45,787 bases of DNA from NCBI GenBank assembly GCA_030837625.1, contig JAUPKF010000006.1, positions 1 to 45,787 of the forward strand, read 5' to 3'. Numbering within the stretch: position 1 is the stretch's first letter; the number at the start of each line of letters is the position of its first letter. Made by a program: the position numbers and the translations under genes. Shown one piece after another: positions 1 through 45,787 of this stretch. Source of the stretch: Patescibacteria group bacterium (GTDB taxonomy: Bacteria > Patescibacteriota > Minisyncoccia > Moranbacterales > UBA2206). Below the pieces are notes generated by a model, which saw nothing but the letters and a program-made list of their open reading frames with translations, had not been told where the DNA came from and made no database searches.

Positions 1-1635
1 ATGGTAATGAATCCAGTCATTATAAATGAAAGCAAATGGCTGAATTATTTTTTCAATTTTTTTCACTTTGAATCACCGACCTCGTTCATGGTATTTGCAG
101 GATTTGTTGTTTTGGGTCTTTTGGTGGTCGGCAACTTCGTGTCAGCTTTTGCGACCTGGATAAAAATAAAGTTTGTCTGGCGAAAGAACCACGAACTTTC
201 AAACAGTCTTTTGAGAAAGTATGTTTTCATGCCGTATGCCTACTTTTTAAATCACAATACGGCTAGTCTTAGCAAAAATGTGCTTATGGAAGTGAACCAG
301 CTTACTAGCGGATACATTTTGCCCCTGGTGAACATTTTTACCGGCGGCGTGACGGCTTTTGTTATTCTGACAGTACTTCTTTATGTGAATCTGTTGATGA
401 CTTTAGTGGCAGCTGTCGTTCTGATTTCTATGTATCTTTCTGTCTATCTGTACTTTTCGGAAAGAATAAGGACAGGAGGGGAGTTACGATTGAAAACTAA
501 TAAGGAAAGGTTCAGGCTAGCGGGTGAAGCATTGGGCGGTGTCAAGGATATAAAGATTCTTGGCGTAGAAAAATATTTTTTGGACAGATATTCAAAACAT
601 TCAGGGATTTTTTCTGAGGTTCATTCTCGCAATCAAATTATTGGACAAATTCCTCGGTACATTATGGAAGTAGTGGCCTTTGGAGGGATTGTGGGTCTGA
701 TGATATTCTCGGTTTCTTTAAATATGTCAAATCAAAAAGTTATTCCTCTAGTCAGCTTTTTTGCTTTTGCTGGCTACAGACTGATGCCTGCCCTGCAAGA
801 GCTTTTTAATGCTTTGACAACCATGAGATTCAATAAAGCTGTTTTAGACAAAATCCATAAGGATATACTTGAAAATGGTCGTACAGACGTAGCAAAATTT
901 GTAAATAGAAATAAGATAAGCCCTTTGCCGTTTAAAAAAAATATAAAATTGGATAATGTCTCCTTCTGCTACCCAAACAACGCAAAAAATGTGCTGGATA
1001 ATATCACGATGAGCATCGAAAAGAACACTTTTGTGGCTATAATAGGCACTACTGGAGCCGGAAAAACAACACTAGTTGACCTGATGCTGGGGTTGCTTTC
1101 TCCTAGCGAAGGTTTTTTGAAAGTTGACGAAGCTGAGATAAATGAAGAGAGTGTTAAAAATTGGCAGGCGAATCTCGGATATGTTCCTCAACAGATATTT
1201 CTCACGGATGACACCGTGGCTAGCAATATAGCTTTTGGCGTGCCGGCCAAAGAAATTGATTTGGACAGACTCAAGGAATCTGCTCGTATGGCAAATATAC
1301 ACGACTTTGTTGATAGTGAGTTACCGAATAGATATGATACCGTTATAGGCGAGCGGGGTATAAGACTAAGTGGCGGGCAAAAACAAAGAATTGGAATTGC
1401 CAGGGCTTTGTATCATGATCCTGAGATTTTGCTCTTCGATGAAGCTACCAGTTCTCTTGATAATGCGACAGAAAAAGAAGTTTTGAGGGCAATTGAGAAC
1501 GTAGCTAAAACAAAAACGATGATTGTGATCGCTCACAGACTTACAACCGTCAAGAATTGTGACAAGGTTTATGTCGTAGAAAAAGGAATGATCATTAAAG
1601 AAGGAAGTTATGATGAAATAGTTCGCAAGGTCTAA
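1..1635 (+). CDS. ABC transporter, PglK-type lipid-linked oligosaccharide flippase, 5' end cut by the window
   Basis: An ABC half-transporter with a membrane domain followed by one nucleotide-binding domain. The visible 544 residues show Walker A at 349-357 (Lys355), the LSGGQ signature at 456-460, Walker B LLFDE at 477-481 and the switch His512. The membrane part (about residues 25-280) has at least four hydrophobic segments. Compared with PglK/MsbA-type flippases of about 565-590 residues, the first helix and about 30-50 residues are missing, and the first visible Met aligns inside the family N-terminus. The true start therefore probably lies upstream of the window. The family flips undecaprenyl-linked oligosaccharides across the inner membrane using ATP, which fits the glycan genes that follow. 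A different lipid or glycan substrate cannot be excluded. Confidence 0.85.
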   Translation: MVMNPVIINESKWLNYFFNFFHFESPTSFMVFAGFVVLGLLVVGNFVSAFATWIKIKFVWRKNHELSNSLLRKYVFMPYAYFLNHNTASLSKNVLMEVNQLTSGYILPLVNIFTGGVTAFVILTVLLYVNLLMTLVAAVVLISMYLSVYLYFSERIRTGGELRLKTNKERFRLAGEALGGVKDIKILGVEKYFLDRYSKHSGIFSEVHSRNQIIGQIPRYIMEVVAFGGIVGLMIFSVSLNMSNQKVIPLVSFFAFAGYRLMPALQELFNALTTMRFNKAVLDKIHKDILENGRTDVAKFVNRNKISPLPFKKNIKLDNVSFCYPNNAKNVLDNITMSIEKNTFVAIIGTTGAGKTTLVDLMLGLLSPSEGFLKVDEAEINEESVKNWQANLGYVPQQIFLTDDTVASNIAFGVPAKEIDLDRLKESARMANIHDFVDSELPNRYDTVIGERGIRLSGGQKQRIGIARALYHDPEILLFDEATSSLDNATEKEVLRAIENVAKTKTMIVIAHRLTTVKNCDKVYVVEKGMIIKEGSYDEIVRKV

Positions 1636-1643
1636 AAAGATAT

Positions 1644-3554
1644 ATGGTCAATCAAAAAAAACTATTGGACAAATTACCCTCCAAAGCGTTTTGTGCTCTT
1701 TTGGTTATACTTGGATTACTATGCGGACTGATAAATGTCTTCCCGCACTTGTCGATAAAAAAAGAGGTTGAACAGCGAGGATATGTATATATGCCTGTGC
1801 AGACAGAGGGAATGCTTACTGACGAAGCGCTTTGGTATGTACCAATGTCCAAAAAGATATACGAGAATCATGGTGCTAACAACGATTTCTTTTTTAAACA
1901 ATATAGAAATTCTTCTACGCCTGTTCCTTTGCTTCCCAATTATATTTACGCGTTCTTCTTCTTATTTTTCCGTGATATTTCTCATATTTTTTTGGCTGGT
2001 ATATTTTTGTTTTCCGGCGTGCTGTTTGTTTTGTTTTATTTTTTGGGAAAAATGTTTTTTCTTAACAGGACAAAAGCATTGTTTTTTGCCAGCTTTGTAA
2101 CCATCGCCAGTGTTCCAATCAGGAACTTCCTCTATGTCTTGACATCTATGTTAAATTCCGGCATCACTCTCATAACATCAGGGAGCTTGGCTTCTTTTAA
2201 GGCCAACATCTCTTATTTCATATCTACATTCAGCGGGTTTGTTTTACCGGTAAGTCGGGATTTGCCCGTTAATCTCTCCCTTATCTCACTGACTGATCCT
2301 CTTATAACTTATTTGATCTATATCCCCGCTATAACCGGGCTCTTGTATTTTTTCAATAAGCTGGATAAAAAATCGGCTGTAATTTCGGGAATATTGATAG
2401 GCTTATCGTTCCAGACCTATTTGTATTATGCGGTTTTGTTGTCTGTGGTGGCTTCGCTGTATTTGGTTTATGCCATATTTAAGCTTGAAAAAAAAGATTT
2501 GTATAAAATACTTCTCCTTAATGGAGTTATATTTCTTTTTTTCCTATTCTATGCTTTCAGTTTATATAATTTTTATTCATTACCCCAAGCTCAAGACGTT
2601 GCCCGCAGAATTGGCGCGGAACACGGCTTCCAATTCCGATGGATAGTATGGAAGGAGTACGTTGTATGCGCCGTGTTTCTTTTTTTGAACTGGCTGATAT
2701 TTAAAAATACCCACCACAAGAAATATCTGTTTTACTTGTTTGTTTTTTTGTCGATGTTTATCTGTTATAACCTGCAGATGATATTCGGGTTTATGCCCCA
2801 CCCCGATCATTGGAGTAGGGCATTTAGTCCCTTGCTATTTATTTTTTTCTTGGATGTAGTATTCAGTTGGCGGTATTTAAATAAAACGCCCCAAATGGCG
2901 TTTGCTTCAGATGTTTTGATCCTGGTATGCACAACATTGATATTTTTTACATCTGTCTCTAACTTCATTCGCTTTAAAGATATAAGTGGGGATAAGATAG
3001 CGGTTGATCTCAATGGATTCTCTTTTGATGGGGGGATTTACCAATCTTATGAATGGATAGATAATCATCCTGGCAATTATATCTCACCTTCCTTTCTAAC
3101 GACTTACTATCTGGTTTTATATACAAAAGCGTCGCCCTATTTGGCGTCTGCCGCCAATAGTCTGGCTGGCAATTATGAACTGGAGCAGAGATTTTTGGAA
3201 ACTTTCAAGGTGTGGAATGTGCCATCTTCGCAATTGGGAGAGATCCTTTCGCCAAAAGATAAAAAGGTGTCGCTTAATAAAGACATATCGCTTAATCTCT
3301 ATACCAACTATTATTCCGACCAGTCATTTAATTATTCTTTGGTGCCAGGATCAGGCAGAGACATACCAGCCGAAAAGGTCGAAGAGTTGTTGAAACGCTA
3401 CGAAGACATCGAAATTGACCCAGATAAGTATAAGGGGTATTATCTGTACTACGGGCCGTTTGAGCGGGATCTGATTGGCGATTTTCTTCCGGGTCAAATG
3501 CCTCTGGAAAAAGTTTACCATAACGAGAAAATTTACATATATAAAATAATATGA
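1644..3554 (+). CDS. Polytopic membrane protein, possible GT-C-type glycosyltransferase
   Basis: A 636-residue integral membrane protein with one N-terminal helix (about residues 15-35), a cluster of roughly ten further hydrophobic segments up to about residue 440, and a soluble C-terminal part of about 190 residues. The first outer loop carries an acidic pair (TDEALWY, near residue 58). This is the position where GT-C enzymes, which use polyprenyl-phosphate sugars on the outer face of the membrane, keep a catalytic acidic residue. The end contains YYGPFERD, a type of tail I associate with such proteins. The gene starts 8 nt after the flippase and its stop overlaps the next GT2 gene by 4 nt. 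That GT2 could supply the lipid-linked sugar donor. The GT-C assignment is inference from topology and context. Confidence 0.6.
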   Translation: MVNQKKLLDKLPSKAFCALLVILGLLCGLINVFPHLSIKKEVEQRGYVYMPVQTEGMLTDEALWYVPMSKKIYENHGANNDFFFKQYRNSSTPVPLLPNYIYAFFFLFFRDISHIFLAGIFLFSGVLFVLFYFLGKMFFLNRTKALFFASFVTIASVPIRNFLYVLTSMLNSGITLITSGSLASFKANISYFISTFSGFVLPVSRDLPVNLSLISLTDPLITYLIYIPAITGLLYFFNKLDKKSAVISGILIGLSFQTYLYYAVLLSVVASLYLVYAIFKLEKKDLYKILLLNGVIFLFFLFYAFSLYNFYSLPQAQDVARRIGAEHGFQFRWIVWKEYVVCAVFLFLNWLIFKNTHHKKYLFYLFVFLSMFICYNLQMIFGFMPHPDHWSRAFSPLLFIFFLDVVFSWRYLNKTPQMAFASDVLILVCTTLIFFTSVSNFIRFKDISGDKIAVDLNGFSFDGGIYQSYEWIDNHPGNYISPSFLTTYYLVLYTKASPYLASAANSLAGNYELEQRFLETFKVWNVPSSQLGEILSPKDKKVSLNKDISLNLYTNYYSDQSFNYSLVPGSGRDIPAEKVEELLKRYEDIEIDPDKYKGYYLYYGPFERDLIGDFLPGQMPLEKVYHNEKIYIYKII

Positions 3555-4483
3555 AGCTGTCCGTAATAGTGCCGTGTTATAATGAGGAAAAAGTGTTGCA
3601 TCTTCTGGCTGAGAGGTTGGGGGCGGTCTTTCTGGAATTGAAAGCGGATGATTATGAAATAATTTTGGTGAATGATGGCAGCACGGATAGGACGGAAAGC
3701 ATCATAAAGGAGTTGTCGAAAAATAACGGAAAGTATAAAGCCGTACACCTGTCAAGAAATTTCGGGCATCAGGCTGCGCTCTTGGCCGGTCTTGCCCATT
3801 TCACGGGCGACGCGGCATTCTTGCTTGATGCTGATTTGCAGGATCCTCCCGAATTAATAGGACGTTTCATTGAAAAATATAATGAAGGATACGAAGTTGT
3901 TTACGGGGTAAAGAAAGCCAGAAAAGAAAATTTTTTTAAAAAAGCAACTTACAGACTCTATTATAAAATATTGCGAATGTTGGCCGAAATTGATATACCG
4001 CTGGAAAGCGGCGATTTTTGTCTTTTGAGCAGGCGGGTGGTTTCCGTAATCATTTCTATGCCGGAAAGAAACAAATTTCTGAGAGGGCTGAGAAGCTGGG
4101 TGGGATTCAAACAGTATGCGCTGGAGTATAACCGGGATAAAAGGCGGAGCGGGGCGTCTAAATATACCATAAGGAAGCTATTGAAACTATCAAACGACGG
4201 AATCTTCGGTTTTTCAAAGGTTCCACTCAAAGTTTCTTTTTGGCTGGGGATTTTTATTTGTTTGGGCTGTTTTGGGGCCGCAATCATATTTTTTATCCTT
4301 TACCTTATTTCTGATATCCACAATAAACTTCCCGGCTATACTTCTTTGATACTGTCTATATTATTTTTTGGAGGAATCCAACTTTTTGCACTCGGTCTTA
4401 TCGGAGGATATATAGGAAGGATATACGATACAGTGAGAAATCGGCCGGAATATATTATAAAAGGAAAGGACAATATTGTTTAA
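3551..4483 (+). CDS. GT2 polyprenyl-phosphate sugar transferase (ArnC/GtrB/DPM1-like)
   Basis: A 310-residue family 2 glycosyltransferase with a C-terminal membrane anchor. The GT-A core shows VPCYNEE at 7-13, NDGSTD at 41-46, the metal-binding DAD at 93-95 and LQDPPE at 96-101. Two strong hydrophobic helices follow at about 225-255 and 260-290. This architecture is typical of enzymes that move a sugar from a nucleotide donor to undecaprenyl phosphate. The gene overlaps its upstream neighbour by ATGA, so the two are probably translated together, and the membrane protein before it is a plausible user of the lipid-linked sugar. The sugar itself cannot be read from the sequence. Confidence 0.88.
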   Translation: MKLSVIVPCYNEEKVLHLLAERLGAVFLELKADDYEIILVNDGSTDRTESIIKELSKNNGKYKAVHLSRNFGHQAALLAGLAHFTGDAAFLLDADLQDPPELIGRFIEKYNEGYEVVYGVKKARKENFFKKATYRLYYKILRMLAEIDIPLESGDFCLLSRRVVSVIISMPERNKFLRGLRSWVGFKQYALEYNRDKRRSGASKYTIRKLLKLSNDGIFGFSKVPLKVSFWLGIFICLGCFGAAIIFFILYLISDIHNKLPGYTSLILSILFFGGIQLFALGLIGGYIGRIYDTVRNRPEYIIKGKDNIV

Positions 4484-4493
4484 AAGAGCAGCC

Positions 4494-5213
4494 ATGGAAA
4501 AACATGTTTTTGGATCAACAATTGAAATTGAAGATAAAAATTGGTGGTATAGAAGCAGGCGGAATTTGTTAGGGATGCTTATCAAAAAGCACGCCCCGGA
4601 AAATATAGAAAAAAGTTTGGATATAGGCTGCGGAGTCGGTTCTAATTTCAGCCTTCTCAGGGGAGAAGCATACGGTCTGGATATTGACCAAGAGGCGCTG
4701 GCGTTTTGCAAAACGAAGGGGTATGACTATTTAGTGTATGGAGATATTGCCCATAATAACTTTCAAGATAATTTTTTTGATTTGATACTTTGTTCGGAAG
4801 TTCTTGAGCATATTTTCGATGATAGATCCGCCGTAAAAGAAGTTAAGAGAATCTTGAAGCCGGGAGGAGTCGCTATCCTGACAGTGCCGGCGTTTTCTAT
4901 CTTATGGCATGACAATGATATCATTGGCAACCATCACAGGCGCTACAGAAAAAAACAATTTGCTGGCTTGATTGAAAAAGAGGGTTTGAAAATCGAAAGA
5001 ATATCATATTGGAATTTCTTCTTTTTTCTTCCGGCCTTGCTTGTCGTACTTTTTTCTCGACTGGCCGATAAAAAAGATAAAAAAGACCTGAAGCTTAATA
5101 TGGGACCTCGATTTATGGATTATTTTACTGAGCTTTCTTTTTGGGAAAACAAGTTGTTTTTGAGAGTCAATTGGCCATTTGGCACCAGCATCGTTGCCGT
5201 GGTTAGAAAATAA
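4494..5213 (+). CDS. Class I SAM-dependent methyltransferase
   Basis: A 239-residue protein with a Rossmann methyltransferase fold. Motif I is LDIGCGVGS (about 42-50), the acidic end of beta-2 is GLDID, and a post-motif FDLILCSEVLEH follows. The N-terminal NWWYRSRR element is common in methyltransferases of glycan loci. An upstream in-frame TTG at 4476 would add six residues and overlap the GT2 gene. I prefer the ATG at 4494, which has AAAGAG just upstream and gives the usual N-terminus. A hydrophobic patch near residue 180 suggests membrane contact. It probably methylates a sugar or lipid-linked glycan, but the acceptor is unknown. The next gene starts directly after its stop codon. Confidence 0.85.
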   Translation: MEKHVFGSTIEIEDKNWWYRSRRNLLGMLIKKHAPENIEKSLDIGCGVGSNFSLLRGEAYGLDIDQEALAFCKTKGYDYLVYGDIAHNNFQDNFFDLILCSEVLEHIFDDRSAVKEVKRILKPGGVAILTVPAFSILWHDNDIIGNHHRRYRKKQFAGLIEKEGLKIERISYWNFFFFLPALLVVLFSRLADKKDKKDLKLNMGPRFMDYFTELSFWENKLFLRVNWPFGTSIVAVVRK

Positions 5214-5909
5214 ATGAGAAAAATTACGGCGAAACAATTTGTTCGTACCCAATCAACCAGTCTTTGGCGTTATGTTGTTGATGAGGCAATTTGGGGAAGT
5301 CTTTTTTGGGTTCCCACCCTGGTAGGCGTCGGGCTTAGGTATTTTTTTTATGGCTTTCTTTTGAAAAATGACGGTTTTTTTTATGTCGATAATAATGTGC
5401 GGATAAAAATGTTTTCCAATGTGATTCTCGGAAAAAATGCCTATCTTGATTATGGATGTTATTTGCATGCTTGCCCTAGCGGGATAGAAATTGGAGAAAA
5501 TTCGGTCATCATGCACAATAGTGTCATTCATGTTTTCAATTTTGTTGGCCTGCCACATGCATCCATAAAAATCGGGAGAGGCGTATTTATTGGGGAAAAC
5601 TCGGTAATTCGAGGCCAGGGAGGAGTAACAATAGGAAATGATTGTCTTATTTCGCCTAAAGTGTCTATTCTAGCAGTAAACCATTCTTTCGCCAGTGCCG
5701 ATTTGCTTATAAAGGACCAGCCTTTGGATGCTAAGGGGATAATAATAGGAGACGATGTTTGGGTGGGAGGAGGGGCTACCATACTTGATGGAGTGAAGAT
5801 AGGCAGGGGTTCGGTAATAGGTGCGGGGAGCGTTGTGACAAAAGACATCCCTGAGTTTTCAGTCGCAGTAGGAAATCCGGCCAAAGTTGTTAAGAGTAGA
5901 AAAAAATGA
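5214..5909 (+). CDS. Left-handed beta-helix (hexapeptide) acyltransferase, probable sugar O- or N-acetyltransferase
   Basis: A 231-residue protein whose region from about 60 to 225 is built of hexapeptide repeats of the [LIV]-G-x-x-x-x type (for example IEIGENSVI, IKIGRGVFI, VTIGNDCLI, IIIGDDVWV, VKIGRGSVI). A likely catalytic histidine is His157 in ILAVNHSF. It ends in the family hallmark VAVGNPAKVV (217-226). Such trimeric enzymes acetylate sugars from acetyl-CoA in the cytoplasm. The first 50 residues are hydrophobic and aromatic, longer than in a minimal WbbJ-like enzyme. The gene begins immediately after the preceding methyltransferase and overlaps the next one by 4 nt. It might acetylate an amino or hydroxyl group on a glycan precursor, but the substrate is open. 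Confidence 0.88.
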   Translation: MRKITAKQFVRTQSTSLWRYVVDEAIWGSLFWVPTLVGVGLRYFFYGFLLKNDGFFYVDNNVRIKMFSNVILGKNAYLDYGCYLHACPSGIEIGENSVIMHNSVIHVFNFVGLPHASIKIGRGVFIGENSVIRGQGGVTIGNDCLISPKVSILAVNHSFASADLLIKDQPLDAKGIIIGDDVWVGGGATILDGVKIGRGSVIGAGSVVTKDIPEFSVAVGNPAKVVKSRKK

Positions 5910-6679
5910 GGACGAAAAGTGAAAAGATAAGTCTGATAATGACCGAGGAGCACATACAATCTTGGCAGGATACCAGAGAAAGGTTGCCAGTTTTGAAGCT
6001 CAAAGATAGGATAAAAAATAACCTCTTTTTATATTATTTGTCTAACGTTGTTTTATTTCCAATAAAGCATAACTTTTATTATTCCAAACAACTGTTCAGG
6101 ATTTTGTCTCGCGAAGACATAATACTCAATCTTGGGTCCGGAAATAAGATTATCGATCGTTCAATAATCAATGTTGATCAATTCAAATATGATAATGTTG
6201 ATATTTTGGGAGATATTAACTGTTTACCGATAAAAGATGATTGTGTGGACGGGGTAATTAATGAAGTGACGCTTGAGCATCTGAAAAATCCCCGGAGAGC
6301 CTTGGAAGAAATGAACAGGATTTTGAAGTGCGGTGGGTATTTGTGTTTGTCTGTTCCTTTCTTATTCTACTACCACGAATCGCCCGATGATTATCATCGT
6401 TGGACAAAAAGCGGCATAATCCTATTGCTGAAGGAAAATAATTTTGATATAGTTAAATTTGAGAACCTAGGCGGTCCCGTGGGATCTTTTGTTCTAATAA
6501 CCGCCCAGGTCTTGGCCATCGTTTTTTCGTTCAATATCAAAAGCTTATATCATGCATTTTCATATTTTTTCTTACTAGTATTGTCGCCGCTGTACTTGCT
6601 TGATAATATTTTTTCGAGGTATTCAATGGCTAGCAATGCTTCATCCATATTTTTAATTATTGCTAAAAAAATTGGGTAG
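5906..6679 (+). CDS. SAM-dependent methyltransferase with hydrophobic C-terminus
   Basis: A 257-residue class I methyltransferase. Motif I is degenerate but recognisable (LNLGSGNK, 74-81), followed by NVDQF at strand 2 and by GVINEVTLEHLKNP. The LKCGGYLCLSVPF strand and YHRWTKSG are typical of the Methyltransf_11-like group in glycan loci. A long hydrophobic stretch at about 196-235 suggests membrane association. The start codon overlaps the acetyltransferase stop by ATGA. A second in-frame ATG lies 33 nt downstream at 5939, so the exact start is uncertain. Its acceptor is unknown. A role in glycan O-methylation is inferred from the neighbours. Confidence 0.8.
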   Translation: MRTKSEKISLIMTEEHIQSWQDTRERLPVLKLKDRIKNNLFLYYLSNVVLFPIKHNFYYSKQLFRILSREDIILNLGSGNKIIDRSIINVDQFKYDNVDILGDINCLPIKDDCVDGVINEVTLEHLKNPRRALEEMNRILKCGGYLCLSVPFLFYYHESPDDYHRWTKSGIILLLKENNFDIVKFENLGGPVGSFVLITAQVLAIVFSFNIKSLYHAFSYFFLLVLSPLYLLDNIFSRYSMASNASSIFLIIAKKIG

Positions 6680-6716
6680 CTTCTTGGAAATAAAAATTAC
6701 TTAACCAGCCAATAAA

Positions 6717-7676
6717 ATGAAGATACTAAATACGATCGGTTCGATATACACCGAAGAGGCGAAGGAATTATTAAAAGGAATAGGCGACGCGGATTATCTG
6801 GACTTGGAAAACCAAGAGCAGCTTAAGGAGATAGTTGGCAATTATGAGATTGCGGTCATCGGGCTTGGATTGAACTATGATAAAGAAGTAATCGACGCGG
6901 GAAGAAAGCTCAAGATAATTGCCACTGCTTCGACCGGAACGGACCATATCGACCTGAATTATGCCCGAAAAAATGGGGTTACAGTGTTAAGTCTGAAAAA
7001 CGATCGAAAATTTTTGGACAGTATAACCGGTACGGCGGAGCTGGCTTTTCTCTTGACCCTGGCACTTATGAGAAACTTTTTGCCAGCTACAAAGTCGACT
7101 CTTGGTTATTGTTGGGCGGATAAATTCAGGGGCCATAATCTATATAAAAAAACTTTGGGAATTGTGGGGCTCGGGAGACTCGGGACAATGATGGCGCGGT
7201 ATGGGAACGCTTTTGGGATGAAAGTCATTGCCTGCGATCCTTATCTGGAAGATAAAGTTTTTTCAAAGACTAATTGTAAAAAAGTTGATTTTGATGTTCT
7301 CTTGAAATCAAGCGACATTATATCCATACACGTTCATCTAAGCGAAGAAACGAAAAACATGTTTGACAGTAGAGCTTTTGAGCTTATGAAAAAAGAGGCG
7401 ATTATCGTCAATACCTCAAGGGGAAAAATTGTCAACGAAAAAGATATCCTTGATGCTCTTAAGAAAAATAAAATCGCGGGATACGCGACGGATGTTTTGT
7501 CGGATGAGTTGAACTTCAACCAGAAGTTTGAAAATAACGCTCTTATAAAATACGCAAAGCGCAACAGCAATGTTATAGTTACTCCACATGTCGGAGGAGT
7601 GACATTCGAGTCTAGGGAGGCGACAGATATCTTTATCGCCAAAAAAGTCATTAAAGAGTTAAATAAATCAAAATGA
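6717..7676 (+). CDS. D-isomer-specific 2-hydroxyacid dehydrogenase (3-phosphoglycerate dehydrogenase-like)
   Basis: A 319-residue NAD-dependent dehydrogenase with the catalytic triad Arg235 (VNTSRG), Glu264 (DVLSDE) and His291 (TPHVGG), and the nucleotide-binding GLGRLG at 151-156. It has the short form of the family, without the ACT domain of full-length SerA. Family members interconvert 2-keto acids and D-2-hydroxyacids. It starts 37 nt after the previous gene and overlaps the following methyltransferase by ATGA, so it belongs to the operon. Its place just before a sialic-acid-synthase-like gene suggests a role in making or modifying a keto- or hydroxy-acid used in the glycan. That is inference, and simple serine biosynthesis cannot be excluded. 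Confidence 0.88.
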   Translation: MKILNTIGSIYTEEAKELLKGIGDADYLDLENQEQLKEIVGNYEIAVIGLGLNYDKEVIDAGRKLKIIATASTGTDHIDLNYARKNGVTVLSLKNDRKFLDSITGTAELAFLLTLALMRNFLPATKSTLGYCWADKFRGHNLYKKTLGIVGLGRLGTMMARYGNAFGMKVIACDPYLEDKVFSKTNCKKVDFDVLLKSSDIISIHVHLSEETKNMFDSRAFELMKKEAIIVNTSRGKIVNEKDILDALKKNKIAGYATDVLSDELNFNQKFENNALIKYAKRNSNVIVTPHVGGVTFESREATDIFIAKKVIKELNKSK

Positions 7677-8503
7677 TGATGAATATCAAGCAAGTCGCTT
7701 TGCTCAACAAGGAAGGCGAAATTATTGAAAGTTTCGGTAAAGGAAAGAAAAAATATCAATCCTCCTCTGTCCTCCCGGTGGTTATTGACTATTATCTTTG
7801 GGACAGCGAGAAACAGCATGATAGCGCCGAGAAATATAAAGATCAAATCAAGCGGGTTTTTTATCAGGAGAAAGTGGAACCAAAAATTAAAAATATGCTT
7901 CAAGATGATATCCAAAGATTAGAATTGGCGCAGAAATTTTCTTATGGAGAAAAAGTTTTGGAAACAGGATGCAGTGATGGAAGCGTAAGTATTAAAATCG
8001 CCCAGTTGCCAAAAGTTAAAAGAGTAGTGGGTATTGATATTCGTCCTTCCGCTATTAAGGATGGAAAATTGTTAATAAAAGATTTAGTCAGAAAGAAAGA
8101 AATAAGTTCCGAAACGGCTAAAAAAGTTTTTTTGCTAAACTATGCCAATGAAAACTTTCCCAGTCGTTATGGACAGTTTGATTCGGTTTGCGCTTATGAA
8201 ATTTTTGAGCATTTGTCCCCGCAGGATCTCCTGCCGATTTTCCAGAGCACGTATAAGTTTTTGAAAAAAAACGGAAATTTTTTTGTCAGTGTTCCCAACC
8301 GTTTTCCCGACAAAAAATATGACAAACTTGGGAGATCAAGATGGAAATGGTTTGATCACCGCAATTTTTTCAGCCAGTTAAGTCTAGAGATGTTTTTAAA
8401 GAAATTTTTTAAACAAGTCAAGTTTCACTCCCTTTATCCGGGAGAAAAAATTGAAGACGGGATATATCTAATTTGTGAGTGCAAGGGAAAATTATATGAC
8501 TAA
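7673..8503 (+). CDS. SAM-dependent methyltransferase
   Basis: A 276-residue protein with motif I VLETGCSDGSV (95-105), VVGIDIRPSAI at strand 2, and SVCAYEIFEHLSPQ before strand 5. About 90 residues precede the fold, longer than in minimal family members, and are charged. The start ATG is one of two consecutive ATGs and overlaps the dehydrogenase stop. Its own stop overlaps the NeuB-like gene that follows by 8 nt. The tight coupling to the dehydrogenase and to the synthase suggests that the three act on one precursor. The substrate is unknown. Confidence 0.82.
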   Translation: MMMNIKQVALLNKEGEIIESFGKGKKKYQSSSVLPVVIDYYLWDSEKQHDSAEKYKDQIKRVFYQEKVEPKIKNMLQDDIQRLELAQKFSYGEKVLETGCSDGSVSIKIAQLPKVKRVVGIDIRPSAIKDGKLLIKDLVRKKEISSETAKKVFLLNYANENFPSRYGQFDSVCAYEIFEHLSPQDLLPIFQSTYKFLKKNGNFFVSVPNRFPDKKYDKLGRSRWKWFDHRNFFSQLSLEMFLKKFFKQVKFHSLYPGEKIEDGIYLICECKGKLYD

Positions 8504-9326
8504 AATAATTGCGGAAATTGCTTCGTGTCACAATGGAGATATTGAGCTGGCGAAAAAAATGGTTCAGGAGGCGGCTAAGACGGGGGTGGATATTGTCAAG
8601 TTCCAATCATGGCAAAGCAAAAATGTTGATGATAAGGATCCTGATAAGAAAAGGTATGCGTCTTTGGAACTTTCCGACGACGCGCATTATATCCTGAAAG
8701 AAGAATGTAAAAAAAACGGCGTTGAGTTTTTGACAACTTGTTATGATGGAAACAGGGTAGGTTTCTTAAAAAAACTGGGGCTTAAAAAAATAAAAGTTGC
8801 CAGTACTGATCTCAAGCATTTTGACTTTCTCAAGAAGTTGAGGGATAATTTCGAAGAAGTCATTGTTTCGACCGGCATGTCGACTGAAGGTGAAATGAAA
8901 AAGGCAGCGGACATCCTGAAAACAGGAAGGTTTACCATTATGCATTGTGTTTCGGTTTATCCATGTCCTTTGGAAAAAGCCAACCTTAAAAAGCTTTTAT
9001 GGCTCAAAACAATAGCCGGATCCGTTGGTTACTCCGACCATGTTCAGGGCGTAGAGGCGGCTGTATTTTCATTGGGTATGGGAGTGGATTACATTGAAAA
9101 GCATTTCACGCTTGATCGGAACATGCCGCAGATAGCCCATACCACTGGGGAGGGGTTAAGGCCGATTACCACGCATACTATCGCTGACGAACCGGAAGTG
9201 TTTCGAGAATTATGCCGATGGAGGGATAAATATGAAATAGCTTTGGGGTCCGGTAGCCTTGAGCTTTTGCCGGAGGAAAGATTAACTCGAGAGAAATATA
9301 CGGGAAGATTAGGGAGGAATAATTGA
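8496..9326 (+). CDS. neuB: Nonulosonic acid synthase, NeuB family, short form without SAF domain (set 1)
   Basis: The NeuB TIM barrel is clear: IIAEIASCHNGD (4-15), VDIVKFQSWQ (31-40), VIVSTGMST (122-130), VGYSDH (177-182) and EKHFTLDR (201-208). The family condenses phosphoenolpyruvate with ManNAc or a related hexose to give a nine-carbon 2-keto acid. At 276 residues it stops soon after the barrel. The C-terminal antifreeze/SAF-like domain, which in NeuB dimers contributes to the partner's active site, is absent. The usual PGPDH-SLEP loop after EKHFTLDR is replaced by unrelated residues with extra His and Thr. I chose the ATG at 8496, which has AAGGGA just upstream, over a GTG at 8475. It is followed directly by neuC and neuA homologues. 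Confidence 0.85.
   Translation: MTKIIAEIASCHNGDIELAKKMVQEAAKTGVDIVKFQSWQSKNVDDKDPDKKRYASLELSDDAHYILKEECKKNGVEFLTTCYDGNRVGFLKKLGLKKIKVASTDLKHFDFLKKLRDNFEEVIVSTGMSTEGEMKKAADILKTGRFTIMHCVSVYPCPLEKANLKKLLWLKTIAGSVGYSDHVQGVEAAVFSLGMGVDYIEKHFTLDRNMPQIAHTTGEGLRPITTHTIADEPEVFRELCRWRDKYEIALGSGSLELLPEERLTREKYTGRLGRNN
9311..9320 (+). promoter_or_regulatory. Strong Shine-Dalgarno that favours a TTG start for neuC set 1
   Basis: AGGGAGGAAT lies inside the 3' end of the neuB-like gene. Its GGAGG core ends 5 nt before an in-frame TTG at 9323 that overlaps the neuB stop. The first in-frame ATG, at 9344, is 26 nt from the core, which is too far. TTG is therefore the likelier start, although family alignments would begin near the ATG. 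Confidence 0.6.
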
Positions 9327-10504
9327 TAACGATTTATAGCATTATGCAAAAAAGAAAGATTTGCTTCATCCTTACTAGTCCTATCCATTATAGTCGGAAT
9401 TTTCTGATTCTTGAAGAATTGAAAAAAAGAAAAGATATCGAACTGCATATCGTTTTAGGCGGTTCAATTCTTCTGAATAAATATATTTCTCATAGTTTCA
9501 ATATCAGAAAGATTCTTCAAGATGAAAAATATGAAAATATCCATGAGGCGCATTTCAACCTGGATGGAGACAATTTAGTCATTAAGTCTAAAACGGTCGG
9601 GTTGGGGATTGTTGAATTTTCATCTATCTTTAACGAAATCAATCCTGACCTTGTGGTGGTGCGCGCGGATCGGTTCGAGGTTATGGCTGCCGCTCTGGCT
9701 GCTTCCTATATGAATATTCCTATTGCTCACATTGAGGGAGGAGACAAAAGCGGGACATTGGACGAATCGGTCAGGCATGCTATCACTAAATTGTCCCACA
9801 TTCATTTTGCGACCAATGAAGATGCTCGCGAAAGAATAATCAGGATGGGAGAAAGGAAGGAATACGTTTTCAATTTTGGCAGTCCGGATATAGAGGTAGT
9901 GAAGCATGTTTTCAATAATGGAAACAGTGTTGATTTGAATAATGAGGGGAGTGGGGCAGATTTCAATCCGAAGAAAGATTTCTTAATTGTTATGTATCAT
10001 CCGGTGACAAGCGAGATTGATAATCTTTCATTGCATACAAAAGAAATCCTCAAAGCTGTTCATGGTCTGGGTATGCAAATTCTTTGGTTCTGGCCGAACT
10101 TTGACGCGGGATCGGAAACTATCTCAAAAGAGCTAAGGATTTTCAACGACATGGTTTCGAGGCACAAGATAAAATTTTTAAAATATCTGCATCCGAAAAA
10201 ATTTATTTTTCTTCTTTCAAAGACAAAATGCTTGGTTGGAAATTCTTCAGCGGGAATAAAAGAATGTTCCTATTTGGGTGTTCCGGTGGTAAATATTGGT
10301 AGCCGCCAAAACGAAAGATTGAGGTCTGACAATGTTTGTGACTGCGGAAATTCAAGCGAGGAAATTATGAAAGCCATTCGCAAACAGATGAAAATAGGGC
10401 GATATAAAACTTCAAATTTATATTCCTCAAACGATACGAGCAAGGATATTGCTGAAGTTTTGGTAAAAAGCAGGCTTTATGCGCAGAAAAAATTTGTCGA
10501 CTAA
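9323..10504 (+). CDS. neuC: UDP-sugar 2-epimerase (hydrolysing), NeuC family (set 1)
   Basis: A 393-residue GT-B-like epimerase. It keeps the NeuC signature block HIEGGDKSGTLDESVRHA (136-153) followed by ITKLSHIHFATNEDA, an ADRFE element (115-119) matching the canonical GDRFE, and GNSSAGIKE near the C-terminus. Hydrolysing members turn UDP-GlcNAc or a derivative into ManNAc (or a 6-deoxy diamino relative) plus UDP, the substrate for the NeuB step. The probable TTG start is supported by a strong ribosome site. An ATG at 9344 would remove seven residues. It sits between neuB and neuA, the expected order for a nonulosonate pathway. The exact sugar cannot be read from sequence. Confidence 0.87.
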   Translation: MITIYSIMQKRKICFILTSPIHYSRNFLILEELKKRKDIELHIVLGGSILLNKYISHSFNIRKILQDEKYENIHEAHFNLDGDNLVIKSKTVGLGIVEFSSIFNEINPDLVVVRADRFEVMAAALAASYMNIPIAHIEGGDKSGTLDESVRHAITKLSHIHFATNEDARERIIRMGERKEYVFNFGSPDIEVVKHVFNNGNSVDLNNEGSGADFNPKKDFLIVMYHPVTSEIDNLSLHTKEILKAVHGLGMQILWFWPNFDAGSETISKELRIFNDMVSRHKIKFLKYLHPKKFIFLLSKTKCLVGNSSAGIKECSYLGVPVVNIGSRQNERLRSDNVCDCGNSSEEIMKAIRKQMKIGRYKTSNLYSSNDTSKDIAEVLVKSRLYAQKKFVD

Positions 10505-10508
10505 ATTT

Positions 10509-11222
10509 ATGAACAAGAAAAAAAGAAAATCAAAAAAAGGCCTGATTGTTGTTCCGGCTCGCGGAGGGTCAAAGGGCATAAAGAATAAGAATATAGTGGA
10601 TGTCGGAGGGGACCCCTTGATTCTTTATACGATTAACCCGGCTCTAAAAATAAAAAAGGATGGCCTGGCAGATGGGGTGATTGTTTCAACAGACAGTCTT
10701 AAAATCGCTGATATTGCAAAGAAACTCGGAGCAGATGTTCCTTTTTTACGGCCAAAGAAAATTTCCGGAGACAAGGCTAAATCAATCGATTTTATACTAC
10801 ACGCTCTTTATCATTTTGAAGAGAGGGGAGTTTTTTTTGATTATGTTGTTTTATTACAGCCGACATCACCTTTGAGAAGTTACGAGGATATAGAAGGAGC
10901 CATAAAACTATATATGGACAGTGAAAACGATTCTTTGATTTCCGTTTGTCGCGAGGAAAGAGTGGATGAAACGGAGCTATATTATAACAAAAAAGGAATA
11001 GGCATTCCGCTTTCGCCGAATCATAACAAGGGGATAAGAAGACAGGATATAAGACCTATGTTTACCAGAAATGCCGCCATATATATAACTGCTACTGAAT
11101 ATCTCAAGAAAGAAAGAAGAATAATTTCAGACAATCCAGCGCTTTATGAAATGCCGATAGAGCGATCGCTTGACATAGACACAAAGGAAGATCTGAAAGA
11201 ACTTCGGAGCATCTTAAGATAA
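10509..11222 (+). CDS. neuA: CMP-nonulosonate cytidylyltransferase, NeuA family (set 1)
   Basis: A 237-residue nucleotidyltransferase with VPARGGSKGIKNKN (15-28), the CTP-binding motif of acylneuraminate cytidylyltransferases. It also has VIVSTDS, LLQPTSPLRS and the late SLDIDTKEDL element that binds metal. The family activates a nonulosonic acid as its CMP derivative. RNAAIYI replaces the usual YxxNGAIY segment, so the substrate pocket may differ. The N-terminus is very Lys-rich. An ATG at 10479, overlapping neuC by 26 nt, has a weak AGCAGG upstream and is an alternative start. The gene closes the first neuB-neuC-neuA set and is followed by a 75-nt gap. Confidence 0.87.
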   Translation: MNKKKRKSKKGLIVVPARGGSKGIKNKNIVDVGGDPLILYTINPALKIKKDGLADGVIVSTDSLKIADIAKKLGADVPFLRPKKISGDKAKSIDFILHALYHFEERGVFFDYVVLLQPTSPLRSYEDIEGAIKLYMDSENDSLISVCREERVDETELYYNKKGIGIPLSPNHNKGIRRQDIRPMFTRNAAIYITATEYLKKERRIISDNPALYEMPIERSLDIDTKEDLKELRSILR

Positions 11223-11297
11223 GTACGGAAAGTGATTTATGAAAATTTCAGGGGTCTAATTTATCCGCTACGAATATAAGAAAACTAACCTTATCAA

Positions 11298-14240
11298 ATG
11301 AAAATTGACTTGAATAGTTTTATTGAGAAATACTGGCTCCCCCTTCTTAAGGAAAATTCAAACAAGAGAAAAGTCATTGAATACAAGGATCCAGATCAAT
11401 TGAAAAGGGAAATAAGTTTTCGGTTGGGGTCAAAAAAGCAAATCGCGAATGGAGAAGACTTGCGAAAACTTTTCGAAAAGGTGATCAAATATACCCCTTT
11501 TTCTTCTCATCCTAATTTTTTGAATTATTTATACTCTGGTCCTGATCCGGTTGGCCTTCTAGGCGACTGGCTGGTTTCTTTTGTAAATTCGAATGTCCAT
11601 GCCTACGAGGCTTCTCCCATATTTTCAATAGCCGAGGTGGAGTTGATAAAAGAGCTTAGGAAATACGTCGGATTCGAAAAAGAAGGCGATGGTATATTTT
11701 GCCCGGGCGGTTCTTATTCAAATTTTTTGGCAGTGTATTGCGCCAAGAAAAAAATTATTGACAAGCTGTCCAAAACAAGAAAATTAGCATTATTCACCTC
11801 GACTCATTCTCACTATTCCATCGATAAAACGGCGGCTGTTTTGGGTTTTGGAGATATTGTGGTTTATAAAGTAGAATGCGATCCAAGGGGCAGAATGATA
11901 GCCGACGATTTGAAAATAAAAGTTGAAAAGTCGGTGAAGAAAAGAGAAGTCCCATTTCTTATTTTTGCAACTGCCGGCACTACCGTTTTGGGGGCATTTG
12001 ATTCGATCGAAGATATTTTTCGAGTAGCCGAGAAGAGCTGTCCGGGGATTTGGATTCACGTTGATGCTGCTTGGGGAGGACCAATTCTTTTTTCAAAAAA
12101 ATATCAAAAATTGATGGAGGGGATCGGAAAAGTTGATTCAGTAACTTGGGATTTTCACAAGGCAATGAACGCTCCCATCTTGTGCTCAGTGCTCCTTTTG
12201 AAAGAAGGATCTCATTTGAAGACAATGTTCAATGTTGAGGACAGCTACTTATTCCATCAAGAAAGAAACAGCGAATATGAGATTGGAAAAAAAACTCTTC
12301 AGTGCGGAAGGCGGGGGGATGCTTTTAAATTCTGGCTGATGTGGCAAGTCTATGGAGCGAAACATTTTGAAGAAGAAATGAACAGAAAAATGTCGGTTGT
12401 GCAAATGGCGATAAAGCTGATAAAGAAGAGGGAGAATTTTTTGCTTTATCGGGATGATATTGACTATTTAAACGTTTGTTTCTGGTATATCCCTCGAAGT
12501 TTGAGAAAAAAAATGAAAAGCAGAAATTTTTCCGTCAAAGAAAAAAAAGAAATCGCTTTTTTCACGAAAAGAATATACCAGTTGATGATAAAAGATGGAC
12601 AGGTTTTGATAAATTTTGCCAAGGTTTTTAATTGTCCGGAATTTTTCCGATTAATAGTCAGCAATCCTAATTTGAATAAAGCGGAGATCGAGAAGGTTCT
12701 CGATGTCATTGATTCGTTAGGAGAGATTCTGGATAAAAATCTCAGCGAGCTTTTGATATCGGGAGGAGATAGTAGGCTTCATTTGGGAAGCAATGGAATG
12801 AATTATGTTTTTACAGCTCCTTTGCCAAAGCCAGATCAAGTTTCTCGATCAAGCTGCACCTCTTCAAGAATTTCCTTGCAAGAAGAGAAGAAGCTTGGAA
12901 AAATACTTCATGGATTGAAGCATGGTGAGTCTTCTTTTTCGGAATGCATGTCGGATGTCCATAGAAGGATCAGAAAAATTATAGATATTGACGAAAATGT
13001 AAGTGTTATTACAACGCCCTCCGGAACAGATAGTGAATACATACCCCTTCTAATAGCTGGGGCTTATACAAGAGATGTTTTGGATGTGAAGAATATAATG
13101 ACTGGTATGGGCGAGATCGGATCCAATTCAGCCGTGGCGGCGGCTGGAAATTATTTCAACTTCAAGACTCCATTTGGATCAAATGTTAAAAAGGGCAGAC
13201 CGCTTCTGAAAATGAATGTCGAAATTATCGGAGTTTCTCAGCGCGATTCACAGACTGGAAAACCTCAGATGAAGAAGGATGAATGGCAGGCTCATGTAAA
13301 GAATGCGCTCCGCAAAAAAGATTCTGTGGTGCTGCTGCATATTCTTGAGTCTTCAAAGCTTGGCTATCGGATCGACGCTATGGGCGAAGTGAAAAAAATG
13401 ATTTCAGATTATTCAGAAAATTTCTTAGTGGTTGTGGATGCTTGCCAGAGCAGGACAGATATTAAAAGAATCAGGGAATATTTAAAGATGGGCTGTATGG
13501 TGATGATTACGGGATCTAAATTTGAAGAAGCCCCTCCCTTTTGTAGTGCAGTACTAATACCGGAGAAAATAATGGCGGGCTTAACATCTAAAGATTTCAA
13601 AAAATTTCCAAAACGACTTTCGGACTTCATTACCTTGCATGACATTTCGGGACCCGTTCGAGAAATGCTGGGTTGTTGCCCAAGAAGTTGGATGAATTGG
13701 GGGTTGATGTTTCGTTGGACAGTAGGCTTAGATAATTGGGAGGAGTACCGAAAAATTTCTGATGCAAAGAGGACTAAGCTTGTCAGGGGCTGGGTAAGAA
13801 GCGTTGCGAAGATGGCAAAAGAATATCCAAATCTTGGTTTCTTTGGTGGAGGGGAAGATCAGCCAGGGTCTGTTGGTGATATCAACACAATTTTTTCTCT
13901 AACGTTAAAACAGGGGCAAAAGCTAATGTCAATTGACAGTGTAAAAAAAATATATGAATGGATGGCAATGAGTCTCGATGAGAATGTCACAAGATATTTG
14001 AAAATAACGAAAAGTCAGAAAGAGACGTTAAAAATATCTTTTTTGCTTGGCCAGCCGGTAGACATGGGGAAGTACGCCGCAATAAGGGTTGCATTGGGAG
14101 CAACACTGGTGGCTAGGATGAACGAAATTGGAGTAAAGAAAATCCTCCTTGAGGATCGGACGCTTCTAACGAAACTTTCGATATTGACTAAAAATTATCA
14201 TACATTGAAGGGCATTTCAAATGAGAGTAACCAGTTATAA
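11298..14240 (+). CDS. Double PLP enzyme: GAD/CSAD-like group II decarboxylase fused to a second PLP-fold domain
   Basis: A 980-residue protein in two halves. Residues 1-485 match group II amino-acid decarboxylases of the glutamate/cysteine-sulfinate type: GDGIFCPGGSYSN (130-142), SHYSIDK (171-177), ATAGTTVLGAFD (224-235), HVDAAWGG (254-261) with Asp256, WDFHK (284-288) with the probable Schiff-base Lys288, and CGRRGDAFKFWLMW (336-349). Residues 520-980 look like another fold-type I PLP domain: SGTDSE (575-580), VVVDACQSR (711-719) with Asp714, and ITGSKFEEAPPF (737-748) with candidate Lys741. The first half should decarboxylate an acidic amino acid. The reaction of the second is unknown. The gene lies between the two neu sets and overlaps the PP-loop gene by 20 nt. 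I know of no characterised enzyme with this arrangement. Confidence 0.82.
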   Translation: MKIDLNSFIEKYWLPLLKENSNKRKVIEYKDPDQLKREISFRLGSKKQIANGEDLRKLFEKVIKYTPFSSHPNFLNYLYSGPDPVGLLGDWLVSFVNSNVHAYEASPIFSIAEVELIKELRKYVGFEKEGDGIFCPGGSYSNFLAVYCAKKKIIDKLSKTRKLALFTSTHSHYSIDKTAAVLGFGDIVVYKVECDPRGRMIADDLKIKVEKSVKKREVPFLIFATAGTTVLGAFDSIEDIFRVAEKSCPGIWIHVDAAWGGPILFSKKYQKLMEGIGKVDSVTWDFHKAMNAPILCSVLLLKEGSHLKTMFNVEDSYLFHQERNSEYEIGKKTLQCGRRGDAFKFWLMWQVYGAKHFEEEMNRKMSVVQMAIKLIKKRENFLLYRDDIDYLNVCFWYIPRSLRKKMKSRNFSVKEKKEIAFFTKRIYQLMIKDGQVLINFAKVFNCPEFFRLIVSNPNLNKAEIEKVLDVIDSLGEILDKNLSELLISGGDSRLHLGSNGMNYVFTAPLPKPDQVSRSSCTSSRISLQEEKKLGKILHGLKHGESSFSECMSDVHRRIRKIIDIDENVSVITTPSGTDSEYIPLLIAGAYTRDVLDVKNIMTGMGEIGSNSAVAAAGNYFNFKTPFGSNVKKGRPLLKMNVEIIGVSQRDSQTGKPQMKKDEWQAHVKNALRKKDSVVLLHILESSKLGYRIDAMGEVKKMISDYSENFLVVVDACQSRTDIKRIREYLKMGCMVMITGSKFEEAPPFCSAVLIPEKIMAGLTSKDFKKFPKRLSDFITLHDISGPVREMLGCCPRSWMNWGLMFRWTVGLDNWEEYRKISDAKRTKLVRGWVRSVAKMAKEYPNLGFFGGGEDQPGSVGDINTIFSLTLKQGQKLMSIDSVKKIYEWMAMSLDENVTRYLKITKSQKETLKISFLLGQPVDMGKYAAIRVALGATLVARMNEIGVKKILLEDRTLLTKLSILTKNYHTLKGISNESNQL

Positions 14241-15849
14241 AAATGATAAGAACAAAAAAATGGATGATTATGTAAAGAGCGGGGCATATAAGTGGAAAAT
14301 CGCTATTCCTTTGAATTGCGACCATGATCTCATTAGATGTGAAGGGGGCGCAAAAATTGACAAAAACTCCGGAAAATTGAATATTAGTGTCCCTGATTTT
14401 CAAGGTAATGGCAGACATATTCTTGTTGTAATCGAGAATAAAAATGATATTGAAATCTATTCTTTTCCCATGAATGTTCAAAGATGTTATGCGAGAATAA
14501 CTGGCAATTATTTAATCGTCAGTAATATCGCAAAGTCTTTAATGAAAGAAAACGAAAAGATTCGACTTAATGGTGAAGTTTTATTAAGACAGATCTCAAA
14601 TTTATTTGCGCCGTTGGACGATCTGTTTGGGGATATAAAATTGCTTGACGCCTCTTCTATTTTTCGGGTTATAAATAACGAAATAATTTTTAAGGAGAGT
14701 CAAATAAAGCCCATAAAGAGTACAACTAGTTCAGTTCAGGAATATATTATTAGCAAGTATGATCGAATATGCAAGGAAGGGAAGCCTTTAGCGGTTCTCC
14801 TTAGCGCTGGCATTGATTCTCGTCTTAATTTGGCATTATGCCATTATTTTTCAAAAAAATATAGGAATGAAATAGTTGTTTACCATGAATACAAGGACAG
14901 AAAAGAACATGACATTGCAAAACATATAGCAGACGAATTGAAACTTCCCTTTGTGAGTATTTCAAGAGATAGATTTAAAAATGAACCATTGGAATATATA
15001 TTATCCCCCGAGTTCATTAGTTTTCATGGTGGAATTTATAGGGATACCCTTGCTAGATGGTTTAGCTATATGGATGTAATAAAGCTGAGCAATCCCGACG
15101 CTACTATTATTGGATTAGCCGGTGACCCTCATAAAGGAAAATTTTATAGGGATATACATCACTTGCCAAATGATCTTGAAAAAATGCTAAAATATAGAAT
15201 GAAGGACGAGAAGATCGCGGAAGAGAAGGATTTTATGCCCTATCTGTCAAATGAAAAGACAGATGAGTTTTTTTCTAGCACCCATAGAAGAGCCTTAATT
15301 TCTAGTGATCCTTGTTTCCAGACGGACTTTATCTTTTACCATGTCCAAGCCGCACAGCAATCTGCCTCGAGAAGCCCATTTTTTCATTTAAACTATAAAA
15401 TTCCTTTTCCGTTAAACGACGACCATTTTCTTTCCATGGCATTCAGCTTGCCAAAAAAGGAAAAAATGGACGCAGCTATTTCTTTAAACCTTATCGAAAA
15501 AATAAATCCGACTCTGAACAGGATACCCTATCATAGCGGAAACGCAGGTGGTTTCAGAAACCGCTACGAAAATTTAATGATTGAAATAATGAGTATGATT
15601 GTTTCGAAAGAAAAAAGTTCAAGCCGTCGGGATGAAGATGTCAGGTGGAATCACCCGAGCATTGTTAGCTATTTGGGTGGCGCTTCCAGCGATATCACCG
15701 AAAAACTCGAGAGGTTTATCAGGGCAAATTTGGGAAAACGACAAAAAAACGGACGAATAAGGGTTGAATGCGCCTTGAGAGTATACTTGTTCCTTCGGCA
15801 AGTTGAAAAAGAGCTGGGAATCAATTTTTTTGTAAATAAAGAATCATGA
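14221..15849 (+). CDS. Asparagine-synthase-like ATP pyrophosphatase (PP-loop) protein without active glutaminase
   Basis: A 542-residue protein. The PP-loop LLSAGIDSR (193-201) corresponds to the SGGxDS ATP-binding loop of asparagine synthetases, and the following 340 residues have the length of that synthetase domain. The N-terminal 180 residues occupy the glutaminase position but lack the Cys2 nucleophile and the RGPD region, so ammonia from glutamine is not expected. Such domains adenylate a carboxylate and can join it to an amine (compare beta-lactam synthetase). GAAGGG lies 8 nt before the ATG at 14221. The gene overlaps the double-PLP gene by 20 nt and the next gene by 4 nt. The amine donor and acid acceptor are unknown. 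Confidence 0.75.
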   Translation: MRVTSYKNDKNKKMDDYVKSGAYKWKIAIPLNCDHDLIRCEGGAKIDKNSGKLNISVPDFQGNGRHILVVIENKNDIEIYSFPMNVQRCYARITGNYLIVSNIAKSLMKENEKIRLNGEVLLRQISNLFAPLDDLFGDIKLLDASSIFRVINNEIIFKESQIKPIKSTTSSVQEYIISKYDRICKEGKPLAVLLSAGIDSRLNLALCHYFSKKYRNEIVVYHEYKDRKEHDIAKHIADELKLPFVSISRDRFKNEPLEYILSPEFISFHGGIYRDTLARWFSYMDVIKLSNPDATIIGLAGDPHKGKFYRDIHHLPNDLEKMLKYRMKDEKIAEEKDFMPYLSNEKTDEFFSSTHRRALISSDPCFQTDFIFYHVQAAQQSASRSPFFHLNYKIPFPLNDDHFLSMAFSLPKKEKMDAAISLNLIEKINPTLNRIPYHSGNAGGFRNRYENLMIEIMSMIVSKEKSSSRRDEDVRWNHPSIVSYLGGASSDITEKLERFIRANLGKRQKNGRIRVECALRVYLFLRQVEKELGINFFVNKES

Positions 15850-17450
15850 TTTTGAAAAATTTATTCAGAAATAAAACAGGCGAAAACATCCAGGAATTCA
15901 TACGCGCAAACAAAAGGCACTGGCGCGATATCAAGGGGTCATCTTCCAATGGCTATATATTGATGCTGTTTAAAAACAGTGTTACTAACTACGTCTTGGC
16001 TCCCAGGACGGTGAAGTCAATAGAAGAGGAAACAGGGTGCCTGCCTTTGGCGATTTTGAATTCTTTCAGTTTTTTGTTTGATTCGAAGAAAAAAATATAC
16101 CAATCTTTCAATATAAACAATTTTATATATTATAAAAATTATTTTTACAATATTTCCGATATCATCAAGTCTTTTTATTTAGCAATTAGGTTTTTTTGGC
16201 GACGTAGGAGTGTTGATGATTTGTTGAAATTAGAATTCAAAGGTATTTATATCGGCGATCTGGTATACGACACTATTTTGAGGAATAATGCCGGCTTGTA
16301 TACTATAGATAAAATCAAATGGACTTATTTTAAATATTTTTTCATTGCGTATTTTCAAACGATTATATATGAGAAAATATTCCAAAGGTATGATATAAAA
16401 TATATTTTTTGCGGATTGTTGATTTTCATAAAATGGGGGATTCCGGCTAGGGTCGCCGACAAGCACGGAGCAGTTGTACTGATAGCCAAAAAGAACCTGA
16501 TGAAAAATTATAAGGGTCTGGATGTTTCTGAAGGGCAGTATCGACCAAGAGAATCAGACGTTAATTTTCTGAAAAAAAGCGAGAAGGTGGAAGCGGATGT
16601 GGACAGGTATATGTCTGAGCGTTTTTCGGGTAGCATAGCTGAGGTGGATGCTATGAGATCTTTCAAAGGAAAAGCCGGATACGATAAGAAAAAATTATGC
16701 GAAACGCTCGGTATCGAAAAAGATAAACCCATAGTTTTTATAATGGCGCATGCTTTTTCTGATGGACCGCATCATTCACCCACGGAAAATCTTCTTTTCA
16801 GGGATTATTATATTTGGTTGGTTGAAACCATAAAGTATGCATCCCGTATAAAAACCGTGAATTGGGTAGTTAAGCCGCACCCGATGTCTTTCAAATATAA
16901 AGAAGAAGGTGCCGTAGAAAAACTAGTAGCCTTGTATGGCAATGCCAATATCCATCTTGCGCCTGGAGATTTCAGCACTAAAAATATCAAGGATTTCGCT
17001 CACGCTATTGTTACCGTACAGGGGAAAGCCGCTTTGGAGTTTGGCTGTTTCGGAATTCCTTCTGTTGTAGCCTCTTTGGCGCCTTATAGCGGATATGGAT
17101 TGGCTGTCGAGCCAAAGATAAAGGAAGAATATTTTGGTATATTAAAAAATATAGGTTCAATTTCCAAGTTGAGTAAAGAACAAATAAAAACCGCCAAAGT
17201 GCTTTCGGCAATTATGTTCATATATTCACGGACCGATGACGCATTGGTGCATGATCTCCCGACCTTCAGAAGCGAGAAGGAAGAAGAAAAATGGAAGCAT
17301 TTCTATGCAGTGATAAAAAGTTATGACAGGTCAAGGGATGGCATGTACCTGCGAATAAAAGATTTGATAAATTTAAATTTTTACAAAAAATACGAATATT
17401 ATGAAGACAAGAAAAATACTGGCAATTATTCCGGCGCGAGGCGGCTCTAA
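15846..17450 (+). CDS. GT-B-like surface polysaccharide protein with KPHP motif (possible glycosyltransferase)
   Basis: A 534-residue protein. The C-terminal half carries WVVKPHPMS (340-348) and VTVQGKAALEFGCFGIPSVV (389-408). This pairing of an HP motif with a downstream Ser/Gly-ALE element is seen in capsule KpsC/KpsS-like proteins, CDP-glycerol transferases and some sialyltransferases. The N-terminal 220 residues are aromatic and not recognised. It overlaps the PP-loop gene by ATGA. Its last 16 codons overlap the start of the second neuA gene by 50 nt. Transfer of a CMP-nonulosonate is a reasonable guess given the neighbours on both sides, but a clear acidic-acidic-Gly sialyltransferase motif is not visible. 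Confidence 0.65.
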   Translation: MILKNLFRNKTGENIQEFIRANKRHWRDIKGSSSNGYILMLFKNSVTNYVLAPRTVKSIEEETGCLPLAILNSFSFLFDSKKKIYQSFNINNFIYYKNYFYNISDIIKSFYLAIRFFWRRRSVDDLLKLEFKGIYIGDLVYDTILRNNAGLYTIDKIKWTYFKYFFIAYFQTIIYEKIFQRYDIKYIFCGLLIFIKWGIPARVADKHGAVVLIAKKNLMKNYKGLDVSEGQYRPRESDVNFLKKSEKVEADVDRYMSERFSGSIAEVDAMRSFKGKAGYDKKKLCETLGIEKDKPIVFIMAHAFSDGPHHSPTENLLFRDYYIWLVETIKYASRIKTVNWVVKPHPMSFKYKEEGAVEKLVALYGNANIHLAPGDFSTKNIKDFAHAIVTVQGKAALEFGCFGIPSVVASLAPYSGYGLAVEPKIKEEYFGILKNIGSISKLSKEQIKTAKVLSAIMFIYSRTDDALVHDLPTFRSEKEEEKWKHFYAVIKSYDRSRDGMYLRIKDLINLNFYKKYEYYEDKKNTGNYSGARRL

Positions 17451-18138
17451 AGGGATTCCGCGGAAAAATATTTTTCCGTTGGCAGGGAAACCTCTCTTGG
17501 CATGGTCTGTCGAAGCGGCGCTGAAGTCAAAACATATTGATAAGGTAGTTGTTTCTTCGGATGATGGTGAGATTCTCGATGTTGCGGAAAAATTTGGCGC
17601 CGAACCGATAAAGAGGCCAAAGTCCATGGCGGAAGACAAATCTCCTTTCAATCTTTTGATTTTTCATGCGTTGGACTATCTAAAGAAAAATAAGAAGTAT
17701 ATTCCGGATACTTTGGTGTATCTGCAACCAACTTCGCCGCTTAGGACGACTGAAGATATCGATCAAGCCTTTTCACTCATGAATGGTGACGTGACAAGCG
17801 TAATAAGCGTTTACAAACTTGATAATAAATTTCTGAAATCATTTCTTGTCGGAGAAAGAGGATATCTACGGGGAGTTGCTAATAAACAGTTTTCTTTTAA
17901 AAATCGCCAGGAATTGCCCGAAGTTTATATGCCCAATGGAGCGATTTATATGGTAAGAAGAGATTTTTTTCAGAGAACAGGTAGACTATTTTCCCCAAAA
18001 ACTGTTCCTTTCGTGATGAGTCAGGAAAAAAGTGTAGATATAGATACAAAAGAGCACATGAGGGAGGTTGAAAAGAAACTGAAAATGCAAAAAAGCAGAC
18101 ATCATCAAGCGATCATGCTATGTTCAAATCTTTCTTAA
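17401..18138 (+). CDS. neuA: CMP-nonulosonate cytidylyltransferase, NeuA family (set 2)
   Basis: A 245-residue protein with AIIPARGGSKGIPRKN (8-23), VVVSSDDGEIL, LQPTSPLRTTEDI and the canonical YMPNGAIYM. It also has KSVDIDTKEHM near the end. It activates a nonulosonic acid with CTP. It is clearly distinct from the neuA of set 1, differing in the acceptor-pocket NGAIY element and in length. The ATG at 17401 must be close to the true start because the CTP-binding motif begins within 12 residues. This forces a 50-nt overlap with the preceding gene. It heads the second neuA-neuB-neuC set. Confidence 0.9.
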   Translation: MKTRKILAIIPARGGSKGIPRKNIFPLAGKPLLAWSVEAALKSKHIDKVVVSSDDGEILDVAEKFGAEPIKRPKSMAEDKSPFNLLIFHALDYLKKNKKYIPDTLVYLQPTSPLRTTEDIDQAFSLMNGDVTSVISVYKLDNKFLKSFLVGERGYLRGVANKQFSFKNRQELPEVYMPNGAIYMVRRDFFQRTGRLFSPKTVPFVMSQEKSVDIDTKEHMREVEKKLKMQKSRHHQAIMLCSNLS

Positions 18139-18190
18139 TTTGTTAGAATGAATAAGCAAAAATACTGACACAATAGGGATATAAAAATTT

Positions 18191-19234
18191 ATGAGTCAAA
18201 AGTTTATCACAATTAGAAGCAGGAAAATTGGACCGGAGTTTCCACCTCTGGTAATTGCAGAAATCGGCATTAACCATGAGGGTAGCATCAAGAAAGCCAA
18301 GCAGATGGTAAAAGACGCGCATTTGGCCGGGGCGGAATGCGTGAAATTCCAAGCTCACGTGGTTGAAGACGAAATGGTCCCGATTGCGAAAAAAATCATT
18401 CCCGGACATGCTAAAGAATCCATCTGGGACATAATGAAAAAATGCGCTTTTTCCGAAGCGCAGGATAGGGAGCTAAAGAAGTACGTCGAGAGTCTCGGGA
18501 TGATATATTTGTCAACGCCTTTTTCACGAGCAGGAGCTGATAGACTCAAAAGAATGGATGTCAAGGCTTTCAAAATTGGCTCCGGAGAATGCAATAACTA
18601 TCCTTTAGTTGAGCACATTGCTTCATTTGGCAAACCGGTCATTTTGAGTACCGGCATGAATGATTTGGCTTCTATAAAAAAGAGTGTGAGAATTCTGGAA
18701 AAATACAAGGTTCCCTACGCGATATTGAACTGCACTTCTATGTACCCAGTTCCTTATGACAAGGTGCGTTTAGGAGCGATTGAAGAATTGCAGAAGGCTT
18801 TTCCTAAGGCGGTTGTCGGCTTGAGCGATCATTCGATTGGAAATTATACATGTTTCGGAGCAGTAGCTTTAGGCGCTCGTATATTGGAAAAGCATTTCAC
18901 TTCTTCCAAAAAATGGCCAGGACCGGATGTTGCGCTTTCAATTGATCCTGCGGAACTCAAGGATTTGATTTTTGGTTCAAAAGCGGTATTTGAGGCGCTT
19001 GGTGGTGGGAAGAATATCCTCCCTGAGGAGCAAGGTATAATAGAATTTGCTTATGCTTGCGTGGTTTCGATCAAAGAAATAAAGAGAGGTGAAAAATTCA
19101 GCAGAGAAAACATCTGGGTAAAGCGTCCGGGAACCGGGGAAATTAAAGCAGTGGAATTTGATAGAATTTTGGGAAGAAAATCTTCCAGAGATATTGAAAA
19201 AGATGTCCAGTTGAAATTAAAAGATGTTATTTGA
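18191..19234 (+). CDS. neuB: Nonulosonic acid synthase, NeuB family, full length with SAF domain (set 2)
   Basis: A 347-residue synthase. The barrel shows IAEIGINHEG (22-31), VKFQAHV (51-57), LSTGMNDL, GLSDHS and EKHFTSSKKWPGPDVALS with the PGPD loop intact. From about residue 287 a C-terminal SAF/antifreeze-like domain follows, containing KRPGTGEIKAVEFDRILGRK. It condenses PEP with a ManNAc-like or 2,4-diamino hexose to give a nine-carbon acid. The NeuB, LegI and PseI subfamilies cannot be separated with confidence by eye. A 52-nt gap separates it from neuA, the largest within this set. The contrast with the SAF-less synthase of set 1 suggests that the two make different products. Confidence 0.9.
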   Translation: MSQKFITIRSRKIGPEFPPLVIAEIGINHEGSIKKAKQMVKDAHLAGAECVKFQAHVVEDEMVPIAKKIIPGHAKESIWDIMKKCAFSEAQDRELKKYVESLGMIYLSTPFSRAGADRLKRMDVKAFKIGSGECNNYPLVEHIASFGKPVILSTGMNDLASIKKSVRILEKYKVPYAILNCTSMYPVPYDKVRLGAIEELQKAFPKAVVGLSDHSIGNYTCFGAVALGARILEKHFTSSKKWPGPDVALSIDPAELKDLIFGSKAVFEALGGGKNILPEEQGIIEFAYACVVSIKEIKRGEKFSRENIWVKRPGTGEIKAVEFDRILGRKSSRDIEKDVQLKLKDVI

Positions 19235-19250
19235 ATCAACCTAGCTTATC

Positions 19251-20411
19251 ATGAAACAAATAAAAAAGAGGAAAATTTTGTTTGTAACCGAACGCCGCAC
19301 TGATTACAGTCGGCTTAAGTCGATTATGGAAGCTGTACAGAAAAGCGAAAAGCTTGAGTTGCAGTTGCTGGTGACCGGGATACACTTGCTGAAAGATTTT
19401 GGGGAAACGAAAAAATTTATCGACAGGGACGGGTTTAAGATAGATGCGATACTGCCAATGTTTTCAGACGAAGATATCGACGACGGATCCTCAATGGTCA
19501 AAGGCCTAGGCAGAGTGCTATCCGGTATGCCTGATATTTTCAAGAAACTCAAGCCAGATATACTTTTTGCCGGTTTTGACATCGGCGCTAATTTTGCGGC
19601 GGCAATAACCGCGATGCATTTGAATATTCATGTGTCGCATCATGAAGGGGGAGAGAGATCCGGAACCATTGACGAGGTAATGCGTCATGCTATTACTAAA
19701 TTTTCCCATGTTCATTTTGCCTGTTCTGACCAAAGCGTAAGACGGATTATAAGGCTTGGAGAGGATCCAAGATATGTTTTTAACGTGGGCGTTCCCAGTA
19801 TTCAAACTATAAAAGAAATTAAATATTGGGATAAAGATAAAATTTTCGAAAAATATGATTTGGACTCCGGCAAAAAATTGATAATTTTTCTTCAGCATTC
19901 AGTAACGACTGAAGTTGATTCAGTCGAAGCGCAGATCAGGGAAAGCGCTAAGGCTATCAACGAAATTATCGATAAACATAAGGTTCAGGCAATTGCCATA
20001 TATCCCAACAATGATGCCGGCGGAAGGCGTATAGTTGAATTCTTAAATCAATCGGGGATAAAAGTGTTTCCGCATATCGACCGCGATGATTTTTTTCGTT
20101 TAATGAAAGTAGCCGATGCTTTGGTGGGTAATTCAAGTTCGGGGATTCATGAGACTCCAACTTTCGGTTTGCCAACAGTGAATGTTGGCACGCGTCAGCA
20201 ATTCCGGGAACGCGGTGGCAATGTTATAGATGCGGGATATGATTCTAGAGAGATAAAAAAAGCGATTGAAAAGGCTCTATCCGACAAAAATTTTTTGCGC
20301 AAATCAAGAAAGGCGAAAAATCCATATGACCAAGGCAATAGCGCTGAGAAGATTGTTCATATTCTGGAAACAATCGATTTGCCGCCTATTCAAAAGGTAA
20401 TAACCTATTAA
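19251..20411 (+). CDS. neuC: UDP-sugar 2-epimerase (hydrolysing), NeuC family (set 2)
   Basis: A 386-residue protein with FVTERRTDYSRL (11-22), HHEGGERSGTIDEVMRHA (130-147) and ITKFSHVHFACSD, plus VGNSSSGIHETP near the C-terminus, all typical of hydrolysing NeuC/LegG epimerases. The usual GDR-x-E element is replaced by GFDIGAN (108-114): Asp110 is kept, but the Arg and Glu are not. This may mark another UDP-sugar substrate, such as a 6-deoxy-4-amino form. It follows neuB by 16 nt and precedes the SDR gene by 5 nt, so one transcript is likely. Confidence 0.87.
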   Translation: MKQIKKRKILFVTERRTDYSRLKSIMEAVQKSEKLELQLLVTGIHLLKDFGETKKFIDRDGFKIDAILPMFSDEDIDDGSSMVKGLGRVLSGMPDIFKKLKPDILFAGFDIGANFAAAITAMHLNIHVSHHEGGERSGTIDEVMRHAITKFSHVHFACSDQSVRRIIRLGEDPRYVFNVGVPSIQTIKEIKYWDKDKIFEKYDLDSGKKLIIFLQHSVTTEVDSVEAQIRESAKAINEIIDKHKVQAIAIYPNNDAGGRRIVEFLNQSGIKVFPHIDRDDFFRLMKVADALVGNSSSGIHETPTFGLPTVNVGTRQQFRERGGNVIDAGYDSREIKKAIEKALSDKNFLRKSRKAKNPYDQGNSAEKIVHILETIDLPPIQKVITY

Positions 20412-20416
20412 ATGTC

Positions 20417-21280
20417 ATGAATATTTTGTTGCTTGGAGGAACCGGTTTTGTAGGAGAATATTTGGCAGAAAAATTGAGCCGGAGAAAGAGCAATAAGGTT
20501 TTTGTTGTTGGAAAGGATGTTGCATTATCGAAAAACAACTGCGAAAATATTGAATATGTTCAACTGGATTTGACTGAGCAAAGCGACGAATTTAAACAGC
20601 TGGCTGACTCTGCTGATGTCGCCGTGATAATGACCCAACCGAACGAGAGAATTATTGATAATTTGATTTCCACCATAAAATCCACTAATCGCCTCAAGAA
20701 AATAGTTTATTTGTCGTCTGCTTTGATCTATGATAACTTTGAAGATAAGCAGAATGAAACTTTCTCGCCTAACCCAATGACGGATTATGAGCGGGGAAAA
20801 TTGACTGAAGAGCAGAAGCTTGAGAAATTTACGGATGATGCCGGCTTCAATCTGTGCGTTGCTCGCTTGTCGAATGTTTATGGGGATGTTAAAAACAGGG
20901 GCTTGATCAATTTTGTGTTTCTTTCTTTGCTGAATGATGAAGAATTAACTATAAACGGGAAAGGCGATTCGGTGAGGGATTATATTTTTGTGGAAGATGT
21001 TGTTGATTATATTGATTTTCTAATTTTTTGGGATCAGAAAAGAGAAAAAGAAACATTCAATATTTGCACTGGAAAAGGGTATAGCGTGATAGATGTAGTA
21101 CAAACGGTTGAAAAAATAGCGGGGAAAGAAATAAAAAATAAATTCAGTCCGGCGGTTCCGGAAAAAGGAATGATAATCGGCAACAATAAAAAAATAGTAG
21201 AATTATCAGGCATGAAACCGAAATACGATTTAGTTAAGGGTTTGAGGCAAACATATAAAAATTATTTGGCTAATAAATAA
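20417..21280 (+). CDS. Extended SDR, NAD-dependent epimerase/dehydratase/reductase of a nucleotide sugar
   Basis: A 287-residue extended short-chain dehydrogenase. It has the dinucleotide motif GGTGFVG (7-13), YLSSALIY (98-105) with the conserved Ser, and the catalytic Tyr124-x3-Lys128. VRDYIFVEDVVDYI near residue 190 is typical of GalE-like or RmlD/CapF-like proteins. It probably epimerises or reduces the keto-sugar made by the adjacent 4,6-dehydratase. A CapF-type reductase is possible, but the cupin domain of CapF is absent. It starts 5 nt after neuC and ends 17 nt before the dehydratase. Confidence 0.85.
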   Translation: MNILLLGGTGFVGEYLAEKLSRRKSNKVFVVGKDVALSKNNCENIEYVQLDLTEQSDEFKQLADSADVAVIMTQPNERIIDNLISTIKSTNRLKKIVYLSSALIYDNFEDKQNETFSPNPMTDYERGKLTEEQKLEKFTDDAGFNLCVARLSNVYGDVKNRGLINFVFLSLLNDEELTINGKGDSVRDYIFVEDVVDYIDFLIFWDQKREKETFNICTGKGYSVIDVVQTVEKIAGKEIKNKFSPAVPEKGMIIGNNKKIVELSGMKPKYDLVKGLRQTYKNYLANK

Positions 21281-21297
21281 ACTTTTTTACAAAACCG

Positions 21298-22350
21298 ATG
21301 TACAAAAATGAATTCAAAGGCAAGCGCATATTGGTGACTGGAGGTACTGGGTCGATCGGTTCTGTTGTTGTCAAAGAGCTGCTGAAGTATAAACCTAAGC
21401 AAATTCGCGTTTATAGCCGCGATGAGACCAAGCAATTTGAGCTAATGCATGAAATCGGGCTTTCTCCGAAAGAAGTTAATTTTTTGGTCGGCGATGTGCG
21501 TGACGAAAGGCGTTTGAATATGGCTATGGAAAATATAGACATTGTTTTTCACGCTGCCGCCCTGAAGCATGTGGTATCTTGCGAAAAAAATCCTTTTGAA
21601 GCAGTCAAAACCAATGTTCAGGGGACGCAAAACGTGATTGATTGCGCCTATGCCAATGGAATTGAAAAAGTGGTTATGATCTCAACCGACAAGGCCACAG
21701 ACCCGACAAATGTCATGGGATGCACGAAACTTTTGGCGGAAAAATTGATTTTAGCCAGCTTTCTTTACAAAGGAGACAAAAAAACCAAGTTCTGTTGCGT
21801 GCGCTTTGGAAATGTTCTGGGTTCGCGCGGTTCTGTTATTCCTTTGTTTATAAATCAAATCAAACAAAAAAAACCCATCACGATTACCGATCCCGAGATG
21901 ACGAGATTTATCATGTCAATACCTCAAGCTGTGAACCTTGCTTTCAAAGCTTTGAGCCAGATGAGAAACAGGGAGATTTTCGTTCTGAAAATGCCGGTGG
22001 TGAAGCTGAAAGATTTGGCACAAGCCGTGATTGAGGCATATGAAGAGAAGAACGGACCGGGAAAAAGAGTCTTGACGAAGATTATAGGGAAAAAAGAAGG
22101 TGAACGGATACACGAGAAGCTGTTGACTGCAGAGGAATCTGAAATTGCCGTTGAGGCTGATGATATGTTCATCGTTTTGCCAAATTTGTTGAATCCTGGG
22201 TCGGGATATGAGTCGCTGGACGATACCCTAAAGCTTTATTCAAAAAGCAAGAAGGCCAAGAACGGTAGTTATTGTTCCGACGGCGCCGAATGCATGTCTG
22301 TTTCGAAAATAAAAGAGTTGTTGCTTTCAAATGATGATTTGAGATGGTGA
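21298..22350 (+). CDS. UDP-GlcNAc 4,6-dehydratase-type enzyme (PseB/LegB/CapE/WbpM family)
   Basis: A 350-residue SDR of the polysaccharide-biosynthesis 4,6-dehydratase family. It shows VTGGTGSIGS (13-22), the GDVRD acidic motif (65-69), HAAALKHV (85-92), STDKATDPTNVMGCTK (129-144) and FVVLK-like late elements. The SDR tyrosine position is Met140 in MxxxK, as in WbpM/CapE-type members. The product would be a UDP-4-keto-6-deoxy-HexNAc, the first step toward legionaminic, pseudaminic, FucNAc or QuiNAc sugars. The last 25 residues (ending after CSDGAECMSVSKIKELL) extend past the usual end. No DegT/AHBA aminotransferase gene lies in the window to complete a diamino-sugar route. Confidence 0.87.
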   Translation: MYKNEFKGKRILVTGGTGSIGSVVVKELLKYKPKQIRVYSRDETKQFELMHEIGLSPKEVNFLVGDVRDERRLNMAMENIDIVFHAAALKHVVSCEKNPFEAVKTNVQGTQNVIDCAYANGIEKVVMISTDKATDPTNVMGCTKLLAEKLILASFLYKGDKKTKFCCVRFGNVLGSRGSVIPLFINQIKQKKPITITDPEMTRFIMSIPQAVNLAFKALSQMRNREIFVLKMPVVKLKDLAQAVIEAYEEKNGPGKRVLTKIIGKKEGERIHEKLLTAEESEIAVEADDMFIVLPNLLNPGSGYESLDDTLKLYSKSKKAKNGSYCSDGAECMSVSKIKELLLSNDDLRW

Positions 22351-22373
22351 CGCCATTTTGTGAGTGAAAAAAT

Positions 22374-23369
22374 ATGGGAAAAACAAAAATTTTTTTTGCC
22401 TACAAGCACACGGACGAACCGTGGGGCGGGGCGAACAATTTTATTAGGACTTTATACAGTGAGCTGGAAAAAGATTCAGAATTTGCTGTTCACCACGACG
22501 CTGATTCCAACAGTGGTATTCTTTTTTTTAGTCACCTGTCATACGGACCCGGAAATGTTGCGCTTGGCAGTAGCAGGCTTTATCCCCTTTCTCTTATTAA
22601 GAAGTTGAAAAAGAAAAGCGGAGCAAAATTAGTAGTCAGGGCTGTCAATTTGAGGGTAAACTCTGAAAAACCCGGCTTGCTCGGACTGCCGATATATTTG
22701 AAAAACGGATTGATATCCGATATTAATACAATAAAGCTTGTTAATCTCGCGGATTTTGTCATCTTTCAAAGTGAATTTCAAAGATCTTTTTTTAAAAAAT
22801 GGGGCTACGGAGGCAAAAATGATACTGTAATTCATAATGGCGCTCCTGCAATTTTTCAAAATGATGATTATATCTCAGGCAAAGGGCATCATGAGCCGTT
22901 GCGCCTTGTTTCTAACTCCAATTTCAAAACTTTCAAGAGGCATGATATTGTTGCTAAAATATCTTTGCTGGAGGGAACGAGTGTGATTCATGTGGGAAGA
23001 TGGTCCGACAGAATAAAAAATCATAAAGTTGATGTGAGAGGGACTTTGACACACGAGGAAATCAGAGAAATATACAAGAATTGCGATTATCTATTACATC
23101 CGGCAGTTTATGATCCATGCCCGAATTCAGTCGTTGAAGCACTGCACTTCGGTTTGCCGGTTATTTATAGCAATAAAGAGGGGAGTAGCGAAGAATTGGT
23201 TCGGGGGAACGGTGTGGCAATTGACGAAAATGATTTGAAAAAAACAATTCAACTGGCGAAAGAGAATTTCACTGTCCTGAAACAGAAACTTTCCAACGAT
23301 AGAGGTTATTATTCCATTGGTAGAGCAGTTACGATGTATAAGGATGCCTTTAACAAATTTAAAAAATAA
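22374..23369 (+). CDS. GT4-family glycosyltransferase
   Basis: A 331-residue GT-B glycosyltransferase. The C-terminal half has IHVGRWSDRIKNHKVDV, where the donor-binding domain begins, and EALHFGLPVIYSNKEGSSEE with the E-x7-E-like nucleotide-sugar motif. The N-terminus carries WGGANNF, a Gly-rich acceptor loop typical of family 4. It is shorter than usual (331 against about 370-400 residues), mainly in the N-terminal half. It starts 23 nt after the dehydratase and is followed by two methyltransferases. It presumably adds one sugar of the repeat unit. Donor and linkage are unknown. Confidence 0.82.
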   Translation: MGKTKIFFAYKHTDEPWGGANNFIRTLYSELEKDSEFAVHHDADSNSGILFFSHLSYGPGNVALGSSRLYPLSLIKKLKKKSGAKLVVRAVNLRVNSEKPGLLGLPIYLKNGLISDINTIKLVNLADFVIFQSEFQRSFFKKWGYGGKNDTVIHNGAPAIFQNDDYISGKGHHEPLRLVSNSNFKTFKRHDIVAKISLLEGTSVIHVGRWSDRIKNHKVDVRGTLTHEEIREIYKNCDYLLHPAVYDPCPNSVVEALHFGLPVIYSNKEGSSEELVRGNGVAIDENDLKKTIQLAKENFTVLKQKLSNDRGYYSIGRAVTMYKDAFNKFKK

Positions 23370-23373
23370 GAAT

Positions 23374-24039
23374 ATGAGTCATCAGGATTTTGAAAAATAT
23401 GCCGCAGAAAAACCTTTCAATTACTCGGTGCCGGAGAAATTTGAGGAAAATTTTAATAAATGCTTAGAAGATTTGAAGCTGTCGCCATCTTCTATGAAGA
23501 TATTGGATTTTGGTTGCGGCGATGGAAAACACTTTCATTTTTTTATTGAAGCTGGATTTTTGCCTGCCAATATTTATGGCGTGGAGGTTTCCCAAAAAAG
23601 AGTGGCGCGATGCCGCAGTATCGGGTGGGAAAAATCATACTTCATTGAAAATGACAAATTGCCTTTTACCGATGATGAGTTTGATATCGTCAATATGGCA
23701 GAGGTTATAGAGCATATTCCGGTCGAAAAAATAGAAAAAATATTTTCAGAATTAGTGAGAGTGACTAAGAAAAATGGCCGTGTGATAATAACCACGCCTA
23801 ATTATCCCATAAAACGCTTTTATGACTTAGCGGCTTCAATTTTTCTCAGAAGCTGGAAAAGGATCAAAGATGATCCAACACACGTCAATTTATTCAGTGT
23901 GAAAAAACTAAGATATTTTTTGGGAAAATATTTTGATTCCGTGGAAATTGTTCCCTACAAGACTGGTTTTCTATATAAAAAGTGTAAGAAGGATTTTTTT
24001 CTGCATAAAATGTTGGCTATTTGCTACACTAAAAAATAA
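23374..24039 (+). CDS. Class I SAM-dependent methyltransferase
   Basis: A 221-residue methyltransferase with ILDFGCGDGKH (43-53), GVEVS at strand 2, VNMAEVIEHIPVEKI and VIITTPNYPIKRF. The ATG at 23374 lies 5 nt after the GT4 stop. A longer in-frame extension to 23317 would overlap the GT4 gene by 53 nt and lacks family similarity, so I reject it. A probable glycan methyltransferase with unknown acceptor. Confidence 0.82.
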   Translation: MSHQDFEKYAAEKPFNYSVPEKFEENFNKCLEDLKLSPSSMKILDFGCGDGKHFHFFIEAGFLPANIYGVEVSQKRVARCRSIGWEKSYFIENDKLPFTDDEFDIVNMAEVIEHIPVEKIEKIFSELVRVTKKNGRVIITTPNYPIKRFYDLAASIFLRSWKRIKDDPTHVNLFSVKKLRYFLGKYFDSVEIVPYKTGFLYKKCKKDFFLHKMLAICYTKK

Positions 24040-24050
24040 TTTTTGCGAAA

Positions 24051-25004
24051 ATGGAAAATAAAGAAAACAATATTTTTGAGCATATTGATTGTCCTGTTTG
24101 CGATGGAAATTCCTTCAAAACGGTTTTGAAATTTACGCCAGATGAATTTTTGAACGAGGAAAGAAAAAAATATTATAACGTAGATGTTTTGGGGGTCGAT
24201 CTGAAAACCAATTTTTTCATAAAAAAATGCAAAAAATGTGGATTTGTTTTTGTGAACCCGAGGCTGCGAAAGGATCTTTATAATGTTGTCTATAACGAGG
24301 CAAAGTCCGGACAGTATGAAATGAAGAGTTGGATGTTTGATAGTGGGGATATAGGGAATCTTTTTGCAACCTACAATAAATATAGAGAGGTTTTTCCGCT
24401 CTTGAATGTGTTGATTTATTTTGGGAAGTATTTTGAAAAACCAAAAAATGACGCCTATAAACAACTAAAATTGCTAGATTACGGATGTGGTATGGGGCAT
24501 ATACTTGATTTGTGCAAAACTTTTGGTATCAAAGGTATAGGGGTCGATATAGATTCATTCCGACTTAATCATTGCAAACAGAAAGGGTTGGATGCAAGAT
24601 TGCCGGAGGAACTTCCGGATGCGGAGAAATTTCACATAGTCATTTCGACGTCAGTTGTTGAGCATGTTAATGATTTGGACGCATACTTCAAATATATTAG
24701 CAGTCGGCTTATCAAAGGCGGAATTTTCTATTTTAATGGTCTGAATCCCAGGATCATTGAAATTGAGAGAAAAAAAAGGCTTTTCAAAATAGTTATGCCA
24801 TTGGAACATATCAACTATTTCACCAGAAAGACGCTATTGATGTTGGCGGAAAAATATGGTTTTGAGGAAGCGAAGGGCGGCGGGTATGGGGTTTTTGCGA
24901 TGAAAAACTCAATTCAATATAGCTATCCTTTTCTGAAGAGATTTATATTCAAAGGATTTTATCCTACCGGTAATTTTGAAGTTACACTGGAAAAAAAGTC
25001 CTAG
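24051..25004 (+). CDS. Zinc-ribbon SAM-dependent methyltransferase
   Basis: A 317-residue protein. The N-terminus has two CxxC pairs, Cys14/Cys17 and Cys60/Cys63 (CPVC and CKKC), forming a likely zinc-binding domain. This precedes a class I methyltransferase core with LLDYGCGMGH (141-150), GVDID and VISTSVVEHVND. This architecture resembles the C-methyltransferase and Methyltransf_23 proteins found in deoxysugar and polysaccharide clusters. Whether it methylates carbon or oxygen is not visible. It follows the preceding methyltransferase by 11 nt. Confidence 0.83.
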   Translation: MENKENNIFEHIDCPVCDGNSFKTVLKFTPDEFLNEERKKYYNVDVLGVDLKTNFFIKKCKKCGFVFVNPRLRKDLYNVVYNEAKSGQYEMKSWMFDSGDIGNLFATYNKYREVFPLLNVLIYFGKYFEKPKNDAYKQLKLLDYGCGMGHILDLCKTFGIKGIGVDIDSFRLNHCKQKGLDARLPEELPDAEKFHIVISTSVVEHVNDLDAYFKYISSRLIKGGIFYFNGLNPRIIEIERKKRLFKIVMPLEHINYFTRKTLLMLAEKYGFEEAKGGGYGVFAMKNSIQYSYPFLKRFIFKGFYPTGNFEVTLEKKS

Positions 25005-25047
25005 CGTTATTCACTGCTTTGCTATATGTGGACGAGATGGTATTTAA

Positions 25048-26505
25048 ATGGCGGAATTAGCAAACAAAATGCTTTTCAACTCTATCAACTTTGCAATATT
25101 CCTACCCATAGTCTTTGTACTTCATTGGTTTGTAGCGAATAGGAGTCAAAAACTTCAAAACTTCTTGCTTCTTGTTGCAAGCTATTTTTTTTATGCTTGC
25201 TGGGATTATAGATTTTTGTTCTTATTGATATTTTCTACTTTGCTGGACTACCTTACGGGGATTAAAATGTATCAGGCGGAAAACCAGAGAATAAAAAAGA
25301 TCTGGTTATGGTTAAGCATCTCTATCAATCTTGGATTTCTTGGGATATTTAAGTACTACAACTTTTTTGTCAGCTCGTTTACTGAGGCTATTTCTCAATT
25401 TGGCTTGAGCGTGAACTCCTGGACGCTAGAAGTTATTCTTCCAGTAGGCATTTCATTCTATACTTTCCATGGCTTATCCTACGTTTTTGATATTTATAAT
25501 GATAAGATCAAATCTGAAAAGAATTTCATAGACTATGCTGTTTTTGTCAGCTTCTTCCCCTTGTTGGTGGCGGGGCCGATTGAGCGGGCAACCCATTTAC
25601 TACCCCAAATCAAAGCAAAAAGATTTTTTGAATATTCAAAGGCTGTGGATGGCTTGAAACAAATTTTATGGGGATTGTTTAAAAAGATAGTAATTGCGGA
25701 TCAATGCTCTGTGTATGTAAATATGGTATTTGATAATTATACTGATTACTCAGGAAGCACCTTGATTTTGGGAGCAGTATTTTTCGCTTTTCAGATCTAT
25801 GGAGATTTCTCTGGATATTCAGACATAGCGATAGGGACGGCAAGACTTTTTGGAATAGGTCTACTAAGAAATTTTGCTTTTCCTTATTTTTCGCTGGATA
25901 TCGCTGAATTTTGGAGGAGATGGCATATATCACTTTCTTCTTGGTTTAAAGATTATTTATATATTCCCTTGGGAGGCAGCAGGGGCGGAACATGGAAGAA
26001 AGTCAGGAATACTGCGATTATCTTTTTAGTGAGTGGATTTTGGCATGGGGCAAACTGGACTTTTATAGTATGGGGAGCGTTGAATGCTGCATATTTTTTA
26101 CCGTTATTGTTGACAAATAAAAATAGGAATAATTTAGAAATTGTTGCTCATGGTAAATATCTTCCGACAATAAGGGATGCAATGTCTATGCTGTCGACTT
26201 TCGGTCTGACTGTCATGGCGTGGATATTTTTCAGGTCTATAAGCGTAAGGCAGGCTATTGATTATATTACTGGAATTTTTTCAATCTCTGTTTTTTCAAT
26301 GCCAGAAGAAAAACCGCTGACAGTTCTTGTCCTGGTCGGTATTTTTGTGATTATGGAATGGATTGGCAGAGAACAACAATACGCTATTGCTAATCTAGGC
26401 GCGAGATGGAAGATGCCCTTGAGATGGGGCATGTATTATGCAATTGTTGTTGCAATTTTTTGGTTTGGCGATAAGGGGCAGCCATTTATTTATTTTCAAT
26501 TTTGA
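25048..26505 (+). CDS. MBOAT-family membrane O-acyltransferase (AlgI/DltB-like)
   Basis: A 485-residue polytopic protein with about 11 hydrophobic segments. It shows the AlgI-type block FWRRWHISLSSWF (288-300), DYLYIPLGGSRGG (302-314) and the catalytic His333 in SGFWHGANWT. Family members carry acyl groups across the membrane for O-acylation of surface polymers such as alginate, peptidoglycan or teichoic acid. The start may be the ATG at 25069 (MLFNSINF), where most AlgI proteins begin, seven residues in. The next gene encodes a membrane-anchored SGNH-like protein that is the likely extracytoplasmic partner, as in AlgI/AlgJ and PatA/PatB. Confidence 0.93.
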   Translation: MAELANKMLFNSINFAIFLPIVFVLHWFVANRSQKLQNFLLLVASYFFYACWDYRFLFLLIFSTLLDYLTGIKMYQAENQRIKKIWLWLSISINLGFLGIFKYYNFFVSSFTEAISQFGLSVNSWTLEVILPVGISFYTFHGLSYVFDIYNDKIKSEKNFIDYAVFVSFFPLLVAGPIERATHLLPQIKAKRFFEYSKAVDGLKQILWGLFKKIVIADQCSVYVNMVFDNYTDYSGSTLILGAVFFAFQIYGDFSGYSDIAIGTARLFGIGLLRNFAFPYFSLDIAEFWRRWHISLSSWFKDYLYIPLGGSRGGTWKKVRNTAIIFLVSGFWHGANWTFIVWGALNAAYFLPLLLTNKNRNNLEIVAHGKYLPTIRDAMSMLSTFGLTVMAWIFFRSISVRQAIDYITGIFSISVFSMPEEKPLTVLVLVGIFVIMEWIGREQQYAIANLGARWKMPLRWGMYYAIVVAIFWFGDKGQPFIYFQF

Positions 26506-26512
26506 CTCAAGT

Positions 26513-27418
26513 ATGGGTTCATTTCTTAGAAGATTAATTTTATTTTTTTCCATAGCAATAGTCTTTTTTGGTTTAGCGTCATATTATTTAATAAAAAACA
26601 ACAATGAAGAGTATCAGTTTTTATATAGGTATCAGTTGGACAAGATAAAACAAACAAAACAAATTTCTACACTTTTTGTCGGGGATAGTTCTTTGGGTAA
26701 CGCTATAGATAGTGATGAATTTTCGAGATTGTCTTCACAATCGTCGATTAACTGCGCCTTAACAGGTTTATATGGCTATGAAGGCTCATACAATATTTTG
26801 AAAATAGCCCATAAATATCATCCAGAAATAGAGAATGTTGTCATAATGCAAACACTGGATATGCAAACTCGTCCTTTATCCTACGCGGGTTACATGAGAA
26901 CTACTAATTCCGCAAATGATTTTATGGAACTATCCATTAGAGAAAAAATCTATTTTGTTAGGGAATTCTCTTATTATGTAAAATCAATCCGACTGAATTA
27001 TTCGGCAAATAAAGAAAAGATTATTGAAAATGATTATATTCAACAAGCTCAACGAAAAGATGTCCCTTATGCTTATGTTGTGGAAGAACTTAATATAGGT
27101 GCAATAAATCCGGAAAAAAACAAATTTTTAGCTAGGATCGTTAAATATTGCCGAAACAATAATTTGAACTTGATTTATATTAACGGGCCTATTCATGAAG
27201 AAATAGCGTCAAGATCCGATTCTTATGTTGACACAGCGAATAAGATAATTTCTGAAACAGGTGTCCAGCTGGTTTCTGATATTGTGAGTATAAAAGAAAA
27301 TGATTTAGGGGACAGTGTGGATCATATTAGACCGGATTTAAAAAAAGAGTATACTATAAGGTATTATGAGCTAGTCAAAAAATATCTTAAAAATAGGAAT
27401 GAGCGTGTAGCAATGTAA
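26513..27418 (+). CDS. Membrane-anchored SGNH-like acyltransferase partner (AlgJ/DltD-type role)
   Basis: A 301-residue protein with one N-terminal signal-anchor helix (about residues 7-27) and an exported domain. LFVGDSSLGNAID (54-66) resembles the GDS block of SGNH hydrolases, and GDSVDHIRP near residue 266 supplies the late Asp/His (His271). The Asn of the third block cannot be assigned with certainty. The family partners of MBOAT proteins transfer acyl groups to glycans outside the cell. The ATG at 26513, 7 nt after the MBOAT stop, gives a proper signal anchor. An in-frame ATG at 26438 would overlap the MBOAT gene by 68 nt and is less likely. Confidence 0.72.
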   Translation: MGSFLRRLILFFSIAIVFFGLASYYLIKNNNEEYQFLYRYQLDKIKQTKQISTLFVGDSSLGNAIDSDEFSRLSSQSSINCALTGLYGYEGSYNILKIAHKYHPEIENVVIMQTLDMQTRPLSYAGYMRTTNSANDFMELSIREKIYFVREFSYYVKSIRLNYSANKEKIIENDYIQQAQRKDVPYAYVVEELNIGAINPEKNKFLARIVKYCRNNNLNLIYINGPIHEEIASRSDSYVDTANKIISETGVQLVSDIVSIKENDLGDSVDHIRPDLKKEYTIRYYELVKKYLKNRNERVAM

Positions 27419-27498
27419 TGGAATTAGGGTAAATATTCCATTTTTGGAATGTTGCCATGGGCATATTATTTCTATTAATAATAAAAAACAATGGCATT

Positions 27499-28860
27499 AT
27501 GAAAAAATCCTGGTTATATTTGCCAATTGAAACGAAAGTGCGAGAACTTCACGGGAAGACGCTCTTGGCGTGTTTTGCCGCCATGAAAGGTTTTAATGTG
27601 TTGATTGGAGCCAAAAAAGACATTCACGCAAGAATTCCTTTCTTGCCCAAGGGAACAATATTCAATTTTGGCTTGGCGAAAAACATGGCCAAAAATTCAA
27701 AAATGTACAAAAAATACGGCCATAAAGTCGCAGTTATAGATGAAGAAGGTCTCGTTACCTTGAATGATGATTTGTACCTTCGGCATAGAGTTTCCAAAGA
27801 GGCTTTGGAGGTTGCAGATACTTGCTTTTGCTGGGGCGAACGTCAGGCGAGATTGATACAAAAAGTGGCTGGCGGAACGAATTGTAAAATATGTGTTACG
27901 GGGAATCCTCGTTTTGATATGCTGAAACCGGAATATCGAACAATTTTCAAAAAAGATGTTGAAAAAATTAAGGAAAAATATGGGCAGTTTATTCTGATAA
28001 ATACCAATTTTGGACACGGTAATCATTTTGCTGGTGATAATTTCTTGTTAGAGTCGTTCAAAGAAAAGGGATGGATGAAAGACTCAAAAGATAAGGAATT
28101 TTTTCTTAGCAACATGAAATGGCACAAGCGAATGCTTATAAAATTTTCAGAAATGATTCCTGAGTTATCCAATAATTTCGAGAATTATAAAATAATTATA
28201 AGACCCCACCCTTCAGAAAACCAGGATTATTGGAAAAAAATCGCGAAAAAATACCCGAATGTTTCTGTTGTTCATTCTGGAAACGTTATTCCTTGGCTAA
28301 TGGCTGCCGACCTTTTAGTACACAATGGATGTACTACGGCAATTGAGTCTTTTATTTTAGGAACTAAAACGGTGGCGTATCGTCCCTTTATTGTTGCCGA
28401 TCAGGAGACTGAACTGCCTAATGTTATTAGCACGCAAGTCTATAATATGGCAGAATTGCTGGATGCCGTTGACAAGATAGTAAATACTCATGTTCTTGAT
28501 TACAAGGAAGCTGTCGATAAAACCTATCTAGATGACTATCTTGTTGGCATCTATGAAAAGACAGCCTCGGAGAACATAGTCTCTCATCTCCAGGCTAGCA
28601 CTGACAATGTTTTGAAGAGCAGGAGGATAAATTATTTTTTGCTTCTGTATTTTCAAATATTTTTCCTCGCGAAAAAGCTGATACAAAAAATATTATTTCA
28701 CACTGATGTCTCGGGATCTTACTTGAACCATAAAATGGCCGATCTTTCTAAGGATGAGATTAGTGAAATAATTTCCGGCTTTTCGAAAATTAATAAAGAT
28801 TTTACAAGCATTAGGATAAGAAAAATCGGGGGAACCTGCTTTCGTATATATGAAAAATAA
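27499..28860 (+). CDS. Surface carbohydrate biosynthesis protein, GT-B-like, candidate CMP-sugar transferase
   Basis: A 453-residue protein that resembles a family known to me only as 'surface carbohydrate biosynthesis protein'. Motifs seen are WLYLPIETKVREL (5-17), VIDEEGL (79-85), VTGNPRFD (133-140), INTNFGHGNHFAG (167-179), IIRPHPSE (233-240) and HNGCTTAIES downstream. An acidic-acidic-Gly motif (EEG) followed by an HP motif and a Ser/Thr pair is the pattern shared by bacterial sialyltransferases. Use of a CMP-nonulosonate is therefore plausible here but unproven. The start at 27499 follows the family. An upstream ATG at 27457 adds 14 hydrophobic residues and is less likely. Its 3' end overlaps the next gene by 11 nt. 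Confidence 0.7.
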   Translation: MKKSWLYLPIETKVRELHGKTLLACFAAMKGFNVLIGAKKDIHARIPFLPKGTIFNFGLAKNMAKNSKMYKKYGHKVAVIDEEGLVTLNDDLYLRHRVSKEALEVADTCFCWGERQARLIQKVAGGTNCKICVTGNPRFDMLKPEYRTIFKKDVEKIKEKYGQFILINTNFGHGNHFAGDNFLLESFKEKGWMKDSKDKEFFLSNMKWHKRMLIKFSEMIPELSNNFENYKIIIRPHPSENQDYWKKIAKKYPNVSVVHSGNVIPWLMAADLLVHNGCTTAIESFILGTKTVAYRPFIVADQETELPNVISTQVYNMAELLDAVDKIVNTHVLDYKEAVDKTYLDDYLVGIYEKTASENIVSHLQASTDNVLKSRRINYFLLLYFQIFFLAKKLIQKILFHTDVSGSYLNHKMADLSKDEISEIISGFSKINKDFTSIRIRKIGGTCFRIYEK

Positions 28861-30124
28861 TGTAGCTAAAATAAAAAGTCTTCTTCACGGAGTTATTCCG
28901 AAAAAACTGGTTAATTCTTATATTGACTTGGCGAGACTTACTTGCAGCTTGTTCTTTGATCAAGTTGTTCAAAATGAAAAAATAAAAAATTTTAGTCATG
29001 AAGACGGCCATGTTTTTTTCGGTTACTATGACGTAACTCCCTTTGGTATGGATGACAAATTGCTGTTGGCAATGAAAACGCCCATTATTGGTAGGGCGCC
29101 CAATGCGGAAGATCATGCGGAAATTGGTTATTACCATATTGATAAGCCAGATAACTTTATTTCTCTTGGAGAAACCAATACCTGGTGTTGGCAACAGGGG
29201 TGTCGATTGCAATGGTATCCTCAAGATAACGGAGATAAAATAATCTATAACTGCCTGGTGGACGGAGAATATGGGGCAGTCATAAAGGATATCTCTAATG
29301 GTAATATTGTCAAAAAAATAAAAAAACCTCTGTATTCTGTTAGCAGGGATGGAAAATGGGGAGTCTCTCTTGATTTTTCCCGTCTTCAGCGTCTTAGACC
29401 GGGATATGGGTATGGAATTTTGCCAGATGACAGTGTTAGTGATTTAGCACCTAATTACAATGGCATAGAGTTAGTTGATTTGGAAACAAACGAATCTCAG
29501 CAGCTTTTTACATTGAAGGATATTTCGGATATAGAACCGCATGAATCAATGGATGGCGCCGAACATTATTTCAATCACATAATGTTCAATCCTTCTGGAG
29601 ACAATTTTTTATTTTTTCATTTATGGATGAGCAAGGATAGCAAAAGACATTCTCGTCTCTTTGTTGCGAGTAGAGACGGAAAAAACTTGAGGTTATTGAG
29701 CAACAGCGGTTCTGTCTCGCATTACAATTGGATTTTTGATGATAAAATCATATTGTATAGTCTGGTTAGTGATAAGGGTAGATATATGTATGCCGTATTT
29801 GATAGCTTGAGTGGAAATGTTGAATATTTTGGCAAGAATGTTCCTAAAAATGACGGGCATCCGACACTTCTAAAAAACAAAAAAATTTTCATTACTGACA
29901 CCTATCCTAATTTATGCTCACAAAGAAATCTGCTTAGCTACAATCTAGATAAAGATGAAATGAAAATACTGGCAAGGTTTGATGATTCAAGAGATTTCAC
30001 AGGCGAGTTTCGATGTGATTTGCATCCCAGAGTCAGTCCTGATGAAAAAATGATATGCATTGATAGACTTATCGACAGCAAGCGAGTCATATCAATAATT
30101 TCTTTTGATGCCAACGGATTATGA
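28850..30124 (+). CDS. Beta-propeller-like protein of a glycan locus, function unknown
   Basis: A 424-residue soluble protein with no signal peptide. It contains repeated short units of the propeller kind (ISRDGKWGV-like, FNPSGDNFLFFH, VSPDEKMICID), suggesting a TolB/WD40-type or oligogalacturonide-lyase-type beta-propeller. GYYDVTPFG near residue 58 and a Cys/Trp-rich segment (TWCWQQGCRLQWYP, near 113) look conserved in character. Proteins of this kind turn up in polysaccharide loci without an assigned role. It overlaps its upstream neighbour by 11 nt and the next GT4 by 4 nt, so it is part of the operon. I do not assign an activity. Confidence 0.65.
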   Translation: MKNNVAKIKSLLHGVIPKKLVNSYIDLARLTCSLFFDQVVQNEKIKNFSHEDGHVFFGYYDVTPFGMDDKLLLAMKTPIIGRAPNAEDHAEIGYYHIDKPDNFISLGETNTWCWQQGCRLQWYPQDNGDKIIYNCLVDGEYGAVIKDISNGNIVKKIKKPLYSVSRDGKWGVSLDFSRLQRLRPGYGYGILPDDSVSDLAPNYNGIELVDLETNESQQLFTLKDISDIEPHESMDGAEHYFNHIMFNPSGDNFLFFHLWMSKDSKRHSRLFVASRDGKNLRLLSNSGSVSHYNWIFDDKIILYSLVSDKGRYMYAVFDSLSGNVEYFGKNVPKNDGHPTLLKNKKIFITDTYPNLCSQRNLLSYNLDKDEMKILARFDDSRDFTGEFRCDLHPRVSPDEKMICIDRLIDSKRVISIISFDANGL

Positions 30125-31254
30125 AAATAGCGTATATAGCCAGCTCGATAATTCCTTCGCGAACAGCCAATAGTGTTCACGTGATGAAAATGTGCCAAGC
30201 TTTTGCGAATAACGGCCACGAAGTTGATCTGTTGATACCGAATAAAGCGGACAAGAGCATACTAAATGTGGAAGATGTTTATGATTTTTACGGAGTCAAG
30301 AAATGCTTCAATATTTCCCGGATTCCGCTGTTAAAAACGAAGATTGGTTTTTTCGTTTATACTTTTTGGGCAGTCCTTAAAGCCAGAAAAAATAATCCCG
30401 ACCTGGTTTATACCCGTTTTTTATACCCGGTATTTTTCAGTTTGCTTTTCGGACTTCCGACTATTTATGAAATTCACGCGCCTTTTGAAAGGCTTGCAGA
30501 GAAGATATTTTTTTGCTTGATAAATAAAAAAAAGTTGGAAAAAATCATAGTAATTTCTATTCCCTTGCGTGATTATTTTGTCGATAAGTATAAAATAAAT
30601 AAAGATAAAATTTTTGTTGCTCCTGATGGAGCTGACTCTGTTGAATCCGGAGTAGGCTTCAAAAAAATCAGAGAAAACGAGTCAGAGATGACCGTTGGCT
30701 ATATCGGAAATTTGTATAAGGGCAGAGGGATGGAAGTTATTTCCAGGATAGCCGAAAGATGCCCGCGGGTTCAATTTCACATAGTAGGGGGATCTCCCGA
30801 GGATTTGGAATATTGGAAGAGCAGATTATCCGATTTTGAAAATATAATACTCCACGGCTATGTTCCTCATAGGGATGTTAATAAGTATATGCTTTCTTTT
30901 GACGTTCTTATCGCTCCTTATCAGCAAAAGGTTACAATTCAAGGAAGGGGAGATACTTGCCAATGGATGTCTCCGCTCAAGATTTTCGAATACATGGCAG
31001 TGGGGAAAGCTATTCTTTCCTCTGACTTGCCTGTCTTGAAAGAAGTTTTGAGGCATGGGAAAAACTCTCTTCTGGCTTCTCCCGAAGATATTGATGGATG
31101 GGTATCGAATCTGGAATTGATCAGGAAGGATACTGAATTGAGAAAAGAGCTGGGAAAAAACGCAAAAAAAGATTTTGAAAATAGTTACACATGGAAAGCT
31201 AGAGCAAATAACATTTTAAGTAATTTGTATTATGAAAAAAACAACCAACTTTGA
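30121..31254 (+). CDS. GT4-family glycosyltransferase
   Basis: A 377-residue GT-B glycosyltransferase of normal family length. It shows MTVGYIGNLYKGRGMEVI, where the donor domain starts, FHIVGGSPEDL, LHGYVPHRDVNKYM, and PLKIFEYMAVGKAILSSDLP, which carries the E-x7-type donor-binding element. The N-terminal SRTANSVHVMKM is a typical acceptor loop. It overlaps the propeller-like gene by ATGA and the following methyltransferase by 23 nt. It probably adds a repeat-unit sugar. Donor and acceptor are unknown. Confidence 0.88.
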   Translation: MKIAYIASSIIPSRTANSVHVMKMCQAFANNGHEVDLLIPNKADKSILNVEDVYDFYGVKKCFNISRIPLLKTKIGFFVYTFWAVLKARKNNPDLVYTRFLYPVFFSLLFGLPTIYEIHAPFERLAEKIFFCLINKKKLEKIIVISIPLRDYFVDKYKINKDKIFVAPDGADSVESGVGFKKIRENESEMTVGYIGNLYKGRGMEVISRIAERCPRVQFHIVGGSPEDLEYWKSRLSDFENIILHGYVPHRDVNKYMLSFDVLIAPYQQKVTIQGRGDTCQWMSPLKIFEYMAVGKAILSSDLPVLKEVLRHGKNSLLASPEDIDGWVSNLELIRKDTELRKELGKNAKKDFENSYTWKARANNILSNLYYEKNNQL

Positions 31255-31972
31255 CTCAGGGGCTTATTTTCAAAATGTTGGAAGAATGAAATTGACAAAA
31301 ACAATTTTCGGTCTAAAAGCATATCTAAAAGAACTGTTCAGGGGGATCGAATTTAGTGAAAAGAACATTTTGGATATTGGAGCTGGGACGGGGATGTATA
31401 GTTGCTATATGGCGATGAACGGGGCGACAAAAATTGTAAGTTTGGAGCCCGAGCTGGAAGGATCGGGGAATGGTTACACGGCAAAATTCGAGGATCTTAA
31501 GGATAATTTAGGATTGAACAACGTCTTTCTGAAATCCTTGACATTCCAGTCCTTTAATAATGAAGAAAAAAAATTTGATATAATTCTTCTTCATCATTCC
31601 ATAAACCATTTAGATGAGGACGCCTGCATTAATCTGAAAAAGTCTGAAGAGGCTAGGGAAATTTATAGAAAAATTTTTGAAAAATTATATTTAATCTCAA
31701 GCAGTCAAGCTCGAATAATAATTGCAGATTGTTCAAGCAAGAATATTTTTAGCATGCTAAAAATAAAGAATCCGTTTGCTCCCTCAATCGAATGGCACAA
31801 GCATCAGCCTCCAAATGAATGGGCTAAGCTCTTGAAAAAAACCGGCTTCAGGGACTTTGAGGTAAAATGGATTGTGCTTAATCCTCTGGGAGGAATAGCC
31901 AATTTTTTTCTTGGAAACAAAATTTGCTCTTTTATTATTAATAGCCATTTCATCATTTATGCTAAAAAGTAA
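31232..31972 (+). CDS. SAM-dependent methyltransferase, last gene of the plus-strand operon
   Basis: A 246-residue methyltransferase with ILDIGAGTGMY (46-56), VSLEPE at strand 2 and FDIILLHHSINHLDED before strand 5. The ATG at 31232 lies inside the end of the GT4 gene, a 23-nt overlap. A later ATG (residue 19) would remove the overlap but shorten the N-terminus. A 34-nt gap to the convergent minus-strand operon shows no clear terminator hairpin. Acceptor unknown. Confidence 0.82.
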   Translation: MKKTTNFDSGAYFQNVGRMKLTKTIFGLKAYLKELFRGIEFSEKNILDIGAGTGMYSCYMAMNGATKIVSLEPELEGSGNGYTAKFEDLKDNLGLNNVFLKSLTFQSFNNEEKKFDIILLHHSINHLDEDACINLKKSEEAREIYRKIFEKLYLISSSQARIIIADCSSKNIFSMLKIKNPFAPSIEWHKHQPPNEWAKLLKKTGFRDFEVKWIVLNPLGGIANFFLGNKICSFIINSHFIIYAKK

Positions 31973-32006
31973 ATTATCGCTCTAGTTGGCATACTTGGCA
32001 AACACA

Positions 32007-33107
32007 TCATATTTCTTCGAAAAAATTGGTTAGCTGGTTAACTACTGTTTGAATATCGAATTTTTCTTTTGCTCTTTGGAGGGAATTTTGACTGAACTTT
32101 TTTCTCAGGGTTGAGTTATCTGTCAATAATTCAATTGCCTTAACAAGACGGCGAACATTATCTGCCGGAAATAACAGGCCACTTTTTTTGTTTTCTATTA
32201 GATTGTGGTTTTCTGGTATATCGGTGGTGATTATCGGCACTTCGGCAGCCATTGCTTCAATTATTGCATTGCTCATTCCCTCAAAAAGAGTCGGCAGGAT
32301 AAAAATGTCGGATATTTTGAGAAGTTGCGGAACGTCGTTTCTTTTGCCTAAAAACAGAATATTTTTTTCGGACTGATAATTTTTAACTTGTTTTAGGAGA
32401 TTTTCCTTTTCCTCTCCGTCGCCGACAAGCAAGAGTTTTAAGCCCTTGTTTTCTCTGTAAACTTCTTCAAACGCTTCCAATAAATATTTATGCCCTTTAT
32501 TGATGTGCAAATTGGCGACGCATATTATGGCGGTTTCTTCTTTTTTTATCCCCAAACTTTTCCTCAGGTTTTCATCTCTTTTGATCTTATCGTAAAAATC
32601 AACGTCAATACCGTTGGGGATGACGGTGATTTTTTCCGGCGGGACGCCGATGTTTTTAACGTAAAAGTTTTTGACTGACTGAGAATTAGCCAGATAATTT
32701 TTGACAAAGTGTTTAGTTAATTTTTCGAAGAGTTGCGCTGAAAAATATTTTTTGTGGTTGTAGGTTGTTCGGAGAAATGGAATGATTTTTGTATTAGTAA
32801 AAACTTGTAAAAATAACCGGCCAATTGCGTCGGCGTGAAAAAGGTAAGTGACGACTAAGTCGGGTTGGGTATTTTTTACTGTCTTCAATAATTGCCTGTA
32901 TGATCTGATGTTAAAAAAGTTTTTCTGCTCGATGTTTATTAGGGGGATGTTTTTTTCTTCAAATTTATTTGCCAATTCCCCGCGCTTTTTTAGCGTGATT
33001 ATCGTATGCTCAAAATCGTCGAGCAAAGGCAAAGTTCGCAGAAGCATATTCTCGCATCCGCCGGAATCAAGGGAATGAATAAGATGGACTATTTTTCTCC
33101 TACGCAT
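32007..33107 (-). CDS. GT4-family glycosyltransferase
   Basis: A 366-residue GT-B enzyme of family 4. The N-terminus KIVHLIHSLDSGGCENML contains the Gly-rich acceptor loop. VIPNGIDVDFYDKI is followed by ICVANLHINKGHKYLLEAF at the start of the donor domain and by FEGMSNAIIEAMAAEVPIIT with the E-x7-E motif. I chose the ATG at 33107, which gives the family N-terminus with GGAAG upstream. An ATG at 33170 would add 21 unrelated residues and increase the overlap with the upstream methyltransferase from 19 to 82 nt. It is the last gene of the minus-strand operon. Confidence 0.9.
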   Translation of the reverse strand: MRRRKIVHLIHSLDSGGCENMLLRTLPLLDDFEHTIITLKKRGELANKFEEKNIPLINIEQKNFFNIRSYRQLLKTVKNTQPDLVVTYLFHADAIGRLFLQVFTNTKIIPFLRTTYNHKKYFSAQLFEKLTKHFVKNYLANSQSVKNFYVKNIGVPPEKITVIPNGIDVDFYDKIKRDENLRKSLGIKKEETAIICVANLHINKGHKYLLEAFEEVYRENKGLKLLLVGDGEEKENLLKQVKNYQSEKNILFLGKRNDVPQLLKISDIFILPTLFEGMSNAIIEAMAAEVPIITTDIPENHNLIENKKSGLLFPADNVRRLVKAIELLTDNSTLRKKFSQNSLQRAKEKFDIQTVVNQLTNFFEEI

Positions 33108-34177
33108 GTTATACCAGCTTCCGGATGTTCGAAAGCTTTTATTTCTCTCAAATTGGCATCGGAAAACCATTTTTCAATCTGTTCACGATAATAGTAGTTA
33201 CTTTTCGGGGTGGCTAGAACGTCAAAAGCGTCGTTGAGTTTCATATTAAACGGAAAGTTGGCGTAATAGGCAAAAGGCATTTTTTTGGCCAGTTTTTCGG
33301 CGCCGATAAAATTGCAAAAATGGGTGGAATAATTCAAAAGATGGACGATTCCGCCAGGGATATAGCATAGTTTATAGAGTAGCGGCTGGGGGATTCCCTT
33401 GAAAACGGATCGCAACGGCTCATAAAAATATAACGCGCGCTTGTTGTTTCTTCGGTTATACACCCAAATCAGCATCTTTCCTTCAGGCTTCAAAACTTTG
33501 GATAGGAGGGAAAAACCTTCCTGGGGACGCGGCAAATGGTGCAAAACGCCGATTGAATAGGCGATGTCGAACTGGTTTTTGAAAGGCATCGAATAAATGT
33601 CAGCCTGAACAATACAGATATTTTCCAAATTTTTTGTTAGTTTGTACGCTAATTCGACGGATTCGCCGAGATCCGTGCCAAAAGAAATTTTCGTACCGCA
33701 AAGCGCGGCTTGCTTGGTGAAGCGTCCGGAACCACAGCCGATATCCAATGTCATTCTTCCTTTTAAATCTTCTTCCTTTATAAAGGGACTCAAAAAATGC
33801 AAGAAATTATTTTTCTCAAAATCATTTTCCTTGTAAATATTGTTCCATTCATAGGCGAAGCTTTCGGCGGTTTTCTTCTGATGATCCAAAAATTTATTCA
33901 GATTTTGAATTTTGTCGATTTCTCCTTTCCAATCCTTGGAAACCTTTTCCGACATTTTTTCCTTAAATTTTTTATAGAATTCATAATGCGATTGCAATAA
34001 ATTTGTTTTCAATTCTTTGACCAAAATTCGGGGAATCCCGTTTATTATCGGATACCAGCTTTCGTCATTAAAAATAATTCCAGAAGAGATATGTCCGCTT
34101 GATTCTTCAAAAATATTAACTTCAAATTTTTTAGAGCTGATTGGGTCAATTAGGTAGTTTATAAACTTTTGCCGCAT
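33089..34177 (-). CDS. SAM-dependent methyltransferase with Trm112-like N-terminal domain
   Basis: A 362-residue protein. Residues 1-55 (LIDPISSKKF to WYPIINGIPRIL) resemble a Trm112/YcaR-type small domain without its cysteines. A linker follows, then a class I methyltransferase core with LDIGCGSGRFT (144-154), GTDLGESVE, FDIAYSIGVLHHLPRP and GKMLIWVYNR. The YcaR-methyltransferase combination is frequent in polysaccharide clusters. The C-terminal 110 residues contain a weakly hydrophobic, aromatic region. Its stop overlaps the downstream GT4 gene by 19 nt. A 98-nt gap with a hairpin repeat separates it from asnB upstream. Acceptor unknown. Confidence 0.85.
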   Translation of the reverse strand: MRQKFINYLIDPISSKKFEVNIFEESSGHISSGIIFNDESWYPIINGIPRILVKELKTNLLQSHYEFYKKFKEKMSEKVSKDWKGEIDKIQNLNKFLDHQKKTAESFAYEWNNIYKENDFEKNNFLHFLSPFIKEEDLKGRMTLDIGCGSGRFTKQAALCGTKISFGTDLGESVELAYKLTKNLENICIVQADIYSMPFKNQFDIAYSIGVLHHLPRPQEGFSLLSKVLKPEGKMLIWVYNRRNNKRALYFYEPLRSVFKGIPQPLLYKLCYIPGGIVHLLNYSTHFCNFIGAEKLAKKMPFAYYANFPFNMKLNDAFDVLATPKSNYYYREQIEKWFSDANLREIKAFEHPEAGITCVGEK

Positions 34178-34246
34178 TTGTTTTGTATAAAATTAAATTT
34201 ATAATTATGCTGGTAACTTATCTTGCTAAATAAAGTTTTAGACTAG

Positions 34247-34266
34247 ATTCCCGCCTACGCTGGAAT
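34247..34266. repeat. Imperfect hairpin repeat, ATTCC-n10-GGAAT type
   Basis: A 20-nt inverted repeat with arms ATTCC/GGAAT plus an inner GC/GC pair around a CTAC loop. It lies in the gap between asnB and the methyltransferase and is followed by GACA. Elements of the general form ATTCCCGCC..GGAATGACA are scattered in many bacterial genomes, and the Neisseria dRS3 repeat has the same arms. Only one copy was noticed in this window. Confidence 0.5.
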
Positions 34267-34275
34267 GACATCATA

Positions 34276-36165
34276 CTAATCGAAGTATTCCCGAAACCAA
34301 AGCTCCAGCGTCAGGAGCGCCCAAATATGGCGGGAATGGTCAACGTTTGTGTTGTTATGCCTGTCTAATATTTCTTTGGTTTTTTCTTTCTTGAATATGC
34401 CCCTGTTTGTAGTTCTATCTGAAAGGAGTATGTCATAAGCGTATTTCTTTAAATCATTTTTGAACCAATTTGAGATTGGCACGACAAAGCCTCTTTTTTT
34501 TCGGTAGAGTATTTTATTTGGAACGAAGTCTTGGAGAGTTTTTTTTAAAATATATTTTTTGTTATTAAGCCCCTTAAGCTTCAAATCAAACGGAATTTTT
34601 GCCGCCAATTCCATAAACTCATGGTCTAAAAAGGGAGAACGACTCTCAAGAGCCACAGTCATGCTGGCGATGTCGACTTTGACCAGCAGGTCGTCAGGAA
34701 GAAACGAATTTAAGTCTACAAACAAGGGCTGCTCGACTCTTTTTACTTTTCCGGCTTCTCTGAACTTATTTATTATAATATCATAAGTGTTTTCTTGCCA
34801 AACCTTTTTTCTGAACCCAGGAGTGTAAATTTCACTTTTCATCTCATTGGAAAAATAGCAGATATAATTCAAATATCTTTTGGCGTAATTGTCTGAAATG
34901 AAAACCGCAAATCTAAAAACTCGGTCAAAGAAAGTGTTTTTGAAAATACCGGCCGATAGTCTGGCAAGAGGCAGGATGATAATTTTATGGATAAATAATA
35001 ATTTCTCGTAAAAAAGGGAAAATTTGTGAACGCTGTACCAAGGGTATCCCGCGAAATTCTCGTCCCCGCCGTCGCCGTTCAATGCTACTGTAACGAAATC
35101 CCGCGTCATTTTGGAAACATAGTAAGTCGGAAGGGCGCTGGAATCGGCGTATGGTTCTTCATATTGCCGGACTAGCATCGGCAAGACTTCGATCGCGTCG
35201 GGTTTGACAATGAACTCAGTATGATCGGTTTTGAATTTTTTGGCAATCATCCGGGCGTAGGGCAGTTCGTTGAATTTTGCTTCTTCAAATCCGATGGAAA
35301 AAGTTTTGACCGGCTTGTCGGACAGCTTGCTCATCAGCCCGACAATGGCGCTGGAGTCGATGCCGCCGGAGAGAAACGCGCCCAGTGGCACATCGGCGAT
35401 CATTCGCAATTTCACCGATTCTCCCAGCTTCGCCATTATTCTTTTTTTCCACTCATCTTCGCTCAAGTTTAATTTTTTGGAATAATCCAGCTTCCAGTAT
35501 CTTTCCTTTTCGATTTTTTTGGTTTTCAAATCTATGAAAAGATAATGCGCCGGTTCCAGTTTCTTGATATCTTTGAATCCGGTCAGGGGCGCGGGGACAT
35601 ACTGCAGGGTCAAATAATGATGAATAGCGATATAGTCCGGTTCTTTCTCATACTCCTTTTGCGTAAGAATAGCTTTCAGTTCCGAGGCGAACATAAAAAC
35701 GTTTTCATCCAGATAATATTTAAACGGTTTTTTTCCCACACGGTCGCGGACGCAAAAAATCGTTTTTTCTTTTTCGTCGTATATGGCAAAAGCAAACATG
35801 CCGCGCAGGTGCTCCAGGCATTTTTTGCCGAATTTGTCATAGAGCGCCATAATCACTTCCGTGTCGGATTTTGATTTGAAAGCGTAACCCTCTTTTTCCA
35901 GCATATCCCGTTTTTCTTGAAAGTTATAAACCTCGCCATTAAAAACGATCCAGTACCGGTCAAGGTATGACATCGGCTGATGGCCGAGAGGGGAGAGATC
36001 GATAATCGAAAGTCGGCGATGTCCCAACCCGACTTTTTGGTCGGGGGAAATATATGCTCCGCCGTCATCCGGTCCGCGGTGCAGGATTTTTTCGTTCATC
36101 GTCAAAATATCGTTTTCAGAAACGGTTTGGTCGTTGAAATATATTTTACCGGTGATTCCACACAT
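34276..36165 (-). CDS. asnB: Asparagine synthetase-type amidotransferase (glutamine-hydrolysing)
   Basis: A 629-residue full-length class II amidotransferase. It has the N-terminal nucleophile Cys2 (MCGITGKI), LHRGPDDGG (29-37) and FNGEVYNF (75-82) in the glutaminase domain, and the PP-loop FLSGGIDSS (264-272) in the synthetase domain. The family makes asparagine from aspartate, ATP and glutamine. Homologues inside O-antigen and capsule clusters amidate sugar carboxylates instead. Its position among glycosyltransferases, in a locus that also has UDP-glucose dehydrogenase, makes a uronic-acid amidase role plausible. The gene overlaps the upstream membrane protein by 20 nt. It is complete, unlike the PP-loop protein at 14221. 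Confidence 0.93.
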   Translation of the reverse strand: MCGITGKIYFNDQTVSENDILTMNEKILHRGPDDGGAYISPDQKVGLGHRRLSIIDLSPLGHQPMSYLDRYWIVFNGEVYNFQEKRDMLEKEGYAFKSKSDTEVIMALYDKFGKKCLEHLRGMFAFAIYDEKEKTIFCVRDRVGKKPFKYYLDENVFMFASELKAILTQKEYEKEPDYIAIHHYLTLQYVPAPLTGFKDIKKLEPAHYLFIDLKTKKIEKERYWKLDYSKKLNLSEDEWKKRIMAKLGESVKLRMIADVPLGAFLSGGIDSSAIVGLMSKLSDKPVKTFSIGFEEAKFNELPYARMIAKKFKTDHTEFIVKPDAIEVLPMLVRQYEEPYADSSALPTYYVSKMTRDFVTVALNGDGGDENFAGYPWYSVHKFSLFYEKLLFIHKIIILPLARLSAGIFKNTFFDRVFRFAVFISDNYAKRYLNYICYFSNEMKSEIYTPGFRKKVWQENTYDIIINKFREAGKVKRVEQPLFVDLNSFLPDDLLVKVDIASMTVALESRSPFLDHEFMELAAKIPFDLKLKGLNNKKYILKKTLQDFVPNKILYRKKRGFVVPISNWFKNDLKKYAYDILLSDRTTNRGIFKKEKTKEILDRHNNTNVDHSRHIWALLTLELWFREYFD

Positions 36166-37477
36166 AATCTTCTAAAAATTTAGCGGGATTGAACTCTATG
36201 TTTTGATTGACCCCGTAGGAATATATAATGTTAATAACTATAAAAATAACCATACCAGAATATAGGAATGTATTGAAGGCGATTTTGATCTTCCTGTTTT
36301 CCTTGAGGTATTCTTCGGATAGTTGGAAAGCGAACCATACTCCATAACCATATAAAAGAAAAGTTATTGGCCAAATGAAAGGGAGCGCCCTATCAGCGTG
36401 TTGATTTAGGGATGATGCTAACGTGAAAACTAGAGCGGCAAAGTACATAGAAAGAATTTTATACTGCTTATAATGAAATAGGATCAAGATAACACCCGCG
36501 AAGATCATTATGAAGAAAGGATTATATTCAAAAAAAATATAGTCAAAGTATCTTTCTTTGATCTTATTAAAACCAGGAAAGAGGTGTCTAGCTGAATATC
36601 TCCTTTCACTTTTGGATTGTGATGAAGAATTCTCTGATGGCGCAGGCGATATATTTTTTTCTAATGATTGGATGCCTGAGTTGACAATATTAGATTTTAG
36701 AACAAATGTTTCTGGTCCATAGGGGTTGCCGCCTAAATAATATGAAGTTGGGATGTAAAATATTAACAGGATTAATATTGAGAATACAATTTTTTTTAAC
36801 ATAACTACATGGATATTTTTCGTTGAAAAAGAATAAAAAAAATAAAATATTACTATGGTTGACATCAAATAAACAAAAATCGTGTGAAAATAAAATCCGA
36901 CGGGCATCAATATTGCAAGTATCATTTTCCAGTGTTTATAATCGCCGAGTATTATGGCGTAAGCGATAAATGCTATTAAAGAAGCAAAAAAGTCAGGTGC
37001 TACCCACCAGAATCCATGAGAACCGCCCCCATTGTATAATGTGAGAAAAAAAAGCAGGAAGGCAATTAATCTTTTGTCTGTTTCTATATTTTTTAAAAAA
37101 AATATTAGAGCTGGTAATAACATCAAAATTCCAATATAAAAACTCAGATGGAATACATTTGAAGAGTTCATATTTAGTAAGTGCCCAATTGCGCCAAATA
37201 ATACTCGATAAGACAGGAGTGCAAATCCGTAATAAGTCTTAAAAGACTGCAGAAATTGATCGCAAAAAACAATATAGGAGCACCTGTTTACGGAATCAAT
37301 GTGTCCTATGTATATAAGTGACTCTTCTGATCTTGAAAATTCATTATTAAAAAATACGGAAACTAAAAAAAACTTCCATCCAATAAAAATGGATGAAACT
37401 AATATTATTAATTTGTTGTCTCTAATAAGGGCTGAAGCTTTTTTGGTCATTCCGGCCGTGAAACTAGTATTTTGCAT
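36146..37477 (-). CDS. Polytopic membrane protein, possible polymerase or GT-C-type transferase
   Basis: A 443-residue protein with about ten hydrophobic segments and a larger outer loop at about residues 255-310 that is Ser/Pro-rich and charged. An acidic loop after the first helix (RSEESLIYIGHIDS) could correspond to the first outer loop of GT-C enzymes. An EpsG/Wzy-like polymerase is an equal possibility. I recognise no diagnostic motif. The DNA looks more AT-rich than the flanking asnB and GT4 genes, as is common for Wzy-like genes. It overlaps asnB by 20 nt and lies 11 nt downstream of the GT4 gene. Confidence 0.55.
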   Translation of the reverse strand: MQNTSFTAGMTKKASALIRDNKLIILVSSIFIGWKFFLVSVFFNNEFSRSEESLIYIGHIDSVNRCSYIVFCDQFLQSFKTYYGFALLSYRVLFGAIGHLLNMNSSNVFHLSFYIGILMLLPALIFFLKNIETDKRLIAFLLFFLTLYNGGGSHGFWWVAPDFFASLIAFIAYAIILGDYKHWKMILAILMPVGFYFHTIFVYLMSTIVIFYFFYSFSTKNIHVVMLKKIVFSILILLIFYIPTSYYLGGNPYGPETFVLKSNIVNSGIQSLEKNISPAPSENSSSQSKSERRYSARHLFPGFNKIKERYFDYIFFEYNPFFIMIFAGVILILFHYKQYKILSMYFAALVFTLASSLNQHADRALPFIWPITFLLYGYGVWFAFQLSEEYLKENRKIKIAFNTFLYSGMVIFIVINIIYSYGVNQNIEFNPAKFLEDYVWNHR

Positions 37478-37488
37478 GTATTATTTCC

Positions 37489-38640
37489 TTATATTCTTTC
37501 ATCAGAGAATATTCTTAGATATTTCCTAGTTGATTCATTCCAGCTAAATCGATCTTTTACTTCGCTGTAAACGTTGTCTCCTAGGCTTTTTCTCAATGTC
37601 ACATTGTTTATCAGAATTTCTAATTTATTTTTTAGCATTATTGTGTTTCTTGACTTAACCAGGAAACCGCTTTTATTATCAGTAATAATCTCCGGCGTTC
37701 CGCCGATGTTAGTGGCTATAATAGCATTATGACACAGCGCCGCTTCAATGACAGTCGTGGGAAGTCCTTCGGTATAGCTAGGATTAACGAAGATGTCCGT
37801 GATTTTTAGTATTTTGATGTAATCTTCAAAATTTTTATATCCAAAAAAAACAATTTTATTTTCGATTTTATTCTTTTTCGCCAGCGCTTCCAGTTTTATT
37901 TTTTCTGGTCCGTCTCCGATAATGAAGCAAACATAATTTTTATTTTCAACTTGGGATAGCGCTGAAACCAAATCGGCCACGCCTTTGCCGTCGAACAATC
38001 TTCCCAAAAAAGTTATTATTGTTTTCTCGGGATATTTGTTTTTTAATTCAAAATCAGGCGCGATAGCTGAAATTCTCTCCGACTCTACCCCGCGATAAAT
38101 TACTTCGCAAGATATTCCCCCTGCCAATTTTTGGCAAAATCGCGCCGAAGCTTTGGAATTGGCGATAACCCTATCTGCCGTCTTTAAAATAAGTTTTCCA
38201 AAAGTGTGGTCATAAATCCTGGCGACCGAAACAGAAAACCATCCTCCGGTCTTGACAAAATCAGATCCGTGTTCGATATGAATCCATTTTACCTTCTCTA
38301 TTTTAGCATAAATAAGCGCCAGGAGAGAAGTGTTGAAAAAACGTGTGCGGGAAATGATAATGTCGAATTCTTGTCCAAATAGATTTGAAAATAATTTCCA
38401 GAATCTCCGTGACCAAAACTTAGGCAGGGGATAATTCGGAATAATTTCAAAAGCCGGAAAGCGGATTATGTTCACTTGCTCGTATTTTATCTCCCGCTCT
38501 AGAGAGTCTTCTGGCAATCTCGGCGTAAAAACAGTTATGCTCGTGCCCTTTCGGGACAGATATTTATTGAATTCATCTGCGTGCGATTCCAAGCCGCCGA
38601 TGTGAGGAGGGTAATATGGACAAAAGATCAAAAGTTTCAT
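37489..38640 (-). CDS. GT4-family glycosyltransferase, first gene of the minus-strand operon
   Basis: A 383-residue GT-B enzyme. The N-terminus LLIFCPYYPPHIGGLESHADEF is the classic PimA/WaaG-type acceptor loop. ITFLGRLFDGKGVADL opens the donor domain, VFFGYKNFEDYIKILK follows, and NPSYTEGLPTTVIEAALCHN carries the E-x7-E motif. The ATG at 38640 gives this family N-terminus. An upstream ATG at 38703 would lie upstream of the likely -10 box at 38685-38690 and is rejected. Transcription probably starts from the divergent promoter region shared with the gene at 38834. Confidence 0.92.
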   Translation of the reverse strand: MKLLIFCPYYPPHIGGLESHADEFNKYLSRKGTSITVFTPRLPEDSLEREIKYEQVNIIRFPAFEIIPNYPLPKFWSRRFWKLFSNLFGQEFDIIISRTRFFNTSLLALIYAKIEKVKWIHIEHGSDFVKTGGWFSVSVARIYDHTFGKLILKTADRVIANSKASARFCQKLAGGISCEVIYRGVESERISAIAPDFELKNKYPEKTIITFLGRLFDGKGVADLVSALSQVENKNYVCFIIGDGPEKIKLEALAKKNKIENKIVFFGYKNFEDYIKILKITDIFVNPSYTEGLPTTVIEAALCHNAIIATNIGGTPEIITDNKSGFLVKSRNTIMLKNKLEILINNVTLRKSLGDNVYSEVKDRFSWNESTRKYLRIFSDERI

Positions 38641-38684
38641 TGTTGGTCTGAACTTTTTATTTAATTTAGTGCTTCCTTTTGCAT

Positions 38685-38690
38685 ATATTA
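38685..38690 (-). promoter_or_regulatory. Probable -10 box (TAATAT) for the minus-strand GT4 operon
   Basis: On the minus strand the context is TTTTTTGTGATAATAT. The same arrangement, TTTTTGTGCTACAAT, lies at the matching place in front of the GT2 gene at 42838. The -35 box is poor. The spacing gives a leader of about 38 nt to the ATG at 38640. Confidence 0.45.
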
Positions 38691-38727
38691 TCACAAAAAA
38701 CAACCTCTAGGAAATAGCGCGCGAGGG

Positions 38728-38756
38728 TTGATGTTTTTTTGGATATGCAGTATCAT
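38728..38756 (+). promoter_or_regulatory. Sigma-70-type promoter for the membrane protein/lipase pair
   Basis: TTGATG (-35, 38728-38733), a 17-nt spacer and TATCAT (-10, 38751-38756). The surrounding 41 nt (38726-38766) match the promoter at 42885 in 36 positions, including the spacer and GCGTAA downstream. The -10 is 78 nt before the start codon at 38834. A possible hairpin in the leader (CTTC..CCG / CGG..GAAG, about 38788-38824) ends at the ribosome site GGGGAAG. Confidence 0.72.
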
Positions 38757-38833
38757 TAAGGCGTAATAAAAAATTAAAACAAAAACCCTTCTTCCGCAAA
38801 GTTTTTTTACGGGAGCTGGGGAAGCAAAAACGT

Positions 38834-39139
38834 ATGTGTGATTATTTAGCTTGTCCTAGCGATTTATCAGTTGCCATATTCTTTTTTATGCTGTTTGGCA
38901 TTGCTTCTTTAATGATTTATTGGAAAAATAGAAGGGTGCTTGTCAGTCTCTTTGTTTTTTCTTTTTTGTCAAATATTGTTTTATATGAAATTATTGATTA
39001 TAGATTTTCCGTTATTTATGGAGGAGCATGGATATTTAAATTTACTCGATTCATTTGGCCGTGGCTTAACCTAGTTCTACTCATTTTACTAATAACAAAC
39101 TTCATCAAAAACAAATATGCCAAAGCAAAAAACCAATAA
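38834..39139 (+). CDS. Small membrane protein, unknown
   Basis: A 101-residue protein with three predicted hydrophobic segments (about 10-28, 35-52 and 72-92) separated by short charged loops, and a basic C-terminus. I do not recognise a family. GGGGAAG lies 9 nt before the ATG. It is driven by the promoter at 38728 and its 3' end overlaps the secreted lipase-like gene by 23 nt, so the two are probably translationally coupled. It may be a membrane partner or chaperone of that protein, which is inference from coupling alone. Confidence 0.65.
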   Translation: MCDYLACPSDLSVAIFFFMLFGIASLMIYWKNRRVLVSLFVFSFLSNIVLYEIIDYRFSVIYGGAWIFKFTRFIWPWLNLVLLILLITNFIKNKYAKAKNQ

Positions 39140-41648
39140 GATTTTTGCGATTGCTCTTGTTTCCGTTTTTGCGTTCTCTTTACATTTTTATCCCGTCCAA
39201 GCCGATGACGATTACCCCACGGAAAACGAAGAAGGAGAAGATTATCTTGATATATACGTCGATACCGTTTGGCGGAAAAACGACCCGCCAATCGAAAAAA
39301 GAGTGACTGTCTATCCTGGCGCCACCCTGACTATCGAAAAAGGAGCGGAAGTCAAATTTGGAAAAATAAACGAAATGGGAGACGACGCCTATCTTTCCAT
39401 TTGGGGAGGGCGCTTGGTAGCCGAAGGGACCCAAGATGAACCGATAAAAATAACCTCAGCTTCCGATTCCGACTATTATCTTCTCGAATTCAGGCGCGAA
39501 AGTTGGGACGGCATTCCAGAAGCCCAACCTTCCTTTTTGCGTTACGTGGAAATGTCAAACGCGGGATATGAAAACGAGCCTCCTTGCGAGGATTGCAACG
39601 CTTTTTGGAAAAAAATAATTCCCGCGGCTTATGCCGACATTATTGACGAAGGAATACCGGCAGTATATTTCGAAGGCGGAAGAGCTCATATGGAAAATTG
39701 CACTTTCCGCGATAACGAATACGCCGACATTGGAATGGACTATTGGGAAAACCCGGACAACCCAAGGAACGATTATCTGAAAATAGTCAATTCTAATTTT
39801 GAAAAAAACGGAGAAGCGTTGGCGGTCAAAACGGACATACGCTGCCAATTTTCCGGAGAAACCTGCCAGAAAAGACTTTTTCTCAAAAACAATTGGTACG
39901 GCGATCCAAATGGACCGTCTGATACCGATGGCAAGAAAATCGAAGGCGTGCATTATCTCGACGGCTGGAAGGGAAATGATTTGATCGCCGATCCGGTGAT
40001 CGTTATTCCGGGGATTATGGGGTCAATCAAAGTAAGCGATGAATTGGTTTTTGATCCGATTTATCAAACTTACTCTAATTTGGTCGCTTCTTTTGCAGAA
40101 AACGGATACGAAGAAGGTAAAAACTTTTTCAAATTTCCTTATGAATGGAGAAACAACAATGAGACTACGGCAATGCATTTGCAATCGCTAGTCGAAGGCG
40201 TAGTAAATAGTACAGGCGTTTCCAAAGTCGATATAGTAGCTCATTCAATGGGAGGACTTGTTGCTCGCACGTATATCGAAGAAATCGCGGGAACTCAATA
40301 CAGGGATAAAATCGATCAGCTGATAACGCTCGGGACGCCGCATAAAGGATCGCCAAAAGCCTATTTAAAATGGGAAGCGGGAGAAGGATTTGAAGATGTG
40401 TTTGATAAAATTGGTAAAGAAATGTTTAAAGTAGAAGCTCACCATGCCGGATATTCCGATTTGGGGAAATATATCCGGGAAAAAGTTACTTCCGTGGGTG
40501 AACTATTGCCGGACTATAACTACTTGTATGATATTTCTAAAAATGAAATGCGGGAATATTTCGAGAACTATCCGAGAAACATGTTCTTGGAAGACCTAAA
40601 CAATGAGTTTGGGATTGAAAAGCTGGAAAGTGTCAACTTTATCAACATCGTGGGAAATATCGAAGATGAAGAAAACACTGTCTCCAAATTCAGAGTTGTC
40701 GATTCGGACAAGTGGGAGCATGGGATGCCAGAGAACTACTATGATGATAGTACTGATCAGGGAATTGAATATGGAGCAGGAGACAAAACAGTACCATTCT
40801 TTAGTGCTTCTGGAATTTCCGCCGACGAAGAAATCGAAATCAACTCTACTCACAGTGATCTTCCCACTCAAGCCCAGTGCAAAGTGATTACCGAACTTAC
40901 CGGAACTCCCGAAAACGAATGCGACTACGTGAGCACTTTTGAAAGAATCGTTGATATTTTGACTTTCGGCGTCTTCTCTCCCGTCGACATCCAAGTTATC
41001 GAAACGAAAACCGGAAAATGGGCGGGCAAGAACATCAAAGGTCTCAATCCAAATGACCAAATCGAAGGCGCGTACTATACCGGCTTTGAGACGGAAAATG
41101 AATTCCTGACCGTTCCCAATCCGGAGAACGGGGAATATCAAATTGTTACGGAAGGAACGGGCGAAGGAGAATATCGTATTGAAGCCGCCAAGATAACGGA
41201 AGGCGCAAGCGGAAAGACTACCGAGTCGACAGTCGAGATAACCGGCGAAGCTCAAACGAACCAAACGGAAGAACTCACAATCGAAGTTCAAGAGGATAAA
41301 ATAATTCTCGAAGAAGAAGAAACGCCGGTTGACATCAATTCCATTATTCAAAATGTCCAAAGTTATTTCCAGTCCAAAATGATAACCAAAACCGAAAAGC
41401 AGTTCCTGGACATCCACCTTAAAAACATTCAAAACTCTTTCAAAGTCTTGGAAAAACTGAAGGAAAACAAGAAAATGAGTCCGCAAGCCAAGAGAATTGT
41501 GGTCAGAATTTTGGAACGGGGGATAAACTTTCAGATAGAATATCTGATACAGCGCCTGGAAAACCAAAAAGCGCCGCTCAAAAAACTCAACGAGAAAGTC
41601 AGAGCGGAGCTAGTTGATGATTTGAAGAAGATAAAATTGAAGGGATAG
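39117..41648 (+). CDS. Secreted protein: beta-helix-like N-terminal region plus LCAT/PGAP1-type alpha/beta hydrolase
   Basis: An 843-residue exported protein. Residues 1-29 form a signal peptide (basic start, hydrophobic core, AlaAsp at the end), with an acidic linker after it. Residues about 45-290 look like a right-handed beta-helix (VYPGATLTIEKGAEVKFG, PIKITSA, AVYFEGGRAHMENCTF). From about 292 a lipase-type alpha/beta hydrolase follows: VIPGIMGS (296-303), the nucleophile Ser377 in AHSMGG, LGTPHKGSP (405-413), and probable Asp556 (GAGDKTVP) and His579 (NSTHSDLP). The last 150 residues are Lys/Glu-rich and probably helical. It likely cleaves or forms an ester on lipids or acylated glycans outside the cell. 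A terminator follows at 41689. Confidence 0.83.
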   Translation: MPKQKTNKIFAIALVSVFAFSLHFYPVQADDDYPTENEEGEDYLDIYVDTVWRKNDPPIEKRVTVYPGATLTIEKGAEVKFGKINEMGDDAYLSIWGGRLVAEGTQDEPIKITSASDSDYYLLEFRRESWDGIPEAQPSFLRYVEMSNAGYENEPPCEDCNAFWKKIIPAAYADIIDEGIPAVYFEGGRAHMENCTFRDNEYADIGMDYWENPDNPRNDYLKIVNSNFEKNGEALAVKTDIRCQFSGETCQKRLFLKNNWYGDPNGPSDTDGKKIEGVHYLDGWKGNDLIADPVIVIPGIMGSIKVSDELVFDPIYQTYSNLVASFAENGYEEGKNFFKFPYEWRNNNETTAMHLQSLVEGVVNSTGVSKVDIVAHSMGGLVARTYIEEIAGTQYRDKIDQLITLGTPHKGSPKAYLKWEAGEGFEDVFDKIGKEMFKVEAHHAGYSDLGKYIREKVTSVGELLPDYNYLYDISKNEMREYFENYPRNMFLEDLNNEFGIEKLESVNFINIVGNIEDEENTVSKFRVVDSDKWEHGMPENYYDDSTDQGIEYGAGDKTVPFFSASGISADEEIEINSTHSDLPTQAQCKVITELTGTPENECDYVSTFERIVDILTFGVFSPVDIQVIETKTGKWAGKNIKGLNPNDQIEGAYYTGFETENEFLTVPNPENGEYQIVTEGTGEGEYRIEAAKITEGASGKTTESTVEITGEAQTNQTEELTIEVQEDKIILEEEETPVDINSIIQNVQSYFQSKMITKTEKQFLDIHLKNIQNSFKVLEKLKENKKMSPQAKRIVVRILERGINFQIEYLIQRLENQKAPLKKLNEKVRAELVDDLKKIKLKG

Positions 41649-41688
41649 CCGAACGTGAACAGTTCGCAATTCAGCCTTCAAACGATGA

Positions 41689-41711
41689 GGAGCCGGTTAC
41701 GAACCGGCTCC
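41689..41711. terminator. Bidirectional terminator hairpin between convergent genes
   Basis: A perfect 10-bp stem GGAGCCGGTT/AACCGGCTCC with loop ACG, followed by CGTTTATAA. It sits between the lipase-like gene ending at 41648 and the convergent DUF2304 gene ending at 41744. The T-run is weak. A smaller CGAAC/GTTCG inverted repeat lies just upstream at about 41650-41667. Confidence 0.7.
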
Positions 41712-41743
41712 CGTTTATAATCTAAGAACTTAGCCATCGGAGG

Positions 41744-42094
41744 TCATTTTTCGCGTAATTCTTGCAAACTTTCTTTCCGCGTCACTTCCGTCATTTGCTG
41801 TTCCAGGCGTTCGATGGCGGAGAGGAGTTTGAAGATCATAAGAAAAACCAGGATAAATCCGGTGAGGATGACGGCATTGATGTTGCCTTGCATACCAATA
41901 AGCTCAGCAATATCATTGGTAAGGCTGGGATAGACAGCCACGACAGCCATTCCGCCCCAAACGATAACCCGAATAAGGAGTTTCAAGAATGTCTGTCCTT
42001 TTTTCCTTCGGACGAAATTTTTGCCGCCCTGAAAAATCATCACGCTGGCGATGAGGATGATGGCTATTTGGTAGAGATGAAGGGAGGAGTTCAT
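41744..42094 (-). CDS. DUF2304-type small membrane protein
   Basis: A 116-residue protein with three hydrophobic helices (about 5-20, 37-57 and 73-95) and a C-terminal amphipathic, Glu/Arg-rich tail likely to be coiled coil (SAIERLEQQMTEV). This layout matches DUF2304 proteins, which are usually encoded beside GT2 dolichol-phosphate-sugar-synthase-like genes, as here. The function is not established. A helper of the neighbouring GT2 at the membrane is likely. I use the ATG at 42094. A GTG at 42112 would add six residues. Neither has a clear ribosome site. Confidence 0.75.
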   Translation of the reverse strand: MNSSLHLYQIAIILIASVMIFQGGKNFVRRKKGQTFLKLLIRVIVWGGMAVVAVYPSLTNDIAELIGMQGNINAVILTGFILVFLMIFKLLSAIERLEQQMTEVTRKESLQELREK

Positions 42095-42120
42095 AACGTT
42101 GTAATTTTGCACTTTACAAA

Positions 42121-42147
42121 CTTTATAACTTTAATAACTTTATAACT
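42121..42147. repeat. CTTTATAACT direct repeats between GT2 and DUF2304 genes
   Basis: Two copies of CTTTATAACT, at 42121-42130 and 42138-42147, separated by TTAATAA in an AT-rich spacer. The second copy runs into the 3' end of the GT2 gene. Related CTTTATAA units occur before the UDP-glucose dehydrogenase gene (43891-43941). Confidence 0.5.
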
Positions 42148-42838
42148 AATTTATCAGTCCCCAAATCATTTTGTAAACCGTCTTGACTCCGTTCCAAAAA
42201 CTTTGTTTTTGGATTTTTCCCATAGAATATTCGGTGTAGCGGACGGTTATGGGGACTTCGATGTATTTCAACTTGCGAAGATAAATTTCCCGGATAACTT
42301 CCGAGTCGTATTCATAGCGGTCGCTTTTGGTGTTGATGAGTTCGGCGGCGCGGCGGGAATAGGCGCGGAAACCGGACTGGGAATCGGTGACATAGAGACC
42401 GAAAAGATACCAGGTGATTATATTTCCAATCTTATTTTGGATAATTTTATACCAAGGCATTCCCGCGGGATCCAACAATCTAGTTCCCAGAACTACGTCA
42501 ATCCGGCCGTTTTTTATAGGTTCGATAAGTTTTTTGATATCTTGCGGGTCATGTTGGCCGTCTCCGTCTATTGTAACAATAATATCGGCTCGGAGCAACT
42601 TGGCCGCCTCTATGCCGGTTTTGGTGGCCGCCCCTTTGCCGCGGTTAATCTTGTGGCGGATGGCCGTCGCTCCGGCTCTTTCGGCCACAGCGCGAGTATT
42701 GTCGGTTCCGCCGTCGTCTACTACGATGATGTTTTGGTAACCGGCGTTCTGGATCTCCAAAATGACGTCTTGAATGACTTTTTCCTCGTTATAGGCCGGA
42801 ACGACGATAAAAATTTTGTTCTCGCTGAATGTTGCCAT
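42146..42838 (-). CDS. GT2 glycosyltransferase, DPM1-like, without membrane anchor
   Basis: A 230-residue family 2 enzyme. It shows FIVVPAYNEEKVIQ, VVDDGGTDNT, IVTIDGDGQHDP with the metal-binding DGD, VLGTRL and SGFRAYSRRA, the pattern of dolichyl-phosphate-mannose-synthase-like bacterial proteins. It lacks the C-terminal helices of the GT2 proteins at 3551 and 42940. The adjacent DUF2304 protein may supply the membrane contact. The ATG at 42838 lies about 7 nt after a TACAAT -10 box, suggesting a leaderless mRNA. An ATG at 42856 would lie upstream of that box. Confidence 0.9.
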   Translation of the reverse strand: MATFSENKIFIVVPAYNEEKVIQDVILEIQNAGYQNIIVVDDGGTDNTRAVAERAGATAIRHKINRGKGAATKTGIEAAKLLRADIIVTIDGDGQHDPQDIKKLIEPIKNGRIDVVLGTRLLDPAGMPWYKIIQNKIGNIITWYLFGLYVTDSQSGFRAYSRRAAELINTKSDRYEYDSEVIREIYLRKLKYIEVPITVRYTEYSMGKIQKQSFWNGVKTVYKMIWGLIN

Positions 42839-42845
42839 AAAAACA

Positions 42846-42851
42846 TTGTAG
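42846..42851 (-). promoter_or_regulatory. Probable -10 box (TACAAT) for the GT2/DUF2304 pair, possibly leaderless
   Basis: Minus-strand context TTTTTGTGCTACAAT, then GTTTTT and the ATG at 42838. Transcription would start at or next to the start codon. The same TTTTTGTG-n-TA-n-AT string lies upstream of the minus-strand GT4 gene near 38690. No good -35 box. Confidence 0.45.
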
Positions 42852-42884
42852 CACAAAAACCGTCTGATGGAAGGAGGTAATGGT

Positions 42885-42913
42885 TGATGTTTTTTAGGAT
42901 ATGTAATATTATT
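42885..42913 (+). promoter_or_regulatory. Sigma-70-type promoter for the GT2/ugd genes
   Basis: TTGATG (-35, 42885-42890), a 17-nt spacer and TATTAT (-10, 42908-42913), 27 nt before the GT2 ATG at 42940. The 41-nt block 42883-42923 matches the one at 38726-38766 in 36 positions. Both blocks are divergent to a minus-strand gene. Confidence 0.78.
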
Positions 42914-42939
42914 AAAGCGTAACTATAAACAATACCAAT

Positions 42940-43878
42940 ATGGATTCGGAAACAAAGTTGTCGGTCGTAGTGCCACTTTACAACGAAGAGGGGAATGTCA
43001 GGGAACTGCATAAACGCATTTTGGAAGCTTGCCAAAAACTGGGCGAAAGTTTTGAAATTATTTTTATCGATGATGGGTCTAAAGATGGGACAGTTGCGCG
43101 GTGCCAGGGATTGTCGCCGCTGAAACTTATCAAATTTCGCCGTAATTTCGGCCAAACGGCCGCTTTTGACGCCGGGATCAAAGAAGCCCGGGGAGAAATA
43201 GTCATCACGATGGACGGCGATTTACAAAACGACCCGAACGACATAGGACTTCTGTTGGAAGAAATGAAAAAAGGCTGGGACGTGGTTTCTGGCTGGAGAT
43301 GGCAAAGGCAAGACAGTTTTTCTAAAAAGTTTTTCTCGCGCGGCGCCAATTTGCTTCGCAAAGTTCTCATTCAGGACAAGATTCACGATTCCGGCTGTTC
43401 ATTGAAAGCCTATAAGCGAGAATGTTTTTCCGGGGTGGATTTTTTCGGAGAGATGCACCGTTTTATGCCGGCTGTTTTGGAGTTGCAAGGATACAAAGTC
43501 GGAGAAGTGAAAGTTTCGCACCATCCGAGGGTCGCTGGTGTGACGAAATATAATTGGAAGCGAGCCATCAAAGGCTTTGTGGATATGGTTTCTATCTGGT
43601 TTTGGGGAAAATACGCCAATCGGCCGCTGCATCTTTTCGGCGGCTCCGGAATAGCTTTGTCTTTTGTCGGCGTATTGATTTTGGTTTGGATGGCCGCGGC
43701 CAAACTGTTTTTTCAAGTGTCCTTGTCCGACAAAATCTGGCCCCTGATGGGCGTATTTTTGGTTATGATCGGCGTCCAGCTATTTGTTTTCGGCCTTATG
43801 GCCGACATTTTGGTCAAAAACTATTACAAAGAAAGAAAGAGTATGAATTACTCTATTAAAGAAATAGTGATAAGTTAA
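42940..43878 (+). CDS. GT2 polyprenyl-phosphate sugar transferase (ArnC/GtrB-like) with two C-terminal helices
   Basis: A 312-residue protein with VVPLYNEEGN (10-19), FIDDGSKDGT (42-51), the metal-binding DGDLQNDP (92-99), a conserved RRNFGQTAAFDAG segment (67-79), and HPRVAGVTKYNWKRA. Two transmembrane helices lie at about 230-252 and 265-290. It probably transfers a sugar from a nucleotide donor to undecaprenyl phosphate at the inner membrane. It has a strong promoter of its own and is followed, after a repeat-containing 76-nt spacer, by UDP-glucose dehydrogenase. UDP-glucuronate may therefore be its donor, which is inference. Confidence 0.9.
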   Translation: MDSETKLSVVVPLYNEEGNVRELHKRILEACQKLGESFEIIFIDDGSKDGTVARCQGLSPLKLIKFRRNFGQTAAFDAGIKEARGEIVITMDGDLQNDPNDIGLLLEEMKKGWDVVSGWRWQRQDSFSKKFFSRGANLLRKVLIQDKIHDSGCSLKAYKRECFSGVDFFGEMHRFMPAVLELQGYKVGEVKVSHHPRVAGVTKYNWKRAIKGFVDMVSIWFWGKYANRPLHLFGGSGIALSFVGVLILVWMAAAKLFFQVSLSDKIWPLMGVFLVMIGVQLFVFGLMADILVKNYYKERKSMNYSIKEIVIS

Positions 43879-43890
43879 TAAAGTTTTTCA

Positions 43891-43941
43891 AGTTCATAAA
43901 GTTCATAAAGTCGCTTTATAAACTTGTTACTTTATAAACTT
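43891..43941. repeat. AT-rich tandem and inverted repeats upstream of ugd
   Basis: AGTTCATAA occurs twice in tandem (43891-43908). AAGTTCATAAAG (43899-43910) pairs with CTTTATAAACTT (43914-43925) around a TCG loop with one mismatch. CTTTATAAACTT is repeated at 43930-43941. The element fills the gap between GT2 and ugd and could act as a partial terminator or a protein-binding site. Confidence 0.6.
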
Positions 43942-43954
43942 TACAACTCTTTTT

Positions 43955-45280
43955 ATGAAAATTGCAATTATCGGCACTGGTTACGTGGGTTTGGTCAGCG
44001 GGACATGTTTTTCGGAATTTGGGCATGAAGTGGTTTGCCTAGACAAAGATGAGAAAAAGATTGAAGCGCTTCGTGGCGGAAAGATTCCAATCTACGAACC
44101 GGGACTAGAGCAAATGGTCAAAGAAAACGTCGAGGACAAGCGTTTATCTTTCACGACCGATATCAAAACCGCTATGGAAGGGGCGCAGGCTGTTTTCATC
44201 GCCGTGGGAACGCCCACTTCGCGCCGGGGCGACGGCTATGCCGATTTGAGTTACGTCTACGCCGTGGCCAAAGAAATCGCGCCGCATATTCAAAATTACA
44301 CTGTCGTTGTCGATAAAAGTACCGTGCCGGTGGGAACGGCCGATGAGGTGAGGCGGATAATCAAAGAAGAAAACCCGCAGGCGGATTTCGACGTGGCATC
44401 CAATCCGGAATTTTTGCGAGAAGGCGCGGCTATTGCCGACTTTATGCGACCGGATCGGGTGGTAATCGGCGTGCAAGACGAAAAAGCCAAGGAAATTTTA
44501 CGGAAAATATATAAGCCTCTTTATCTCATTGAAACTCCCATCGTTTTTACCGACACCAGAACGGCCGAACTGATCAAATATGCTTCCAACGCCTTTTTGG
44601 CGGTGAAGATCAGCTATATTAACGATATGGCCAATTTATGCGAAGCGACCGGGGCGGATGTGGTGACGCTGGCCAAGGCGATGGGGTTGGATAATCGCAT
44701 CGGAAAGAAATTTTTGCACGCCGGTCCGGGTTACGGCGGGTCGTGCTTTCCCAAAGACACGCTGGCGCTCAACAAGACCGCTCAGGAACACGGGCTGTCG
44801 CTTCGTATCGTGGAGGCGGCGGTGGAAATAAACTCGGCGCAAAAAGCTAAGATGGTGAAAAAAATACGCCAAGCCTTGGGCGGATCGGAGGCGGGAAAAA
44901 CTATCGCGGTGCTGGGATTGGCTTTTAAACCGGAAACGGACGATATGCGGGACGCTGCCGCCTTGGCGATTCTTCCAGCGTTGGTTGAAAAGGGCGCGCG
45001 GGTAATCGCCCACGATCCGCAGGCGATGGAAGCCGCCAAACCGATGCTGCCGGAAATTGAATTTGCGACCGGGCCGTACGAAGCTGTCACCGACGCGGAC
45101 GCAGTGGTTCTTATGACGGAATGGAATGAATACCGGGCGCTGGATCTGGACCGTCTGGGCGAACTGATGAAACAGAAAATATTTATCGATCTTCGCAATG
45201 TTTACGAGCCGGAAACTGTCCGGGAAAAAGGATTCGCGTATGTGGGAGTGGGGAGAGGGAAAGTAGTAAGTAGTAAGTAG
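43955..45280 (+). CDS. ugd: UDP-glucose 6-dehydrogenase
   Basis: A 441-residue enzyme of the UDP-glucose/GDP-mannose dehydrogenase family. It shows the NAD motif IIGTGYVGLVSG (5-16), AVGTPTS (83-89), VDKSTVPVGT (119-128), ASNPEFLREG (148-157), and GPGYGGSCFPKD (257-268) with the catalytic Cys264 and Lys267. It oxidises UDP-glucose to UDP-glucuronate with two NAD. The product could feed GTs of this locus and the AsnB-type amidotransferase. The DNA is visibly more GC-rich than in the 1-32 kb region. The last codons and the stop lie in a 7-nt tandem repeat (AAGTAGT). Confidence 0.95.
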   Translation: MKIAIIGTGYVGLVSGTCFSEFGHEVVCLDKDEKKIEALRGGKIPIYEPGLEQMVKENVEDKRLSFTTDIKTAMEGAQAVFIAVGTPTSRRGDGYADLSYVYAVAKEIAPHIQNYTVVVDKSTVPVGTADEVRRIIKEENPQADFDVASNPEFLREGAAIADFMRPDRVVIGVQDEKAKEILRKIYKPLYLIETPIVFTDTRTAELIKYASNAFLAVKISYINDMANLCEATGADVVTLAKAMGLDNRIGKKFLHAGPGYGGSCFPKDTLALNKTAQEHGLSLRIVEAAVEINSAQKAKMVKKIRQALGGSEAGKTIAVLGLAFKPETDDMRDAAALAILPALVEKGARVIAHDPQAMEAAKPMLPEIEFATGPYEAVTDADAVVLMTEWNEYRALDLDRLGELMKQKIFIDLRNVYEPETVREKGFAYVGVGRGKVVSSK

Positions 45281-45285
45281 TAAGT
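45261..45285 (+). repeat. AAGTAGT heptanucleotide tandem repeat across the ugd stop codon
   Basis: About 3.6 copies of AAGTAGT. It encodes the last residues of UDP-glucose dehydrogenase and contains its stop (45278-45280). Several more stop codons follow within the repeat, so slippage would change only the tail. Confidence 0.75.
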
Positions 45286-45329
45286 ATAAAGCAAAAAGAG
45301 AAAAGCGGCTCCGAGAGGGACTGTTTTTT

Positions 45330-45358
45330 TTGTCATAATAAAGGCGTTGGGCTGTATT
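45330..45358 (+). promoter_or_regulatory. Possible promoter for the DUF1059 gene
   Basis: TTGTCA (45330-45335) is followed 17-19 nt later by TGTATTAA (45353-45360). The TAATAAAGGCGT between them resembles the ATTAA(A/G)GCGT that follows the -10 boxes at 38751 and 42908, so an alternative -10 at CATAAT (45334-45339) is possible. Weak evidence. Confidence 0.35.
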
Positions 45359-45392
45359 AAAGTAGTAAAATTTAAAAAGATAAAACTAGAAA

Positions 45393-45406
45393 GAGAGGTG
45401 GAGGGG
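45393..45406 (+). promoter_or_regulatory. Extended ribosome binding site of the DUF1059 gene
   Basis: AGAGGTGGAGGGG ends 2-3 nt before the ATG at 45409, with its AGAGG part 12 nt upstream. It is the richest purine Shine-Dalgarno stretch in the window. A second ATG directly follows (45412), and the spacing does not decide between them. Confidence 0.6.
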
Positions 45407-45408
45407 TT

Positions 45409-45600
45409 ATGATGAAATTATCTTGCAAGGCAATGGGAGCCGATTGCGGCTACGAGGCCACTGGCGAAACCGCCGAGGAGGTCAAAAACAAAATGATGGA
45501 GCATGCCAAAATGGAGCATAAGGATATGCTCGACAAAATGTCGGACAGCGAAAAAAGCGCCATGATGGCGAAGATGGACGAAAAGATGATGACTGTGTGA
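45409..45600 (+). CDS. DUF1059-type small protein
   Basis: A 63-residue soluble protein. The first half (LSCKAMGADCGYEATGETAEE) carries the two-cysteine pattern of DUF1059, with Cys6 and Cys13, followed by EHAKMEH. The second half is Met/Lys/Asp-rich. DUF1059 members are small proteins of unknown function, thought by some to bind metal through the Cys and His residues. Length and motif fit the family. It has its own ribosome site and a strong terminator 10 nt after the stop, so it is a stand-alone unit not obviously tied to the glycan genes. Confidence 0.85.
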   Translation: MMKLSCKAMGADCGYEATGETAEEVKNKMMEHAKMEHKDMLDKMSDSEKSAMMAKMDEKMMTV

Positions 45601-45611
45601 GGCTTTTCCGC

Positions 45612-45645
45612 AAAAAACAGCCCCGGGACGTCGGCGGCTGTTTTT
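45612..45645 (+). terminator. Rho-independent terminator after the DUF1059 gene
   Basis: AAAAAACAGCC on the left pairs with GGCTGTTTTT on the right. Inner pairs CCG/CGG with one bulged C surround a GGACGT loop. The TTTTT run directly follows the stem. Confidence 0.85.
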
Positions 45646-45667
45646 GTGTGAGAGATTCGATCGTTTT

Positions 45668-45787
45668 CTATCCAATAGCTTGGAAACAATTTATTAAATA
45701 ATCCGGGGTTTTAAAATCTATTCCCATATGCAGTCTTTCAGTATTGTAGTAATCCAGCCAAGCCGGTAGAGCTCTATTAAATGTTTT
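45668..45787 (-). mobile_element. 3' end of an integrase-core (IS3/IS481-like) transposase gene, cut by the window
   Basis: The minus strand is open from the right edge to a TAG at 45668-45670, giving 39 residues. They include FNRALPAWLDYYNTERLHMG and then FKTPDYL. The W-x3-YNTER-H-G segment followed by TP is the C-terminal signature of rve-type transposases (DDE integrases), in which the last catalytic Glu lies a little upstream, here outside the window. The stretch 45646-45667 between this stop and the terminator may hold the element's end, but no inverted repeat can be shown with one end only. Confidence 0.75.

Follow-up and report, generated by a model that had tools for sequence, protein, structure and literature searches.

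Glycan decoration of the kind proposed in this work is already known from three described systems. The flagellin glycan of C. difficile RT027 is Taurine-Ala-Gly-Fuc3N, with taurine and amino acids attached (PMC5207245). In the Pse O-glycan cluster of Tannerella forsythia, which also encodes GtfS, AsnB has been proposed to account for the acetamidino group (PMC6120980). The sfmABCDE genes of Shewanella, finally, form a single operon for flagellin modification that encodes a short NeuB, a methyltransferase and a carboxylate-amine-ligase-like protein of the ATP-grasp type (PMC3765264).

The window analysed here, a stretch of 45,787 nucleotides, comes from a tiny, uncultured bacterium whose assembly comprises 0.97 Mb in 31 contigs and is 98.5% complete, a genome that by its size and relatives is probably of the Patescibacteria type, and it carries a three-gene block inside a surface-sugar gene cluster (Table 1). 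The original prediction placed three plus-strand reading frames between a preceding neuBCA set and a following neuABC set, and both the frames and their flanks were found as described. The 4-nt overlap of ORF2 with ORF3 likewise stands as placed, while the 20-nt overlap of ORF1 with ORF2 is uncertain: the only close homologue of ORF2 starts at a Met equivalent to position 14260, so that the true start could lie there, after a 19-nt gap, and the ATG at 14221, which produces the overlap, is preceded by GAAGGG, the better purine stretch.

Table 1. Features of the three-gene block and its flanks (positions in the window).
Feature	Position	Strand	Description
2-hydroxyacid dehydrogenase and methyltransferase	6717..8503	+	upstream of set 1
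Nonulosonate set 1	8475..11222	+	NeuB (short, no SAF), NeuC, NeuA
ORF1	11298-14240	+	980 aa
ORF1 N-half	11298..12740	+	PLP group II decarboxylase, GADL1/CSAD/GAD type; PLP Lys288, Asp256, Tyr79
ORF1 C-half (CHF)	12741..14240	+	fold-type-I, class-V-like PLP enzyme, undescribed family
ORF2	14221-15849	+	542 aa
ORF3	15846-17450	+	534 aa; likely glycosyltransferase, KPHP-motif, GT-B-like
Nonulosonate set 2	17401..20411	+	NeuA, NeuB (with SAF), NeuC

Two further features of the glycan region were recorded. The NeuB of set 1 (8475-9326, 283 aa) lacks the SAF domain that the NeuB of set 2 possesses, and is close in length to the Shewanella NeuB-domain protein SfmA (290 aa). At 25048-27418, a gene for a DltB-like MBOAT O-acyltransferase is followed by one for a membrane-anchored protein, a possible DltD/AlgX-type partner.

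ORF1 is a single frame without interruption, and the expectation that it fuses a GAD-like decarboxylase to a second PLP fold was borne out. The N-half matches PF00282 over its full length (266 bits), with the PLP lysine and an HVDAAWGG motif, and the C-half is class-V-like; the junction lies after the GAD-like fold has ended (about residues 476-478) and before the first motif of the C-half, LLISGGD (about residues 485-491). Residues ~17-478 can be aligned throughout with mouse GADL1 (345 bits), CSAD (343) and GAD1 (341), the nearest solved proteins, and the best plasmid-borne bacterial matches reach only 28-29% identity. In these enzymes, a Ser at the specificity position of GAD accompanies glutamate use, the Phe of CSAD and the Tyr of GADL1 accompany use of cysteine sulfinate or aspartate, and replacement of the Ser by either gives a smaller pocket in which aspartate and cysteine sulfinate are favoured (PMC7367687). 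The corresponding residue of the N-half, Tyr79, aligns with the GADL1 tyrosine, within a motif that reads NYLYSG in the window and NQLYAG, NQLFSG or NQLSTG in the references. Because of Tyr79, the sequence points to aspartate, cysteine sulfinate or cysteate, rather than glutamate, as the probable substrate, and the N-half is predicted to be a GADL1/CSAD-like acidic-amino-acid decarboxylase. Its flexible catalytic loop reads HQERNSEYEIG, two residues fewer than the QQDKxYDVSYDTG of GAD, GADL1 and CSAD, and it is uncertain from the alignment whether the Tyr left in this loop is equivalent to the essential catalytic tyrosine; the short loop counts against a role for ORF1 in amine supply. The same genome also contains a second, distant (29%) decarboxylase-like frame (G000:C30:3598-4410).

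The newest part of the finding is the family to which the C-half belongs, here named CHF. The CHF half of the window matches no model in Pfam or NCBIfam, and does not reach the gathering threshold of the class V aminotransferase model (PF00266); among 52 members, 50 are without a Pfam match and two give weak hits. An alignment scan of GTDB genomes yielded 116 relatives, mostly from Proteobacteria, of which the best 80 were kept; tblastn located 33 copies on plasmids of the Rhizobium group, and scans of viral contigs returned no relative. GGDxR, SGTD, DxxQxR and TGSKF, together with further Arg residues, are invariant in the 52 aligned members, and the window's protein deviates at three columns that are constant in the other 51 (Y39V, A345G, L464I). 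With the AlphaFold2 model of the CHF half (pLDDT 90.3), Foldseek retrieved class V aminotransferases and cysteine desulfurases (SufS, AGT), at about 9-16% identity and TM-scores of about 0.4-0.5 on the query. The class V PLP-site motifs TGSKFxxxPxF and DxxQ are present, with the PLP Lys and Asp motifs kept, and the model thus presents CHF as a probable PLP enzyme on a separate, unnamed branch of the class-V-like fold. Neither CHF nor the three-gene composition was described in the literature searched. Since fusions with inactive copies do occur among PLP enzymes, the CHF half might be a regulatory or dead partner, with decarboxylation alone of importance; the invariance of the PLP-binding motifs, TGSKF included, and the existence of CHF on its own beside NRPS and transporter genes make this very improbable.

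The combination of a decarboxylase, CHF and a carboxylate-amine-ligase-like protein recurs outside the window genome, with ATP-grasp replacing the PP-loop. In 44 of the 84 CHF loci fetched, a separate PLP decarboxylase and an ATP-grasp-like protein lie within 3.5 kb of CHF, and seven more have the ATP-grasp-like protein without the decarboxylase. The order decarboxylase/ATP-grasp/CHF is found mostly in beta-, gamma- and deltaproteobacteria, and the order ATP-grasp/CHF/decarboxylase mostly in rhizobia and Hyphomicrobium. By analogy, the ATP-grasp-like protein of the 44 loci, which was classed as RimK/LysX-like from weak similarity to RimK and to a LysX-type structure, would be the chemical counterpart of ORF2. 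The decarboxylases of these loci make up a DABA-decarboxylase-like group of their own. Wherever the motif was read, the residue matching Tyr79 is His or Gln, and because the pockets differ, these enzymes probably yield a different amine from that of the window. In a locus from Myxococcota (L010), a fold-III DAP/Orn-type decarboxylase (4224-5534), a second fold in the same neighbour role, overlaps CHF by 4 nt, and an SDF symporter follows. Three separate kinds of decarboxylase thus accompany CHF: GADL1-like in the window, DABA-decarboxylase-like in the 44 loci and fold-III in L010.

On a CHF tree, built by a quick method and with both the window and a Thermodesulfobacteriota locus (L011) on long branches, the window's CHF groups with L011 and L010. 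L011 has an SDF dicarboxylate symporter upstream of CHF, and the symporters beside these nearest kin of the window hint at an acidic amino acid as substrate. The decarboxylase/ATP-grasp pairing is spread over the same tree, and the NRPS (12 loci) and dctABD (13 loci) contexts, in which CHF genes stand without a nearby decarboxylase, form one clade each. Within the NRPS group, L028 (1148-3373) shows an NRPS gene followed by CHF, a SerK-like (free-serine kinase) protein of 133-135 aa and a conserved protein of 249 aa from no known family; L007, L008, L020, L031, L033 and L040 are similar, and in L008 nitroreductase/SagB-like and PPTase genes come after the NRPS/CHF set. CHF stands beside dctD/dctB in one Rhizobium clade (L009, L058, L062, L064, L066, L067, L069, L072, L080-L083 and L089), with no decarboxylase near and, in most, a DctA-type symporter nearby. 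A role for CHF in C4-dicarboxylate metabolism was set aside, as the dctABD loci are a single clade. A general flagellin-modification role for the decarboxylase/ATP-grasp/CHF operon was also dropped: flagellar genes are near only 5 of the 44 loci, with flagellin genes adjoining two.

ORF2 had been read as an asparagine-synthase-like protein without the glutaminase Cys, and this holds. By itself it falls below the cut-off of the Pfam asparagine-synthase model (E 0.018), its homologue passes PF00733 (25.8 bits, cut-off 21), and in hhalign its PP-loop aligns with the AsnB loop (E 3e-5). The loop reads LLSAGIDSR, and LSAGIDS, an SGGxDS motif with one G changed to A, is present in both homologues. 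Cys2 is absent whether ORF2 starts MDDY or MRVT, the homologue starts MNEY, and the N-terminal domain is a degenerate, AsnB-like remnant. ORF2 is thus likely an AsnB-type PP-loop protein that lacks a glutaminase and forms amides; beta-lactam synthetase and lasso-peptide cyclase types are likewise AsnB-family proteins without the glutaminase Cys. Structure prediction, confident for the CHF half, gave a pLDDT of 34 for ORF2 alone and was not used there. The description of ORF3 as GT-B-like draws on borderline matches of its homologue, which scores 19.7 bits against a cut-off of 20 for PF05159 (Capsule_synth) and 22.3 bits against a cut-off of 200 for NF046086 (BFO_1060-type GT); ORF3 itself matches neither model. 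ORF2 has no relative on plasmids or in viral-contig scans, and ORF3 has one weak plasmid match.

Close homologues of ORF2 (58%) and ORF3 (55%) were found as one pair, in a genome from another genus of the same family (G023); ORF2 is absent from the rest of the order's 131 genomes, and 44 CHF genomes gave no match to it either. The G023 cluster shows synteny with the window (hydroxyacid dehydrogenase 72%, methyltransferase 71%, NeuB 84%, NeuC 65% identity) and keeps the ORF2-ORF3 pair after set 1, without ORF1. In the ORF1 slot lie an M15-peptidase-like gene (-), a cystathionine-gamma-synthase-like gene (-) and, directly before ORF2, a CysK/SbnA-like gene (+) for a beta-replacement-type PLP enzyme. 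An amino-acid PLP enzyme therefore directly precedes ORF2 in both genomes, and from these gene orders the amino-acid module ahead of ORF2-ORF3 looks exchangeable. The block had been thought to belong between two nonulosonate sets; the second neuABC set is absent at the corresponding place in G023, so that set 2 seems to have been inserted separately, and ORF2-ORF3, which the synteny keeps together without set 2, appear to belong with set 1. At L096, 6756-9934, two PLP enzymes of sulfur-amino-acid type, one CGS-like and one CysK/SbnA-like with an unusual SSGSFAC loop, lie with an M15-like peptidase inside the nonulosonate cluster of a bacterium with a small genome.

The persistence of ORF2-ORF3 without ORF1 in G023 is what the main rival explanation would predict, namely that ORF2 is an ammonia-dependent amidotransferase that places a primary amide or acetamidino group on the nonulosonate, with ORF1 as separate cargo. 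Such a role has been proposed for the AsnB-like gene of one nonulosonate cluster (PMC6120980). However, ORF2 lacks the glutaminase Cys and finds no match to the N-acetyl sugar amidotransferase model in NCBIfam (WbpG/PseA, TIGR03573), and the PLP enzyme ahead of it in both genomes is also at odds with this explanation, which we consider rather unlikely.

The locus differs between the sister genomes in set 2 and in the ORF1 slot, the decarboxylase half has no match in 113 relatives at 1e-20, and both halves of ORF1 are absent from nearly all relatives searched, so that ORF1 was probably acquired by transfer. Variability and absence of this sort would also be expected if ORF1 served general metabolism, supplying beta-alanine or taurine as a solute or CoA precursor, and had been horizontally transferred into a variable glycan region. 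Yet ORF1 is tightly packed and co-directional with ORF2-ORF3, and the position of CHF elsewhere, beside a ligase or NRPS, fits a biosynthetic role better; a place in general metabolism is thus improbable.

The reading preferred here, tentatively and at somewhat less than an even chance, is that ORF1 supplies an amine, which ORF2 couples as an amide and ORF3 transfers into the surface glycan; sequence, fold and neighbourhood are the basis for all that is proposed on substrate and product, on the direction in which CHF works, on the amide bond and on the sugar acceptor. ORF1 would be a two-step amine-supply enzyme. Its N-half would act on aspartate, cysteine sulfinate or cysteate, all of them short acidic amino acids, and decarboxylate them to beta-alanine, hypotaurine or taurine. 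Its CHF half would catalyse a partner PLP reaction within this small pool, in the simplest case making or preparing the decarboxylase substrate. The PP-loop of ORF2 would adenylate a carboxylate, for which the nonulosonate C1, an N-acyl chain or a uronic acid may be candidates, and then form the amide with the amine of ORF1, a coupling suggested because a glutaminase is lacking. ORF3 would move the decorated sugar into the surface glycan of the flanking cluster. Put most simply, a module that supplies an amine or amino acid, represented by ORF1 in the window and by CysK/CGS-like genes in G023, would feed a PP-loop ligase with an adjoining glycosyltransferase, and the gene content suggests that surface sugars may be decorated with a small amine.

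Amine supply is supported by the GADL1-like Tyr79, the intact PLP motifs of CHF, the recurrence of CHF with decarboxylases, the ATP-grasp protein in 44 loci, the missing Cys2 and conserved SAGIDSR loop of ORF2, and the PLP enzyme before ORF2 in G023. Counting against it, the decarboxylases near other CHF genes differ in their pockets and some CHF genes have none. The coupling of ORF1 to ORF2-ORF3 rests on adjacency, because ORF2 and ORF3 occur without ORF1, and CHF without ORF2 and ORF3. The original prediction of making an amine, joining it by an amide bond and transferring it thus survives as a logic, through the acidic-type decarboxylase, the type of ORF2, the 44 loci and the G023 pair, but the three families are not conserved together in anything searched, and the composition is unique to this genome among those searched. 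A wider reading, which we hold doubtful, is that CHF is a PLP family with a reaction of its own, for example beta-substitution that turns an activated serine into an alanine with a sulfur-based or other acid group, whose product is dedicated to the partner decarboxylase and then joined on by ligases of the ATP-grasp or PP-loop kind; the window would show this module in fused form, placing a non-proteinogenic acidic amine onto a nonulosonate-type surface glycan of an ultra-small bacterium.

As an enzyme family, CHF is sizeable, has no Pfam or NCBIfam model and combines a firm PLP fold with strong linkage to decarboxylases and ligases, and the natural fusion in ORF1 shows which two activities go together. 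Solving CHF could reveal a new route of amine supply and, if the glycan proposal is true, a way for reduced-genome bacteria to decorate their surface.

Compared with known systems, the N-half resembles GADL1, CSAD and GAD (PF00282) over its whole length, with the PLP Lys, the Asp and the GADL1 Tyr at the specificity position; unlike them, it is bacterial, fused to a second PLP enzyme, two residues shorter in the loop and located in a glycan locus. CHF shares its fold, the Asp-x-x-Gln and a Ser-Lys-type PLP site with class V aminotransferases and cysteine desulfurases (SufS, AGT, SepCysS). ORF2 has the SAGIDS PP-loop and an N-terminal remnant in common with asparagine synthetase B, although the similarity is weak and ORF2 is confined to two genomes. 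The Shewanella operon contains no PLP enzymes and a TPP enzyme instead (PMC3765264). The T. forsythia cluster, for which neither decarboxylase nor CHF is reported (PMC6120980), shares nonulosonate genes, an AsnB-like protein and a GT-B transferase with the window. The genes of C. difficile RT027 are also different, comprising a D-Ala ligase-like protein, alanine dehydrogenase and acyltransferase with no decarboxylase fusion reported (PMC5207245), but its glycan carries an amide-linked amino compound with taurine.

Follow-up and report, generated by a model that had tools for sequence, protein, structure and literature searches.

A decarboxylase fused to a PLP enzyme from a widespread, unnamed family points to an undescribed amine-making route in a nonulosonic acid locus

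Two described systems bring together a decarboxylase and a second enzyme in a way that resembles the locus analysed here. The genes for 2,4-diaminobutyrate (DABA) aminotransferase and DABA decarboxylase are adjacent or fused in several bacteria, where they serve a 1,3-diaminopropane pathway (PMC3969229); the likeness is that a group II decarboxylase has a PLP enzyme as its neighbour or fusion partner and that the product is an amine. In Campylobacter jejuni, ethanolamine or serinol is put on capsular glucuronate by Cj1436/Cj1437/Cj1438, which comprise a decarboxylase and a transaminating enzyme as well as an ATP-dependent ligase (PMC11800397). Here the likeness is the combination of decarboxylase, transaminating enzyme and amide ligase in a capsule locus, and it is an analogy only, drawn from the description of the enzymes; unlike in the present locus, the C. 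jejuni enzymes are encoded by separate genes and handle phosphorylated compounds. Both are precedents for the logic proposed below. The C-terminal half of the protein described below was not found to be a member of the enzyme families of either system.

The window (the whole 45,787-nucleotide stretch of DNA that was analysed) contains a single open reading frame at 11298–14240 (+) that encodes 980 residues without an internal stop: a group II PLP decarboxylase followed by a PLP enzyme that is class V-like and belongs to an unnamed family. The original prediction of a 980-residue fusion of two PLP folds holds, with the N-terminal half recognized by Pfam and the C-terminal half by a structural model and fold searches. 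Its residue numbering is exact, placing Asp256 and Lys288 in HVDAAWGG and WDFHK and Asp714 and Lys741 in VVVDACQSR and ITGSKF. Each half has a complete PLP fold or a family match, and the catalytic residues of both are intact.

The N-terminal half (residues 1–480; 11298–12737, +) matches Pyridoxal_deC (PF00282) over residues 53–397 with an E value of 4.1e-79 and 266 bits (cut-off 27). Its closest solved relatives in the PDB, all decarboxylases of acidic amino acids, are GADL1 (3.9e-102), CSAD (2.7e-101) and GAD1 (7e-101); it aligns with these group II enzymes over nearly the full length at ~1e-100, keeping the PLP lysine and aspartate. The pyridine-nitrogen aspartate, Asp256 (codon 12063–12065, +), and the Schiff-base lysine, Lys288 in the H-K motif DFHK (codon 12159–12161, +), are each conserved in 55 of 55 aligned decarboxylases. 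On sequence alone, we assign this half to the GAD/CSAD/GADL1 branch of the group II PLP decarboxylases. It differs from the described members in being fused to another PLP enzyme, in having His101 where GADL1 and CSAD have tyrosine and GAD has phenylalanine, and in having Tyr77 where all three have glutamine. The features that determine selectivity in this branch were described as hard to pinpoint in the paper on the GADL1 structure (PMC5947694).

The C-terminal half (residues ~480–980; 12735–14237, +) gave no meaningful match to Pfam, including its aminotransferase families, or to NCBIfam. Its relatives, taken as a set, gave one match to Pfam class V (PF00266) among 62 members, at 0.0078, and none to NCBIfam; a PDB sequence search with the profile of this family (hereafter the C family) returned weak desulfurase matches only, and a PADLOC search with the half itself returned none. 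An AlphaFold2 model, calculated from an alignment of 61 C-family loci, has a pLDDT of 91.2 and a pTM of 0.92. Foldseek and VIA-align place the half among the fold-type I enzymes, with the large and small domains both complete; the VIA ranking is led by class V enzymes (NifS and alanine–glyoxylate aminotransferase; Z of ~22, r.m.s.d. of ~3.6–4.2, ~350 residues aligned), and SepCysS is among the best fold matches. The lack of a PLP fold, which would have refuted the original prediction, is not what the model and the fold searches show.

Compared at profile level with IscS, SufS and SerC of E. coli and with the genome's own desulfurase, the half has VVVDACQ aligned with HVDATQ and TGSKF with SGHKI. 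Asp714, Gln717 and Lys741 align with Asp180, Gln183 and Lys206 of IscS (E value of 2.5e-4 in one comparison, at a probability of 43%), and an unforced MAFFT alignment placed the decarboxylases onto the C-terminal half with their aspartate and lysine on Asp714 and Lys741. Asp714 (codon 13437–13439, +) is therefore the predicted pyridine-nitrogen aspartate and Lys741 (codon 13518–13520, +) the predicted Schiff-base lysine, its position in the pocket being that suggested by the alignment with class V enzymes. All three residues are invariant in the 94 aligned C-family sequences, as are Glu606, Gly608, Arg649, Lys687, Arg719, Gly739, Ser740, Pro746, Gly802 and Arg806. The half resembles class V enzymes in its fold and in the D-x-x-Q, G-x-K and phosphate-loop S-G-T motifs; it differs from them in lacking a Pfam class V match and in having its own set of invariant arginines and lysines. 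Unlike in the desulfurases NifS and IscS, no cysteine is invariant among the 94 sequences, which makes desulfurase chemistry unlikely for the family. Since Asp714, Gln717 and Lys741 never vary, the half does not look degenerate. We would give very little credence to the idea that it serves the decarboxylase as a degenerate, regulatory or structural partner: its sequence is divergent, with ~25% identity to its relatives and a long branch in the tree, but the positions that align with PLP contacts do not vary and C-family relatives occur as separate genes.

A first scan of genome contigs with the C-terminal half of the window protein alone found nothing. Using tblastn, distant relatives annotated as 'hypothetical protein' were found on rhizobial plasmids, and a profile built from these was then run on species genomes. 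It found at least 304 stretches that encode the family, and 80 loci were retained from these. The family occurs in Pseudomonadota, Bacteroidota (15 of the 395 genomes in a survey of that phylum), Actinomycetota, Myxococcota, Verrucomicrobiota and Planctomycetota and in the small-genome lineage of the window (the source genome is 0.97 Mb). It is widespread but unnamed and has no Pfam or NCBIfam model. No phage relatives were found, a literature search of open papers found no description of the family, and we know of no substrate for any member. The tree puts the C-terminal half of the window protein beside Flavobacteriales, a weak placement given the long branches. Some members (L014, L015–L017, L019, L045, L047, L122, L124 and L129) are proteins of ~700 residues with an N-terminal extension of ~160–190 residues that is absent from the window fusion; the whole proteins of L014 and L045 have no confident Pfam match. 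Another, of 837 residues (L042, 8917–11430), has a methyltransferase-like C-terminal domain (Pfam Methyltransf_25).

Within a sample of the window's own phylum, the C family was found in one of 379 genomes, so that the fusion rests on one assembly. A same-genus genome and other relatives that were searched do not have it, and a search of the relatives with the whole protein gave no match past the decarboxylase part. The rarity in the phylum, together with relatives that match the decarboxylase part only, suggests an external origin. Occurrence in a single assembly is also what favours an artefact of assembly or sequencing, in which two adjacent genes were merged. We consider such an artefact highly improbable: the junction is smooth and the frame is open across it, and the two functions are fused a second time in another phylum. 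The functional reading would in any case hold if the two genes were merely adjacent.

That second fusion is a Bacteroidota protein of 1214 residues (L121) in which the order is reversed, with the C domain (181–708) preceding a DABA-decarboxylase-like domain (722–1204); the pair has undergone at least two fusions, which differ in domain order. More often the two are separate neighbours. Among the 84 loci examined, which come from the genome scan and the plasmids and are not independent samples, 53 have a decarboxylase gene on the same strand as the C gene and no more than 4 kb from it. The decarboxylase overlaps the C gene or lies within 100 bases of it at 31 of those 53 (gene starts were set mechanically and overlaps may be overstated), while 31 of the 84 C genes have no decarboxylase recognized nearby. 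Stand-alone versions of both halves, which were to be looked for in other genomes, are thus neighbours in many of them. Together with the reverse-order fusion, they give good support to the core of the first of two readings in the original prediction, a decarboxylase working with a second PLP reaction; the other, a degenerate regulatory partner, is at odds with the invariant catalytic residues.

The arrangement of these genes is not fixed. The order decarboxylase, ATP-grasp, C occurs at 22 loci, ATP-grasp, C, decarboxylase at 13, MfnA-like decarboxylase, C at five, C, decarboxylase, ATPgrasp_ST at four and C, fold-type III decarboxylase, asparagine synthase at two, and orders beyond these five also occur among the 84 loci. 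The partner decarboxylases fall into four groups: DABA-decarboxylase-like, MfnA-like, fold-type III LysA/ODC-like and, in the window, GAD/CSAD-like. Pairwise scores between the groups are low or nil. Fold-type III decarboxylases (PF02784/PF00278) have a fold distinct from that of the other groups, and the partners as a whole represent several lineages and two unrelated folds. None of the partners that were scanned against NCBIfam scored above a curated cut-off; the usual partner matches the DABA decarboxylase model best. An identification of the partner at L014–L021 as sphingosine-phosphate-lyase-like was considered and rejected, the nearest NCBIfam model being MfnA. The window decarboxylase scores only 85–127 bits against the usual partner group, which implies that the pairing was made anew in the window. 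A changing gene order combined with a changing enzyme argues for selection on the pairing of the C family with a decarboxylase.

These partners bear on the possibility that the fusion is a variant of the DABA system, the C domain converting aspartate semialdehyde to 2,4-diaminobutyrate, from which the decarboxylase would then form 1,3-diaminopropane. There is a precedent for such a fusion (PMC3969229), and the model for the DABA decarboxylase RhbB (NF052646) is the best NCBIfam match not only of the usual partner but also of the N-terminal half of the window protein. The latter match reaches 194 bits, however, far below the curated cut-off of 900. The PLP partner in the DABA pair is assigned to the aspartate aminotransferase family (PMC3969229), whereas the C-terminal half matches no aminotransferase model, and decarboxylases of other lineages take the same place at other loci. 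We regard this explanation as improbable.

The pair is usually found with an ATP-dependent amide ligase: an ATP-grasp protein (fused or adjacent), an ATPgrasp_ST protein or an asparagine synthase. In mechanically set reading frames, ATP-grasp is fused to the decarboxylase at L058, L074 and L079 and to the C gene at L062; a model of the ATP-grasp partner has a pLDDT of 91, with D-Ala-D-Ala ligase, LysX and RimK as its best matches. The genetic coupling of the C family extends to several decarboxylase lineages and to amide ligases. Near the C and decarboxylase genes there is a flippase at L034 and, in a Bacteroidota locus (L127), a flippase, glycosyltransferases and a UDP-sugar dehydrogenase. 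Divergent sulfotransferase-like (7908–8870) and FemAB/GNAT-like (6949–7911) genes lie beside the Flavobacteriales C, decarboxylase and asparagine synthase genes of L034.

Nine loci have no decarboxylase within 4 kb; each has an NRPS/PKS gene as a neighbour or carries the companion gene f5. The absence fits a C enzyme that supplies an amino acid building block. At rhizobial loci of the NRPS/PKS type, two recurrent genes come after the C gene, one for a small protein annotated with a ParB N-terminal domain and the next for a 249-residue protein without a Pfam match (10383–10784 and 10977–11726 in L003; also in L004, L035, L048 and L055). The loci without a decarboxylase are relevant to the order of the two steps, on which the coupling data are silent. 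In a reversed scheme, the decarboxylase would make an amine first and the C domain would transaminate or otherwise alter it; class V folds do include amine aminotransferases, and one of these, 2-aminoethylphosphonate transaminase, is among the fold matches of the C-terminal half. C genes beside NRPS/PKS genes without a decarboxylase fit an amino acid product better, and the pair is accompanied by ligases that would use an amine. We view the reversed order as rather unlikely.

In the window, the fusion sits in a nonulosonic acid/glycan locus between two sets of genes identified with NCBIfam: NeuB-, NeuC- and PseF/NeuA-like genes upstream (8475–11222, +) and PseF/NeuA-, NeuB- and NeuC-like genes downstream (17401–20411, +). 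The presence of two separate sets suggests that two nonulosonic acids are produced from one locus. The upstream NeuB-like protein (8475–9326; 283 residues) matches only positions 2–232 of the 329 in the model and seems, from this alignment, to lack the C-terminal part; a full-length NeuB-like gene is found at 18191–19234. The gene at 14221–15849 (+) shares 20 bases with the end of the fusion gene and encodes a PP-loop protein (motif LLSAGIDSRL). Its product aligns with asparagine synthases, including the PP-loop motif, with an hhalign E value of 6e-4, but falls below the Pfam Asn_synthase cut-off of 21 (E value of 0.018, 15.1 bits), so we assign it only weakly as an asparagine-synthase-like candidate amide ligase. 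A UDP-glucose/GDP-mannose dehydrogenase (43955–45280, +; PF03721/PF00984/PF03720) could supply a sugar carboxylate for amidation, if it is linked to the fusion. The gene at 39117–41648 encodes an 843-residue protein with an LCAT/lipase-like α/β-hydrolase region in the middle.

The reading that we favour, though tentatively, is that the fusion is a two-step PLP enzyme that acts ahead of a separate ligase. The C-terminal domain would make an unusual non-protein amino acid; we place this step first because C genes occur in NRPS/PKS-type loci without a decarboxylase, as expected of a building-block enzyme. The fused N-terminal decarboxylase would then strip the carboxyl group from this product to give an amine, perhaps with channelling between the two sites, and a separate ATP-dependent ligase would couple the amine to a carboxylate as an amide. 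The candidate for this role in the window is the asparagine-synthase-like neighbour of the fusion, and the acceptor is likely to be an acidic sugar of the surface glycan that the genes around the fusion produce.

A more specific proposal, which we hold to be doubtful, is that the C family is an undescribed one with an unassigned reaction, such as a β-substitution on serine or O-phosphoserine to give an amino acid like cysteate or 2,3-diaminopropionate, with the fusion yielding, in a single polypeptide, a taurine-like or ethylenediamine-like amine for the surface glycan. Several invariant arginines, the SepCysS fold match, the ParB-annotated rhizobial neighbour and the CSAD branch of the decarboxylase hint at it. 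ParB-fold serine kinases exist (PMC5120207, PMC12704722); the ParB-like neighbour gave no match when searched against Pfam, so that a serine kinase at these loci is only a lead, and the hints to phosphoserine are circumstantial.

The fusion offers a hint to the function of a broad group of bacterial proteins that are 'hypothetical' wherever their annotation was seen. The C family is constant, whereas its partner decarboxylase has repeatedly been swapped for unrelated enzymes, which would make the C enzyme the unchanging centre of a module for making amines, and one that can be assayed directly. The fusion and its linked genes point to an undescribed amine-making route, the amine of which, in this organism, probably serves to decorate a surface sugar.
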